A stretch of 46,771 bases of DNA from an uncultured SAR86 cluster bacterium. Its GTDB lineage: Bacteria > Pseudomonadota > Gammaproteobacteria > Magnimaribacterales > AG-339-G14. The position numbers were made by a program, and so were the translations under genes. The notes beneath the pieces are model-generated. The model had not been told where the DNA came from and did no database searches. It saw only the letters and a list, made by a program, of their open reading frames with translations. Location: the NCBI GenBank assembly GCA_902629465.1, contig CACOQX010000007.1, forward strand, positions 1-46,771. Direction: 5' to 3'. Numbering within the stretch: position 1 is the stretch's first letter; each line of letters starts with the position of its first letter. This document shows positions 1-46,771 of the stretch, in pieces.

Positions 1-515
1 TCTGAGCCAAGTTCTAGAGGCGTCATGCCTGAAGCTAAAGCTGCTGCAGAGCCTCCAGAAGACCCTCCAGGAGTTCTTTCTAAATCCCAAGGATTATTGG
101 TAGTACCATAAATTTTATTAAAGCTTTGCAAATCTGATGAAAGAAAGGGCACGTTGGTTTTGCCAAAAATAATTGCTCCAGCATCAGTCAATCTTTGAAC
201 TGCCTCTGCATTTCGTTTTGGAATATTATCTTGCCAGGCAGGGTTTCCACCAGTCGATACAATACCCTCCACCTCAAAAGCATCTTTAATGGTCATTGGC
301 AAGCCATGTAAAGAACCTAGTTTAGATTTCGAAGAAGTTTTTTTGTCTGCCTGTTTTGCTTTTTCTAGTGCTCGTTCAATATCTAATGCAACTATTGCAT
401 TGATTTTTGGATTTACAACTTCAACCTGTTTTAAAAAGGACTCAAGGACCTCTTGAGCAGAGACTTCCTTTTGCTTTATTTTTTTTAAAATTTCATGTGC
501 ATTCTCAAAAATCAT
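1..515 (-). CDS. Amidase-signature family hydrolase, N-terminal part (cut by window edge)
   Basis: The first 171 residues of an amidase-signature enzyme (family usually about 450-500 residues), which hydrolyses C-N amide bonds with a Lys/cis-Ser/Ser triad. Visible: the catalytic Lys in GLPMTIKDAF (about K77) and the Gly/Ser-rich loop TPGGSSGGSAAAL (about 148-160) carrying the cis-Ser. The nucleophilic Ser normally lies some 20-25 residues further on, beyond the window edge, so completeness cannot be judged. The ATG at 515 is the only sensible start. It lies 26 bp downstream of the DUF3604 gene on the same strand, so the two may be co-transcribed. Substrate unknown; GatA itself is less likely without gatB/gatC beside it. 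Confidence 0.88.
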   Translation of the reverse strand, partial: MIFENAHEILKKIKQKEVSAQEVLESFLKQVEVVNPKINAIVALDIERALEKAKQADKKTSSKSKLGSLHGLPMTIKDAFEVEGIVSTGGNPAWQDNIPKRNAEAVQRLTDAGAIIFGKTNVPFLSSDLQSFNKIYGTTNNPWDLERTPGGSSGGSAAALASGMTPLELGS

Positions 516-541
516 TATGCCAATTAATTCTCTTTTTGATG

Positions 542-2650
542 CTAGTTGGTGTTTAACGGTTCTTCAGTTTCTTGAACGCTGTCCATTATCGATCTGATTG
601 TAAAAACACCGCCCGGATTTGGAACGTTTGGAATGTACCATATTGGACTGGACCAAGCTCGTTCTTGAAACGTCTTTGGTAAATCTTCTCTAGGTTTTAA
701 TCCAACTTTTATCGCATCCCAAGTGGTCCAAGGACAACTAGGATTTTCCAAAACTCTTACGTAGTAAAAAGCCTTTTCATTTTTATTGAAATCAGGATCT
801 GTCCAAACAGTTTTAAGTTCAGCCGATCCTACATCATTCGATATTTCACAAGTTTCAGTATTTACCGTAGCGCCATTGTCTGGACATCTATTTGTGATTG
901 GATTTACTTTAGCTCCGTTGGAACAAACTACGTCATAGACAATTTCTTTTGGCTCAGCATCAAATTGATTAATCGTGCCTTTAATGATTTGAACTCTTTG
1001 TAGCGGCGCTCCATTTTTTGCTCTTTGCGCCCAAACGAAAAAGTTGGGAACATTACTACCTTTGGAAACTAAGTCTGAACCCATAGGAACTCCGTTGCGG
1101 TAAGCCTCACTGATGACATTTTCACTATTTAGGTCTAATTCATTCATGCGATAACCACCAAAGAAACGAACTGAAATCCTATTTCCGCTTGTAGCAAAAG
1201 TTTCTTTTCTTCGCAAAGCACTGAAAATAGATTCTCTAGTATTTTCTTCAGCCCAGACTGCAGCCAATCCCGATGCACCCCACTGAGTAAATCCTGACTC
1301 CAAATAACTTCCTTCTTGGCCTTCGTAGATTTCAATTGGTAAACCCGTATCGCCAAAATTACTCTGACGTCCCAAAATCGTTTGTTGGTAATCAGTCACT
1401 GGTACCGAACCTCTTCCTTCAGGTGTAGCATCGATGATTCCAATTTTTGACCAAAAATCTGACTCATCATATGAAGAAGCTCCAGTATGAGTATCGGAAG
1501 AGCCGATTAAACCAAACTTGTATGGATTTCCTCGATCTTCCCACTCAAGAACCATTCCTCTAAAAAAAGCATCTCGTACATAACCACCTGCAGGCAAAGA
1601 GTAAGTTCTAGGAAAACTTCCTACTCTAGAATTCATGATGCCAAAATCTGCCCATTCATCATTAGGCGATAAAAGGGGGTGGGTATCGCTTGTGCCTTTA
1701 ACCTGTGTCATTTCCACAATAGGCTCATTCCTCATTCGCAGTGCCGAATATGCTTTATCAATAGGCGAACCATCAAATTGTTCCACTTCAAACATTTGTC
1801 CATTCGACCCATTTGAATTATGTGGCATAGCAATAGAATCTATGCCTTTATCCCTTAGCTTGTCCATCCATGCCCACAAATCTTCTGGATTAATAGAATC
1901 GATTCTAGTCCAAGGTCTTTCAGGCGCTTTAGAGCCTTCAAAAATTACATTTCTGTGTAAATTACCATTCTCTACATCCGTAGAAGTTGTGAATTCATAA
2001 CCAATGAAGGTTGTAAAATTCCCAGGATCATTGTGTTCATTCGCAGCTCTTGCCACATCTGCCCAAGACGACTTATGAGTTTCATCATCAAAAGACTGGA
2101 TAGCTAATGAGATGTGATTGGATAAAAAAGCTTGAATAAATTTTGGGTGATACCAAGGATAAGGATTTGCAATTGCTTCGACGGCACCTCTGAAGCTACC
2201 TAATCGAAATGCAGAAGATTCTAAAGTCTGGTTCTCTGGAGCATTTATATTGTGATAAATCTCTGCGCCTGGAAGAGTAGAGGCATAGGTTGAGGTATCA
2301 GCCCAAGCTTGGATCATACCTAGAAAAAAACCATGATCAGTAACTGCATAAAAATCCAATGGCTCTCTAAGTTTCATATCGAAGCCCAAAGCGTGCTTTA
2401 TAGTGTCACCTTTTGCATATCTGTAAGCATCATCAGGAGAGGCAGTTGTGCCAAATACATATGCATCGAATGAGTATCTCGTGTGAACATGAAGATCACC
2501 AAAGTAGGCATTTCTTAGTTCGTTAAAGTCTTTGCTGGGAGCAGGCGCAGGTTTACCTTCAATAGAAAAATCAACTACTTCTAATGAAGTATCTGTACAT
2601 CCAATAAAAATTAATGCCGTAAAAATTAAAGCGCTGATATTTTTTTTCAT
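542..2650 (-). CDS. DUF3604 lipoprotein, PHP-like predicted metal hydrolase
   Basis: 702 residues of the DUF3604 family. The N-terminus MKKNISALIFTALIFIGC is a lipoprotein signal with the lipidated Cys at 18, so the protein is likely anchored in the envelope. YFGDLHVHT (about 49-57) gives the H-x-H pair and VTDHG (about 103-107) the D-H pair, both typical of PHP-type metal sites; GSSDTHTG further on supplies another His. This suggests a metal-dependent hydrolase, possibly a phosphoesterase, but DUF3604 substrates are poorly known. Such genes are common in marine gammaproteobacteria. It lies upstream of the amidase on the same strand, 47 bp after the metallo-beta-lactamase-fold gene. Family call sure, reaction unsure. 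Confidence 0.87.
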   Translation of the reverse strand: MKKNISALIFTALIFIGCTDTSLEVVDFSIEGKPAPAPSKDFNELRNAYFGDLHVHTRYSFDAYVFGTTASPDDAYRYAKGDTIKHALGFDMKLREPLDFYAVTDHGFFLGMIQAWADTSTYASTLPGAEIYHNINAPENQTLESSAFRLGSFRGAVEAIANPYPWYHPKFIQAFLSNHISLAIQSFDDETHKSSWADVARAANEHNDPGNFTTFIGYEFTTSTDVENGNLHRNVIFEGSKAPERPWTRIDSINPEDLWAWMDKLRDKGIDSIAMPHNSNGSNGQMFEVEQFDGSPIDKAYSALRMRNEPIVEMTQVKGTSDTHPLLSPNDEWADFGIMNSRVGSFPRTYSLPAGGYVRDAFFRGMVLEWEDRGNPYKFGLIGSSDTHTGASSYDESDFWSKIGIIDATPEGRGSVPVTDYQQTILGRQSNFGDTGLPIEIYEGQEGSYLESGFTQWGASGLAAVWAEENTRESIFSALRRKETFATSGNRISVRFFGGYRMNELDLNSENVISEAYRNGVPMGSDLVSKGSNVPNFFVWAQRAKNGAPLQRVQIIKGTINQFDAEPKEIVYDVVCSNGAKVNPITNRCPDNGATVNTETCEISNDVGSAELKTVWTDPDFNKNEKAFYYVRVLENPSCPWTTWDAIKVGLKPREDLPKTFQERAWSSPIWYIPNVPNPGGVFTIRSIMDSVQETEEPLNTN

Positions 2651-2697
2651 AATCTCCCCTAAGTGATATTTATATTAATGCAATCAAAGTAAAACTT

Positions 2698-3756
2698 CTA
2701 ATTTAAATCTGAGAGGTTTATTTCTTCCGTGCCAACAGGTAAGACGACGAAAGTTCCATCTCTCGATAAGGTCCAGTCTGTTCTTATCTGATCAACTCCT
2801 CTCACAAAAACATTTTCCATAATTCCGTTTCGCGGAGCCGGAGTAAGATGATAAAAAATCAGGTGTCCAACATTTGCCATATTGGCTAGTTGAGCTGCCT
2901 CCATAGGCGTCATGTGATAAGTCTTTATGTCTTCAAGCACCTTTGCTAAGGGTTGATTGGGATCTCTTTCTAAAATTGCTTTTTGCATTATATTAATGAT
3001 GTGATTTGCTTGAGCTTCAGCAATCAAAACATCGGCATTTTCAGAATTAACAGCAATGTTTTCATCGTAAGACGTGTCTCCAGTTATGACTAACGATCTT
3101 CCTTTGTAGTCAAAACGATAACCAAGGGCAGGCTCAATTGGCTCATGGGTTACTTTAAAGGCTGTAATTTTCAAACCTTTTTTGTTGTAAATGATAGGAT
3201 TGTTTAGATCGACAATGGTTGTATCAAAGCCGACAGACTTAATTGGCGCAAGCGCCTCACCGTGATGTTCATTTCTAAACCCATAGTCTAATTTATATGC
3301 CATTTCGAAGCCTGCGGTTACTATGTCTGTTCCTTCAGGTCCATATACAGGAAGTGCTTTTGGACGACCTGGTAACCAAGTTGCCAAATGAAGATCGGCC
3401 AAATCTGAAATATGATCAGAGTGGAGGTGAGTGAATAGCACTGCTTTAATTTTATTTGTTGGGACGCTGTATTTTCCTAAATTAACGTTTGCTCCATCTC
3501 CTATGTCAACAATGAAAATATCCTCTCCTGCTTTTACAGCAACACAGGTTTGTGCTCTTCCAGGCGATGGTAGCGGCGATCTTGATCCACAAATGAGAGC
3601 GCTTAACGCGTCTTCTTCAGGGAACGGACTGTCGGCTGTAGCTAAATTTGAAACAGCTGTTTTGATTACTAAATCTTGTACAAAAGGAACTCTTAATGAA
3701 ATAAAAACAATCAAGAAGAGAACAATAATGACCCCTAAAATTTTCCAAATTCTCAT
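2698..3756 (-). CDS. Metallo-beta-lactamase-fold hydrolase with N-terminal membrane anchor
   Basis: 352 residues. Residues about 5-22 (WKILGVIIVLFLIVFISL) form a membrane anchor or uncleaved signal. The metal-binding motif THLHSDH (H110, H112, D114, H115) is intact, followed by H204 (VTHEP) and D227 (ITGDTSY), the ligands expected for a two-metal site. The GDTSYDENI region and later YHLTPAP resemble the RNase Z/arylsulfatase-like branch rather than true beta-lactamases, so an ester or sulfate-ester hydrolase facing the periplasm is plausible. First gene of a minus-strand run with the DUF3604 and amidase genes; its promoter shares the 94-bp gap with the divergent OYE gene. Confidence 0.87.
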   Translation of the reverse strand: MRIWKILGVIIVLFLIVFISLRVPFVQDLVIKTAVSNLATADSPFPEEDALSALICGSRSPLPSPGRAQTCVAVKAGEDIFIVDIGDGANVNLGKYSVPTNKIKAVLFTHLHSDHISDLADLHLATWLPGRPKALPVYGPEGTDIVTAGFEMAYKLDYGFRNEHHGEALAPIKSVGFDTTIVDLNNPIIYNKKGLKITAFKVTHEPIEPALGYRFDYKGRSLVITGDTSYDENIAVNSENADVLIAEAQANHIINIMQKAILERDPNQPLAKVLEDIKTYHMTPMEAAQLANMANVGHLIFYHLTPAPRNGIMENVFVRGVDQIRTDWTLSRDGTFVVLPVGTEEINLSDLN

Positions 3757-3804
3757 AAATCCTCCATAATTTGGAATTGTAAATATACTAAAATAATCTA
3801 ACTA

Positions 3805-3833
3805 TTGACAGTATGCATGTCAAAATATACCTT
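3805..3833 (+). promoter_or_regulatory. Candidate promoter with overlapping inverted repeat
   Basis: A consensus -35 box TTGACA (3805-3810) is followed at 17 bp by TACCTT (3828-3833) or at 15 bp by TATACC. Overlapping the -35 box is an inverted repeat TGACA-N7-TGTCA (3806-3810 and 3818-3822), a place where a repressor would block polymerase. It sits in the gap between divergent genes at 3756 and 3851. No regulator gene lies alongside, so the binding protein is unknown. Confidence 0.45.
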
Positions 3834-3850
3834 ATAAATTTAATAGAAAT

Positions 3851-5149
3851 ATGACAAAAATAAATGACCCGTTAACTCTTCCTTGCGGACAAGTTATCAA
3901 AAATAGAGTTTGTAAAGCCGCTATGACAGAACGAATTGCTCTGGGTAATAACTTTACTAACGAAAAGCATATAGAACTTTATAAAATGTGGGGAGCAGGT
4001 GACATCGGTATCTTACTTACAGGCAACGTCCAAGTGCACCGAGATAATTTAGAAGGTCCAGCCAATGTTGCAATTGAGGCGGATACTTATAAAGAACAAA
4101 TGCCGATGTTAAAAAATTGGGCTGAAGCTGCCACTCTAGAAGGCAGTAGACTGTGGATGCAAATTTCACATGCCGGAAGACAAACTCCAGGTGAGATCAA
4201 TATGAGCCCCATGTCACCCTCTGATGTGCAATTGAAAATTCCAGGCAGGAAATATGGCAAACCGATTCCTATGACTGAAGAAGACATTAAAGATGTGATC
4301 AATCGATTTGTGTTTACGGCAAAAATTGCTAGAGAGTCAGGATTTGATGGTGTTCAGCTGCACTCCGCTCATGGCTATCTTTTATCGCAATTTTTATCTC
4401 CTGATATCAATCAAAGAACTGATGCTTGGGGCGGATCGTTAGAAAATAGAGCTAGAATCCATCTAGAAATCATCAAAAAATGCAGAGAGGAAGTGGGCCA
4501 TGATTTTGCAATTTCCATAAAAATGAATTCAGCAGATTTTCAAAAAGGGGGCTTTTCTCCAGAAGACTCCATTCAAGTAGCAAAATTATTCAGCGCTTCA
4601 GGGATAGATAATATCGAAATTTCCGGTGGAACCTATGAGCAGCCAAGATTATTGGGCTTGGATAAGGTGAGCATCAATCCAAAGAGAAGCGAAAATAGAA
4701 AAGAAAGCACCATTGCTCGAGAGGCATATTTCCTTTCTTATGCAGAAGAAATAGCAAAAGTTGTGAATATTCCATTGATGGTGACCGGCGGGTTTCGAAC
4801 CAAAGAGGGCATGGAAGCAGCATTAGCAGATGGAGCTTGTGAAATAGTTGGAGTTGGCAGACCACTTTGTGCTAATCCTTATGCGATTAAAGAATTATTG
4901 TCTGGACAGATTGATGAATTACCAAAATACGAAAAAACTTTATCGATTGGTCCCTGGTGGCTCTCACCGACAAGCCCTTTCAGATTAATTCAGGCAATCA
5001 ATGCTTTTAGTGCTCAAGCTTGGTTTTACCAACAAATTAAAAAAATGGGCAAAGGGTTAATGCCAGACTTAAATCTCAAACCCTGGAAAGCATTTAGAGA
5101 GGATGCTAAGGCCGATCAAGAGGCTATAAAAGAATATAAAAATTTTTAA
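3851..5149 (+). CDS. NADH:flavin oxidoreductase, old yellow enzyme family
   Basis: 432 residues, an FMN-dependent TIM-barrel reductase of the old yellow enzyme family; members reduce activated C=C bonds of enones and related compounds with NAD(P)H. Seen: WMQISHAGRQ (about 102-111), then GVQLHSAHGYLLSQFLSP (about 167-184) with the H171/H174 substrate-binding pair and Y176, then DAWGGSLENRAR. VTGGFRTKEGMEAAL and GVGRPL form the phosphate-binding end of the barrel. The C-terminal 60 residues after the barrel look like a short extension without an Fe-S/FAD module, so it is not a 2,4-dienoyl-CoA reductase of full length. ATG at 3851 lacks a clear ribosome site. Leads a plus-strand run to 6890. Confidence 0.92.
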   Translation: MTKINDPLTLPCGQVIKNRVCKAAMTERIALGNNFTNEKHIELYKMWGAGDIGILLTGNVQVHRDNLEGPANVAIEADTYKEQMPMLKNWAEAATLEGSRLWMQISHAGRQTPGEINMSPMSPSDVQLKIPGRKYGKPIPMTEEDIKDVINRFVFTAKIARESGFDGVQLHSAHGYLLSQFLSPDINQRTDAWGGSLENRARIHLEIIKKCREEVGHDFAISIKMNSADFQKGGFSPEDSIQVAKLFSASGIDNIEISGGTYEQPRLLGLDKVSINPKRSENRKESTIAREAYFLSYAEEIAKVVNIPLMVTGGFRTKEGMEAALADGACEIVGVGRPLCANPYAIKELLSGQIDELPKYEKTLSIGPWWLSPTSPFRLIQAINAFSAQAWFYQQIKKMGKGLMPDLNLKPWKAFREDAKADQEAIKEYKNF

Positions 5150-5173
5150 TTCAAATTCGAAGGAGTAAAAAAA

Positions 5174-5584
5174 ATGAAAGTAGAAAACAAAGTAATGCCA
5201 AATGAAAAACAAATGGAAGAGTTTTTAGAGGAAGGCCATGATGAGCCTATTTTTATGGTCAACTTGTTGAAATTTAAAGAAAAGGCAGAGTATCCTGACA
5301 AAAGAAAAACTGACCTCACAGGTAAAGAAGCCTATGCAATCTATGGAAAAGAAGTTGTAAAGCATCTCGAAAAAGTTGGAGGCAAACCAATTTTTGGCTC
5401 AGAAGTCACGAGACTTATGTTGGGCGAGGTAGAACAGCTTTGGGATCAAGTTGCTATTGCTATGTATCCTAACAGAAAAGCGATGTTGAAAATGATTTCA
5501 GATCCTGATTACATTGAAAGCGCCCAACACAGAGTGGCTGGTTTAGCTGGTCAATTAAACATTGAAACAAAGTTGAGAGACTAA
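5174..5584 (+). CDS. DUF1330-like small protein
   Basis: 136 residues with the core EPIFMVNLLKFKEKA and a later DQVAIAMYPNRKAMLKMISDPDY stretch, the pattern of DUF1330/dimeric alpha-beta-barrel proteins (NIPSNAP-like). It is somewhat longer than the usual 95-100 residues of DUF1330. An excellent ribosome site (GAAGGAG, 8 bp before ATG) fixes the start. No signal peptide, so cytosolic. It follows the OYE gene by 24 bp and its stop overlaps the next start by one base (TAATG), so it is in an operon. Role unknown. Confidence 0.75.
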   Translation: MKVENKVMPNEKQMEEFLEEGHDEPIFMVNLLKFKEKAEYPDKRKTDLTGKEAYAIYGKEVVKHLEKVGGKPIFGSEVTRLMLGEVEQLWDQVAIAMYPNRKAMLKMISDPDYIESAQHRVAGLAGQLNIETKLRD

Positions 5585-6036
5585 TGAAAACTTTAAAAAT
5601 TTTAGGACTTTTAAGCCTTTTAGTTTTTTCCTTTTCAATTCATGCGGCAAAATACGACAAAAAAGTTGATCCTTCTGAACTTTACGATAAGGCCACTAAT
5701 CATTTGAAAAATGAAGAATATCGCAAGGCTTTAAGAGTTTTAGGTAAATATACAAAATCCAAGCCGAAAGATGCTGATGGTTGGACGTTATACGCTTTCA
5801 CTCAAAGAAAGTTAAAAAATTATAAGAAAGCAGAAGTTAATTACGAAAAAGCTTTGAAGTTAGATCCTGAAAATAAAATTGCCTTGGAATATCAAGGTGA
5901 ATTATTTGTAGAAACCGAACGCTTAGGACTAGCTCAAACCAATCTCAACAAACTCAAAGAATTATGTCCTACATCTTGTGATGAGCTTGAACAATTAAAA
6001 AAGTATATCAATCAAGAAGAAAAAAAATCTCTGTGA
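5584..6036 (+). CDS. Exported TPR-repeat protein
   Basis: 150 residues. A cleavable signal peptide (MKTLKILGLLSLLVFSFSIHAA) precedes about three tetratricopeptide repeats: residues about 31-64, 65-98 (GWTLYAFTQRKLKNYKKAE and YEKALKLDPENKIALEYQG) and a partial last one, ending with a Lys-rich tail. The protein is probably a periplasmic scaffold. Translationally coupled at both ends: its start overlaps the DUF1330 stop by one base and its TGA overlaps the next GTG start by four bases. Partner unknown. Confidence 0.8.
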   Translation: MKTLKILGLLSLLVFSFSIHAAKYDKKVDPSELYDKATNHLKNEEYRKALRVLGKYTKSKPKDADGWTLYAFTQRKLKNYKKAEVNYEKALKLDPENKIALEYQGELFVETERLGLAQTNLNKLKELCPTSCDELEQLKKYINQEEKKSL

Positions 6037-6890
6037 TTATTTTAGACGGTAGTATGGGCAACGAATTGCTCAAACGAACAAACAAGCCTTCTTCAGGTTT
6101 GTGGTCAGCGCAATTTCTTATAGACTCTCCGAATCTAGTAAAAGAAGTCCATCAGGCTTATGTCGATGCTGGTGCTCAGGTGATTACCACTAATACTTAT
6201 TCAACTATTCCAAGTTATCTTCAAAAAGAAAATAAAACACATTTAATGCATGACTTGATTGTAAAGGCTGGAGAAATTGCTCGTGAAGTTGCTGATGAAA
6301 ATGCTCACGAAATTACTGTCGCAGGCAGTTTACCGCCTTTAGATGAGAGTTATCGACCAGATCTAGTTCCAGATGAAGCCGATTCTATTCCTATTTATGA
6401 AGAATTAATCGATGGGCTAAATCCCTTTGTCGATATTTTTCTTTGTGAAACAGTTTCTTCAATTCCAGAAACTTCAAATATTTTAAAAGCAGTCTCTAAT
6501 AAAGCTGAGAAAGATAAAAAAATATGGCTCTCATGGACTCTGCTTGAAGATAAAAGCACCAGACTAAGAAGCAAAGAAACCATTGAGGAAGCTTTTGAGC
6601 TTGCAGAAAGTTTTAATATTGACGCATATTTATTTAATTGCACTGATCCAATTGCAATTACTGAAGGTGTTAAAAAGCTATCCAATCTTACGGATAAACC
6701 AATTGGTTGCTATCCAAACATATTTGGAGTTCCTTTTGATTGGACTTTAGATAATAGTATCCAATTGGAACCTAGAAACTTGTCCATTGAACAATTCGTT
6801 GAGTATAAAAATTTATGGAAAGATTTAGGAGCATCTATCATCGGTGGATGCTGTGGGTTAGGACCCGATTACATTAAAGCCATTGCATAA
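6033..6890 (+). CDS. Homocysteine S-methyltransferase family enzyme
   Basis: 285 residues starting with GTG inside a GTGA overlap with the upstream TPR gene. The opening IILDGSMGNELLKR and the zinc-thiolate residues C203 (FNCTDP) and C273-C274 (GGCCGLGP) are the hallmarks of the homocysteine S-methyltransferase/BHMT family, which transfers a methyl group to homocysteine. It is the size of MmuM-type enzymes that use S-methylmethionine, but the family also has members of unknown use, and the OYE/DUF1330/TPR context does not point to methionine recycling. A perfect terminator follows. All family catalytic Cys residues are present. Confidence 0.85.
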   Translation: MIILDGSMGNELLKRTNKPSSGLWSAQFLIDSPNLVKEVHQAYVDAGAQVITTNTYSTIPSYLQKENKTHLMHDLIVKAGEIAREVADENAHEITVAGSLPPLDESYRPDLVPDEADSIPIYEELIDGLNPFVDIFLCETVSSIPETSNILKAVSNKAEKDKKIWLSWTLLEDKSTRLRSKETIEEAFELAESFNIDAYLFNCTDPIAITEGVKKLSNLTDKPIGCYPNIFGVPFDWTLDNSIQLEPRNLSIEQFVEYKNLWKDLGASIIGGCCGLGPDYIKAIA

Positions 6891-6892
6891 AA

Positions 6893-6929
6893 AAATTCTC
6901 CAGAAAACAAACTGCCCTCTGGAGAATTT
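6893..6929. terminator. Bidirectional rho-independent terminator
   Basis: A perfect 12-bp stem, AAATTCTCCAGA (6893-6904) pairing with TCTGGAGAATTT (6918-6929), flanked by A-rich sequence on one side and T-rich on the other. It lies between convergent genes ending at 6890 and 6945 and can serve both. Confidence 0.85.
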
Positions 6930-6944
6930 ATTTCTTTAAGCTTT

Positions 6945-7922
6945 TTAAGCTACAAATTGTGAAAGTCTGCTTTTAATAATTTCTTCTGCATCAGAAACTA
7001 TTCTTTCTACCAGCTCTTTACAAGTCGGGATGTCATGAATTAGTCCAGCAACCATTCCGCAACTCCAAGCACCGGCATCCATCGTACCTTCTTGCATGAT
7101 TTTCGGATAGACGCCAGCTACTTCGTCCATGATGTCGGTGATTTGAATTTCATCGCCCAAGGCTTTTTCCTTTTCAAGAATCTTTTGTACTGCATCATTA
7201 GCCAAAACTCTTTCGGTATTTCTTAAGGGTCTCATGATCAATTCGGTATCCAATTCAGATGCAGCAACCAAAGCTTCTTTAACGTTTTGGTGCACCGGAG
7301 CTTCCTTAGTTGCAATAAATCTTGTACCCATATTGATTCCATCTGCGCCCATGGAAAGAGCAGCAGCAAGTTGTTGGCCATTACCCATACCGCCTGAAGC
7401 AACAAAAGGAATTGAAAGTTCTTCAGCAGCTCTTGGTAGAAGAATCATATTCGGTATGTCATCTTCTCCAGGGTGGCCACCGCACTCAAAGCCATCAACA
7501 CTGACAGCATCACAGCCAATTTTTTCTGCTTTTAAAGAATGTCTTACAGAAGTACATTTGTGAATGACTTTAATACCAGCACCTTTAAGGTCAGGCATGT
7601 AAGCTTCAGGACTTCTGCCTGCGGTCTCAACGATTTTTACTCCACCTTCAACAATAGCTTTGATGTAACCAGGATAATCAGGCTCTTGAAAACCAGGCAA
7701 AAAAGTTAAGTTTACGCCAAAAGGCTTATCAGTCATTTCATGACATTTTGCAATTTCTTTAGCCAGGTCATCAGGAGTTTTTTGGGTTAGACCGGTAATG
7801 ATTCCTAGCCCGCCTGCGTTGGCAACCGCAGCAGCCATTTCTGCGAAACCTACATAATGCATTCCTCCTTGAATAACTGGATGTTCAATATCGAACATTT
7901 CGGTGATTTTTGTTTTTATCAT
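6945..7922 (-). CDS. Nitronate monooxygenase-like FMN enzyme
   Basis: 325 residues of the nitronate monooxygenase (2-nitropropane dioxygenase)/FabK-like TIM-barrel family, which binds FMN. Seen: PVIQGGMHYVGFAEMAAAVANAGGLGII near the N-terminus, DGFECGGHPGED around residue 150 with the expected His, FVASGGMGNGQQLAAALSMGADG and GTRFIATKEA forming the phosphate-binding site. Real substrates may be nitronates or enoyl-type acyl compounds; sequence alone does not tell. It has a good upstream Gly/Ala-rich start and ribosome site (AGGGAG before ATG). Same strand as the GMC and MDR genes upstream of it but separated by a 72-bp gap with a weak hairpin. Confidence 0.88.
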   Translation of the reverse strand: MIKTKITEMFDIEHPVIQGGMHYVGFAEMAAAVANAGGLGIITGLTQKTPDDLAKEIAKCHEMTDKPFGVNLTFLPGFQEPDYPGYIKAIVEGGVKIVETAGRSPEAYMPDLKGAGIKVIHKCTSVRHSLKAEKIGCDAVSVDGFECGGHPGEDDIPNMILLPRAAEELSIPFVASGGMGNGQQLAAALSMGADGINMGTRFIATKEAPVHQNVKEALVAASELDTELIMRPLRNTERVLANDAVQKILEKEKALGDEIQITDIMDEVAGVYPKIMQEGTMDAGAWSCGMVAGLIHDIPTCKELVERIVSDAEEIIKSRLSQFVA

Positions 7923-7994
7923 TTTTTCTCCCTAATAAATTGAAGGTTTAATTTAAAGCCCGTAAGGCTTTTTGTCTACCTAAACGCTATATTT

Positions 7995-9671
7995 TTAAGT
8001 CAAAGACGACTTGATCATATCAGCTGCTTTTTCACCAATCATAATGGTTGGCGCATTTGTATTTCCTCCAACCAAGGTCGGCATGATGGAGGCATCAACA
8101 ACTCGAACATTTTCCAGCGCATGAACCTTGAGTTCATGATTTACAACACTCATATCGTCAGAACCCATTTTGCAAGTTCCTACTGGATGGTAGACGGTGT
8201 CTGCTCGGGCGCGCATTGCTTCTTCAATATCTGCATCGCTATTGATATCGACCGGATCTTGGACTTTTCTGGTGAAAGGTCTCAAAGGCTCAGCATCCAT
8301 GATTTCCATCATTTTGCGATAACCTTTAATCATGACATCCATATCTTCTCTCTCGGAAAAAAATTTAGGATCAATCTTTGGCGAATCAAAGGCATTATTC
8401 GAATTAAGTGTAACTTCACCTGTGGATTTTGGTCTTAACAGACAAACGTGACAGCCTAGACCATGGCCGAAAGCAATGGTTCTGCCATGATCAATTATTT
8501 TTGCCAAGACAAAGTGCAGTTGGATATCTGGAATTTCCAGACTTTCCTCGGTTTTGATAAAACCTCCAGCTTCGGCTACCGTAGAAGTCATTTGCCCCTT
8601 CCTAGTAAAAAGATATTTCAAAAGTTCATAGGGTTGACGATATAAAAGTGATTTAAATGAGAAGCCCAAAAGATCAGTATCATCTACGGGATGATTGGTA
8701 ATGTAATCGATGTGATCCTGAAGATTTTTCCCCACTCCTGGTACATCGAATATGGTATCTATTCCATGCCTGTTTAATTCTTCTGCAGGGCCTATGCCAG
8801 AGCGCATTAAGATTTGCGGCGAACCGAAAGCTCCAGAAGACACGACAACCTCTCGGTGACATTTCAAATGAATTTTATTTTTCTGTTTATCAAAACAATC
8901 AACGCCAGTTGCTTTATTACCGTCAAAAACAATTCTATCAACTTGGGTATCGGTTAAGACGGTCAGGTTGGGTCTATCTAAGTTTGGCGTAAGATAGGCT
9001 GCAGCGGCACTCCATCTTCTCCCTTGTTTTTGTGTCGTGTGATAATAACCAATGCCTTCTTGGTTAGCACCGTTAAAATCTTGGTTTTCTTTATGAAATT
9101 TTGTTCCTGCTTCAATAAAGTAGTCCTTATATTTTGAATTATTCTCTACAGCAGTGACATTTAATGGTCCTTCTTGACCATGAAATTCATTGTCTACCAA
9201 TTCGTTGTGTTCTGCTTTTTTAAAGTAAGGCAAAACTTCATCATAAGACCAACCGGAATTTCCAAGTTTTGACCAATGATCGTAATCCCAACGATGTCCT
9301 CTCACATAGAGCATGGCATTTATTGAACTCGATCCTCCTAAAGTCTTTCCTCTCGGTTGATAACCTTTTCGATGTTCTTCGGGCTCTTCTTTCATCGTAT
9401 GAGTTTGACCTGTTGGGTCAGCGACAACGACTTCTGTAGCAGGTAATTTTTCTTTAGCAAAACCTTTTTGAGGTTCGGTTTCAAAAGCCCAATTCATTTT
9501 ACTGGTTGGCCCCATGTATGCAAAAAGTGCAGGAACATGAATCCTAACGTCTTTATCTTTAGAACCAGCTTCTATTAAGCAAACTCTATGATTGGGATTT
9601 TCTGATAGTCTGCCAGCAAGGACACAACCGGCCGAGCCTGCTCCCAAAATAATATAATCGAATTCGTTCAT
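7995..9671 (-). CDS. GMC family FAD oxidoreductase (choline dehydrogenase-like)
   Basis: 558 residues, a complete GMC oxidoreductase. FAD-binding DYIILGAGSAGCVLAGRLSE starts at residue 4; GKTLGGSSSINAMLYVRG is the first GMC signature; SSGAFGSPQILMRSGIGP the second; YHPVGTCKMG contains the active-site His; and RVVDASIMPTLVGGNTNAPTIMIGEKAADM closes the FAD domain. Members oxidise alcohols. An insert after about residue 75 (VVADPTGQTHTMKEEPEEH) is unusual compared with choline dehydrogenase. Start supported by AAGGGGAAG before ATG. It lies 20 bp after the MDR reductase gene, suggesting coupled steps of alcohol oxidation and ketone/enone handling; substrate unknown. Confidence 0.93.
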   Translation of the reverse strand: MNEFDYIILGAGSAGCVLAGRLSENPNHRVCLIEAGSKDKDVRIHVPALFAYMGPTSKMNWAFETEPQKGFAKEKLPATEVVVADPTGQTHTMKEEPEEHRKGYQPRGKTLGGSSSINAMLYVRGHRWDYDHWSKLGNSGWSYDEVLPYFKKAEHNELVDNEFHGQEGPLNVTAVENNSKYKDYFIEAGTKFHKENQDFNGANQEGIGYYHTTQKQGRRWSAAAAYLTPNLDRPNLTVLTDTQVDRIVFDGNKATGVDCFDKQKNKIHLKCHREVVVSSGAFGSPQILMRSGIGPAEELNRHGIDTIFDVPGVGKNLQDHIDYITNHPVDDTDLLGFSFKSLLYRQPYELLKYLFTRKGQMTSTVAEAGGFIKTEESLEIPDIQLHFVLAKIIDHGRTIAFGHGLGCHVCLLRPKSTGEVTLNSNNAFDSPKIDPKFFSEREDMDVMIKGYRKMMEIMDAEPLRPFTRKVQDPVDINSDADIEEAMRARADTVYHPVGTCKMGSDDMSVVNHELKVHALENVRVVDASIMPTLVGGNTNAPTIMIGEKAADMIKSSLT

Positions 9672-9691
9672 TCTTCTTCCCCTTAATAAAT

Positions 9692-10699
9692 TTATTCCAT
9701 GGTGATGGAAATTTTTCCGAAATGCTTATTGTCAATTTGATGCTGAAAGGCGTTTGCCAATTCAGACAAATCAAATGAATCGCTTATGACGGGCTTAATC
9801 TTAGAATTCTCTAAATAATCAACCATAGCTTTTTGCGATTGATGATTAGCCATAGCAATCCCACTGGTTCTAACTTGTTTGAGGAAAATTCGCGGCAAAA
9901 CTAATTCGTTAGCCGCAGGCCCACTCAATACTCCGATCAAGGCAATATGGCCGCCAAGTTTCACTGCTCTAATCGATTCATTGAAGGTTTCTCCTCCGCC
10001 AACTTCAACAACATGGTCCACCCCTTCATTGTCAGTAACTTCCAGAACCTTTTCTCCCCATTTAGGATACTCTTTATAATTGATAACTTCATCTGCACCA
10101 AGTTCCTTAAGCTTTTCAGCTTTCTCTTCAGAAGAAGTAGTAGCAATGACTCTGGCTCCCATTTCTTTGGCAAACTGCAGAGCAATAATGGATACGCCCC
10201 CGGTGCCCTGAACTAAGACCGATTGCCCTGACTCAAGCCTCCCTTCGTCAACCAAAGCACGCCAAGCAGTTAATCCAGCACAGGGCAGGGTAGCTGCTTC
10301 TTGCAAAGACCATCTGGAAGGCATTTTTGTGACCGCCGTTTCTTTGATTGCAATGTATTCAGTAGCATATCCGTCTTGATTGTCACCAATGAAACTGAGA
10401 AATTCGTATCGGGGCGGACCATCTATCCAATTGGGAAAACAGGCACTCATTACCTGATCACCAACTTGCCAATTTTGCACAGCTGAGCCTATTTCAGTAA
10501 CTTCACCAGCAGCATCACCGAGCAAAACTCTTCCATCGTCTGTGGGTATCAAACCCAAAGCGCACATCAAATCATGATAATTGAGACTGCTTGCGTTTAC
10601 TTTAATTAAAATTTCATCTTCTTTTGGCTGAGGAATATCTACTTCTGTAAGTTTAAATTTGTCCAATCCTCCTGGTTTTTCGAGCTGCATTTGCCTCAT
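9692..10699 (-). CDS. Zinc-independent MDR-family reductase (quinone oxidoreductase-like)
   Basis: 335 residues of the medium-chain dehydrogenase/reductase superfamily. N-terminal GroES-like domain (SSLNYHDLMCALG instead of the CGSD zinc motif) and Rossmann domain with VLVQGTGGVSIIALQFAKEMGARVIAT (about 160-187). Catalytic zinc ligands and the structural four-Cys lobe are missing, which places it with NADPH quinone/enone reductases rather than alcohol dehydrogenases. A strong ribosome site (AAGGAG, ATG 7 bp on) fixes the start. First gene of a minus-strand run with the GMC oxidoreductase. Confidence 0.88.
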   Translation of the reverse strand: MRQMQLEKPGGLDKFKLTEVDIPQPKEDEILIKVNASSLNYHDLMCALGLIPTDDGRVLLGDAAGEVTEIGSAVQNWQVGDQVMSACFPNWIDGPPRYEFLSFIGDNQDGYATEYIAIKETAVTKMPSRWSLQEAATLPCAGLTAWRALVDEGRLESGQSVLVQGTGGVSIIALQFAKEMGARVIATTSSEEKAEKLKELGADEVINYKEYPKWGEKVLEVTDNEGVDHVVEVGGGETFNESIRAVKLGGHIALIGVLSGPAANELVLPRIFLKQVRTSGIAMANHQSQKAMVDYLENSKIKPVISDSFDLSELANAFQHQIDNKHFGKISITME

Positions 10700-10714
10700 T
10701 TATGTCTCCTTACT

Positions 10715-10739
10715 TTTTTTGTTTTATTAGAACAAAAAA
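10715..10739. repeat. Inverted repeat before the MDR/GMC operon
   Basis: TTTTTTGTT (10715-10723) and AACAAAAAA (10731-10739) form a 9-bp inverted repeat with a 7-base spacer, 15 bp upstream of the MDR start and just ahead of its ribosome site. It could be a repressor operator or only a low-complexity AT hairpin in the leader. Confidence 0.35.
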
Positions 10740-11116
10740 GCGTTGGGAAATGAATGAAAATCCATAATTTAAAAAGAATAAAAAAATTTTTTTTTATAAC
10801 CTATTTGAAAAATCTTATAATTTTTTATAAAATTTTTGAAAAAACTGGGTCTTACATCTAGTAAAAAAGCCTTAAAGAACTATACTTTGAGCGATTTTAA
10901 TCGATTGTATTTTATTGAATCACTTATTTCTCAATAAAAGTGCAAAAAGTGGCATTTTTGCTATTTTTCAATTAATTTTGCTCTCTTTTTACAGTTGTAT
11001 AATACTTTCGATTTTAAGAGGTTGCTTAGTAAAAATCTTAATTTATCGAATGAACTTTTAAGAAAATTAGCTCTCTACTAAGTATCTTAATTAACCATCA
11101 GCTTAAGGAGTTAGCG
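10740..11116. other. AT-rich intergenic region
   Basis: About 380 bp without a supported gene. It is made of long A and T runs up to about 10860, then the candidate promoter and leader of the microprotein gene. No tRNA or repeat array was seen. Confidence 0.6.
10998..11003 (+). promoter_or_regulatory. Candidate -10 box of the microprotein transcript
   Basis: A perfect TATAAT at 10998-11003, preceded by TG, with only a weak -35 (TTTTGC region, about 16 bp upstream). Transcription from about 11010 would give a leader of some 105 bases in which CTTAGTA (about 11026-11032) can pair with TACTAAG (about 11077-11083). Confidence 0.45.
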
Positions 11117-11209
11117 ATGATAAATAGAGTGGTGACTGGAACTTTAGGATTTGGTTTTTGCCTCTCTTTTATACTTTATTTAGGAGTGATAGGAATAAAT
11201 TTTTTCTAA
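11117..11209 (+). CDS. 30-residue single-pass hydrophobic microprotein
   Basis: A short ORF, MINRVVTGTLGFGFCLSFIL followed by YLGVIGINFF, preceded at the right distance by a strong ribosome site (TTAAGGAG, 6 bp before ATG). Residues about 6-29 are a Gly-rich hydrophobic stretch long enough to span the inner membrane. It stands alone: a TATAAT box lies about 115 bp upstream and a strong terminator starts 38 bp after its stop, so it looks like a monocistronic message of under 300 bases. I do not recognise the family; size and composition recall small inner-membrane regulators or, less likely, a type I toxin. Translation is inferred only from the ribosome site and reading frame. Confidence 0.55.
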   Translation: MINRVVTGTLGFGFCLSFILYLGVIGINFF

Positions 11210-11247
11210 ACCTATAAAGCAATAAATTTATAAAGTTCTCCCCCCTT

Positions 11248-11280
11248 AATCCCCTCGCTTCGGTGAGGGGATTTCTTTTT
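11248..11280 (+). terminator. Rho-independent terminator
   Basis: A 9-bp stem AATCCCCTC (11248-11256) with GAGGGGATT (11265-11273), closed by an 8-base loop containing CTTCGG, then TTCTTTTT. It ends the microprotein transcript; the next gene starts about 105 bp later. Confidence 0.88.
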
Positions 11281-11385
11281 AAGAAATAATAATCTAGAGT
11301 TAATTTTGGTCGCGCAATTTGAAGAATTTAAAATAGCCGGAGCTCAGCTAGTTTTAAAGCTTCTGTGAGAAAAAGTTTTCGTTGA

Positions 11386-12336
11386 ATGAATTTATTTAAA
11401 AAAATAATCTTTTGGTTCTTTCTTATTTCGCTAACTTTCTTCTTTATCTCAACGGGTTACTATTTTTACCATAAATCTGCAGTGATATCCGAGCTAAAAG
11501 CTCAAAGCAAAATAATTGAAACTTCATATGGGGAAATTGAATATAAGATTTCTGGGAAAAATGGTCCAATTATTTTATATGTTCATGGCACACCTGGGGG
11601 GTATGACAGAAATTTCCCTTTTGGAGATGAATATAAAATTATCAATATTTCAAGACCGGGATATCTAAGAACTCCTCTTTCATCAGGTATTAAACCAAAG
11701 GATCAAGCAAAACTTTATAAAGCTTTATTAGACAGTCTAGAGATTGAGTCGGTTTTTGTTTTTGGCAGTTCTGGCGGGGGGCCTTCAGCGATTGAATTTG
11801 CAATTTTGTACCCTGAAATGACCAATGGCCTAATTTCTTACGAAGCTATTACTAAATCTTGGGTAAATAGACCCGATGGAGCAGAATCTTTGTCAGAACA
11901 ATCAGATTTACAACTTTGGTGTATTTTTAAAATTGCTGAACTGATGGGAATTGAAACCATGGTCTCTTTTTTAATGCCAAATCCTCTTAATCAAGAAAAA
12001 GTTTTAGCTAATAAGACTCAGTCCAATAAATTCAAAGATAATTTCTGGTCTGTTTGGCCTATGTCTTTGAGAAAAGAAGGGTATGAAAATGATTTTAAAA
12101 ATTATCTAAACTTATCTTTATCATTAGAAAAAATTTCTGTTCCAACTATCGCAATTCATGGCGATGAAGATATAAATGTAAATATCAGTCATTCAAAGGA
12201 ATTATCATTAAAGGTAAAAAATTCAAAAATTTATGTTATCGAAGGCGCAGATCATTTCATGCATTTTTCTCATAATAAAGAGATCAAAGAAATTTTGGAT
12301 ACTTTTATTACAGACAACTTAAAATCCCTTTATTAA
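11386..12336 (+). CDS. Membrane-anchored alpha/beta hydrolase
   Basis: 316 residues. Residues about 5-27 are a single hydrophobic anchor. The fold follows: oxyanion loop YVHGTPGG (65-72), nucleophile elbow GSSGG (127-131, Ser129), acid in HGDEDINVN and catalytic His in GADHFMHF near the C-terminus. All triad parts are present, so it is an active esterase/lipase-like or epoxide-hydrolase-like enzyme of unknown substrate, probably facing the periplasm. It is followed two bases later by a second, lipidated serine hydrolase, so the pair is likely co-transcribed. Confidence 0.85.
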   Translation: MNLFKKIIFWFFLISLTFFFISTGYYFYHKSAVISELKAQSKIIETSYGEIEYKISGKNGPIILYVHGTPGGYDRNFPFGDEYKIINISRPGYLRTPLSSGIKPKDQAKLYKALLDSLEIESVFVFGSSGGGPSAIEFAILYPEMTNGLISYEAITKSWVNRPDGAESLSEQSDLQLWCIFKIAELMGIETMVSFLMPNPLNQEKVLANKTQSNKFKDNFWSVWPMSLRKEGYENDFKNYLNLSLSLEKISVPTIAIHGDEDINVNISHSKELSLKVKNSKIYVIEGADHFMHFSHNKEIKEILDTFITDNLKSLY

Positions 12337-12338
12337 GG

Positions 12339-13724
12339 ATGGCATACATAAGGACAAAATTAATAGTACTCGTTTTGAGTATTTTAATCCTTTCCTGCGG
12401 AGGTGGAGGAAATTCATTACCCCCACCTGAACCCGAACTTCAACCATTTAGTTGGCAGGTTGTAAGCCCGGAGTCTCAGGGACTAAATAGCGCTAAAGTT
12501 CAGGCTGCTATGAATGTAGCAATGGAGGATGGTAAGTTCTCTCAAGCTGCAATTATTATCAAAGATGGAAAAATAGTCGCTGAGGAGTATAAAGGGATAG
12601 GTACTGTAGAAAAAACTTTAATCCTTGAGTCTGGTTCAGCTTGGACTTCTACTACTGTAGATATAGCATTTGGCTCGAAAGATGCAAATAGCTTAGTCAC
12701 TAGCTGGTCTGTGGCAAAATCCTACACTAGCATTATTTTTGGTATAGCTCAGGAAAAAGGTTATTTTACAAATGGCCTTGAAACTTCTGCGGCAACTTAT
12801 TTGACTGAATGGGCAAATGACTCAAGAAATACAATCACACTTAAAAATCTCTTGGATATGCGCTCTGGATTGGAGCCCGCTTGCTACGACTCGTCTAGCT
12901 CATCTTGGACAATTTGTAATGCTGTGACTATAGGAAGCGGAGGAGGTTTGACGAGCGCAACAAATCAACTTGTAGGATGTATCAATAGAAATCTAGCAGC
13001 TACAGGACAAGCACATAATTGGTATCTAAATGGGAGTGTTAATTTTGAAAGTGGTTATTTCGTATATCAAAATTGCGACACAATGGTTTTGGGTGAAATT
13101 TTTTATCGAGCGGTAGGTCAGGATATAAAGACATTTGCTGATACTTATTTGTTTTCAAAATTAAACATAACCGCAGATTGGTGGCGAGATAATGTTTCTG
13201 GAGGTCAAGCTAATGGAAATTATTTATCATATTGCTGCCTCGACATGACTGCGAGAGATTTTGCCAAAGTTGCATTGCTTTTGGTAAATGACGGTATCTG
13301 GCAAGGAGAACAAGTTGTTCCTTTGAGTTATGTTCAGGCTATTAAAAATATTACAACCACTTCCGTAGTAAGTGAAACGTATGGCGGCGTTCAAAGTTAT
13401 GGTCTTAAGTTTTGGTCATTGTATGGAGCCAGTAACTGTGGCGCCCAAGCCAATCAAAAATGTGTTCCTGATAATACAGTAATTACTCCAATTGGATTTG
13501 ATGGACAATATATGTTGATGGATTTTACGAATAAACTCATCATGATTAGATTTGGTTTGTATGCTCCTGTAGAACAGGTTTCGTCTGACAAAAAAATGAT
13601 TGAAGCTTTTCCCAATGCTTCAAATTTCATAGTTACCGCTCCATTAGCTGCTACAGGCTCTAACCTAAATCCTGTTGTACGTTTTTTTCCTGCAGCTAAC
13701 TTTTGGTACAGTCTCAATAATTAG
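12339..13724 (+). CDS. Beta-lactamase-family (class C-like) serine hydrolase lipoprotein
   Basis: 461 residues. The signal ends in LILSC with a Gly tract after it (Cys20 lipidated), then a Pro-rich linker, so it is an envelope lipoprotein. The catalytic S-x-x-K is SVAK (125-128) within TSWSVAKSYTS, as in the class C beta-lactamase/esterase/DD-peptidase family; LKNLLDMRSGLEPACYD matches the helix after the active site. Several Cys (for example CYD, TICN, GCINRN, QNCD, YCCLD) suggest disulfides in the periplasm. More probably an esterase than a drug-resistance enzyme. Its TAG overlaps the stop of the convergent selO gene by four bases. Confidence 0.85.
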   Translation: MAYIRTKLIVLVLSILILSCGGGGNSLPPPEPELQPFSWQVVSPESQGLNSAKVQAAMNVAMEDGKFSQAAIIIKDGKIVAEEYKGIGTVEKTLILESGSAWTSTTVDIAFGSKDANSLVTSWSVAKSYTSIIFGIAQEKGYFTNGLETSAATYLTEWANDSRNTITLKNLLDMRSGLEPACYDSSSSSWTICNAVTIGSGGGLTSATNQLVGCINRNLAATGQAHNWYLNGSVNFESGYFVYQNCDTMVLGEIFYRAVGQDIKTFADTYLFSKLNITADWWRDNVSGGQANGNYLSYCCLDMTARDFAKVALLLVNDGIWQGEQVVPLSYVQAIKNITTTSVVSETYGGVQSYGLKFWSLYGASNCGAQANQKCVPDNTVITPIGFDGQYMLMDFTNKLIMIRFGLYAPVEQVSSDKKMIEAFPNASNFIVTAPLAATGSNLNPVVRFFPAANFWYSLNN

Positions 13725-15148
13725 GAAGAACAGGATATCTCTAACTTTTTACTCCAGTCAGGAGGGGCTTTTGCGTAATCCTCAAAATTCTCATTATCTT
13801 GGTAAGGGTTCTTCAAAACCTCAATTAAGTTATAAAGTTTCGAAAAATCAGAATTCTCCGCATCCTGAATGGCTTCTTGAGCAAGGTAGTTTCTAAGAAT
13901 ATATTTTGGATTACTCTTCTCCATAATCTGTTTTCTTTTTTCAAAAGTATTTTTCTCATCTTTTAAACGCTTTTGATATTTATCAAACCATAGTTTCCCT
14001 TCTTGATCTTCAAATAAATAAATATCTGTTTTGGAAAGCGCCCTAAAAGTATTTGTGTAATCTTTTTTATTTATTTTCATCCATGTAAGTAACTCTTCGG
14101 TCAGCTTAAGATCATTTGGTTTAATTTCAGTTAAGCCTAATTTTTTTCTAAAGATATTTGTGAGCTCTTCATAAAATATTTTTTCGTAGGTATTTATTAT
14201 TTCTTTGGTTCTTTCTAATTCAATATGATCTTTAAGGGCAGCAGCAAGGGCATGACAGTTCCATAAGCCTATCGAGGGTTGGTTGTTGAAAGCATAGCGT
14301 CCTTGGTGATCTGAGTGATTGCAAATGAATCCTGGATTGTAATCATCAAGAAATCCAAAAGGCCCATAATCAAAAGTCTCTCCTAAGATAGACATATTGT
14401 CGGTGTTCATTACGCCATGAGCAAAACCAAAAGCCTGCCATTTGGCAATGAGTCTCGCTGTCGAATGCACAATTTTTTCGAATAAATCGGTATAGGCATC
14501 TTTTGAGTCTTTAAGCTCAGGAAAATAATTTTCAATCACATGATCTAGCAAAATCGGAATGAATTCTGATTTTTTGTTATGCATGAGATATTCAAAATGT
14601 CCAAAGCGAATATGAGTTTTTGCAACTCTTACCATCATTGCTCCAAATTCGGTTTTTTCCCTGAAGACTGGTTCATCGCTCCCAATCACAATCAACGATC
14701 GAGAACTCGGAATGCCAAGATGATACATGGCCTCGCCACATAAATACTCTCTAATAGTTGATCGCAATACTGCTCTACCATCGCCAAACCTTGAATAGGG
14801 CGTTTTGCCAGCACCCTTGATATGTAAATCTATCAAGCCATCTTTAGTCTGCAATTGACCCAATAAAATACCTCTACCATCGCCAAGTTGAGGAACCCAA
14901 GAACCAAATTGATGTCCAGCATATACCATAGATAGCGGCGCACTCTGCTTGAAAGGTTTATTACCGTTTACGTATGGCACTAAATCTTTAGGATCAAGAT
15001 TCTTTGGAAAGTCTAAGATTTCTGCTAGGTCTTTATTGAAGTGAATCAACCTTGGATTATCGAAAGGTGTCCAAGATTGCTTATGAAAAAAATCTTCAGG
15101 CAAATCAGCGAATTTATTTGAAAATTTTAAACTGTCCAGTTCCTGCAT
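13721..15148 (-). CDS. selO: Protein adenylyltransferase SelO (YdiU)
   Basis: 475 residues, the full length of the SelO pseudokinase-fold AMPylase, which transfers AMP from ATP to Ser/Thr/Tyr of redox proteins. Seen: YAGHQFGSWVPQLGDGRGILLGQ (about 77-100), HIKGAGKTPYSRFGDGRAVLRS, GEAMYHLGIPSSRSL and FAHGVMNTDNMSILG, with FDYGPFGFLDDYNPGF. The C-terminus is CSS, carrying Cys where some homologues carry selenocysteine, so no Sec insertion is needed. Divergent from the VOC gene with only 32 bp between starts, and convergent with the serine hydrolase gene. Confidence 0.94.
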   Translation of the reverse strand: MQELDSLKFSNKFADLPEDFFHKQSWTPFDNPRLIHFNKDLAEILDFPKNLDPKDLVPYVNGNKPFKQSAPLSMVYAGHQFGSWVPQLGDGRGILLGQLQTKDGLIDLHIKGAGKTPYSRFGDGRAVLRSTIREYLCGEAMYHLGIPSSRSLIVIGSDEPVFREKTEFGAMMVRVAKTHIRFGHFEYLMHNKKSEFIPILLDHVIENYFPELKDSKDAYTDLFEKIVHSTARLIAKWQAFGFAHGVMNTDNMSILGETFDYGPFGFLDDYNPGFICNHSDHQGRYAFNNQPSIGLWNCHALAAALKDHIELERTKEIINTYEKIFYEELTNIFRKKLGLTEIKPNDLKLTEELLTWMKINKKDYTNTFRALSKTDIYLFEDQEGKLWFDKYQKRLKDEKNTFEKRKQIMEKSNPKYILRNYLAQEAIQDAENSDFSKLYNLIEVLKNPYQDNENFEDYAKAPPDWSKKLEISCSS

Positions 15149-15180
15149 ATCTTGTAATTATATAGGTTAGAATTTGCCTG

Positions 15181-15870
15181 ATGTTTAAAGATGAAAAACT
15201 AAATTTAGATTTATATCAAAACCTCAATTCCAATCAAGCTCCAGACGATTTTCACCACGTAGCTTTTAAAACCTTAAATTATGAAGCCATGGTTGATTTT
15301 TATACCAAGCTTTTTGGCTGTGAACCTTTATATACAAGCGAAGAATTAACTTTTCTAGCTTTTGATGTGGAGCATCACAGAGTAGCTATTGCCAATACCT
15401 CAGGTGTTTTTAAAAATCTTGGAATCATTCCAAAAACCATCATGCGAATAAAAAACTGGATGAATCGCAAGTTGCCTTCAATTATAGGTTTAGATCATAT
15501 TTCTTATAAGTTGAATCCTATTGAAAAGTGGTTTGAGTTTTATCACAAAGCCAAAGAACAAGGTTTGGAACCTTATTGGACAATCAATCATGGATGGATT
15601 ACTGGAATGTATTACAAAGATCCGGATGGTAATTTAGTAGAAATATTTTTTGAACATTGGCGCAACCAAGAAGAATTCAAAACTAATATTTCTCCAGATT
15701 TTTCCGACGAACCCATCGGCACCAACTTGGATATCGATGTGCTTTATGACATGTTTAAACAAGGAGCTTCATTTGAAGACCTTATCCGAAAAGGAAATAC
15801 CGTTCCAGAGGGCAAGAAACCAGTCGCCGGCATGGAAGCGGTGACCAATATGCGCAAAAAATTTAAATAA
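15181..15870 (+). CDS. VOC-family (glyoxalase/extradiol dioxygenase-like) protein
   Basis: 229 residues with paired beta-alpha-beta-beta-beta modules of the vicinal-oxygen-chelate fold: FHHVAFKTLNYEAMVDFYTKLFG (about 24-46) and GLDHISYKLNPIEKWFEFYHKAKEQG, then MYYKDPDGNLVEIFFEHW with a metal-ligand Glu. Metal ligands appear to be His at the start of each module and Glu157-like in VEIFFE. A 60-residue C-terminal tail (DLDVLYDMFKQGASFEDLIRKG) is extra. Cytosolic; reaction unknown, probably a dioxygenase-like or lyase activity on an aromatic or aldehyde substrate. No clear ribosome site. Confidence 0.83.
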   Translation: MFKDEKLNLDLYQNLNSNQAPDDFHHVAFKTLNYEAMVDFYTKLFGCEPLYTSEELTFLAFDVEHHRVAIANTSGVFKNLGIIPKTIMRIKNWMNRKLPSIIGLDHISYKLNPIEKWFEFYHKAKEQGLEPYWTINHGWITGMYYKDPDGNLVEIFFEHWRNQEEFKTNISPDFSDEPIGTNLDIDVLYDMFKQGASFEDLIRKGNTVPEGKKPVAGMEAVTNMRKKFK

Positions 15871-15902
15871 TTCAATTCCTACAAATTTACTTTTTTCTTT
15901 TG

Positions 15903-15936
15903 AAGATTCAACTATCATGAATCTTTAAATATTTTT
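15903..15936 (+). terminator. Probable rho-independent terminator
   Basis: Perfect 8-bp inverted repeat AAGATTCA (15903-15910) and TGAATCTT (15918-15925) followed by AAATATTTTT. It follows the VOC gene and precedes the next ribosome site, so it may also sit in that gene's leader. Confidence 0.55.
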
Positions 15937-15946
15937 AGGAGAAAAC

Positions 15947-16369
15947 ATGAAAAAAATAATGATTATTTTAATGGCGTCTTTAATGTCATTTGGTCTCTTT
16001 GGTCTAAAGGTAAGTGCTGATGAGAAATTTACTTTATCTGGAAAAGTAACTTCCATTTCTTTGACTGACCAAGGCGGAGTGATTAACGTATCTAGTAAAG
16101 CCGGAAGATATGGCAAAGTCTTTCTGACCTACAACTTAAAGTTGGATAACCCAAATTACACAACGCAAGGATCCTTTATTGGTCGTGGGGTTGGAATCAA
16201 TGATGATGGAAATCGAAATTCAGGGTCCCGTCAAGGCGTTTGGAAAAGAGAGGGTAATATCATTACCTTTCATTCTTTAGATGATGTTACTGATGGTAAT
16301 CGAAATTTCTGTATTTCTAAATTGAATCTAACCGAGGAAACTTTGGAGATGACTTTTTACCCATTTTAA
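15947..16369 (+). CDS. Small exported protein of unknown function
   Basis: 140 residues with a typical Sec signal peptide (MKKIMIILMASLMSFGLFGL, cleavage near VSADE), then about 115 residues rich in Gly, Ser, Thr and Asn with alternating hydrophobic residues, as in an all-beta domain: KFTLSGKVTSISL, GRYGKVFLTYNLKLDN, GSFIGRGVGIND, GVWKREGNIITFHSLDD. The ribosome site TTAGGAG fixes the start. I do not recognise the family. Bounded by terminators on both sides, so it is a single-gene unit; it may be a periplasmic or secreted binding protein. Confidence 0.75.
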   Translation: MKKIMIILMASLMSFGLFGLKVSADEKFTLSGKVTSISLTDQGGVINVSSKAGRYGKVFLTYNLKLDNPNYTTQGSFIGRGVGINDDGNRNSGSRQGVWKREGNIITFHSLDDVTDGNRNFCISKLNLTEETLEMTFYPF

Positions 16370-16376
16370 TTTTTTT

Positions 16377-16408
16377 GAGGGGAAGTTAGACTTTCCCTCT
16401 TAAAAAAT
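16377..16408. terminator. Bidirectional terminator
   Basis: GAGGGGAAG (16377-16385) pairs with CTTTCCCTC (16391-16399) with one G-U pair; the stem is preceded by a T run and followed by TTAAAAAATC. It lies between convergent genes ending at 16369 and 16400 and can end both. Confidence 0.75.
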
Positions 16409-17419
16409 CTTTCTGAAATCGTCGCAAATTCTTTTTAAAGCATAGTCGACTCCATCGACTAACATCATGTTTATGAAGCCATGAATGTAACTGTCATGGG
16501 TGCGATGGTAAATCTCAACATTGGCTTGCCTCAAAGCTTGTGCGTATTGATCACCTTCATCTCTAAGGGGGTCAAATCCTGCAGTCACTACAACAGCTGG
16601 CGGATGACCTGAAAGATCATCTGCGAACAAAGGGGAAACCAATGGATCTTTAACTAAATCTTTATTTTCTAAATAATTATCTCGAAAATATTCCATCGAG
16701 GCTTTAGTCAAATAAAAACCCTCAGCCATTTCATCCATAGAGGGATGTTTTAAAGTAAGGTCAGTAACTGGGTAAATGAGTAATTGTGCTTTTGGCATAG
16801 AGAGCTCTTCTTGTTTGCGTTTAATACATAAAGAGGCAGATAAGTTCCCGCCGGCACTATCTCCACCAACCGATACTCGATTTGGGTTGATTCCTAAATC
16901 CAGTGCATTGTCTCTAACCCAGTTGAAAGCAGCTTCACAATCAGCCAAAGGAATAGGGAAGGGATACTCTGGTGCTAAACGATAATCCACTGAGAAAATC
17001 TTTGCTTTGAGTTCTTTTGCTAAAAATCCAGTAAAAGCTTCATGTGACTCAATACTCCCTATGACCCATCCACCGCCATGAAAGTAAACCACTGCCGGAT
17101 AGATATTCCCAATGGATTCTGGCGAGTACTCTCTAACTCTTATCTCTGCACCATTTGATTTAACGGTGTGATTGGTGGTTTTGACACCCGAGGGTAATGG
17201 CAAAGAAATCATTCCACGACTTTCTTCGAACTCTTTACGAAATTCTGCTGCAGGCTTTGCTGTTTCAAGTTTGGCACCGTTATCTTCCATAACTTTCAAC
17301 AAGTATTGAAAACCGGGATCCAACTTACGATAGCCTTTTATGATCTGTTCTTTACCTGACCATCTGATCAGGATGCTTGCCGGCAATTTGAATAAAAGTT
17401 TAGTGAGAAAAGTACGCAT
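16400..17419 (-). CDS. HSL-family alpha/beta hydrolase (esterase/lipase)
   Basis: 339 residues from the ATG at 17419 (a TTG nine bases upstream is the alternative). Hormone-sensitive-lipase family: oxyanion motif YFHGGGW (about 112-118 from this start), nucleophile GDSAGG with Ser near 188, VDYRLAPEYPFP, acid in DPLRDEGD, and the catalytic His in YIHGF. All three triad members are present. A carboxylesterase acting on short acyl esters is likely. Follows the thermonuclease gene by about 13 bp, so it is in the same minus-strand run. Confidence 0.91.
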   Translation of the reverse strand: MRTFLTKLLFKLPASILIRWSGKEQIIKGYRKLDPGFQYLLKVMEDNGAKLETAKPAAEFRKEFEESRGMISLPLPSGVKTTNHTVKSNGAEIRVREYSPESIGNIYPAVVYFHGGGWVIGSIESHEAFTGFLAKELKAKIFSVDYRLAPEYPFPIPLADCEAAFNWVRDNALDLGINPNRVSVGGDSAGGNLSASLCIKRKQEELSMPKAQLLIYPVTDLTLKHPSMDEMAEGFYLTKASMEYFRDNYLENKDLVKDPLVSPLFADDLSGHPPAVVVTAGFDPLRDEGDQYAQALRQANVEIYHRTHDSYIHGFINMMLVDGVDYALKRICDDFRKIF

Positions 17420-17432
17420 TTGAAGCAACAGT

Positions 17433-17906
17433 TTAATTCATTTTTTGTTTCCGCCACACCCAAGGCGCAATTGGATCTTTGGTTCGCCACAAGCCTAAAT
17501 TTTCTGCCTTCGCTTGATCTTGATACTTATATAAAGAGGAATTTTTTGCGTACTCATCATAAACCCAGGCAAAACCAAACTTAACCATCAACATGTTCAC
17601 ATTCAGTTCATCGGAAAATAAGTTACCAAGAACTCTTCCATAGCGATCTTCCCCTTGAGCAATGAGTGTTACCTCTTTTTCATAAAGTAGTCTATTTAAA
17701 AAATTTTTTGATTGAGCTCCAAAGGGCTGATTCATTTCTGGGGCGTCAATTTCTACCAAACGAATTTTTATTTCCTTGCCTTTGGCTTCTGCTCGAATGG
17801 TATCGCCATCGACCACTCGAATGTTCTCTAAAGGAGTGTAAGCATTTAGAAAACCTACCGCGAGGCAAAATGCAAGCAGATAAAAAGCTTTAAGGACTTT
17901 AGTCAA
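17433..17906 (-). CDS. Staphylococcal-nuclease-like (thermonuclease) protein with signal
   Basis: 157 residues: an N-terminal hydrophobic signal or anchor (about 1-22), then an SNase domain with VVDGDTIRAE (Asp33, Asp35), IRLVEIDAPE (Arg49, Asp54, Glu57) and DRYGRVLG (Arg88/Arg91), the calcium-binding and catalytic positions of the family. So a secreted or periplasmic DNA/RNA nuclease. Its start overlaps the end of the upstream lipoprotein gene by eight bases, implying coupled translation. Confidence 0.88.
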   Translation of the reverse strand: MTKVLKAFYLLAFCLAVGFLNAYTPLENIRVVDGDTIRAEAKGKEIKIRLVEIDAPEMNQPFGAQSKNFLNRLLYEKEVTLIAQGEDRYGRVLGNLFSDELNVNMLMVKFGFAWVYDEYAKNSSLYKYQDQAKAENLGLWRTKDPIAPWVWRKQKMN

Positions 17907-18372
17907 TTGGGACGAGCTTGTTTTTATAAAGCCTGGTCGCTACCAAAAGATCGCTGTTGTATTCGTGAATGGAAAAAATTTTTCCATCTTTGAATTTATA
18001 AACGAATACATATTTATTGTCGTATTCGCCATTGATACCTTCAGCATCACCTTCCATGATAACAGCAACCCCATCGTCATCGGCAATCATATCGGTAGTT
18101 GTCAGAGTGATTCCGGTTGGGAGCAATTTACCCACCACTTCAGGTAACCAGTAATCGAAGTAAGCATCTCGGTCGTAAGGTATATTTGATATCTCAGTAT
18201 TGCCCATAAAGACAAATTTAAAATCAGGATGCGTGAGTACTTGAGCATCCAAAGGATTAGCTGATAGCGCTAAGTCTAGAAAATCTCCTGCCATTTTTTT
18301 ATTGGAATCCACTTTATTGCTACAGGCAGAAAATACAATCACAACAGCGAAAAGATAAATTAATTGTCTCAT
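17899..18372 (-). CDS. NTF2/SnoaL-like lipoprotein
   Basis: 157 residues. Lipoprotein signal MRQLIYLFAVVIVFSAC with the lipidated Cys at 17. The rest fits a SnoaL/NTF2-like cone fold: DAYFDYWLPEVVGKLLPTG, GVAVIMEGDAEGINGEYDNKYVFVYKFKDGKIFSIHEYNSDLLVA, which is the typical terminal strand pair of such proteins. Function is unknown; polyketide-cyclase or binding roles are guesses only. Strong ribosome-like AGGAG precedes ATG. Overlaps the thermonuclease gene by eight bases. Confidence 0.78.
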   Translation of the reverse strand: MRQLIYLFAVVIVFSACSNKVDSNKKMAGDFLDLALSANPLDAQVLTHPDFKFVFMGNTEISNIPYDRDAYFDYWLPEVVGKLLPTGITLTTTDMIADDDGVAVIMEGDAEGINGEYDNKYVFVYKFKDGKIFSIHEYNSDLLVATRLYKNKLVPID

Positions 18373-18390
18373 TAAAGTCTCCTAAAGAAT

Positions 18391-18699
18391 TTAGTGTACT
18401 TTATAAGAAGTCACGTCTTCAATGGAATCGATGGGTTCTTTGTCTCTGATCCAGTTTTCAAAATCTTCGATTTTACCGCCTTGCTGCATATGAAATTCTT
18501 CGTTAGAAAATAAGTGTCCATCGACTTCCCAAAGCCATACTTTGTTTTCTTGGTCATAATAAATATCTTCCTCTGAGATTTCTTCATAAGGATTGTCGGA
18601 TTTTTTGGATTTCTTTAATAAATCTAGCAGGTCATCGCCAAACCAAAAGAGCCAAAATACAAGGCCAAAAACTAACATTTGTACTTCGTTAAAAAACAT
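18391..18699 (-). CDS. Small membrane-anchored acidic protein, unknown
   Basis: 102 residues: a hydrophobic Trp/Phe-rich N-terminus (about 6-20, MLVFGLVFWLFWFG) as a membrane segment, a short Lys patch (LLKKSKKSD), then an acidic cytosolic tail with IYYDQENKVWLWEVDGHLFSNEEFHMQQGGKIEDFENWIRDKE. No family recognised. Starts three bases after the stop of the 39-residue ORF, so it belongs to the small-gene cluster 19529 to 18391. Confidence 0.7.
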   Translation of the reverse strand: MFFNEVQMLVFGLVFWLFWFGDDLLDLLKKSKKSDNPYEEISEEDIYYDQENKVWLWEVDGHLFSNEEFHMQQGGKIEDFENWIRDKEPIDSIEDVTSYKVH

Positions 18700-18702
18700 A
18701 AC

Positions 18703-18822
18703 TTATAAATCAAAAATTATTTTAGGTTTCAATTGCTCCTCATCTAATTTACTAATTCTATTTAAAGGAATTTTTTCTCCTTTCTCCTCTTTTTTCACTT
18801 TTGACTTCTTTTTTGATTTCAC
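18703..18822 (-). CDS. 39-residue Lys-rich ORF coupled to both neighbours
   Basis: A short ORF from GTG at 18822 to TAA at 18703. The GTG overlaps the stop of the upstream gene as GTGA, and the stop is three bases before the next ATG, which is classic operon spacing. The peptide begins with a strongly basic stretch (MKSKKKSKVKKEEKGEK) and ends LKPKIIFDL, with no membrane segment. The basic N-terminus could bind nucleic acid or acidic partners such as the next gene's product. No family recognised; it was found from the gap left between its neighbours. Confidence 0.55.
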   Translation of the reverse strand: MKSKKKSKVKKEEKGEKIPLNRISKLDEEQLKPKIIFDL

Positions 18823-19529
18823 AAGGCCTCCTCTAATTCCGGAATACAGTATTCTTTGCCTTCAGAAAAGAAATCTCTCAAAGGCCCCCAAGCGTAGTAT
18901 GAGTCTATAGGCACATATAAAAGCTCTGTCCAGACACGGCAGAAATTTCGGGGATCTTTTTCCAAAAGTCCATGAGTGACGTTTGAATTTATCTCTCGAT
19001 TGAATCTTGATGCCCACCACCAGCCATCGGTAATTAAAAATACGGAGAATTCTTGGTCTATTTGATGATACTGAGCAATTTCTTTGGGTCCTTCTTTAGA
19101 ATTGAAGCTGATGAAATCGTTTTGAGTTTTGTTATCTATCCCAGTATTACAACCAGAGTAATTCAATAAAACGGATTCATCGTTATTGAGAACTTCAATG
19201 ATGTCGTGCTTATCACGAATGCGTTTCTGTGTGATTCCAAAGAAAGGGCAGTCTTCATCGGCCATAATGCCCTGAAAAGATGTATGTGCTGAAATTTGAT
19301 GTCGATAAAGAGCCCAACTTGCAATTGTTATCGAATTCTTTTTGGCGTCGCTATACAGCATGGTTGAGCCGTCCTCTTCCAAATAAATTAAATAGGACAT
19401 GAATTCAGAAAAGTCCGGCCCGGGTTGGTCTTCGAAGAAGGGAGAATTTAGGTAGACTAAAGAGCTGCTAAAAGCCAAAACAACAAAAATTTTAAGAATG
19501 TTGTTTGAGTCATTGAATAAATTTCCCAT
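18819..19529 (-). CDS. Membrane-anchored or exported protein of unknown function
   Basis: 236 residues with one N-terminal hydrophobic segment (about 11-30, ILKIFVVLAFSSSLVYLNS). The rest is rich in aromatic residues: DGWWWASRFNREINSNVTHGLL, CRVWTELLYVPIDSYYAWGPL. Cys residues (CPFFG, SGCNTG, NFCRVW, EYCIP) could form disulfides outside the membrane. No catalytic motif or family recognised. Heads a run of three unknown genes (with the 39-residue ORF and the 102-aa protein) and is divergent from the defence island. Confidence 0.7.
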   Translation of the reverse strand: MGNLFNDSNNILKIFVVLAFSSSLVYLNSPFFEDQPGPDFSEFMSYLIYLEEDGSTMLYSDAKKNSITIASWALYRHQISAHTSFQGIMADEDCPFFGITQKRIRDKHDIIEVLNNDESVLLNYSGCNTGIDNKTQNDFISFNSKEGPKEIAQYHQIDQEFSVFLITDGWWWASRFNREINSNVTHGLLEKDPRNFCRVWTELLYVPIDSYYAWGPLRDFFSEGKEYCIPELEEAL

Positions 19530-19580
19530 TACAGATTAGTCATTATTTAGCGAGGAAAGTTCTCAGAATAAACTCTAAGC

Positions 19581-19597
19581 ACGACGTGATTTGTCGC
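19581..19597. promoter_or_regulatory. 17-bp island-flanking motif, left copy (ACGACGTGATTTGTCGC)
   Basis: ACGACGTGATTTGTCGC lies 22 bp before the first start codon of the plus-strand arm. The right copy at 37835-37851 matches 16 of 17 positions in the same orientation. CGAC and GTCG form a dyad with a 7-base spacer. Likely an operator of the WYL regulator in the island; a remnant of an attachment site is the alternative. Confidence 0.6.
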
Positions 19598-19619
19598 ATC
19601 TGTGACTAAAAATTAACTT

Positions 19620-19820
19620 ATGAATGAAAAGGACCAACCACTTTCTGAACTTTCTGAGGAAGAATATCAAGAAACTTTGCGTGAAATTAGCGAACGATTG
19701 GGGTTAAAAATGCTCCCTGAGGATCACCCCATCTATCAAGAACCGCCAACAATAATTCTAAATCCTTTTCCAAAAAACGATTCTAAGGAAGAGGAAGATG
19801 AAGAACAAAATTCAGAATAA
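19620..19820 (+). CDS. Small acidic protein, unknown (first gene of left arm)
   Basis: 66 residues, strongly acidic, with Glu-rich ends (LSELSEEEYQETLREISE and SKEEEDEEQNSE) and a central Pro-rich part (PPTIILNPFPKND). The N-terminus is predicted helical. No signal peptide, no membrane segment and no obvious ribosome site. It directly follows the 17-bp motif. Function unknown; its charge would fit a DNA mimic or a modulator of a partner, but that is speculation. Confidence 0.55.
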   Translation: MNEKDQPLSELSEEEYQETLREISERLGLKMLPEDHPIYQEPPTIILNPFPKNDSKEEEDEEQNSE

Positions 19821-19843
19821 CGATTTTCTCCTATTGTTAAATT

Positions 19844-19866
19844 CCTCCCGGTCACAGACTGGGAGG
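19844..19866 (+). promoter_or_regulatory. Hairpin that hides a Shine-Dalgarno sequence
   Basis: CCTCCC (19844-19849) and GGGAGG (19861-19866) pair; inside them GTC (19851-19853) and GAC (19857-19859) pair too, leaving a three-base loop. The 3' arm GGGAGG is exactly the ribosome site for the TTG start at 19875, 8 bp on. There is no T run behind it, so it does not look like a terminator. The fold would keep the ribosome site closed until it is opened. Confidence 0.55.
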
Positions 19867-19874
19867 TCCTAACT

Positions 19875-20447
19875 TTGGATTGGGTTTACGAGCTTTGGAA
19901 AATACTTAAAGAGCAGCGAGAAAATGGAGTTGAAGACTCTATTAAAACTTGGAGTTTGAATAATAAGATGATTGTTACAGAAGATCAGGAGTATGCGCGA
20001 AACTTGGAAGCCTGGCACGAGAAAAACCTTTGGTATGGAGTTGACTATGAGATGACAGAAGCAGCTCTGAGTTACCATAACAACATATTGAATAGCTATT
20101 TGATAGGTTTTGATCACAAATGCCCTGAGTACCTTGAGATGATAGACGCTTTTATGAAAGGTACTTTTTTTGACTTTTTTTACACCCAAGAATTTGCCTA
20201 TTGGATTAAAAATGAAGATCCTGAAAAGCCTTATTACGAGAAAGATACTCTTTATTTCAAGCGACAAGGAAAATATGGGATTGTAACTTCTGAACATTAT
20301 CAATTATCTATGGGCGGAACCATCGAAGCTCTAGATGAATGGCATAAAGTAAAAGATAAGGAAATATATTTAATCAGGTATAGACCCATTCAAAACTCAG
20401 GTGACTTTCCACCTCTAAAAAACTTTATAGAAAAGACTAGGCATTGA
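19875..20447 (+). CDS. Soluble protein of unknown function, TTG start
   Basis: 190 residues starting at TTG with a perfect ribosome site (GGGAGG) 8 bp upstream, placed in a stable hairpin. The protein is acidic and aromatic-rich: LEAWHEKNLWYGVDYEMTE, TFFDFFYTQEFAYWIKNEDPE, GKYGIVTSEHYQLSMGGTIEALDEWHKVKDK. The last part (LYFKRQGKYGIV...SMGGTIEALDEW) vaguely repeats the WLWEVDGHLF...QQGGKIEDFENW pattern of the 102-residue protein at 18391-18699, hinting that the two tails are related. No catalytic motif and no signal. Function unknown. If they are related, it may belong with the small-gene cluster to the left and not with the defence genes. Confidence 0.65.
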   Translation: MDWVYELWKILKEQRENGVEDSIKTWSLNNKMIVTEDQEYARNLEAWHEKNLWYGVDYEMTEAALSYHNNILNSYLIGFDHKCPEYLEMIDAFMKGTFFDFFYTQEFAYWIKNEDPEKPYYEKDTLYFKRQGKYGIVTSEHYQLSMGGTIEALDEWHKVKDKEIYLIRYRPIQNSGDFPPLKNFIEKTRH

Positions 20448-20477
20448 CATCTAAATTGAAAGGAATAATCTTTTCGA

Positions 20478-21305
20478 ATGGCTAGACACAGAGGCGTATA
20501 TAAGCCCGACCACGAATCTCCTTATGAGGTCAGTCGTTCAAGAATTGAAGCCTTTATTAATTGCCCAGCATGCTTTTGGCTAGATCGTGTGAAAGGTGTC
20601 AAATTTCCCGGCATGCCGCCTTTTTTACTAAACTCAGCAACAGATACGCTGCTTAAAAAAGACTTCGATAAGTATCGCGAACTTCAAAAACCTCACCCGT
20701 TTATGAAAAGAAATGGACTTGAACATTTGGTGCCATTCAAACATGAAGACTTTCATTCTTGGACACAGTCTTTGCAACTCGGCTTTAGGACTTATCACAA
20801 AAAATCCGATTTAATTATCGGCGGAGGCCTAGACGATGTTTGGCATAATCCAAAAACAAACGAATTGTTCATTGTTGATTACAAAAGTACTGCTGGTAAA
20901 AGAACCGAAGATTTAACAAAGCTTGAACCCATCACTTTAGAAGGTAGGTGGAAAGAAGGCTACAAACGTCAAATGGATATGTATCAATGGATTTTGAGGG
21001 AAAAAACCAAAGATGATTTAACCGACTACAAAGTAAGCAATATTGGATATTTTGTTTATGTGAATGGCGATCAACATTTTGAAGAGGGTATGTTAAGAGA
21101 GAACGAAAACAAAGCCGATATGAGTTTCGATGTTCAGCTATTAACCTATGAAGGAAAAGACGATTGGGTAGAAAAGGAGATTCTTAATTTGAAGAAATGT
21201 TTAGAACAAAAAACTTGTCCAGAACACGCACAATCCGGTCATGGTCCTAAGGGCACAGATCCTTGCGAATATCATACTTTTTTTGAAACCCTAAATTATG
21301 ATTGA
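20478..21305 (+). CDS. PD-(D/E)XK nuclease, Cas4/RecB-like
   Basis: 275 residues. The nuclease core is visible: GGLDDVW (Asp119/120), then FIVDYKSTAG (Asp134, Lys136), then QMDMYQW (Gln165, Tyr169), as in Cas4, AddB and other RecB-family exonucleases. CPAC at 29-32 near the N-terminus and three Cys near the C-terminus (241, 247, 263) are placed as in proteins that hold a [4Fe-4S] cluster. Thus probably a DNA exonuclease. It is soluble. No CRISPR array is near. Chromosomal relatives of this type also occur outside defence islands, so membership in the island is uncertain. Confidence 0.82.
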   Translation: MARHRGVYKPDHESPYEVSRSRIEAFINCPACFWLDRVKGVKFPGMPPFLLNSATDTLLKKDFDKYRELQKPHPFMKRNGLEHLVPFKHEDFHSWTQSLQLGFRTYHKKSDLIIGGGLDDVWHNPKTNELFIVDYKSTAGKRTEDLTKLEPITLEGRWKEGYKRQMDMYQWILREKTKDDLTDYKVSNIGYFVYVNGDQHFEEGMLRENENKADMSFDVQLLTYEGKDDWVEKEILNLKKCLEQKTCPEHAQSGHGPKGTDPCEYHTFFETLNYD

Positions 21306-21347
21306 TATATTTAATTTCACGTCAGTAAAAAAAAGAGGGATGCAAAG

Positions 21348-21983
21348 ATGACTATTAAGAACATGTTTCCCATCGAATTAGGAAGCATTCATGAAATTCT
21401 TGATGAAGTAAATATAGAGAATCTAAAGGATTTTCATGGTTTGATGGGCGAAGTAACAAATTTACCAAATATCATAGAAGATGAGATTAAGGCCAAAGAA
21501 GCTCTAGACTTTATAGAAAAAATAAAAAAAATAGAAAATAATTTTAGACAGTCTAGGCTTGAAGATGGGAAGATATTTAAAGAGGGATTAAAGTCTGTAG
21601 AAAAATTCTATAAAGGTTATGAAAGCTCGCTAAAGGAAAAAAAATTTTTTTTACAAGAAAGAATATCTGATTTTGCAAATAAGTCTGCTGCATCTACTTC
21701 AAATAATCCTTCAAAAAGTTCTGCTGCGTCTGCTGCAAATCATCCATTTAATACTTCTGGGGAAGCATCAAAATCTCAAGAATCTCAGGAATCACAAATT
21801 GAAAAAAATCTTAAACTGAATAGAGAATGGACAATCTCAAAAATAGACATTAATAAATTAGATTTAGAATCATTGAGGAATTTTTTTACTGAATATCAAC
21901 TTAAAATGGTAATTAATAAACACCTAAAAACTAACGGGCCCATATTAGAAGGCGTTGAGTATCAAAAAAAAATAAAGATTTAA
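21348..21983 (+). CDS. Helical protein with a Ser/Asn-rich linker, unknown
   Basis: 211 residues. Residues about 1-110 are helical and charged (KAKEALDFIEKIKKIENNFRQ, KSVEKFYKGYESSLKEKKFFLQERI), fit for a coiled coil. Residues about 111-150 are a low-complexity linker of Ser, Ala, Asn, Gln and Glu. The remainder is a short C-terminal domain (NREWTISKIDINKLDLESLRNFFTEYQLKMVINKHLK). No family recognised. Two domains on a flexible linker suggest an adaptor. Precedes two membrane proteins and a helicase on the same strand. Confidence 0.7.
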   Translation: MTIKNMFPIELGSIHEILDEVNIENLKDFHGLMGEVTNLPNIIEDEIKAKEALDFIEKIKKIENNFRQSRLEDGKIFKEGLKSVEKFYKGYESSLKEKKFFLQERISDFANKSAASTSNNPSKSSAASAANHPFNTSGEASKSQESQESQIEKNLKLNREWTISKIDINKLDLESLRNFFTEYQLKMVINKHLKTNGPILEGVEYQKKIKI

Positions 21984-21997
21984 ATAAAAGCTATTAA

Positions 21998-22246
21998 ATG
22001 AAAAATCAAATTAACGAATTACAAATTTTCATAGATAAACAAAAAGATTCCCTTAAGTTAAAGGTTAGAAAAAAAGCCATAAGCAGAGCCAAGTCCTCTC
22101 TTATTTTGAATGGCAAAAAGGCAGAAGATATTTCCGATGAAGATTGGGAACACTTGGTAGCTGATGAAGAAAGCAAAATATGGCAACAGTATAAGACAGG
22201 CGGTATTGCTGCTGTAGCTGCCTTATTAGGCATCGCATGGTTTTAG
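21998..22246 (+). CDS. Small tail-anchored membrane protein, unknown
   Basis: 82 residues: a helical Lys-rich N-terminal half (DKQKDSLKLKVRKKAISRAK), an acidic middle (EDISDEDWEHLVADEESKIW), and a hydrophobic C-terminus (GGIAAVAALLGIAWF) which can be a short membrane anchor with the body in the cytosol. Starts 14 bp after the previous gene and its stop TAG abuts the next ATG. No family recognised. Confidence 0.68.
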   Translation: MKNQINELQIFIDKQKDSLKLKVRKKAISRAKSSLILNGKKAEDISDEDWEHLVADEESKIWQQYKTGGIAAVAALLGIAWF

Positions 22247-22594
22247 ATGTTCATTTATCGCTTTATCAGAGACAATTTTAAACCTCTAATCAAGGGAGTC
22301 ATTCCTGTAGCTTTAATTTATTTTGTCTTGAATCCATTGTATTGGATGTGGGACCCAAAAATTTCAGAAATAGGTTATGGCATTCATTTATTGGTAATAT
22401 TCACATTGACATATCTAGCCATTTTTTTTTGGTCCTTCTATCATTTAAGACATATTTTTTCTGACGAAAAAGCAAAACAAATGAAAATAGCAAGGCAATC
22501 TATCGCTAAAGAAGAAGATCGATTGGATAGATTAATGAATCTCGAGGCTTACCCATCTTTAAAAAGTAAATCAGATAAAATTCTAAAACAGTAA
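22247..22594 (+). CDS. Two-span membrane protein, unknown
   Basis: 115 residues with hydrophobic segments at about 14-31 (LIKGVIPVALIYFVLNPL) and 44-66 (GIHLLVIFTLTYLAIFFWSFYHL), followed by a charged cytosolic helix (DEKAKQMKIARQSIAKEEDRLDRLMN). Its ATG follows the preceding stop directly and its stop is 12 bp before the helicase start. Paired membrane proteins next to a nuclease or helicase are often the effector or anchor of a defence system; here that is inference only. Confidence 0.68.
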   Translation: MFIYRFIRDNFKPLIKGVIPVALIYFVLNPLYWMWDPKISEIGYGIHLLVIFTLTYLAIFFWSFYHLRHIFSDEKAKQMKIARQSIAKEEDRLDRLMNLEAYPSLKSKSDKILKQ

Positions 22595-22606
22595 AAAAGT
22601 ATCGCT

Positions 22607-24676
22607 ATGAGTAAAGGTTTTAGAACAGTTTATTTAAAAGATAAAAAAATTTCTAACTTAGAAGAGCTTAAATCTTCACTTTCCGAAAACCCCACAAATG
22701 AAACAAAAATAATTAGGTATTTTTATAATAATTTAAACGTTAATTGGGAAATTTATATAAAACCTTATTTGAACGGACTTCAACCCGATATGATTCTAAT
22801 GAGGGAAGATACCGGCATTATCACTGTAAGATTCGATAAAGAAAATCCAACCGGAATAGACCCCGAAAACCATTTAGAACTTCTTCAAAGAGAAATTAGA
22901 ACAGTTCTTTGCCCAAGTTGTTATGACTCTTTTTTAAAAGATTGGCCACCAGAAGTAGGCGAATATGAAAAAAAACTTTTTCTTCCTGTAATTACATCTT
23001 GCATAATCTCAACAGAGCAAAATTCTTCTGAAATGGAAGAAAAATATGAAAAATTTGCTGACAAAAGCATTACAGCAAAAGACTACCATAGGTTGATTTC
23101 CAAGGACGATCTTCAAATAAAAGATGTGAAAAAAAATATCCCTTTTCTTCAATACGACGGAAGGTCTACTAAAATGAATAGTCAAATTTATAAGGAATTA
23201 AAATTTTGGCTAATGCCATATGAATCAATGTTCGAGGAAAGTAATTATTTTTCTTTAGCAACTATGCAACCTTTGGCTTTAGATAAGACTCAAGAGCAAT
23301 TAACCAAGGAAAGAACTGCATCTGGATTCAGAAAAATTAAAGGACCTGCGGGGTCTGGGAAAACAAATATTCTATCTTTTAGAGCTCTAAATTGCTCATT
23401 AGAAAGTAAGTCAGTTCTATTTCTCACACAAAACAGATCTTTAATCCCATATTTGATGAACTGTATATTTAGGGCAATCAAGTCAAAAAAAGAAGAATTT
23501 TTAATTTCAAAAGATAGAGGCAGCATTAGATATGATCATTTTTACTCATTCGCATACAAAATTTCCAAACTCTTAGGCTGGGAAAATAAAAAAGGGGAGC
23601 TTAGGAATGTAAGCAATTTCTTGGGCAACAACGAAAAAATTTCTAGAGAAGAGGTAGGCGAAGCAATGTTAGAAGACATCCAAGCGAAAAAGTTAACAAA
23701 TCCAAAATTATTTGAAAAGTTAACTTTTGATGTAATTTTGGTCGATGAATTCCAAGATTGGCTAAAGCATGAATGGTTAATAGCAAAAGAATTTCTTAAA
23801 GAAGGGGGAGAGATGGTAGCGGCAGGGGATGCAACTCAAGATGTTTTGGGAACAGATGCCAAAACAAATTTTGATGAGCCTCATGCTCTTCAAGGATATG
23901 GACTCCCATCGCGATGGAGAGAATTACAGACGTCTTATAGACTTCCTTATGATTATGTACCCTTAATGGAATCTTTTTTGAAAGAATTTTTGCCAAAAAA
24001 AGGAGTGATGATTCCAGAAAATAGACAAAGAGACGCATTCACTGAAACATATGTAGACTGGATAATGGTTAGAGACGAAAATGAGTCTATAGACCAAATC
24101 ATATTTGAAATTGAGCATTTTAAATCCGAAGAGGATATTTCTAACTTATTATTTCTAGCAGATTCAAATATGTCAGGCTATATAGTTTTAAGTGAGCTCA
24201 TTAATAGAGGTACTTTACGGGAGAACGAAATTACCCACACCTTTCCATATTATGGCCCAAAAAAAAGCAATGAAGATTTTCGTAAAGCCCCCAAAGGTTT
24301 GTTTACAAAAGAAGGCACGAAGCATAGAACTGGCAGGATTTTTTCAATCTACAATGAAGATGCAAGAATAAGAAATCGAAGTGGTTTTTTTGTCCAACGA
24401 AATACTCTAAAAGCATCCACCATAATGAATTTCAAAGGCTTGGAGGCTAAAAATATAATTTTCCAAATAAACAAAATGAATGACGAGGAGGATAAAGAAG
24501 AATATTTTACAGAAGTTTATACTGGGCTTAGTAGGTTAGCTTCAGTTGCAGATCTTGACGAATCCAAAGGCCAATATTTTTCGGGTATCAAAGTAATCTG
24601 TTCTGAACCAATGTTTGCCGAATATTCCAAGTCTTGGAAAAATTTTGCAAAGAAAGAGATTTCTCCTGATTTTTAA
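22607..24676 (+). CDS. UvrD-like SF1 helicase with degenerate NERD-like N-terminus
   Basis: 689 residues. Walker A GPAGSGKT (246-253), Walker B/DEFQD (380-384), GDATQDVLG, TIMNFKGLEAKNIIF and YTGLSRL (motif VI) identify a UvrD/Rep-type superfamily 1 helicase. The N-terminal 200 residues resemble a NERD nuclease region: the PD at 60-61 remains, but where the partner gene has LEVK this one has ITVRF, so the ExK part is lost and cleavage is doubtful. The central 220 residues have no assigned domain. It ends tail to tail with the other helicase, with stops overlapping by four bases. Likely the motor of the left arm. Confidence 0.83.
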   Translation: MSKGFRTVYLKDKKISNLEELKSSLSENPTNETKIIRYFYNNLNVNWEIYIKPYLNGLQPDMILMREDTGIITVRFDKENPTGIDPENHLELLQREIRTVLCPSCYDSFLKDWPPEVGEYEKKLFLPVITSCIISTEQNSSEMEEKYEKFADKSITAKDYHRLISKDDLQIKDVKKNIPFLQYDGRSTKMNSQIYKELKFWLMPYESMFEESNYFSLATMQPLALDKTQEQLTKERTASGFRKIKGPAGSGKTNILSFRALNCSLESKSVLFLTQNRSLIPYLMNCIFRAIKSKKEEFLISKDRGSIRYDHFYSFAYKISKLLGWENKKGELRNVSNFLGNNEKISREEVGEAMLEDIQAKKLTNPKLFEKLTFDVILVDEFQDWLKHEWLIAKEFLKEGGEMVAAGDATQDVLGTDAKTNFDEPHALQGYGLPSRWRELQTSYRLPYDYVPLMESFLKEFLPKKGVMIPENRQRDAFTETYVDWIMVRDENESIDQIIFEIEHFKSEEDISNLLFLADSNMSGYIVLSELINRGTLRENEITHTFPYYGPKKSNEDFRKAPKGLFTKEGTKHRTGRIFSIYNEDARIRNRSGFFVQRNTLKASTIMNFKGLEAKNIIFQINKMNDEEDKEEYFTEVYTGLSRLASVADLDESKGQYFSGIKVICSEPMFAEYSKSWKNFAKKEISPDF

Positions 24677-26247
24677 TTTGTTTTTAAAAGATATAGTTTA
24701 TGTTTTGCTCTAGAAGTCCCTGTATATAAATCCAATTCTGAAATAGTATCATCTATATCCATTAGAATGACAACATCAGAATCCAAACCTTTAAAACGTT
24801 TAATTGAACTAAAAAATATTTTATTGTTTTGACCTCTTTTAGTAGAAATATCGACTTCTAATTTGTACCTCAGATTCCAAAGAATACTTTTTTTAGTGGA
24901 TTTTGCAGTCAAAATTGTTATAGAACTCAAAGCCACCTTTTCTTTTTTTATTAATTTATCCAAAATATCATTGATTTCCGACACTTGATCTTCTTCATTT
25001 TTAATATTTTTTACTTTTATATCTTCTCCCTCAGGACTATGTATAAACATATTTGGTGTTTCTCCTACATAGTCATAGGCAGCTTTTGCAATTTTTTCGG
25101 TATTTCGACAGTTTTTTAAAAGATGGAAAGGTCTCAAATCGAACTCGCCTAAATGTTGATCTAGTTGATAGACATTTTGTTTTGGGTCGGTAAAAGCCCA
25201 ACAATAACTTTCCGATGGATGTCTCAAACAATCCATAATTGAAATCCACCACTCTTTTCTAAAGTCTTGAGCTTCATCAACTAAAATAACATCCCATCTT
25301 TTTTCTTCATCTTTAGTAAGCGCATCACTTAAAAGATTTGCAGTTTCGACATTCCAGAAATTGTCTTTATCCCCATCTTTGGGTTCGTTCCAGGAACCAC
25401 CTGTCTTAGTAATGAAATAACGACAAAGCCCATGAAAATTAAAGACATCGATATTGCTAGTACTAGTTTTGAGTTCTATTTCTTCTGTCAATGGACGGTT
25501 GTAACACAAATACAAAACGTCTTTATTTTCTTCAAGTTTTCTCCTAGCAAATTCCAGAGCCAAGATAGTCTTACCAGTGCCAGCTCTGCCACTAATCAAT
25601 ACTTTTCTTTGTCCTTCGAGCTGATCGATGGCTTCATGTTGTTCTTTGGTTAGACTGACGAAGATTTGTTCTTCGCGGTTAATCGTATCCTGAAGAGTAG
25701 GGTACAAATTAAATTCTGGAGCAACGATATTCAAAAAAGAATTTATGCTATCTTGATTCAAAGTGAGTGATTTGCCGTAAGTTTTCAGTTGGCTATCAAA
25801 AATTTCCTCCATGTAAGGTAGTTGATCAGAAAAAATAATCTTTTCTTTTGGCAAATCCGATCCCAAGTTAACGTTTGTTGATCCAATAGATGGGAAAACC
25901 AGATTCCAACCCCAAAACTTAGTTATTGGATGTCCTTTCTTTTCCAATAAGTCATACATTAAGGAGCGTGCTTTTTGCATTTTGTCTACTGGGTCATCAA
26001 TTCTTTTTTCTGATTGTTTCCAGCCAGATTCATCTCTTGAAATCGCGCCGCCTTTTACTTCAAGACAAATCCAACCTTTCTCAGGATTTACCAATATAAA
26101 ATCTATTTCTTTTTCTTTTTTACCTGAAATGACTCTTTGTCTATGTAATATTTGCCAAGAATCGGGTAACTTTGATAAGTGATTTCTTACTTCTAATTCG
26201 TATTCGTCTGAGTTTTCGTTTGGAATTGGAGGATAGATTTTAGCCAT
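24673..26247 (-). CDS. NERD nuclease-helicase (NERD-UvrD fusion)
   Basis: 524 residues. N-terminal NERD domain of the PD-(D/E)XK fold with an intact core: KEIDFILVNPEKGWICLEVKGG (Asp49, Glu63, Lys65). Then a UvrD-like superfamily 1 helicase: SGRAGTGKTILAL (Walker A 220-227), VDEAQDF (324-328), TDPKQNVYQ, KRFKGLDSDVVILM and YTGTSRAKHKLYLL at the end. So it can couple DNA unwinding to cutting. It is the last gene of the long minus-strand operon and overlaps the winged-helix gene by eight bases. Closest in layout to the convergent helicase, suggesting a divergent pair with one dead and one live nuclease. Confidence 0.86.
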   Translation of the reverse strand: MAKIYPPIPNENSDEYELEVRNHLSKLPDSWQILHRQRVISGKKEKEIDFILVNPEKGWICLEVKGGAISRDESGWKQSEKRIDDPVDKMQKARSLMYDLLEKKGHPITKFWGWNLVFPSIGSTNVNLGSDLPKEKIIFSDQLPYMEEIFDSQLKTYGKSLTLNQDSINSFLNIVAPEFNLYPTLQDTINREEQIFVSLTKEQHEAIDQLEGQRKVLISGRAGTGKTILALEFARRKLEENKDVLYLCYNRPLTEEIELKTSTSNIDVFNFHGLCRYFITKTGGSWNEPKDGDKDNFWNVETANLLSDALTKDEEKRWDVILVDEAQDFRKEWWISIMDCLRHPSESYCWAFTDPKQNVYQLDQHLGEFDLRPFHLLKNCRNTEKIAKAAYDYVGETPNMFIHSPEGEDIKVKNIKNEEDQVSEINDILDKLIKKEKVALSSITILTAKSTKKSILWNLRYKLEVDISTKRGQNNKIFFSSIKRFKGLDSDVVILMDIDDTISELDLYTGTSRAKHKLYLLKTN

Positions 26248-26485
26248 AATTTAATTCCCAAATGCCTTTAGGACTATCTTCGGCTGGTTTAATAGTTCCT
26301 TTTTCTCTTAACTTTGTAGCTGCCCAGCGATAATCATACTGCCAAGTATAAAAAAGATCTGTCCCAGACAAATCCTTTTCATGAATTTCCCAAATTTTTT
26401 TTGCTACTTCTAAAAGAGTACCAGAACCATTAAGTGCTTCTAAAGCTTCTACTACCCAATCCATTAAATCTTCTTTAGCAGCCAT
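26240..26485 (-). CDS. Mrr_N/HARE-HTH-like winged-helix protein
   Basis: 81 residues: MDWVVEALEALNGSGTLLEVAKKIWEIHE, then YDYRWAATKLREKGTIKP and KGIWELNYG. The pattern of a GxG turn, a helix pair, WAATKLREKG and a final GxWEL strand is that of the small winged-helix domains found at the front of Mrr-type restriction enzymes and HARE-HTH proteins, which sense or bind modified DNA. Here it stands alone instead of being fused to a nuclease. Overlaps the helicase gene by eight bases and follows the AIPR gene by two, so it may target these proteins. Family call is by pattern only. Confidence 0.6.
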   Translation of the reverse strand: MAAKEDLMDWVVEALEALNGSGTLLEVAKKIWEIHEKDLSGTDLFYTWQYDYRWAATKLREKGTIKPAEDSPKGIWELNYG

Positions 26486-26487
26486 TC

Positions 26488-28674
26488 CTAATTCTCAAAA
26501 TATTCAAACCCATTATTTTTTGCTTCAATTCTTATATCAAGGGCAGCTTGGAACTGTTTTTCAGTCGGAACCCTTCGTTGTTTGGATACAAACTCCGCCA
26601 TCAAATTTGGCAAACTCACTTGTTTGTCAGTTAATTCGTAGCCTTTTTCGGTATTAAATTCAGCAAGAGCTCTCCATTCAGACTCAGAAATATTCATTAC
26701 TTGTTGAAAATCTGATATTTGCGCTGATACTTTTTTTGTTTCTTTTTGCTCTTTTTGCATTTGTTGTTGTTGATTAGCATTCAGCCAATCGTTTCTATTT
26801 AATTTAGAAAAATCGAACTGATAATCTAAACTTTTAAAAGCTTCCCAAGAATTTTTTCTTTTAGTAAATTCACTAATATTTGCAATTCCGTTTCTAAAAT
26901 TATCATCTCTCATTTTGTTTCTAACGAAATTCGCCAATTTAAGAATTTCATTTAAAAAATCCTCTGAAATGGATTGATTTTTATAAATTGTTTCCAAATT
27001 AATATCTTTTTTTTCTTTTTTAAAAATATGTCTAAGAAATGCGAGAGTAAAAGTTGTTGTTTCAGCCTTGAGACCTCTATCATCTTTATACCATTCAGCT
27101 CTATTTATCTCAGAGTCTGTTTGTTTGAATAGTATAGCTTTAGCAACAATGTCTTTAAAAAATGGCTCTTCAAAATCATCAGGATTTTTGTCATATTCCC
27201 TAGACAAAATATCTCCCATAATTACAAAGTTTTTTTGGGCGCCCTGTTTTACTTCATGAGGATTCATTCGCCAAGTATTTTCATACTTTGCTAAATCAGT
27301 TTTAGTAAATAACTGACTTCTAGGGAATTTTATTTCAAATTGTTTTTGTTTGCTGGGAGTCAGCTCTTTTCTTCTTTTTGTTTTATAAGCGCCCCTAGCT
27401 CTTTCATAGAACCAAAAGGTTGAGGTAACCCCTTGTCCTGCAGGCATGGGCAATCTCAAAGAAATCTCTTCTAAATTTTTATGAAAGGGATGGTTGGAAT
27501 TCAAATCAGCTGTATTTACTGCGTTTTGTGAATTTGCAAATCTAGCAATATCTGCTTGCATTTTATCTGTTACGATCTCTTCACTGATAATTGTCAATTT
27601 CATTTGCAAAAATACTTTTGATAAATCGATATCCTGCCATCTTTGTCCACTGGCAATTCTAGATTTATCTTTAGGAGCGAAAAAAATTGAGGCAGCTGTT
27701 TGGCCGCCATTTACAATTTGCATATCATCTATATGGGTGATTTCTAATCCATTACTGCCAGATTTAGTCTTAATATTTTTTCCAGTTACTGTCAGTCCAT
27801 TATTAAAAGCAAAAAAGTATTCAGGCTCTAGAAGTAAAGTTTCGCGGATTCCTTTGTTTACTTTACCTGTAAAATCTAGAAATGTTCTTACATTGCTCTC
27901 AAGCAATCTTTGACCAAACTCATCGTAAAGTTCACTGAGTAATTTTCCAGGCATCACGCACAGATAAGACTCAATGCCGGATTCATTATTTTCCACGTTA
28001 GCAGGCAAGGCTTTAATGGTTTGTTTTCTTTCGAGGAAATTTACGTTAACCGGTTCAGAAACTGTATCGGAATCTTCGATATCCTTAAACCTTTGGAGGT
28101 CATACACTTCTAAGAAGCAATCCTTGTTTTTAATTTTTCTTTTGAGAGTAAATTTTTGGTCTTTTTTAGAGAAATCTTTTTTTGCACGATCACTCAGTAC
28201 TTTAGATGTTAATACTGCAATTCTAATTTTAAGGATTTTGATATCTTCATTTCCTTCATCTTTTTGAAAAAAGAAATTGATATTTTCTGCTGCTTCATAA
28301 CCTTCCGAAGCTTTTTCTAAATGGTCGTAATTGGATTTTTCTATCTGTTCGAGAAATTTTGTGACTCTGTTTCCGGCTTTTTCAGTATCTGTTTTGGATA
28401 TATTTACAATCTTATCTTCGTCTTCAAAATCGGTAACTATACAAGAGAGAATGCCATCAGATTCATTGAAGCTAAAACCATCAAGTCTTATTCCTTTTGA
28501 AGACTCAATATGAGCCTCATCAAAAATTACAGGATCATCAAAAAAACCATTTTCTGTTAAAAGTTCTGTGTAGTCTTTGGTAAAGGCAGTTGTAAGGAAC
28601 ATACCATCTCCCAGTTGACTGAGTTTCCAATCTTCTTGTTTTTTTAATTTATAGTCGAGAAGCTCATTAGCCAT
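26488..28674 (-). CDS. AIPR family protein (abortive infection type)
   Basis: 728 residues of the AIPR family named for abortive phage resistance. The two hallmark motifs are present: FFAFNNGLT (287-295) and QIVNGGQTAAS (319-329). The N-terminal 200 residues (RLDGFSFNESDGILSCIVTDFEDED) resemble a degenerate restriction-endonuclease-like region; the C-terminal part is helical and ends in an HSDR-like YELTDKQVSLPNLMAEFVSKQRRVP stretch. The function is taken from the family: an effector in restriction or abortive-infection systems. Start overlaps the DUF4420 gene by eight bases, tying it to that nuclease. Confidence 0.87.
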   Translation of the reverse strand: MANELLDYKLKKQEDWKLSQLGDGMFLTTAFTKDYTELLTENGFFDDPVIFDEAHIESSKGIRLDGFSFNESDGILSCIVTDFEDEDKIVNISKTDTEKAGNRVTKFLEQIEKSNYDHLEKASEGYEAAENINFFFQKDEGNEDIKILKIRIAVLTSKVLSDRAKKDFSKKDQKFTLKRKIKNKDCFLEVYDLQRFKDIEDSDTVSEPVNVNFLERKQTIKALPANVENNESGIESYLCVMPGKLLSELYDEFGQRLLESNVRTFLDFTGKVNKGIRETLLLEPEYFFAFNNGLTVTGKNIKTKSGSNGLEITHIDDMQIVNGGQTAASIFFAPKDKSRIASGQRWQDIDLSKVFLQMKLTIISEEIVTDKMQADIARFANSQNAVNTADLNSNHPFHKNLEEISLRLPMPAGQGVTSTFWFYERARGAYKTKRRKELTPSKQKQFEIKFPRSQLFTKTDLAKYENTWRMNPHEVKQGAQKNFVIMGDILSREYDKNPDDFEEPFFKDIVAKAILFKQTDSEINRAEWYKDDRGLKAETTTFTLAFLRHIFKKEKKDINLETIYKNQSISEDFLNEILKLANFVRNKMRDDNFRNGIANISEFTKRKNSWEAFKSLDYQFDFSKLNRNDWLNANQQQQMQKEQKETKKVSAQISDFQQVMNISESEWRALAEFNTEKGYELTDKQVSLPNLMAEFVSKQRRVPTEKQFQAALDIRIEAKNNGFEYFEN

Positions 28675-29638
28675 CTTGAATTATATCTGTAATATCTCTA
28701 TCAATTAAAAAATCACCCAATTGGTTAGATTCTATAGAGTACCTTACTGTGGTAATCGCATTATCTCCTATTTCTGCTCTAGTTATTTTGGGAAAATTGT
28801 CATTAACATCATATATCTTTAAATTTAAAAAAATGAATTTCTGATTTAGTTCACTTTCTGAGGCTTTATTCATAAATCTGCTTAATTTCTTTTCAAACTC
28901 TATCTGGCTTGTTAAATCTGTAGTCATCTGACGAGACAAATCGTCATAAAAATCTTGAATAGATATCCCTTCTTCAATATTTCCTTCATTAATAAATACT
29001 TGTGCGAGGTAAAGTTTTTCTGTGATTTTTTCAAGCTGTTCTTTGGAGGAGATTTTTATTATTGCATCATCTCCAGACATCGTTGTTTTAGTCTCAATTG
29101 CTAAGTTCGTCATGGAAAAGTCTTGTTTTTTATCCCTTGGCCCAATCCAATACCTAACTGCATCAGTCAAAGGATGCAAAGCAATCATGAAATTTCTAAG
29201 AATATAAAGTTCACCCCAAAGCCCTATAAGCTTTTCTCGACCAAGGCTGCTCCTGTCAGGTCTAAGAAATCCAGACCACTCCTTTATTTCCCGTTTTGCA
29301 GAGCTAAATATATTTTGATCATTTTCTTTAGAAAGAGTATAAGCAAGTGCTTTAGTAACTACGATAAATTTATCTTTTAGTTCTATATCTTCAAGTTTAA
29401 CCACAAACCTTGACCACGTTGCGTAATTCTCTATAGATACGCTAGCACCATTCAAAATATCTATGTTTTCTGGTTTGTGCTTGCCTTTAATTTGAATAAA
29501 AAAAACAAGCCTATAGTCAGCATCCACAGCAGCCCACATTCTTTTATCTTTTTCGTAGAATGAGAGTGCCTCACCTGGATAATTGGGAGTATCAATTTTT
29601 TCCCAAGGATCTTCTCTAAAAAAACTTTCTAATTTCAT
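28667..29638 (-). CDS. DUF4420 PD-(D/E)XK nuclease
   Basis: 323 residues of the PD-(D/E)XK motif family (DUF4420). Core positions: GLWGELYIL (Glu143), KQDFSM (Asp173) and AIETKTT (Glu182, Lys184), the usual E/D/E-x-K set of the restriction-endonuclease fold. In MORC-type restriction systems this is the cutting subunit. No target-recognition domain is seen, so specificity must come from other subunits. It overlaps the Z1 gene by four bases (ATGA) and the AIPR gene by eight, consistent with a complex made in fixed ratio. Confidence 0.87.
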   Translation of the reverse strand: MKLESFFREDPWEKIDTPNYPGEALSFYEKDKRMWAAVDADYRLVFFIQIKGKHKPENIDILNGASVSIENYATWSRFVVKLEDIELKDKFIVVTKALAYTLSKENDQNIFSSAKREIKEWSGFLRPDRSSLGREKLIGLWGELYILRNFMIALHPLTDAVRYWIGPRDKKQDFSMTNLAIETKTTMSGDDAIIKISSKEQLEKITEKLYLAQVFINEGNIEEGISIQDFYDDLSRQMTTDLTSQIEFEKKLSRFMNKASESELNQKFIFLNLKIYDVNDNFPKITRAEIGDNAITTVRYSIESNQLGDFLIDRDITDIIQDG

Positions 29639-32550
29639 GCATCTCCACCATGCTCTACATCAAAATCATCTTCCTGTTCTTCAAAAAGATCCATTTGAAG
29701 TTTTTCATGAATTCTTGTAACTAAATACTGTGTAGACGCCTCCCTATTCATCTCCCTGATTTCAGCATCATTCATATCTCTCATGTTTTCCAGAATTGGA
29801 AAAGAAATGGCATACCCCAAAGTGGGCTGTCCAGGAAAAGCGTATCTTACACTTCTCAGATGTTGGGGATCCCCTTCAGAAGCATTTTGCATTGCATCCT
29901 GAGGGGACAAAATTCCAAGGTTGAACAGGTAAATGCTAAGACCAGGAAAATCTCTGTCATCAGATCTTATGTAATCTGCGCTAGTAGCTCTTTTTTTCTT
30001 ACACTCGTCTTCTACTTTTTGTCTTAAATCGGGATGAATGAACTTTCTCTCTGCATTAGGATCTCCTAAATCGGACATTGACGACTCTATTAATGCTCTA
30101 TTTGATCCAGCTTTTCTTAAACCAGGCTTAACAACAACGCCATCTAATGTATAGCTCTCAACAAATCCTTCCTGATCTTGAATTTTTTTACTCCACCAAG
30201 TTTCGGATTGAGTTTCTGCAGTAAATAAACAAATTTTAAACTTTGGAGAATTTTCACCTTCGCAAAGAGCTCTAATACTGTTTATTACGTGAGTATTCTC
30301 AATAAGTTGATCATCATTTATTTTAATATTTTCAATAAAATCAATAATTTTTTCATGAGGAACATCATGATAAATTTTTGAACTATCATTTTCATTTTTT
30401 TCCCATTGCTCGGTTTCTATTCCCTCTTGAGTTAGATTTTTAAGGAAGTTATTACAGTATTTTAAGTTTTCTTTATTCTTTTTTTCATCATCATAAAAAG
30501 AAAATCTTTTTATTCTTTGGCCCCAGATTTCATATGATTTAACGGTATTGGCCGCATAGCCAATTTTATTTTTTGCGGTAATAATTAATGATCCAGGATG
30601 ATTTCTCACTTTTAATCCAAAGTCTTTGGGTGTTCTGTTTAAACGTACCATCTTGTCGAGTTCAGCATACAACTCTAGTATTGCGCCACTTATAAATCGA
30701 TACCATTCTAAGGATTGTTTTGGCATGAAGACCTTGCATATGTCTTTATAACCGGGTCTGTATCCAAACCAACGACACATTTGCATCAGGGTATCGTATG
30801 AGCGTGAATTTCTCGCAAAATATGAAATTGATAGACCCTCAAGAGTCAACCCTCGAGACAATTTGTGCCCACCAATAGCAATTACAGACAGACCCTTAGG
30901 GTAAACTGAATAATCCAAGGATTCTTGATCTCTAGCTGTTGAGTTTACTCTTAAGATTTTTATTTTGTTCACAGACCATTTAAGTTCCTCAAACACATCC
31001 TCCCAAGACTCTTTGATAGAGTAGTACTTTTCAAAATTATTTTTAACTTCCTTGATAAATGGATCTTTTAAAGAACCTTTAGGTCCTAAACCCCAATAAG
31101 ATTCAAATCGATCCTTCCCAACATCCATAAAATCAGATATTTTTTCTTGCACTTTAATTTGCAAAGCATTGAAGTGGGTAACATTTACCAACATGGTGTC
31201 ATGTTTCTCTGAGACATCTTCTCTTATTTTCTTTATTGCGCCATTGAGAATAAAACAGCAAATTGCATCTTCTAAAGACTTAGGTAATGAACCAATTTCC
31301 ATATCTTTCTTTTGTTTAGATATAGGAAGCATATCCTCATTATCATTAATAACTATTACCGGAGAACTTACATTGGATTCGTCTTCAAAATCTCCACCAT
31401 CATTTTGATTGGCATAGAAGAATTCTTGACCACAATATTCTTCTGGAACAGGAATTCTTATCATAAAATCTTTCGGGAATAAATCTTCAGCAAGGATATC
31501 GTCATCCTCATCTGGATCAATAAAAACATTACCGAAAGGCGTTGCAGAATATCCTACGTATGTCGATTTGCTAAATTTACTTAAGATAGACCTTATTTCA
31601 GCATTAATTGCTGAAATTTCTTCTTTATGCTTCTTTGCATTAATAGAAGCATAATCAGACTCATCATCAATGAAGAGCAAAGGTGCTTCTAAAGTACCGT
31701 CCTCGGCTAAATTATTATTTTCCACAATCCATCTTTTTAGGCTTTCAAGAATAGGTTTGATTTTTTTTACACAAAATACAACAGGCATTTCAGTATTTCT
31801 TAAAGGATAATTAAGTCCATTTGCAAGTCGCGTATTAAAATCTTGTTCAGTGGTCGTAAAAGCAACTACTTCAGCATCCATCTGTCTACTAGGTTCCAAT
31901 CCAACTCCGACAGGTTCTGCTCCTGTTGCTATACCTGCTTCGATAAGATTCCTTGATAGCTTGCCAATAAAACCCTCATCTATTCTTGCTTGAGTTTGGT
32001 TTCTTAACTCGTTTTGATGACCACCTAAAACAATTATTATTTTGTACCCAACATCCACTGCTTTATTAAGAAGGCCTATAAAATTTTGAGTTTTACCTGA
32101 TTGAACATTACCCATAACTAAGCCTTTTCTAGCCCATCTCCCTTCTGTATGAGGATCGCCAGATAAATCTAAAATATTATCGATGATTTCACTATTTTCA
32201 TTAATTAACGCGAGGGGCCTGCCTTGCTTTAATAGATATTGTTTATAAGCATTCCAAAAGTTCCATTCAATTTCTCCTCTTTTATCGTCAAGCCATCTTT
32301 CAACATCAGTATTTGCTAGGATATTGCCTTCTAAAGAGAATGAAGTTGAAATACTACTTCTAATGTGGAATTCAACTCTACTTCTCTCTTCGTCATTCAA
32401 ATCTGGAAGATTAGCTAAGGGGCCTAAGTTATTGAAAGCTTCTTCAAAAAAACTATCATCCGCCATTTTTTCATCTATCTCTTCTTTTCTAAGAGACGAA
32501 AGTACATTAAGAATGAGAGTTTCCCAATTTTTTACATTCTCTAAATTCAT
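29635..32550 (-). CDS. Z1-domain superfamily 2 helicase
   Basis: 971 residues, the largest gene of the system. Walker A in GNVQSGKT (147-154), Walker B as FIDDESD (293-299), and the downstream helicase core AIGGHKLSRGLTLEG with RNSRSYDTLMQMCRWFGYRPGY (about 570-620) are the Z1 signature. The family is a translocase or helicase in restriction systems with MORC-like ATPases. The last 300 residues hold a mixed alpha/beta part without clear similarity, ending with an acidic tail (EEQEDDFDVEH). Starts inside the last codons of the ATPase gene (four-base overlap). Confidence 0.92.
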   Translation of the reverse strand: MNLENVKNWETLILNVLSSLRKEEIDEKMADDSFFEEAFNNLGPLANLPDLNDEERSRVEFHIRSSISTSFSLEGNILANTDVERWLDDKRGEIEWNFWNAYKQYLLKQGRPLALINENSEIIDNILDLSGDPHTEGRWARKGLVMGNVQSGKTQNFIGLLNKAVDVGYKIIIVLGGHQNELRNQTQARIDEGFIGKLSRNLIEAGIATGAEPVGVGLEPSRQMDAEVVAFTTTEQDFNTRLANGLNYPLRNTEMPVVFCVKKIKPILESLKRWIVENNNLAEDGTLEAPLLFIDDESDYASINAKKHKEEISAINAEIRSILSKFSKSTYVGYSATPFGNVFIDPDEDDDILAEDLFPKDFMIRIPVPEEYCGQEFFYANQNDGGDFEDESNVSSPVIVINDNEDMLPISKQKKDMEIGSLPKSLEDAICCFILNGAIKKIREDVSEKHDTMLVNVTHFNALQIKVQEKISDFMDVGKDRFESYWGLGPKGSLKDPFIKEVKNNFEKYYSIKESWEDVFEELKWSVNKIKILRVNSTARDQESLDYSVYPKGLSVIAIGGHKLSRGLTLEGLSISYFARNSRSYDTLMQMCRWFGYRPGYKDICKVFMPKQSLEWYRFISGAILELYAELDKMVRLNRTPKDFGLKVRNHPGSLIITAKNKIGYAANTVKSYEIWGQRIKRFSFYDDEKKNKENLKYCNNFLKNLTQEGIETEQWEKNENDSSKIYHDVPHEKIIDFIENIKINDDQLIENTHVINSIRALCEGENSPKFKICLFTAETQSETWWSKKIQDQEGFVESYTLDGVVVKPGLRKAGSNRALIESSMSDLGDPNAERKFIHPDLRQKVEDECKKKRATSADYIRSDDRDFPGLSIYLFNLGILSPQDAMQNASEGDPQHLRSVRYAFPGQPTLGYAISFPILENMRDMNDAEIREMNREASTQYLVTRIHEKLQMDLFEEQEDDFDVEHGGDA

Positions 32551-33935
32551 TTTTTATTTTCTTTTTTAAAAAAATCCAAAAAGATTTTTTCAGCTTGTTG
32601 ATATTTTTCTAGCAAATGTTCTTGCTTTAAATCTAAAGGCCTAGAATGTAAAGTAGCTAAAATATCATTTACAGGCAAGTCAGCAGAAAGATTTCTTAGA
32701 TACTTCGCAAAACCTTTTTTTTGGGTTGAATTCAAAGAAGAAAGTAGCTTTAGTAAGTCATCATTATCTGACCTAACCTCATATGTAATTATTTTTTCTC
32801 TCTCGTCTTCTCTTTTAACCCAATATTTTTTTGGTTCTTCTTTTCCTTTATAGGTATATGTTTTTTTTGAACGCTTAGTTGGTGTTTTTAATACTTCCTT
32901 TAGCAGAATTTTTACTTTCCTAGGTATTTGCAGAGAAGATTTTTTAACATCTACTTCCCAGAGATTATCCAGCTCAACAGGTATATTTATTTCAACTCTT
33001 GCCAAATCATTAAGTTTGTTGTTCATGGTTAAACCTAACCAACCTCCTTCAATAATTAATCGATTTCCTCTATAAAGATAAAGCCCTTGCTTCTTTGAAA
33101 TTTCTTCTGAGCCACCGTATTCGTCTAGCTTTTCTTTACTAAGTCTGTTCCAGTGAGGAATGGTATGAGACTTGATAGAAATCTTAGAAAGTCCTTGCCT
33201 CATAGTTTCTTCCTCTCCCTCTTGATAACCGGAAAGTTTTTTCATAAAAGGATCTATGGGCAAAAGAGCATCTTGATTAACAAAAAAATTTATTTTTTCT
33301 TTGCCTTCTATAAATTTATGAAAATACAAAGAAAGATGTTTTTTAATCGAGCTTATGTCACTAGAAATTTCTGTTTCTAAATCTTGATGATCAGTGTCAT
33401 CATATCTATCCATTTTTTCCCAAATTATTTGAGTGCCAGAAGAATTTAAATTTGATGATATTTCTAGGTAATCCAAACTTTTACATTCTTCTTCGCTTAA
33501 TATCTCTAAAACCCAGTCATTTTCTTTGATAATTCTTTCCACATTCCAGCTAGCTCCAGATATCGGCTTCCCTTTTTTCTTAGAAATCACTGTGAGTACT
33601 TTTGCTTGAGAAAGACTTGCTGTCTTCAAGCCTGAACCAAACCTACCTAAGTCCATTTGATCTCTCTCTTCAGCTGGGTCTTTACAACCTATGACCATGT
33701 TTTCCTGCAACTCTTCGGGACTCATGCCGTAGCCATCGTCAGCTATAGACCAAAATATGTTCTGAGTACCAGGAGGGCATGTGATTGAGATTTTTTTCGC
33801 TTCTGCAGTGACTGAGTTATCAACAATATCTGATATTGCTGATTCAAGCGTATAACCAATTTTAGAGAGCATTTTTATTTCATTCTCAACCTTGGGTCTT
33901 TTTGTAACTGTTTTACGATTGAAACTTTTACTCAT
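32547..33935 (-). CDS. MORC/MutL-like GHKL ATPase
   Basis: 462 residues with the GHKL (Bergerat) ATP-binding fold: ESAISDIVDNSVTAEAKKISIT (31-52, with Asp36 and Asn40), ADDGYGMS (65-72), GRFGSGLKTASLSQA (98-112). This is the ATPase found with Z1 helicases in the prokaryotic MORC-type restriction systems. The second half has the S5-like and MORC-like extension, with KTPTKRSKKTYTYKGKEEPKKYW as a basic strip that could bind DNA. ATP-driven dimer closure on DNA is expected from GHKL relatives. Overlaps both neighbours: eight bases with the TerB-like gene and four with Z1. Confidence 0.88.
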   Translation of the reverse strand: MSKSFNRKTVTKRPKVENEIKMLSKIGYTLESAISDIVDNSVTAEAKKISITCPPGTQNIFWSIADDGYGMSPEELQENMVIGCKDPAEERDQMDLGRFGSGLKTASLSQAKVLTVISKKKGKPISGASWNVERIIKENDWVLEILSEEECKSLDYLEISSNLNSSGTQIIWEKMDRYDDTDHQDLETEISSDISSIKKHLSLYFHKFIEGKEKINFFVNQDALLPIDPFMKKLSGYQEGEEETMRQGLSKISIKSHTIPHWNRLSKEKLDEYGGSEEISKKQGLYLYRGNRLIIEGGWLGLTMNNKLNDLARVEINIPVELDNLWEVDVKKSSLQIPRKVKILLKEVLKTPTKRSKKTYTYKGKEEPKKYWVKREDEREKIITYEVRSDNDDLLKLLSSLNSTQKKGFAKYLRNLSADLPVNDILATLHSRPLDLKQEHLLEKYQQAEKIFLDFFKKENKK

Positions 33936-34266
33936 TTTTATCTAGCATAAAATGCTCTGCTTTTTGATAAGCAATATTTTCTTTAATTTCTAAACCATCT
34001 GCGGTAGCACTTTGCTCTGCAATCTCTAAAGCCAAAGCTTTGTCTTCAGTATTCTCAAAGGGATTGCAATAATCCTCAAGTTGATCGTTAGTAGAAAAGA
34101 ATTCAAAAATCAAATCCTCAAAATTTTTTCTAGTAAGTTTTTTGAATTTATTATTTCGATTTATTAGTTCAAAAATCTTATCTTCTTCGGTTTGTGAAAT
34201 TACCCCATCTTTTGCACAGATACATAGGGACAAAAAAACAAAGGGCTTAGATTCAATTTTTTTCAT
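33928..34266 (-). CDS. TerB-like acidic protein
   Basis: 112 residues with two copies of an acidic helix-turn pattern: CICAKDGVISQTEEDKIFEL (about 16-35) and AEQSATADGLEIKENIAYQKA (about 83-104). The xAxADGx7-8E arrangement is that of TerB/DjlA-type metal-binding helical proteins. TerB-like domains have been connected to stress and DNA-associated defence complexes, so a structural or regulatory role beside the ATPase is plausible. It overlaps the methyltransferase gene by 14 bases and the ATPase gene by eight, so it is made with them. Call is based on pattern only. Confidence 0.6.
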   Translation of the reverse strand: MKKIESKPFVFLSLCICAKDGVISQTEEDKIFELINRNNKFKKLTRKNFEDLIFEFFSTNDQLEDYCNPFENTEDKALALEIAEQSATADGLEIKENIAYQKAEHFMLDKNE

Positions 34267-35212
34267 TTTCTTTTAATGCAGAAAGCATATTTTTTGCAAT
34301 CTCTTTGACAACTGGTACGGCAACAGCATTTCCAAATTGCCTGTAAGCTTGATTATCACTCACTGGTAAATTCTCCCATCTTTTTGGAAAACCTTGAAGT
34401 CTCGCACATTCTTTGGGAGTTAACTTTCTAGGATTTTTTCGTTTTCCCCGAGAGATTAGAATCTCCGATCCATCTTTGTAATATCTAGAAGATAAAGTTC
34501 TTGTATAACTATCTTTTTCATCATTAAGAGTAAAACCAAAGCCTTTTCCTTCTGCTAAGTTTCTCTTTTTTCTTATTTTATGGCTCCTCCACAATTTTCC
34601 AGAAATGATATATTTTTTTTCAACTTCATCAGAAGGCTCTAAAATATTTGATAGGCAAGTTTTTCTTTTTCTTTTGGATGGAAAGTGGAAATCCACATTC
34701 TTTTTAAAACCAACAATGAAAAGTCTTTTTCTGTTTTGCGGTAATCCAAAATCCCTTGAATTTAATATTGTTGGACAATCAGGAAAAAAATAACCCAACT
34801 CTTTTTCTAAGATATTCATGATTGTTTCAAAGGTCTTTCCGCCATCGTTTGATTTAAGACCAGGTACATTTTCTAACAAAAATGCTTTTGGTTTATGAAA
34901 CTTTATTATTCTGGAAATTTCATAAAATAGAGTTCCACGAGTGTCTTTGAAACCTTTCTTTTTCCCAGCATTTGAGAAAGGTTGACATGGAAAGCCTGCA
35001 AGCAAAATATCATGCGAGGGTATTTCCTTTGCCGGAGTTTTGGTTATGTCAGCATTTATAAGATTTTCATCCTCCTTGAACATTACAGCGTAACTAGTTC
35101 TAGCAAATTTATCTATTTCTGAAGAAAATACACATCGACCCCCAAGTTTTTCAAACGGTATTCTCATTCCGCCAATACCTGAAAATAAATCAATAAAGTT
35201 AAACTTATCCAC
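34253..35212 (-). CDS. dcm: DNA (cytosine-5-)-methyltransferase
   Basis: 319 residues, complete and with all main motifs in order: I, FIDLFSGIGGMR (6-17); IV, AGFPCQPFSNAG (72-83, catalytic Cys76); VI, FLLENVPGL (111-119); VIII, NRKRLFIVGF (160-169); IX, RLQGFPKRW; X, QFGNAVAVPVV. It transfers a methyl group from SAM to C5 of cytosine; the target-recognition part between VIII and IX is short, and the recognised sequence cannot be told. No Vsr-type repair nuclease lies next to it, although Vsr often accompanies this set. Seven bases after RmuC and overlapping the TerB-like gene. The symbol denotes the family only. Confidence 0.94.
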   Translation of the reverse strand: MDKFNFIDLFSGIGGMRIPFEKLGGRCVFSSEIDKFARTSYAVMFKEDENLINADITKTPAKEIPSHDILLAGFPCQPFSNAGKKKGFKDTRGTLFYEISRIIKFHKPKAFLLENVPGLKSNDGGKTFETIMNILEKELGYFFPDCPTILNSRDFGLPQNRKRLFIVGFKKNVDFHFPSKRKRKTCLSNILEPSDEVEKKYIISGKLWRSHKIRKKRNLAEGKGFGFTLNDEKDSYTRTLSSRYYKDGSEILISRGKRKNPRKLTPKECARLQGFPKRWENLPVSDNQAYRQFGNAVAVPVVKEIAKNMLSALKENEKN

Positions 35213-35219
35213 TTAGTGT

Positions 35220-36110
35220 CTAATTTTCTTCTTCTAAGTTTTCAGCTCCTTTTTCAAGTTTTCTGCCAAGGACATTAATTCTAGTTTGCACTTTTTGGAC
35301 GTCTTTCAGTGCTCCATCTAATTTTTTCATTGCTGATTCCGTGCTTAAGTCAAAATTTGAAAACTCTTTCTGAATACCTCTGACTACCTTCGCTACCTTC
35401 GCTGCTGTTTCATTCAATTTAAGATAATGATGTCCGACGCGAACCGTATCGAGAAATGCTGCAAGAGTATTAGGACCCTGAATCAAGACTTTCTTATCGG
35501 TTAGACACTCTTGTCTTAAATCTTCTATTTGGTCTACAAGATCAACTAATTTTTCTGATGCTATATATAAAATCGCATAGTTCGATGTAGTATTTTGTAA
35601 AATATATTTTTCTGAGATATCTGAGGCATCTCTTAATATTGCGGTTCTCAAATCTCTCAAAACAGTTTTGCGATCTCTGTCCGTTGATGCACTTTGATAA
35701 TTATTGTATTGACCAACATAAAGCTTTGAATCTATCGGAACCTTTATACCGTCTGCAGTAATAACTGCACAATCAACTTGGTCTGAAGTTTCAGGATTAA
35801 TTATGTGTTGAAAATGATAACTCCCATCCGGCATGATATCTCTAACGATAGATTCTAGACTCCATTCTCCTAGCCTACCTGTTGTAACATTGCCACCGAG
35901 AAATCTATTCAATTCTCCAAGTGGGGTAGTTACTGATAAAAGTCCTTCATTTATCTTGTTTATATCTTGAGCCAACGTATCTATTTTTTGTATCTGGCTG
36001 GCACTCTCATTTTTATTAAGAAAAGATGTTTCTCTTTGGGATATCAAGATATAAACAAGCAAGAAAATAACTACTAACAATCCAATGAATAATAAAGTAT
36101 CAACCATCAT
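35220..36110 (-). CDS. Short RmuC-family protein, membrane-anchored
   Basis: 296 residues. One membrane segment at about 5-23 (TLLFIGLLVVIFLLVYILIS), a coiled stretch, then the RmuC core: GRLGEWSLESIVRDIMPDG (about 78-96), VPIDSKL, ILYIASEKL and VLIQGPNTLAAFLDTVRVGHHYLK. The core has a PD-(D/E)XK-like fold in RmuC, where it limits recombination between repeats. Chromosomal RmuC proteins are usually over 400 residues; this short form skips much of the N-terminal coiled coil. It is the one recognisably recombination-related member of the restriction operon. It starts inside the last codons of the upstream gene (11-base overlap, ATGATG). Confidence 0.84.
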   Translation of the reverse strand: MMVDTLLFIGLLVVIFLLVYILISQRETSFLNKNESASQIQKIDTLAQDINKINEGLLSVTTPLGELNRFLGGNVTTGRLGEWSLESIVRDIMPDGSYHFQHIINPETSDQVDCAVITADGIKVPIDSKLYVGQYNNYQSASTDRDRKTVLRDLRTAILRDASDISEKYILQNTTSNYAILYIASEKLVDLVDQIEDLRQECLTDKKVLIQGPNTLAAFLDTVRVGHHYLKLNETAAKVAKVVRGIQKEFSNFDLSTESAMKKLDGALKDVQKVQTRINVLGRKLEKGAENLEEEN

Positions 36111-36576
36111 TTTCTTTTCTATACCACAAGGTTAAAGTTCCGATTTGTTTTTTAATTACACTTAAATCATTTTTTAGATTATCGATTTCTCTATCGAGAT
36201 TCTGAAAATCCTCTTTAGAATTATTTTTTTCAGTTTTTCTATCTTCTATAAAATTTGTTACATAATTAGGTAATTTCACTTTCAAGTCTTTATATAGAGC
36301 TGCATCAAGAGTTTTAATATTTTCATATTGAGAAATATCTCTTTCAAGTAAGAAATTTATTTTTTCTTCATTAGAAGTCTCTTTGAGAGAAATACTAAGC
36401 CAACTTTTATCAAGCGCACCATACAGAGATCTGAAAATAGATATAATCTCATCTTTTTCAAATTTGTAATTATTACCCGCTAATGCATTTACAGATTCTA
36501 TGGCATCAATAACTTTCTTGACTCTTTTTTGAGAAACTCTTAAAAATCTTTCTCTTCTTTTATCTATATTATCCAT
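36100..36576 (-). CDS. Helical/coiled-coil protein, unknown
   Basis: 158 residues from the ATG at 36576; an in-frame TTG at 36642 would add 22 hydrophobic residues that overlap the end of the WYL gene, which I consider less likely. The protein is charged and helical, with basic N-terminus (DKRRERFLRVSQKRVKKVIDAIES) and a C-terminal coiled coil (FQNLDREIDNLKNDLSVIKKQIGTL). No family recognised. Sits between the WYL regulator and RmuC in the operon and overlaps RmuC by 11 bases; a coiled-coil partner for the membrane-bound RmuC would be a fair guess. Confidence 0.62.
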   Translation of the reverse strand: MDNIDKRRERFLRVSQKRVKKVIDAIESVNALAGNNYKFEKDEIISIFRSLYGALDKSWLSISLKETSNEEKINFLLERDISQYENIKTLDAALYKDLKVKLPNYVTNFIEDRKTEKNNSKEDFQNLDREIDNLKNDLSVIKKQIGTLTLWYRKENDG

Positions 36577-36610
36577 TTGTATATTTAATTTATTATATTT
36601 TAAAAATATT

Positions 36611-37609
36611 TTAACTATATATAGAATTAAGAGATTCCGCAAGCTTTTGAAACTTCTTTCTTAATCTTCTTGGCTTTAAAACTTCAACATCTGAACCGAA
36701 GCTCATCAACCATTGTTCAAATTGCAAGGTATCGGGAATCCTAGCTTTGATTCTCAATTTGTCATTATCTAGTTCTTGAACTGTTTGAGTATCATTTAAA
36801 GGTGTTTCTAAAAGATGATAAGCCATGGTTTTATCAAAGATTGCCTCGAAAGTGTAAAGATTTTTGCTATAAGTAAAACCTAAATTATTTCTATGAATGA
36901 ATTCCTCCATATCAAAGTTTTCGGGCTCATTTGAGGCTTCATTCAAGAGTTCCACTCTTTCAAATCTTTGCAGAGGTAAATATCTTGGTTCAATTTCATC
37001 TTCATCCATCATGCAAATTAAATAATGCATACTGCCTTTTATAACTATCCCCAAAGGGTGTATGTGTCTCTCATCAGAAGTTTCGCTTCCTCTTTTTTTA
37101 TATAGAGCTTTAATTTGTATGCTTTCATAGACGGCTCGGTAAAGCTTTTGTCTTATTTCTAAGCTGACTTTAGGATCTTTAAATCTGATACTTTCCGGAA
37201 TTACTTTTACACGCTTTCGCCAATTCAGTAACTTTGACTTTTCATTTCCTATCAAAACACTTTCAGCGCGATTAAAAAAAGCTTCGATTCTTTTAAAATT
37301 GGCTTTGGGCATTAAAGGCTCGAGATATTGAGCAGCCAAAGAAAATGTTAATGCTTGGATGGGGTCCATCGCAGGCGATTCATAACCCTTAGCGTCTTTT
37401 TTCCAACTCCAACCAAAGGGATGGGAGCGCTCATCACTGACGATAGGGAATAATCTAGATAATTCCTGTAAATCTCTTTGGATAGTCCTTAAAGTTGCCT
37501 CATAGCCTAAGGCGCCTAATTTTTCCTTAATTTCGTTAGTGAAAGTTTTCGCTGGATAGCGAGGAATCAATTCCATCATACTTATTTGACGCAAAAGAGT
37601 GTCACTCAT
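36611..37609 (-). CDS. WYL-domain transcriptional regulator
   Basis: 332 residues from the ATG at 37609, chosen because AAGGAG lies at a good distance upstream and the start overlaps the previous stop by eight bases; a longer reading would run further into the previous gene. N-terminal winged helix (LLRQISMMELIPRYPAKTFTNEIKE, then TLRTIQRDLQELSRLFPIV), a central WYL domain with HPLGIVIKGSMHYLICMM and PRYLPLQRFERVELL, and a C-terminal WCX part (EQWLMSFGSDVEVLKP). WYL proteins such as BrxR control defence genes. A 17-bp motif lies ahead of its operon and ahead of the left arm, probably its operators. Confidence 0.88.
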   Translation of the reverse strand: MSDTLLRQISMMELIPRYPAKTFTNEIKEKLGALGYEATLRTIQRDLQELSRLFPIVSDERSHPFGWSWKKDAKGYESPAMDPIQALTFSLAAQYLEPLMPKANFKRIEAFFNRAESVLIGNEKSKLLNWRKRVKVIPESIRFKDPKVSLEIRQKLYRAVYESIQIKALYKKRGSETSDERHIHPLGIVIKGSMHYLICMMDEDEIEPRYLPLQRFERVELLNEASNEPENFDMEEFIHRNNLGFTYSKNLYTFEAIFDKTMAYHLLETPLNDTQTVQELDNDKLRIKARIPDTLQFEQWLMSFGSDVEVLKPRRLRKKFQKLAESLNSIYS

Positions 37610-37811
37610 TACAAAAGTACTCCTTATCTTTTTGCGATGCTTCCCAGGCCTTGAATATTTCTGGATCTCCACCAGCATTGGTATGAATTTCTATGCTCGT
37701 AAGAAGCTTTTCACCTTTAACCAAAAAGTAAACTCCTGTAAAACCTTCTTTAATTATTCGCCCATCCGTTAGAATTTCATTCATAAGTTCTTTGTTTTTA
37801 TCTTTACTCAT
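37602..37811 (-). CDS. 69-residue protein, first gene of the long operon
   Basis: 69 residues: MSKDKNKELMNEILTDGRII, then KEGFTGVYFLVKGEKLLTSIEIHTNAGGDPEIF and a final helix. Soluble, mixed alpha/beta, with no recognised family. It opens the operon 23 bp after the right copy of the 17-bp motif and overlaps the WYL start by eight bases; its final codons contain the WYL ribosome site. It may work with the WYL regulator. Confidence 0.65.
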   Translation of the reverse strand: MSKDKNKELMNEILTDGRIIKEGFTGVYFLVKGEKLLTSIEIHTNAGGDPEIFKAWEASQKDKEYFCNE

Positions 37812-37834
37812 AGTAACAATTTTAAATCATAATG

Positions 37835-37851
37835 ACGACATGATTTGTCGC
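37835..37851. promoter_or_regulatory. 17-bp island-flanking motif, right copy (ACGACATGATTTGTCGC)
   Basis: ACGACATGATTTGTCGC starts 23 bp before the first start codon of the minus-strand operon. In this copy the dyad is CGACA-N5-TGTCG (37836-37840 and 37846-37850). For the minus-strand promoter TATGAT can serve as -10, and the motif then overlaps the -35 region, a repressor's place. It matches the left copy at 16 of 17 positions. Confidence 0.6.
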
Positions 37852-37872
37852 TATCCTGAATATAATGCAGTT

Positions 37873-38061
37873 ATGGGAAATTTAGAGGATATCTGTCTTA
37901 AGCTAATAGGGAATATGGACGAAAATCAATTTGAATTTTATAAAAATATTTATGAGAATTTGTTGGAAAAAGAAGGCAAACACTTGGATTCTTACGAAAA
38001 TTTCAACTTAGCAGTTAAAATACTAAGTCAAAAAAATACTGAAATCCCAAAATCTCATTAG
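37873..38061 (+). CDS. Small helical protein, unknown
   Basis: 62 residues from the ATG at 37873 (MGNLEDICLKLIGNMDENQF onward), soluble and helical, with no family recognised. TATAAT at 37861-37866 lies six bases before this ATG, so it could be a leaderless message. An in-frame ATG at 37841 would add 11 residues beginning MICRYPEYN and lies inside the 17-bp motif; a still earlier start overlaps the 69-aa gene and is unlikely. Followed after seven bases by the HAD phosphatase gene. Confidence 0.55.
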   Translation: MGNLEDICLKLIGNMDENQFEFYKNIYENLLEKEGKHLDSYENFNLAVKILSQKNTEIPKSH

Positions 38062-38068
38062 GAATTAA

Positions 38069-38656
38069 ATGGATTCAAAAAGTAAAATTGGCCTTACTAT
38101 TTTCGACATAGATGAGACCCTCTTTCAGACCAAAGCCAAAGTTCAAGTTTCTAAAGAAGGCAAGGTTGTCAAAATCTTAGATAATCAACAATACAATACA
38201 TATCGATTAAAGAAGGGTGAGTCATTTAACTATGGACAATTCAAATCTGCCAAAATTTTTAAAGAAACTTCCACACCCATTGCTAAAGTAATCAAAAGGG
38301 CAAAACGAATCATTCATTTTGCCACTCGTAAAGGGTCAAAAGTTATTATCGTCACAGCAAGACAGGACATGGATGATAAAAAACTTTTCAAAGAAGCATT
38401 TAAAGCACAAGGCATTGATATCGGCAGAGTGTATGTCGAGCGAGCTGGGAATATCGGAAAGGAAACAGCTAGTGAAAATAAAGTAGTAATTTTCAAAAGA
38501 TATTTAGATACAGGGTGCTATGCAAGAATTAGATTGTTTGATGATGATAAAAATAATTTAAAAGCTTTTATGTCGCTTGAAGAAGAATATCCCAAAGTTG
38601 ATTTCAATGGATACCAAGTTTTCAAATCAGGAAATATTAAGAAACTAAAATCTTAA
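38069..38656 (+). CDS. HAD-superfamily phosphatase, polynucleotide-phosphatase-like
   Basis: 195 residues of the HAD fold. Motif I FDIDETLFQT (Asp13, Asp15, Thr17), motif II around IVTARQD (about 94-100), and the Lys/Asp part GIDIGRVYVERAGNIG with RLFDDDKNNL (motif III/IV region with Asp155-157). The TARQD and FDDDKNN pattern is like 3'-phosphatase domains of phage polynucleotide kinases, but no kinase domain is present. Likely acts on a phosphorylated end or small phosphate ester. Convergent with dsbB, only two bases apart. Confidence 0.8.
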   Translation: MDSKSKIGLTIFDIDETLFQTKAKVQVSKEGKVVKILDNQQYNTYRLKKGESFNYGQFKSAKIFKETSTPIAKVIKRAKRIIHFATRKGSKVIIVTARQDMDDKKLFKEAFKAQGIDIGRVYVERAGNIGKETASENKVVIFKRYLDTGCYARIRLFDDDKNNLKAFMSLEEEYPKVDFNGYQVFKSGNIKKLKS

Positions 38657-38658
38657 TT

Positions 38659-39270
38659 CTATTTCTCTTCTCTTTCTGAGGATGATGCTTCAGCAATATC
38701 GCGCATTTCATCGGATGAATACATGTCTTTGTAGTATCTTACTGTTGATTGAGAAGATAAAAATTCTCTAATTTTTTTATCATTTTCTACAGCAGTTAAA
38801 AAACCCCTGATAGACACAAGAAAAATCAATCCGCAACAAATTAGAACCCAACCTGGAATGGATATCCCTAAAAGACTCCACATCACTTCGGCACAATTTC
38901 CATCACCTATGAATAATTGAATCAATGCATCAGAAATAAAGTTGTTATCTAATAAATAATTCAAATCAGGACCACAAGAGGGAACGCGATCTGGCGGCAA
39001 AGATTGCAGGTATAAATGTCTTATTGCTGAAGCTCCACCTGCAGTGCTGAAGAAAGCTGTCAGTCCTAAATAAAATTTGTACATTTTGTTATGCAAAATG
39101 CCAATCAATGCAGCGGCTCCAGCTAAAGCAACAGCTATTCTTTGCACGATGCACATGGGACAGGGTTCGAGCCCAAGTTGGTATTCCATGTAAAATGCAG
39201 TAGCAATTAAACCGATGCAAGCAACCAAAATTAAAGTTAAAACAACACGCGTTTCTTGCAGCAAATTCAT
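38659..39270 (-). CDS. dsbB: Disulfide bond formation protein DsbB
   Basis: 203 residues with four membrane segments. Active-site CxxC is CPMC (Cys37, Cys40) at the end of the first span; a second Cys pair Cys99 and Cys126 lies in the periplasmic loop (VPSCGPDLNYLL and GDGNCAEVMW). This is the full DsbB set that reoxidises DsbA and passes electrons to quinone. A 30-residue cytosolic C-terminal tail is extra. DsbA is encoded about 4 kb away at 43427-44050. Divergent from polA with 35 bp between them. Confidence 0.93.
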   Translation of the reverse strand: MNLLQETRVVLTLILVACIGLIATAFYMEYQLGLEPCPMCIVQRIAVALAGAAALIGILHNKMYKFYLGLTAFFSTAGGASAIRHLYLQSLPPDRVPSCGPDLNYLLDNNFISDALIQLFIGDGNCAEVMWSLLGISIPGWVLICCGLIFLVSIRGFLTAVENDKKIREFLSSQSTVRYYKDMYSSDEMRDIAEASSSEREEK

Positions 39271-39305
39271 GGTATAAGTATAACGAAATTTAGGTAAAAA
39301 ATTTT

Positions 39306-42011
39306 ATGGCTAAACCAGAAAGCACCGCAGATACCGACTCCGTCATTCTCATCGATGGGTCTTCATATGTATATCGTGCTTACCATGCTTTGCCGCCCTT
39401 AACGACTTCCTCTGGTCAGCCAACTGGCGCGGTTAGAGGTGTAACCACCATGGTGATGCGAATTTTAGAAGACCATCCAAATTCACCCATTGGGATGATC
39501 TTCGATGCCAAAGGCGATACTTTTCGTCACGACATGTATAAAGAATACAAAGCCAATCGACCGCCGATGCCAGAAGATTTGCGTCCACAAATTCAACCCA
39601 TTTATGACATTGTTGAGGCCTTGGGTATAAAGATTTTTGTAGTTGATAATGTCGAGGCCGATGATGTGATTGGCACGCTTGCCAAGCAAGCAGAAGAAAA
39701 GGGTATTTCTACTGTGATTTCTACTGGCGATAAAGATTTGGCACAACTCGTAACTAAAAACATCAAATTGGTGAATACCATGACCAATGAAGTTCTGGAT
39801 CAAAAAGGGGTCGAGAAAAAGTTTGGAGTAACCCCAGAACAAATCATCGATTACTTGGCACTTGTTGGGGATACTTCGGATAACATTCCAGGGGTAAATA
39901 AAGTCGGTCCCAAAACTGCCGTCAACTGGTTAAGCAAATATGGAACGGTTGAAACCATCATTGAAAAAGCTGAAGAAATTACAGGTAAGGTTGGCGAATA
40001 CCTACGCGAAGGCATTGAGCAACTCAAACTCTCGCAACAATTAACCACCATTAAAAAAGATGTCACTTTGGATTTTGGGATTGAGGACTTGGCAGTAGGA
40101 GAAACCGATCAAGCTAAATTGCACAAGCTATTTACCGAACTGGAGTTTAAGACTTTATTAAAAAGTGCAGAAACAAAAAAAACTCCAGCAACAAGCTCTA
40201 ATGGCTCAGCTTCAAAGGACAATTACCGTGCCATTCTGAGTAAAAAAGATTTGGATGGTCTCATTAAAGAATTGAAAAAAGCCAAAGTTTTGGCTTTTGA
40301 TACCGAAACGGATTCTTTGGATTTTACTCAAGCCAACTTGGTTGGTTTATCAATTGCAACAGACGAAGAAAATGCATACTACATTCCGGTAGGTCACGAT
40401 TACGAGGGCGCTCCCAAGCAACTCGATCGAGACGAGGTTTTAAAAAAACTCAAACCAATCATTGAAAAAACTCCTTTGATAGGTCAGCACTTAAAATTTG
40501 ATCGTAATGTTTTAGCAAATTATGACATCCATTTGAATATCATTGAAAACGACACGATGTTGATGTCTTACGTCTATGATCCAACTGCGACTCGTCATAA
40601 TTTAGATGCCATGGCGAGTCATTATTTAAATGTCAAAACCACAACTTTTGAAGATGTCGCGGGTAAGGGCGTAAAACAACTTACTTTCAATCAGATACCT
40701 TTGGAAAAAGCGAGTGACTATGCAGCAGAAGATGCAGATGTTACTTTCCGTTGCTATTCCCATTTGAAACCAGCTTTAGCAAAGACACCTTCTTTGGAAA
40801 AAGTCTTGCACGAAATTGAATTACCTTTGGTGCCGGTGCTTTCGGATATGGAACAAGCTGGGACTTTAGTAAACGAAGAGGCTTTGAAAGTTCAATCCAA
40901 TAATTTAGGACAACGTATAAGTGGGCTTGAAGAACAAGCTTACCGTGAAGCAGGAAAAGAATTCAACTTGGCTTCTACCAAAGATTTAAGAGCAATTTTC
41001 TTCGATGAGATGGAACTACCTGTTGTGAAAAAAACTCCTGGCGGCCAACCTTCTACCGATGAGTCGGTTTTACAAGAATTGGCTAATCATTACGAATTAC
41101 CAAAAATTCTATTGGAACATCGAACTTTGGCAAAATTGAAAAGTACTTATACAGATAGTCTGCCGCAACAAATATCAAAAAAGACGGGTCGCGTGCATAC
41201 TTCTTTTCATCAAGCTGTGACTTCAACTGGGAGATTGTCTTCTGCTGATCCCAATTTGCAAAACATTCCAATCAAAACTGATGAAGGTAGGCTTATCAGA
41301 ACGGCTTTTGTTGCTCCCAAGGGTTATCAATTATTAGCAGTCGACTATTCGCAAATTGAACTGCGCATCATGGCGCATCTTTCTGAAGATAAAGGTCTGA
41401 TTACGGCATTCGAAAATGGCGAAGACATTCATTCTGTTACAGCGGCAGAGGTCTTTGCTGAACCCGGAGAGGAAGTTAGTGCGGAACAACGTCGTGGCGC
41501 CAAGGCAATCAACTTCGGTTTAATCTATGGCATGTCAGCTTTCGGTCTGAGCAAAGCTTTGAATATTTCTAGACCTTTAGCTGCTGATTATATTGATTCG
41601 TATTTTCACAAATATCCTGGCGTTAAATTGTATATGGAACGCACCAAGGAGCTTGCTAAAGAGAAAGGTTATGTTGAAACCTTCTTTGGCAGAAGACTTT
41701 ATTTACCTGGAATCCACAGCGGGCGCAGTCGAATGGCAGCTGAGCGAGCAGCAATCAATGCGCCCATGCAAGGAACTGCAGCTGACATTATGAAAATTGC
41801 AATGATTGAAATTCATGAGTGGCTAGCCAAAGGCAAGGTTGATGCTCGAATGATCATGCAAGTTCATGATGAAGTAATTTTAGAGGTCAAAGATCAAGAT
41901 GCTTCTAAAGTCGAACAGGAAGTTACAAAAATCATGCAGGATGCAGCTAAATTGAGAGTACCTTTGGAAGTTGAAAGCGGCTTAGCTTCCAATTGGGGCG
42001 AAGCTCATTAA
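39306..42011 (+). CDS. polA: DNA polymerase I
   Basis: 901 residues, complete. N-terminal 5'-nuclease (LIDGSSYVYRAYHAL, about 14-28; DKDLAQLV; GDTSDNIPGV), a central 3'-5' exonuclease with VLAFDTETDSLDF (about residue 331) and its later acidic residues, and the family A polymerase: DPNLQNIPIKT, AVDYSQIELRIMAHLS (Asp at about 680), RRGAKAINFGLIYGMS and MQVHDEVILEV (about 853). So proofreading is intact. It fills gaps in Okazaki-fragment processing and excision repair. Ends 115 bp before engB, facing it, as in other gammaproteobacteria. Confidence 0.97.
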   Translation: MAKPESTADTDSVILIDGSSYVYRAYHALPPLTTSSGQPTGAVRGVTTMVMRILEDHPNSPIGMIFDAKGDTFRHDMYKEYKANRPPMPEDLRPQIQPIYDIVEALGIKIFVVDNVEADDVIGTLAKQAEEKGISTVISTGDKDLAQLVTKNIKLVNTMTNEVLDQKGVEKKFGVTPEQIIDYLALVGDTSDNIPGVNKVGPKTAVNWLSKYGTVETIIEKAEEITGKVGEYLREGIEQLKLSQQLTTIKKDVTLDFGIEDLAVGETDQAKLHKLFTELEFKTLLKSAETKKTPATSSNGSASKDNYRAILSKKDLDGLIKELKKAKVLAFDTETDSLDFTQANLVGLSIATDEENAYYIPVGHDYEGAPKQLDRDEVLKKLKPIIEKTPLIGQHLKFDRNVLANYDIHLNIIENDTMLMSYVYDPTATRHNLDAMASHYLNVKTTTFEDVAGKGVKQLTFNQIPLEKASDYAAEDADVTFRCYSHLKPALAKTPSLEKVLHEIELPLVPVLSDMEQAGTLVNEEALKVQSNNLGQRISGLEEQAYREAGKEFNLASTKDLRAIFFDEMELPVVKKTPGGQPSTDESVLQELANHYELPKILLEHRTLAKLKSTYTDSLPQQISKKTGRVHTSFHQAVTSTGRLSSADPNLQNIPIKTDEGRLIRTAFVAPKGYQLLAVDYSQIELRIMAHLSEDKGLITAFENGEDIHSVTAAEVFAEPGEEVSAEQRRGAKAINFGLIYGMSAFGLSKALNISRPLAADYIDSYFHKYPGVKLYMERTKELAKEKGYVETFFGRRLYLPGIHSGRSRMAAERAAINAPMQGTAADIMKIAMIEIHEWLAKGKVDARMIMQVHDEVILEVKDQDASKVEQEVTKIMQDAAKLRVPLEVESGLASNWGEAH

Positions 42012-42086
42012 GCAAAGAACTTTTTCAAACATCCTTAGTCTAAAAAGCGTTCTCCTAAAAAATAAGGAAATACATAATCCTTGTGG

Positions 42087-42124
42087 CCCGTCAGCATCTC
42101 TCTCCCCTGAAAACTGCTGACGGG
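42087..42124. terminator. Strong hairpin between polA and engB
   Basis: CCCGTCAGC (42087-42095) pairs perfectly with GCTGACGGG (42116-42124) around a 20-base loop, followed by TTTAAAC. It can terminate polA transcription. The T run is short, so it may also be the 3' end of a small RNA in the place where other gammaproteobacteria carry Spot 42 or ErsA. Confidence 0.6.
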
Positions 42125-42125
42125 T

Positions 42126-42734
42126 TTAAACTTCTAAAAGTAGCTTAATTTTATTTAACAAAGTTTCCAAACCTATTTTTTTAGTTGCAGAAAACGCGAG
42201 CGAGTCGACGATGGCAGGATAAGCGGCCATTTTTTCTGCGACAACCTTGAGAGCAGTCTGAGTTTCTTTGTTATTGAGTTTATCGGCTTTGGTTAAAACC
42301 AAATGTATGGGCAAGTTCAGTGATTCACAAAGATCCAAAAACTCTAGGTCTTTATTTTGAAAAGGATGACGCATATCCATGATTAAAATTAAATCGGACA
42401 GGGCTGCTCTTTTCTCTAAATAACTCAAAATCAATTTGGCCCAAGAATTTTGATCTTGCTTACTCGCTTTGGCGTAACCAAAACCCGGCAGATCAATTAT
42501 TTTTTTCCCCGTATCATTTTCCAGATGAAAAAAGTTTATGGATTGGGTTCTTCCCGGAGTGTTGGAGGTTTTGGCAAGCTTTTTTTGGTTGGCTAGCGCA
42601 TTAATCAAGGTGGACTTACCTGAATTTGATCTACCACAAAGAGCAATCTCATTACCCTCGTCAGAAGGGAAAAGTTTGCTCTCGGTTGCCGCACAGGCAA
42701 AGGCCAGAGGCAAAGGTTTTGACTTATAACTCAT
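42126..42734 (-). CDS. engB: Ribosome biogenesis GTPase EngB (YsxC/YihA)
   Basis: 202 residues with all GTPase boxes: G1 ALCGRSNSGKSTLINAL (about 31-47), G2 TPGRTQSINFF, G3 DLPGFGYA, G4 LTKADKL, G5 FSATKKIG. It has the size and spacing of EngB, needed for 50S ribosomal subunit assembly. Convergent with polA and divergent from the cytochrome gene, as usual for this locus. Confidence 0.95.
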   Translation of the reverse strand: MSYKSKPLPLAFACAATESKLFPSDEGNEIALCGRSNSGKSTLINALANQKKLAKTSNTPGRTQSINFFHLENDTGKKIIDLPGFGYAKASKQDQNSWAKLILSYLEKRAALSDLILIMDMRHPFQNKDLEFLDLCESLNLPIHLVLTKADKLNNKETQTALKVVAEKMAAYPAIVDSLAFSATKKIGLETLLNKIKLLLEV

Positions 42735-42764
42735 TCTTCTAAAATCAGGAAAAACAATATTCTA

Positions 42765-42775
42765 TAGTATATAAT
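42765..42775. promoter_or_regulatory. Candidate divergent -10 boxes between engB and the cytochrome gene
   Basis: On the plus strand TATAAT at 42770-42775 lies 32 bp before the cytochrome start; on the minus strand TATACT (42765-42770) serves engB. No good -35 is seen for either. Confidence 0.35.
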
Positions 42776-42807
42776 TGCCAACCATTTAGCCCTCTAATAA
42801 AGTATAA

Positions 42808-43446
42808 ATGATAAAAAAATTATTTCTTCTATCGCTTCTAGTTAGTTCCTTAAGTATCTTTGCTGCTACAGGAGAAATGGCTGAAGCTAAACCCATGAAA
42901 AAAGGTGATGCCGAAAAAGGCTCTAAACTTGTTGGCACTTGTGTTGCTTGCCATGGGGCTGATGGCAACAGTGTAGTGGGACAGTGGCCAACTTTAGCTG
43001 GGCAAAGAGAAAGTTATCTCTTTGAGCAACTTGAACACATCAGGGATGAAGAACGTATCATCGCGGTTATGAAAGGCCTTTTAAATAATTATTCTGATGA
43101 CGACTTAAGAGATGTGTCTGCATTTTATGCCAGCCAAAAAACTAAGGTAAGTCAGGCAGATGAAACTAATTTAGCCTTAGGCCAACAAATATATCGAGCA
43201 GGAAATCTAAAATCAGGAGTACCAGCATGCACTGGCTGTCATGGACCGGCAGGCAAAGGCCTAGAGTCAGCGCAATACCCAATGCTTGGTGGACAGAAAG
43301 CAGAATATGTAGTCACAAGTTTGATTGCCTATCAAACTGGAGAGAGAGCTATCGATGAACATGGCAAAATTATGCAAGGGATAGCTTCAAGACTCACCAT
43401 CGAAGAGATTAGGGCGGTCGCCAATTATGTTTCAGGCCTTTATTAA
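42808..43446 (+). CDS. Dihaem cytochrome c4
   Basis: 212 residues with a signal peptide (MIKKLFLLSLLVSSLSIFAA) and two haem c sites: CVACH (Cys45, Cys48, His49) and CTGCH (Cys141, Cys144, His145). Axial Met candidates are Met89 (VMKGL) and Met189 (IMQGI). The two-lobed 20-kDa form is cytochrome c4, a periplasmic electron carrier to terminal oxidases. Its last 20 bases overlap the start of dsbA, and its place between engB and dsbA is the usual one in gammaproteobacteria. Confidence 0.93.
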   Translation: MIKKLFLLSLLVSSLSIFAATGEMAEAKPMKKGDAEKGSKLVGTCVACHGADGNSVVGQWPTLAGQRESYLFEQLEHIRDEERIIAVMKGLLNNYSDDDLRDVSAFYASQKTKVSQADETNLALGQQIYRAGNLKSGVPACTGCHGPAGKGLESAQYPMLGGQKAEYVVTSLIAYQTGERAIDEHGKIMQGIASRLTIEEIRAVANYVSGLY

Positions 43447-44050
43447 AAAAATTTTACTAGCATTTATTTTCTCAATCAGTTCAGTGCTGATTGCTGAAGA
43501 TTACCAGCCAGGCAAGCACTATCAGGTTTTATCCGAACCCATTGCTACTCGAGATTCAAAAAAAATCGAAGTCATTGAGTTCTTTTGGTTTGGATGTGGA
43601 CATTGTTATAGTTTAGAAAATCAACTTAATAGCTGGGAGAAGAAACTTCCAGCGGACATAGATTTTTGGCGCTCACCTATTACTTGGAATGAAATGGCTA
43701 AAACGCATGCCAAATTATTTTATGCTGCAGAATTTTTTAAAAAGCCTGAAATTATTTCAAATACTTTTGTCTCGATTCATGCCAATCAGCGCATGATGAC
43801 TTCTGACAGAGAGCTACAACCTTTTTTTGCAAGCTTCGGTATTGCCGAGGATCAGTACCAATCTTTGTTCAATTCTTTTGCGATGCAGAACAAAATCCGC
43901 AGAGCTCATACCTTCGGACTCAAATATGAAATCCGAGGAGTACCTGCTTTTATCGTCAATGGAAAATACAAAGTATCAACCTCAAGACAAGTTGGGACTT
44001 CCGAACTCTTGGATGTGGTCGATTACCTTATTAATTTAGAAAGGAATTAA
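43427..44050 (+). CDS. dsbA: Thiol:disulfide interchange protein DsbA
   Basis: 207 residues: signal peptide (FIKKILLAFIFSISSVLIAE), then the thioredoxin fold with EFFWFGCGHC (active-site Cys57 and Cys60, CGHC), helical insert and RGVPAFIVNGKY with the cis-Pro. CGHC rather than the CPHC of E. coli DsbA is common in marine gammaproteobacteria. It oxidises cysteines in exported proteins and is recharged by DsbB (38659-39270). Starts 20 bases before the cytochrome stop, so it is co-transcribed with it. Confidence 0.93.
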   Translation: MFQAFIKKILLAFIFSISSVLIAEDYQPGKHYQVLSEPIATRDSKKIEVIEFFWFGCGHCYSLENQLNSWEKKLPADIDFWRSPITWNEMAKTHAKLFYAAEFFKKPEIISNTFVSIHANQRMMTSDRELQPFFASFGIAEDQYQSLFNSFAMQNKIRRAHTFGLKYEIRGVPAFIVNGKYKVSTSRQVGTSELLDVVDYLINLERN

Positions 44051-44051
44051 C

Positions 44052-44879
44052 ATGAGATACAAATCAAACCTGTTCATTCCAGGTCATACGCTCGATCGTT
44101 TGGATCGAGGTCTAAATAGCAACGCGAGTGCTCTCATAATCGATCTTGAAGACGGTTGTCCAGAAGATAAAAAAATCGATGCACGTGAAGAATTGATTGG
44201 CCTTTTAAAAAAAGGCAATGTCTTTACCAAGCCGTTGTTTGTCAGAGTCAACGATGCAATGAATGAAAATGGCAGACAGGATATTGATGCTTTGTCGGAT
44301 TTTGAAGATCAAATTGAGGCTATTATTCTTCCGAAGACGCAAAGTTTTGATTTCTTAGCAACGCTCGCGCCAATGATCGCTTTTGAAAATAAACTAGTTC
44401 CCTTGATTGAGACGCCAAGAGCAGTCGACACCGTTACACAAATAGCTGCTTTTAAAGGAGTCATCGGCCTATTCTTTGGAGCAGCAGATTTTTCCGCAGG
44501 TATGGGTTCTAAATTAGCATGGGAACCGCTTTTATATGCTCGGCATAAAGTGGCTTTAGCCGCAGCTATGTATAACCTTTTTACCATCGATGCACCATTT
44601 TTCTATATCGATGATGAAGAAGGACTCAAAGAGGAAGCTGAAAAAGTGAAGAACCTTGGTTTTACTGGAAAAGCAGCGATTCATCCATCGCAAATCGATT
44701 TCATCAATGATGCATTTGAACCTACTAAAGAAGAAAAAGAGGAAGCCAAAAAAGTCCTTGAGGAATACCAAAAGATGGACGGTGGAGCTGTTAAAATAGA
44801 TGGCAAAATGGTCGACGAGCCCATTGCAGAAGCGATGCGTTTAAAATTATCTTTAGGAGATAAAGAAAAGGAGGACTAG
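44052..44879 (+). CDS. CitE-like (HpcH/HpaI) CoA-ester lyase
   Basis: 275 residues of the CitE/malyl-CoA-lyase TIM-barrel family: NLFIPGHTLDRLDRGLNS at the start, ALIIDLEDGCPEDKK, VPLIETPRAVD (Glu metal ligand), LFFGAADFSAGMG (Asp ligand) and GKAAIHPSQIDFINDAF. Metal and CoA residues of the family are there. It splits or makes a beta-hydroxyacyl-CoA such as citramalyl-CoA or malyl-CoA. It starts one base after the dsbA stop, and its own stop is one base before the MaoC start, forming an operon with the next two genes. Confidence 0.86.
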   Translation: MRYKSNLFIPGHTLDRLDRGLNSNASALIIDLEDGCPEDKKIDAREELIGLLKKGNVFTKPLFVRVNDAMNENGRQDIDALSDFEDQIEAIILPKTQSFDFLATLAPMIAFENKLVPLIETPRAVDTVTQIAAFKGVIGLFFGAADFSAGMGSKLAWEPLLYARHKVALAAAMYNLFTIDAPFFYIDDEEGLKEEAEKVKNLGFTGKAAIHPSQIDFINDAFEPTKEEKEEAKKVLEEYQKMDGGAVKIDGKMVDEPIAEAMRLKLSLGDKEKED

Positions 44880-44880
44880 C

Positions 44881-45399
44881 ATGTCAAAGTCCAGCAAAGA
44901 TTTAGGAAACAATAGATTTAGAGAATCCTTCGGCCGTTATTTCGAAGAATTTGAAGTAGGTCACGTATACGAACATCGTCCCGGCAGAACCATTACCGAA
45001 TCGGACAATACTTGGTTCACGCTTTTAACTATGAATTCGCATCCCCTTCATTTTGATAAAGAGTACGGAAAGGCAACAGAATTTGGGAAAAATTTAGTCA
45101 ATAGTACCTTCACCGTATCTGTTATGGTTGGCATGAGTGTGAGTGATATCAGCCAAAAAGCCATAGCCAATCTTGGTTGGACCGACATTGTTCTTCCACA
45201 TCCATTGTTTGTCGGCGACACTCTATATTCAGAGTCCGAAGTTTTAGAAAAGCGTCTTTCCGAATCCAGGAAAAATGCTGGCATTGTTACTGTAAAAACA
45301 ATTGGTAAAAACCAAAATGGGGACGTTGTAGCTTCCTTCAAACGCTCTGCTCTAATTCCAACCAAAGGAAATGCTGTAGACGATAAAATCGATTACTAA
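44881..45399 (+). CDS. MaoC-like acyl-CoA hydratase
   Basis: 172 residues with a single hotdog fold. The MaoC signature is visible: GRTITESDNTWFTLLTMNSHPLHFDKEYG (about 39-67), where Asp46-like and His residues form the hydratase dyad, followed by FVGDTLYSESEVLEKR. Such enzymes in operons with CitE and a CoA-transferase hydrate mesaconyl-CoA or itaconyl-CoA. The start ATG lies one base after the CitE stop, with AAAGGAGGA as ribosome site. Confidence 0.86.
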   Translation: MSKSSKDLGNNRFRESFGRYFEEFEVGHVYEHRPGRTITESDNTWFTLLTMNSHPLHFDKEYGKATEFGKNLVNSTFTVSVMVGMSVSDISQKAIANLGWTDIVLPHPLFVGDTLYSESEVLEKRLSESRKNAGIVTVKTIGKNQNGDVVASFKRSALIPTKGNAVDDKIDY

Positions 45400-45400
45400 G

Positions 45401-46570
45401 TTGAAGCAATCTTTAAAAGGCATAAAAGTCCTCGATTTAACCCACATGTTGGCAGGTCCATACACGACTATGATTCTGGCTGATTTGGGTGCCGAAGTTG
45501 TAAAAATCGAGCAACCAAAAACAGGCGATATTACTAGAAATCTTCTAAAGGATGATCCAAAGTATTCTTTGGATGGGATTGGCGCATATCATCTCACTTT
45601 AGGCAGAAATAAAAAAAGTATTGAATTGGATCTCAAATCTGAACAAGGCTTAAAACTTTTCAAAGAGTTGGCCAAAGTGGCAGATGTTGTCGTGGATAAT
45701 TTTAGCCAAGGCGTAACAAAACGTTTAGGTATAGATCATCAATGCTTGAAAAAAGTTAATCCAAAAATCATTACATGTTCAATCAGCGGCTTTGGCGATA
45801 CTGAAGTAAACCGACCGGCTTACGACAATCTCATTCAAGGTTATGCTGGAGCAATGTCCATCACAGGATCAGATAAAGAAAATCCGGTTAAATCCGGTAT
45901 CCCAATAGCTGACTTAGGAGCTGGACTTTATGCGGTAATTGGTATTTTAAGCGCTATACAGTCTCGAGATAAAAATGACTCCGGCGAACATGTGGATATT
46001 TCCATGCTCGATACTCAAGTAAGTTTATTGACATACATGGCTACTATGCATTTTCTCTCGGGCGAGAATCCTGAACCGATTGGAAATCAACACATGAATC
46101 ATGTTCCGTTCAATTCTTACAGAACTTCTGATGGCTTTATCCAAATAGGAGTTGTTGCAGAAGATTTTTGGCCTAGCCTGATTGAAGCGCTTGATTTGAG
46201 ACAATTGGATACTGAAGAAAATAAAGTAAGAAGCGGTCGGTTAAAAAATAGAGAACATATTGATCAGGTTGTGCAAGAAGTTTTCATTACAAATACTACT
46301 GAGCATTGGTTGAAAACATTACAAAAACATCGAGTTCCTTGTGGACCTATTAATACTCTTTCCGAAACTTTCCAAGACGCTGACCTCTTAAAAAGAAATA
46401 TGATTGTTGAGGTTCTTCAAGATAGCGGTGCGTCGGTAAAAATGCCTGGTAACCCAGTAAAAATTTCTAATCACGATGAAGAATTCAGACGCTCACCAAA
46501 ACTTGGTGAACATACTTCTGAAATTTTTAAAGATTGGTTAGATAAAGATATTTCAGTTGATCAAGATTAA
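45401..46570 (+). CDS. CaiB/BaiF (class III) CoA-transferase
   Basis: 389 residues starting at TTG one base after the MaoC stop; no ATG lies nearby and the family N-terminus LKGIKVLDLTHMLAGPYTTMILADLGAEVVKIE aligns from here. Further: RNKKSIELDLKS, GVTKRLGID, GFGDTEVNRPAYDNLIQGYAG with the catalytic Asp, and GEHVDISMLDTQVSLL. Moves CoA between carboxylic acids. With CitE and MaoC it makes a set fitting itaconate/mesaconate-type breakdown, in which the transferase activates the acid, the hydratase makes citramalyl-CoA and the lyase yields acetyl-CoA and pyruvate. Confidence 0.9.
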   Translation: MKQSLKGIKVLDLTHMLAGPYTTMILADLGAEVVKIEQPKTGDITRNLLKDDPKYSLDGIGAYHLTLGRNKKSIELDLKSEQGLKLFKELAKVADVVVDNFSQGVTKRLGIDHQCLKKVNPKIITCSISGFGDTEVNRPAYDNLIQGYAGAMSITGSDKENPVKSGIPIADLGAGLYAVIGILSAIQSRDKNDSGEHVDISMLDTQVSLLTYMATMHFLSGENPEPIGNQHMNHVPFNSYRTSDGFIQIGVVAEDFWPSLIEALDLRQLDTEENKVRSGRLKNREHIDQVVQEVFITNTTEHWLKTLQKHRVPCGPINTLSETFQDADLLKRNMIVEVLQDSGASVKMPGNPVKISNHDEEFRRSPKLGEHTSEIFKDWLDKDISVDQD

Positions 46571-46638
46571 GGCTGCCCACTCTTTTCAGGAACAATTTAG
46601 AGGATTAAACTAAATTGAATTATTCAGGAGAGAAAAAC

Positions 46639-46771
46639 ATGGATGCGGAAAAACTCAGTCAATTAACTCAAAAAGTCATAGGTGATGCAGCAGGAGCAGT
46701 TGGGTTGCTGCTGGCCTACATTGGTGATCAATCAAAAGTTTATACAACAATGGATGAACTAGGCCCTTCAA
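46639..46771 (+). CDS. Start of a SAM-dependent methyltransferase-like protein (cut by window edge)
   Basis: 44 codons from the ATG at 46639, with a strong ribosome site (CAGGAG) eight bases upstream. The peptide MDAEKLSQLTQKVIGDAAGA continues VGLLLAYIGDQSKVYTTMDELGPS, which resembles the N-terminal winged-helix part of class I methyltransferases, where an IGD(K/Q)xxLYxxM pattern is frequent. The catalytic domain lies beyond the window, so the call is tentative. Starts 68 bp after the CoA-transferase. Confidence 0.5.
   Translation, partial: MDAEKLSQLTQKVIGDAAGAVGLLLAYIGDQSKVYTTMDELGPS

Follow-up and report, generated by a model that had tools for sequence, protein, structure and literature searches.

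A NERD-UvrD helicase without its nuclease catalytic pair and an intact NERD-UvrD protein meet tail to tail at a variable defence hotspot of an SAR86 bacterium

Gene content of the two convergent arms

The window, that is, the whole stretch of 46,771 nucleotides analysed here (contig CACOQX010000007.1 of an uncultured SAR86 cluster bacterium), carries at positions 17428-38659 a defence hotspot that is variable in this lineage. It lies between an esterase/thermonuclease block and dsbB-polA, and its flanking genes are the esterase (16400-17428) and a DsbB-like gene (38659-39270). Two arms of opposite orientation meet inside it, the plus-strand arm ending with helP (22607-24676, 689 amino acids) and the minus-strand arm with helM (24673-26247, 524 amino acids). 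The coordinates and reading frames that the first-pass annotation had given to both helicases are correct, as is the four-base overlap that it noted between their stop codons: the helP stop TAA occupies 24674-24676 and the helM stop 24673-24675, with TTAA at 24673-24676 common to both. The junction shows no terminator-like site, and antisense read-through across it is possible.

helP closes a run of five genes opened, four genes upstream, by a RecB/Cas4-like PD-(D/E)XK nuclease (20478-21305, plus strand) whose motif DD..DYK..Q..Y is intact and which is a paralogue of another gene present in this genome and its relatives. The nuclease is followed on the same strand by a 211-aa orphan protein (21348-21983), by two small hydrophobic proteins of 82 and 115 aa that belong to no family (21998-22594) and by helP, the successive intergenic gaps being 42, 14, 0 and 12 bases.

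On the minus strand the genes stand in the order MzaB-MzaC-MzaD-MzaE: a GHKL/MORC-type ATPase (MzaB-like, 32547-33935), a Z1-domain protein (MzaC-like, 29635-32550), a DUF4420 PD-(D/E)XK protein (MzaD-like, 28667-29638) and an AIPR protein (MzaE-like, 26488-28674). The scores of MzaB and MzaE fall far below the NCBI equivalog cut-offs, and the run is therefore named MZA-like. None of its genes encodes an MzaA sigma factor, and most MZA-like type II systems lack mzaA too (PMC9523054). An 81-aa protein without family match (26240-26485, minus strand) separates mzaE from helM, the last gene of the run; from its sequence one might guess at a winged-helix fold. Also on the minus strand lie a DNA cytosine-5 methyltransferase (34253-35212), an RmuC-family protein (35220-36110) found at the same site in siblings G026, G027, G036 and G039, and a WYL-type regulator (36611-37678) with 73-83% identity to those in the loaded islands of G036, G038 and G039.

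Nuclease and helicase domains of helM and helP

The layout of NERD region followed by UvrD helicase that had been proposed for both proteins holds, on different grounds for each. In helM both domains are recognized by Pfam (NERD at E=2e-10, plus UvrD), and the protein, with a NERD D...ExK motif and a UvrD helicase, is of the PADLOC RTasNERD-Hel type. A Pfam NERD search of the organism's own genome gave no match although hmmscan detects the NERD domain of helM, which marks the limit of sensitivity of that search. The nuclease core D49, E63 and K65 named by the first-pass annotation is kept in helM and in 14 of 14 aligned relatives, with Q in place of V in two of them. Relatives of helM adjoin several other systems, namely a DUF1998/helicase set, DUF3883-type proteins, and a sigma factor-helicase set with Dcm and Vsr; no close relatives were found in viral contigs. 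The last of these contexts is recurrent: in L180 (2132-11320) and L181 (7941-17129) a set of a sigma-70 factor, a 1014-aa helicase and a 569-aa protein lies tail to tail with a Dcm-Vsr-NERD-UvrD set, adjoining phage-like genes.

For helP the domain layout rests on its match to a defence family, on its relatives and on a fold model. The protein itself has no Pfam NERD match; residues 23-531 match the PADLOC family C3a187 'NERD+UvrD' (PDLC01087) at E=2.8e-41, and its alignments to relatives cover the full length at about 21-31% identity, Pfam NERD being matched by 44 of the 47 members of an alignment (A4) that includes the window. These matches place helP, by sequence, in the usually single-gene C3a187 NERD-UvrD family. 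Relatives of helP type were drawn from plasmids, class genomes, viral contigs and one genome per species (75 loci); a genome scan with the full-length alignment yielded no confirmed locus of this type, and the loci were found by scanning with the N-terminal alignment. They occur in defence islands, plasmids and viral contigs, and one has CRISPR genes as neighbours. In L103 (9896-14162) a live C3a187 gene is followed directly by MotA/ZorA-like and OmpA/ZorB-like genes, which, judged by sequence, suggests a Zorya-like association for that member. Close relatives of helP were found neither in its genus, family or order, nor in viral contigs searched with its own peptides, nor in phage records.

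The fold of the helP N-terminus is predicted to be that of NERD and PD-(D/E)XK nucleases. Residues 1-224 modelled alone (pLDDT 81) match the PD-(D/E)XK nucleases Can2/Cdn1 at Z 8-9, the best score of 9.1 being middling, and resemble EndoMS, McrC, Card1, FokI and HamA at Z 5.7-7. With Foldseek alone this model had no match better than E 0.001, and a search of solved structures by sequence with the N-terminal profile gave nothing convincing; the assignment depends on VIA-align and on homology to the NERD-positive relatives. The first-pass annotation would have abandoned its proposal had this N-terminus shown no NERD fold, and the list of structures matched by the model is instead dominated by PD-(D/E)XK enzymes.

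The catalytic E and K of the family, by contrast, are gone from helP. At position 75 its 88 relatives carry E in 86 cases, D in one and a gap in one, and at position 77 K in 86 and a gap in two, whereas helP has R75 and D77; among the 87 relatives that cover the motif, 86 have both E75 and K77. The register is set by an ungapped block from W47 to N80, in which the consensus GIAVFEVKDWN corresponds to GIITVRFDKEN in helP, the degenerated strand ITVRFDKEN being encoded at 22820-22846 (plus strand). About 30 residues that follow the motif in the family are also absent. E32, P60, D61, G70 and P86 are retained, so that the D of the D...ExK motif is still present and its E and K are not. This agrees with the earlier observation that the plus-strand protein keeps PD (60-61) with ITVRF in place of LEVK. 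A frameshift hiding the motif was considered and rejected: since the other frames across the site carry stops and no motif, a simple frameshift does not explain the loss. Because a pair conserved in 86 relatives has been replaced, helP is classed as a catalytically lost variant and not as an active NERD nuclease, and the annotation of helM as live and helP as dead with respect to nuclease activity is well supported by the residues lost in one and kept in the other. PD-(D/E)XK enzymes can shift a catalytic residue elsewhere, as some restriction enzymes do, and nearby acidic or lysine residues of helP might compensate for the loss; for these reasons the nuclease is best described as presumably inactive.

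A second case exists in the family. A C3a187 protein from Poribacteria (L116, 9935-11821), in surroundings where no defence genes were recognised, lacks the NERD ExK motif and has a similar deletion, and, judged from the sequences, the loss has arisen independently in two of the 89, that of the window and that of L116. The searches gave no close relative for helP, so its own loss may have come about through recent decay confined to one lineage.

The helicase tells a different story from the nuclease. The whole-protein model (pLDDT 80) matches UvrD at Z 27, and helP carries the SF1 motifs with every invariant residue in place (K252, D380/E381, Q383, R445, K610 and R643). Its branch is the longest of the family tree, 5.8 changes per column compared with a median of 0.3, and this length makes its position in the tree unsure. 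The NERD region has drifted furthest among the 89 sequences, with 26% identity to the consensus compared with 36% for the helicase. The very long branch, the lost catalytic pair and the deletion of 30 residues are what would be seen if helP were a decaying gene without a role. We regard such decay as improbable: over that same branch a frame of 689 codons has stayed open and all helicase motifs have been kept, which indicates that the helicase is held under constraint.

Distribution of the two genes and nature of their contact

The first-pass annotation saw in helP and helM a live/dead pair that could work as a heterodimer, or of which one member could regulate the other. In favour of the idea, the genes of a live and a dead NERD-UvrD protein touch here at their 3' ends. 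Nevertheless, the proteins fall in two different NERD-UvrD families, and the relatives of each are found without the other alongside. A single draw of 369 class genomes was scanned for helP, helM and MzaC. Four genomes match helP strongly (E below 1e-10), ten match helM (E below 1e-20) and eight match MzaC (E below 1e-40), and the three sets overlap only in the genome of the window. Co-occurrence was examined in this draw of one class and in the family-wide loci. Among the latter, 88 helP-type loci with their flanks contain no MZA genes, and in three of them (L104, L103 and L002, the match in L002 being weaker, at E 3.6e-17) a gene resembling helM is found at a distance of up to 10 kb, never adjacent. 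No partner gene is conserved across the C3a187 family either, no gene being common to more than 9 of the 88 loci. In these genomes and loci the proposed link between the two proteins thus found no backing in co-inheritance or conserved adjacency, and a heterodimer or regulatory pair is very improbable, the more so as the geometry of their contact is repeated at this hotspot by other genes.

That recurrence is seen in the siblings. Between the esterase and the DsbB-like gene lie 1.4 kb in both G026 and G035. The distance rises to about 2 kb for G028, G031 and G034, to 4.4 kb for G027, to 12-13 kb for G036 and G038 and to 20 kb for G039, and it is 21 kb in the window. The loaded siblings G036, G038 and G039 share the WYL regulator and most of them also an RmuC gene of the window type, which sits, without other cargo, even in the near-empty site of G026. 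The cargo differs: PsyrTA-like genes in G038, Mokosh-like and KAP-type genes in G039. At the junction of the two arms in G038 the stops again overlap by four bases, the partners there being a small protein related to the 115-aa protein of the window and an unrelated 611-aa protein. Since the overlap is repeated with different genes, the convergent contact seems to be characteristic of the insertion site. In G038 the 82 and 115 aa hydrophobic pair (L206, 4302-4921) directly faces the PsyrTA-like cassette, without helP.

The company of helP raises another possibility, a two-subunit nuclease-helicase in which helP supplies the motor and the RecB/Cas4-like protein of 20478-21305 does the cutting. 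The two genes are co-oriented and joined by gaps of at most 42 bases, the nuclease has an intact motif and is an extra copy beyond its paralogue in the same genome, and such a gene is missing from the neighbourhood of the live helP relatives; the member that lost its nuclease is thus the one with a spare. Neither this type of nuclease nor the small partner genes were found around the 88 helP-type loci. The arrangement is known from one case only; L116, the other independently dead relative, has no recognised nuclease neighbour, and the occurrence of the intervening small pair in G038 without helP means that the run may be a chance assembly. We therefore hold a split enzyme to be unlikely, though worth keeping in mind. 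Its evolutionary version, in which a single-chain nuclease-helicase became a motor or sensor after loss of NERD catalysis and cutting passed to a captured RecB/Cas4-like nuclease of the same operon, is doubtful to a slightly greater degree. If it were true, helP and this nuclease would be a natural split nuclease-helicase defence system.

Proposed roles and comparison with known systems

Taking the evidence together, we propose, with moderate confidence, that helP is a nuclease-dead translocase or sensor, that helM is an intact effector appended to the MZA-like operon, and that the two are in contact through the hotspot and not through pairing. In the model, helP would have lost nuclease catalysis while retaining the nuclease fold and the SF1 helicase, and would most likely act as an ATP-driven DNA translocase or sensor. 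Its former nuclease domain may bind or guide DNA, or dock a partner, as in RecC, and the intact RecB/Cas4-like nuclease four genes upstream possibly serves it. helM is most likely a live cutting effector added at the end of the MZA-like operon, a reading suggested by its intact motif and by the defence contexts of its relatives. The tail-to-tail position of the two genes would reflect the meeting, at the hotspot, of two cargo arms that were acquired separately and run in opposite directions, helP and helM forming no pair.

NERD-UvrD proteins are widespread in defence islands and little studied. Natural loss of the catalytic site separates the helicase and sensing functions from cutting and offers a ready-made test of the need for the nuclease. 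The locus also illustrates how unrelated systems can come to resemble a convergent pair when they share a variable defence hotspot.

Compared with the rest of the C3a187 family, helP shows full-length homology and the same order of NERD and UvrD-type helicase, but it has lost the catalytic E and K and about 30 residues, and it ends a five-gene run whereas the relatives have no constant partner genes. The minus-strand arm shares with MZA (mzaABCDE) and the MZA-like type II systems (PMC9523054) the order of GHKL ATPase, Z1, DUF4420 and AIPR proteins and the cytosine methyltransferase. It differs by the presence of helM and the 81-aa gene at its end: both are absent from 11 other MZA loci, in none of which was a NERD-UvrD gene found.

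AddAB, which the first-pass annotation had invoked as the model for a working pair, likewise consists of helicase-nuclease proteins with SF1 helicases. There nuclease domains are present in both subunits and one helicase is dead; here one nuclease is dead and both helicases look intact. Moreover, the two subunits of an AddAB-like enzyme should be encoded together and co-inherited, whereas helP and helM show neither co-inheritance in the genomes and loci sampled nor an operon link, and the analogy is not supported. RecC carries an inactivated nuclease-like domain with a new role and, like helP, keeps a PD-(D/E)XK fold without catalysis within a helicase-nuclease machine (PMC1185551). RecC is one subunit of RecBCD, whereas in helP the dead nuclease fold and an intact helicase share one chain. 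The helicase folds of RecC are dead as well. Nevertheless, since it is the nuclease that is dead at this locus while both helicases look intact, RecC is a closer precedent for helP than AddAB.
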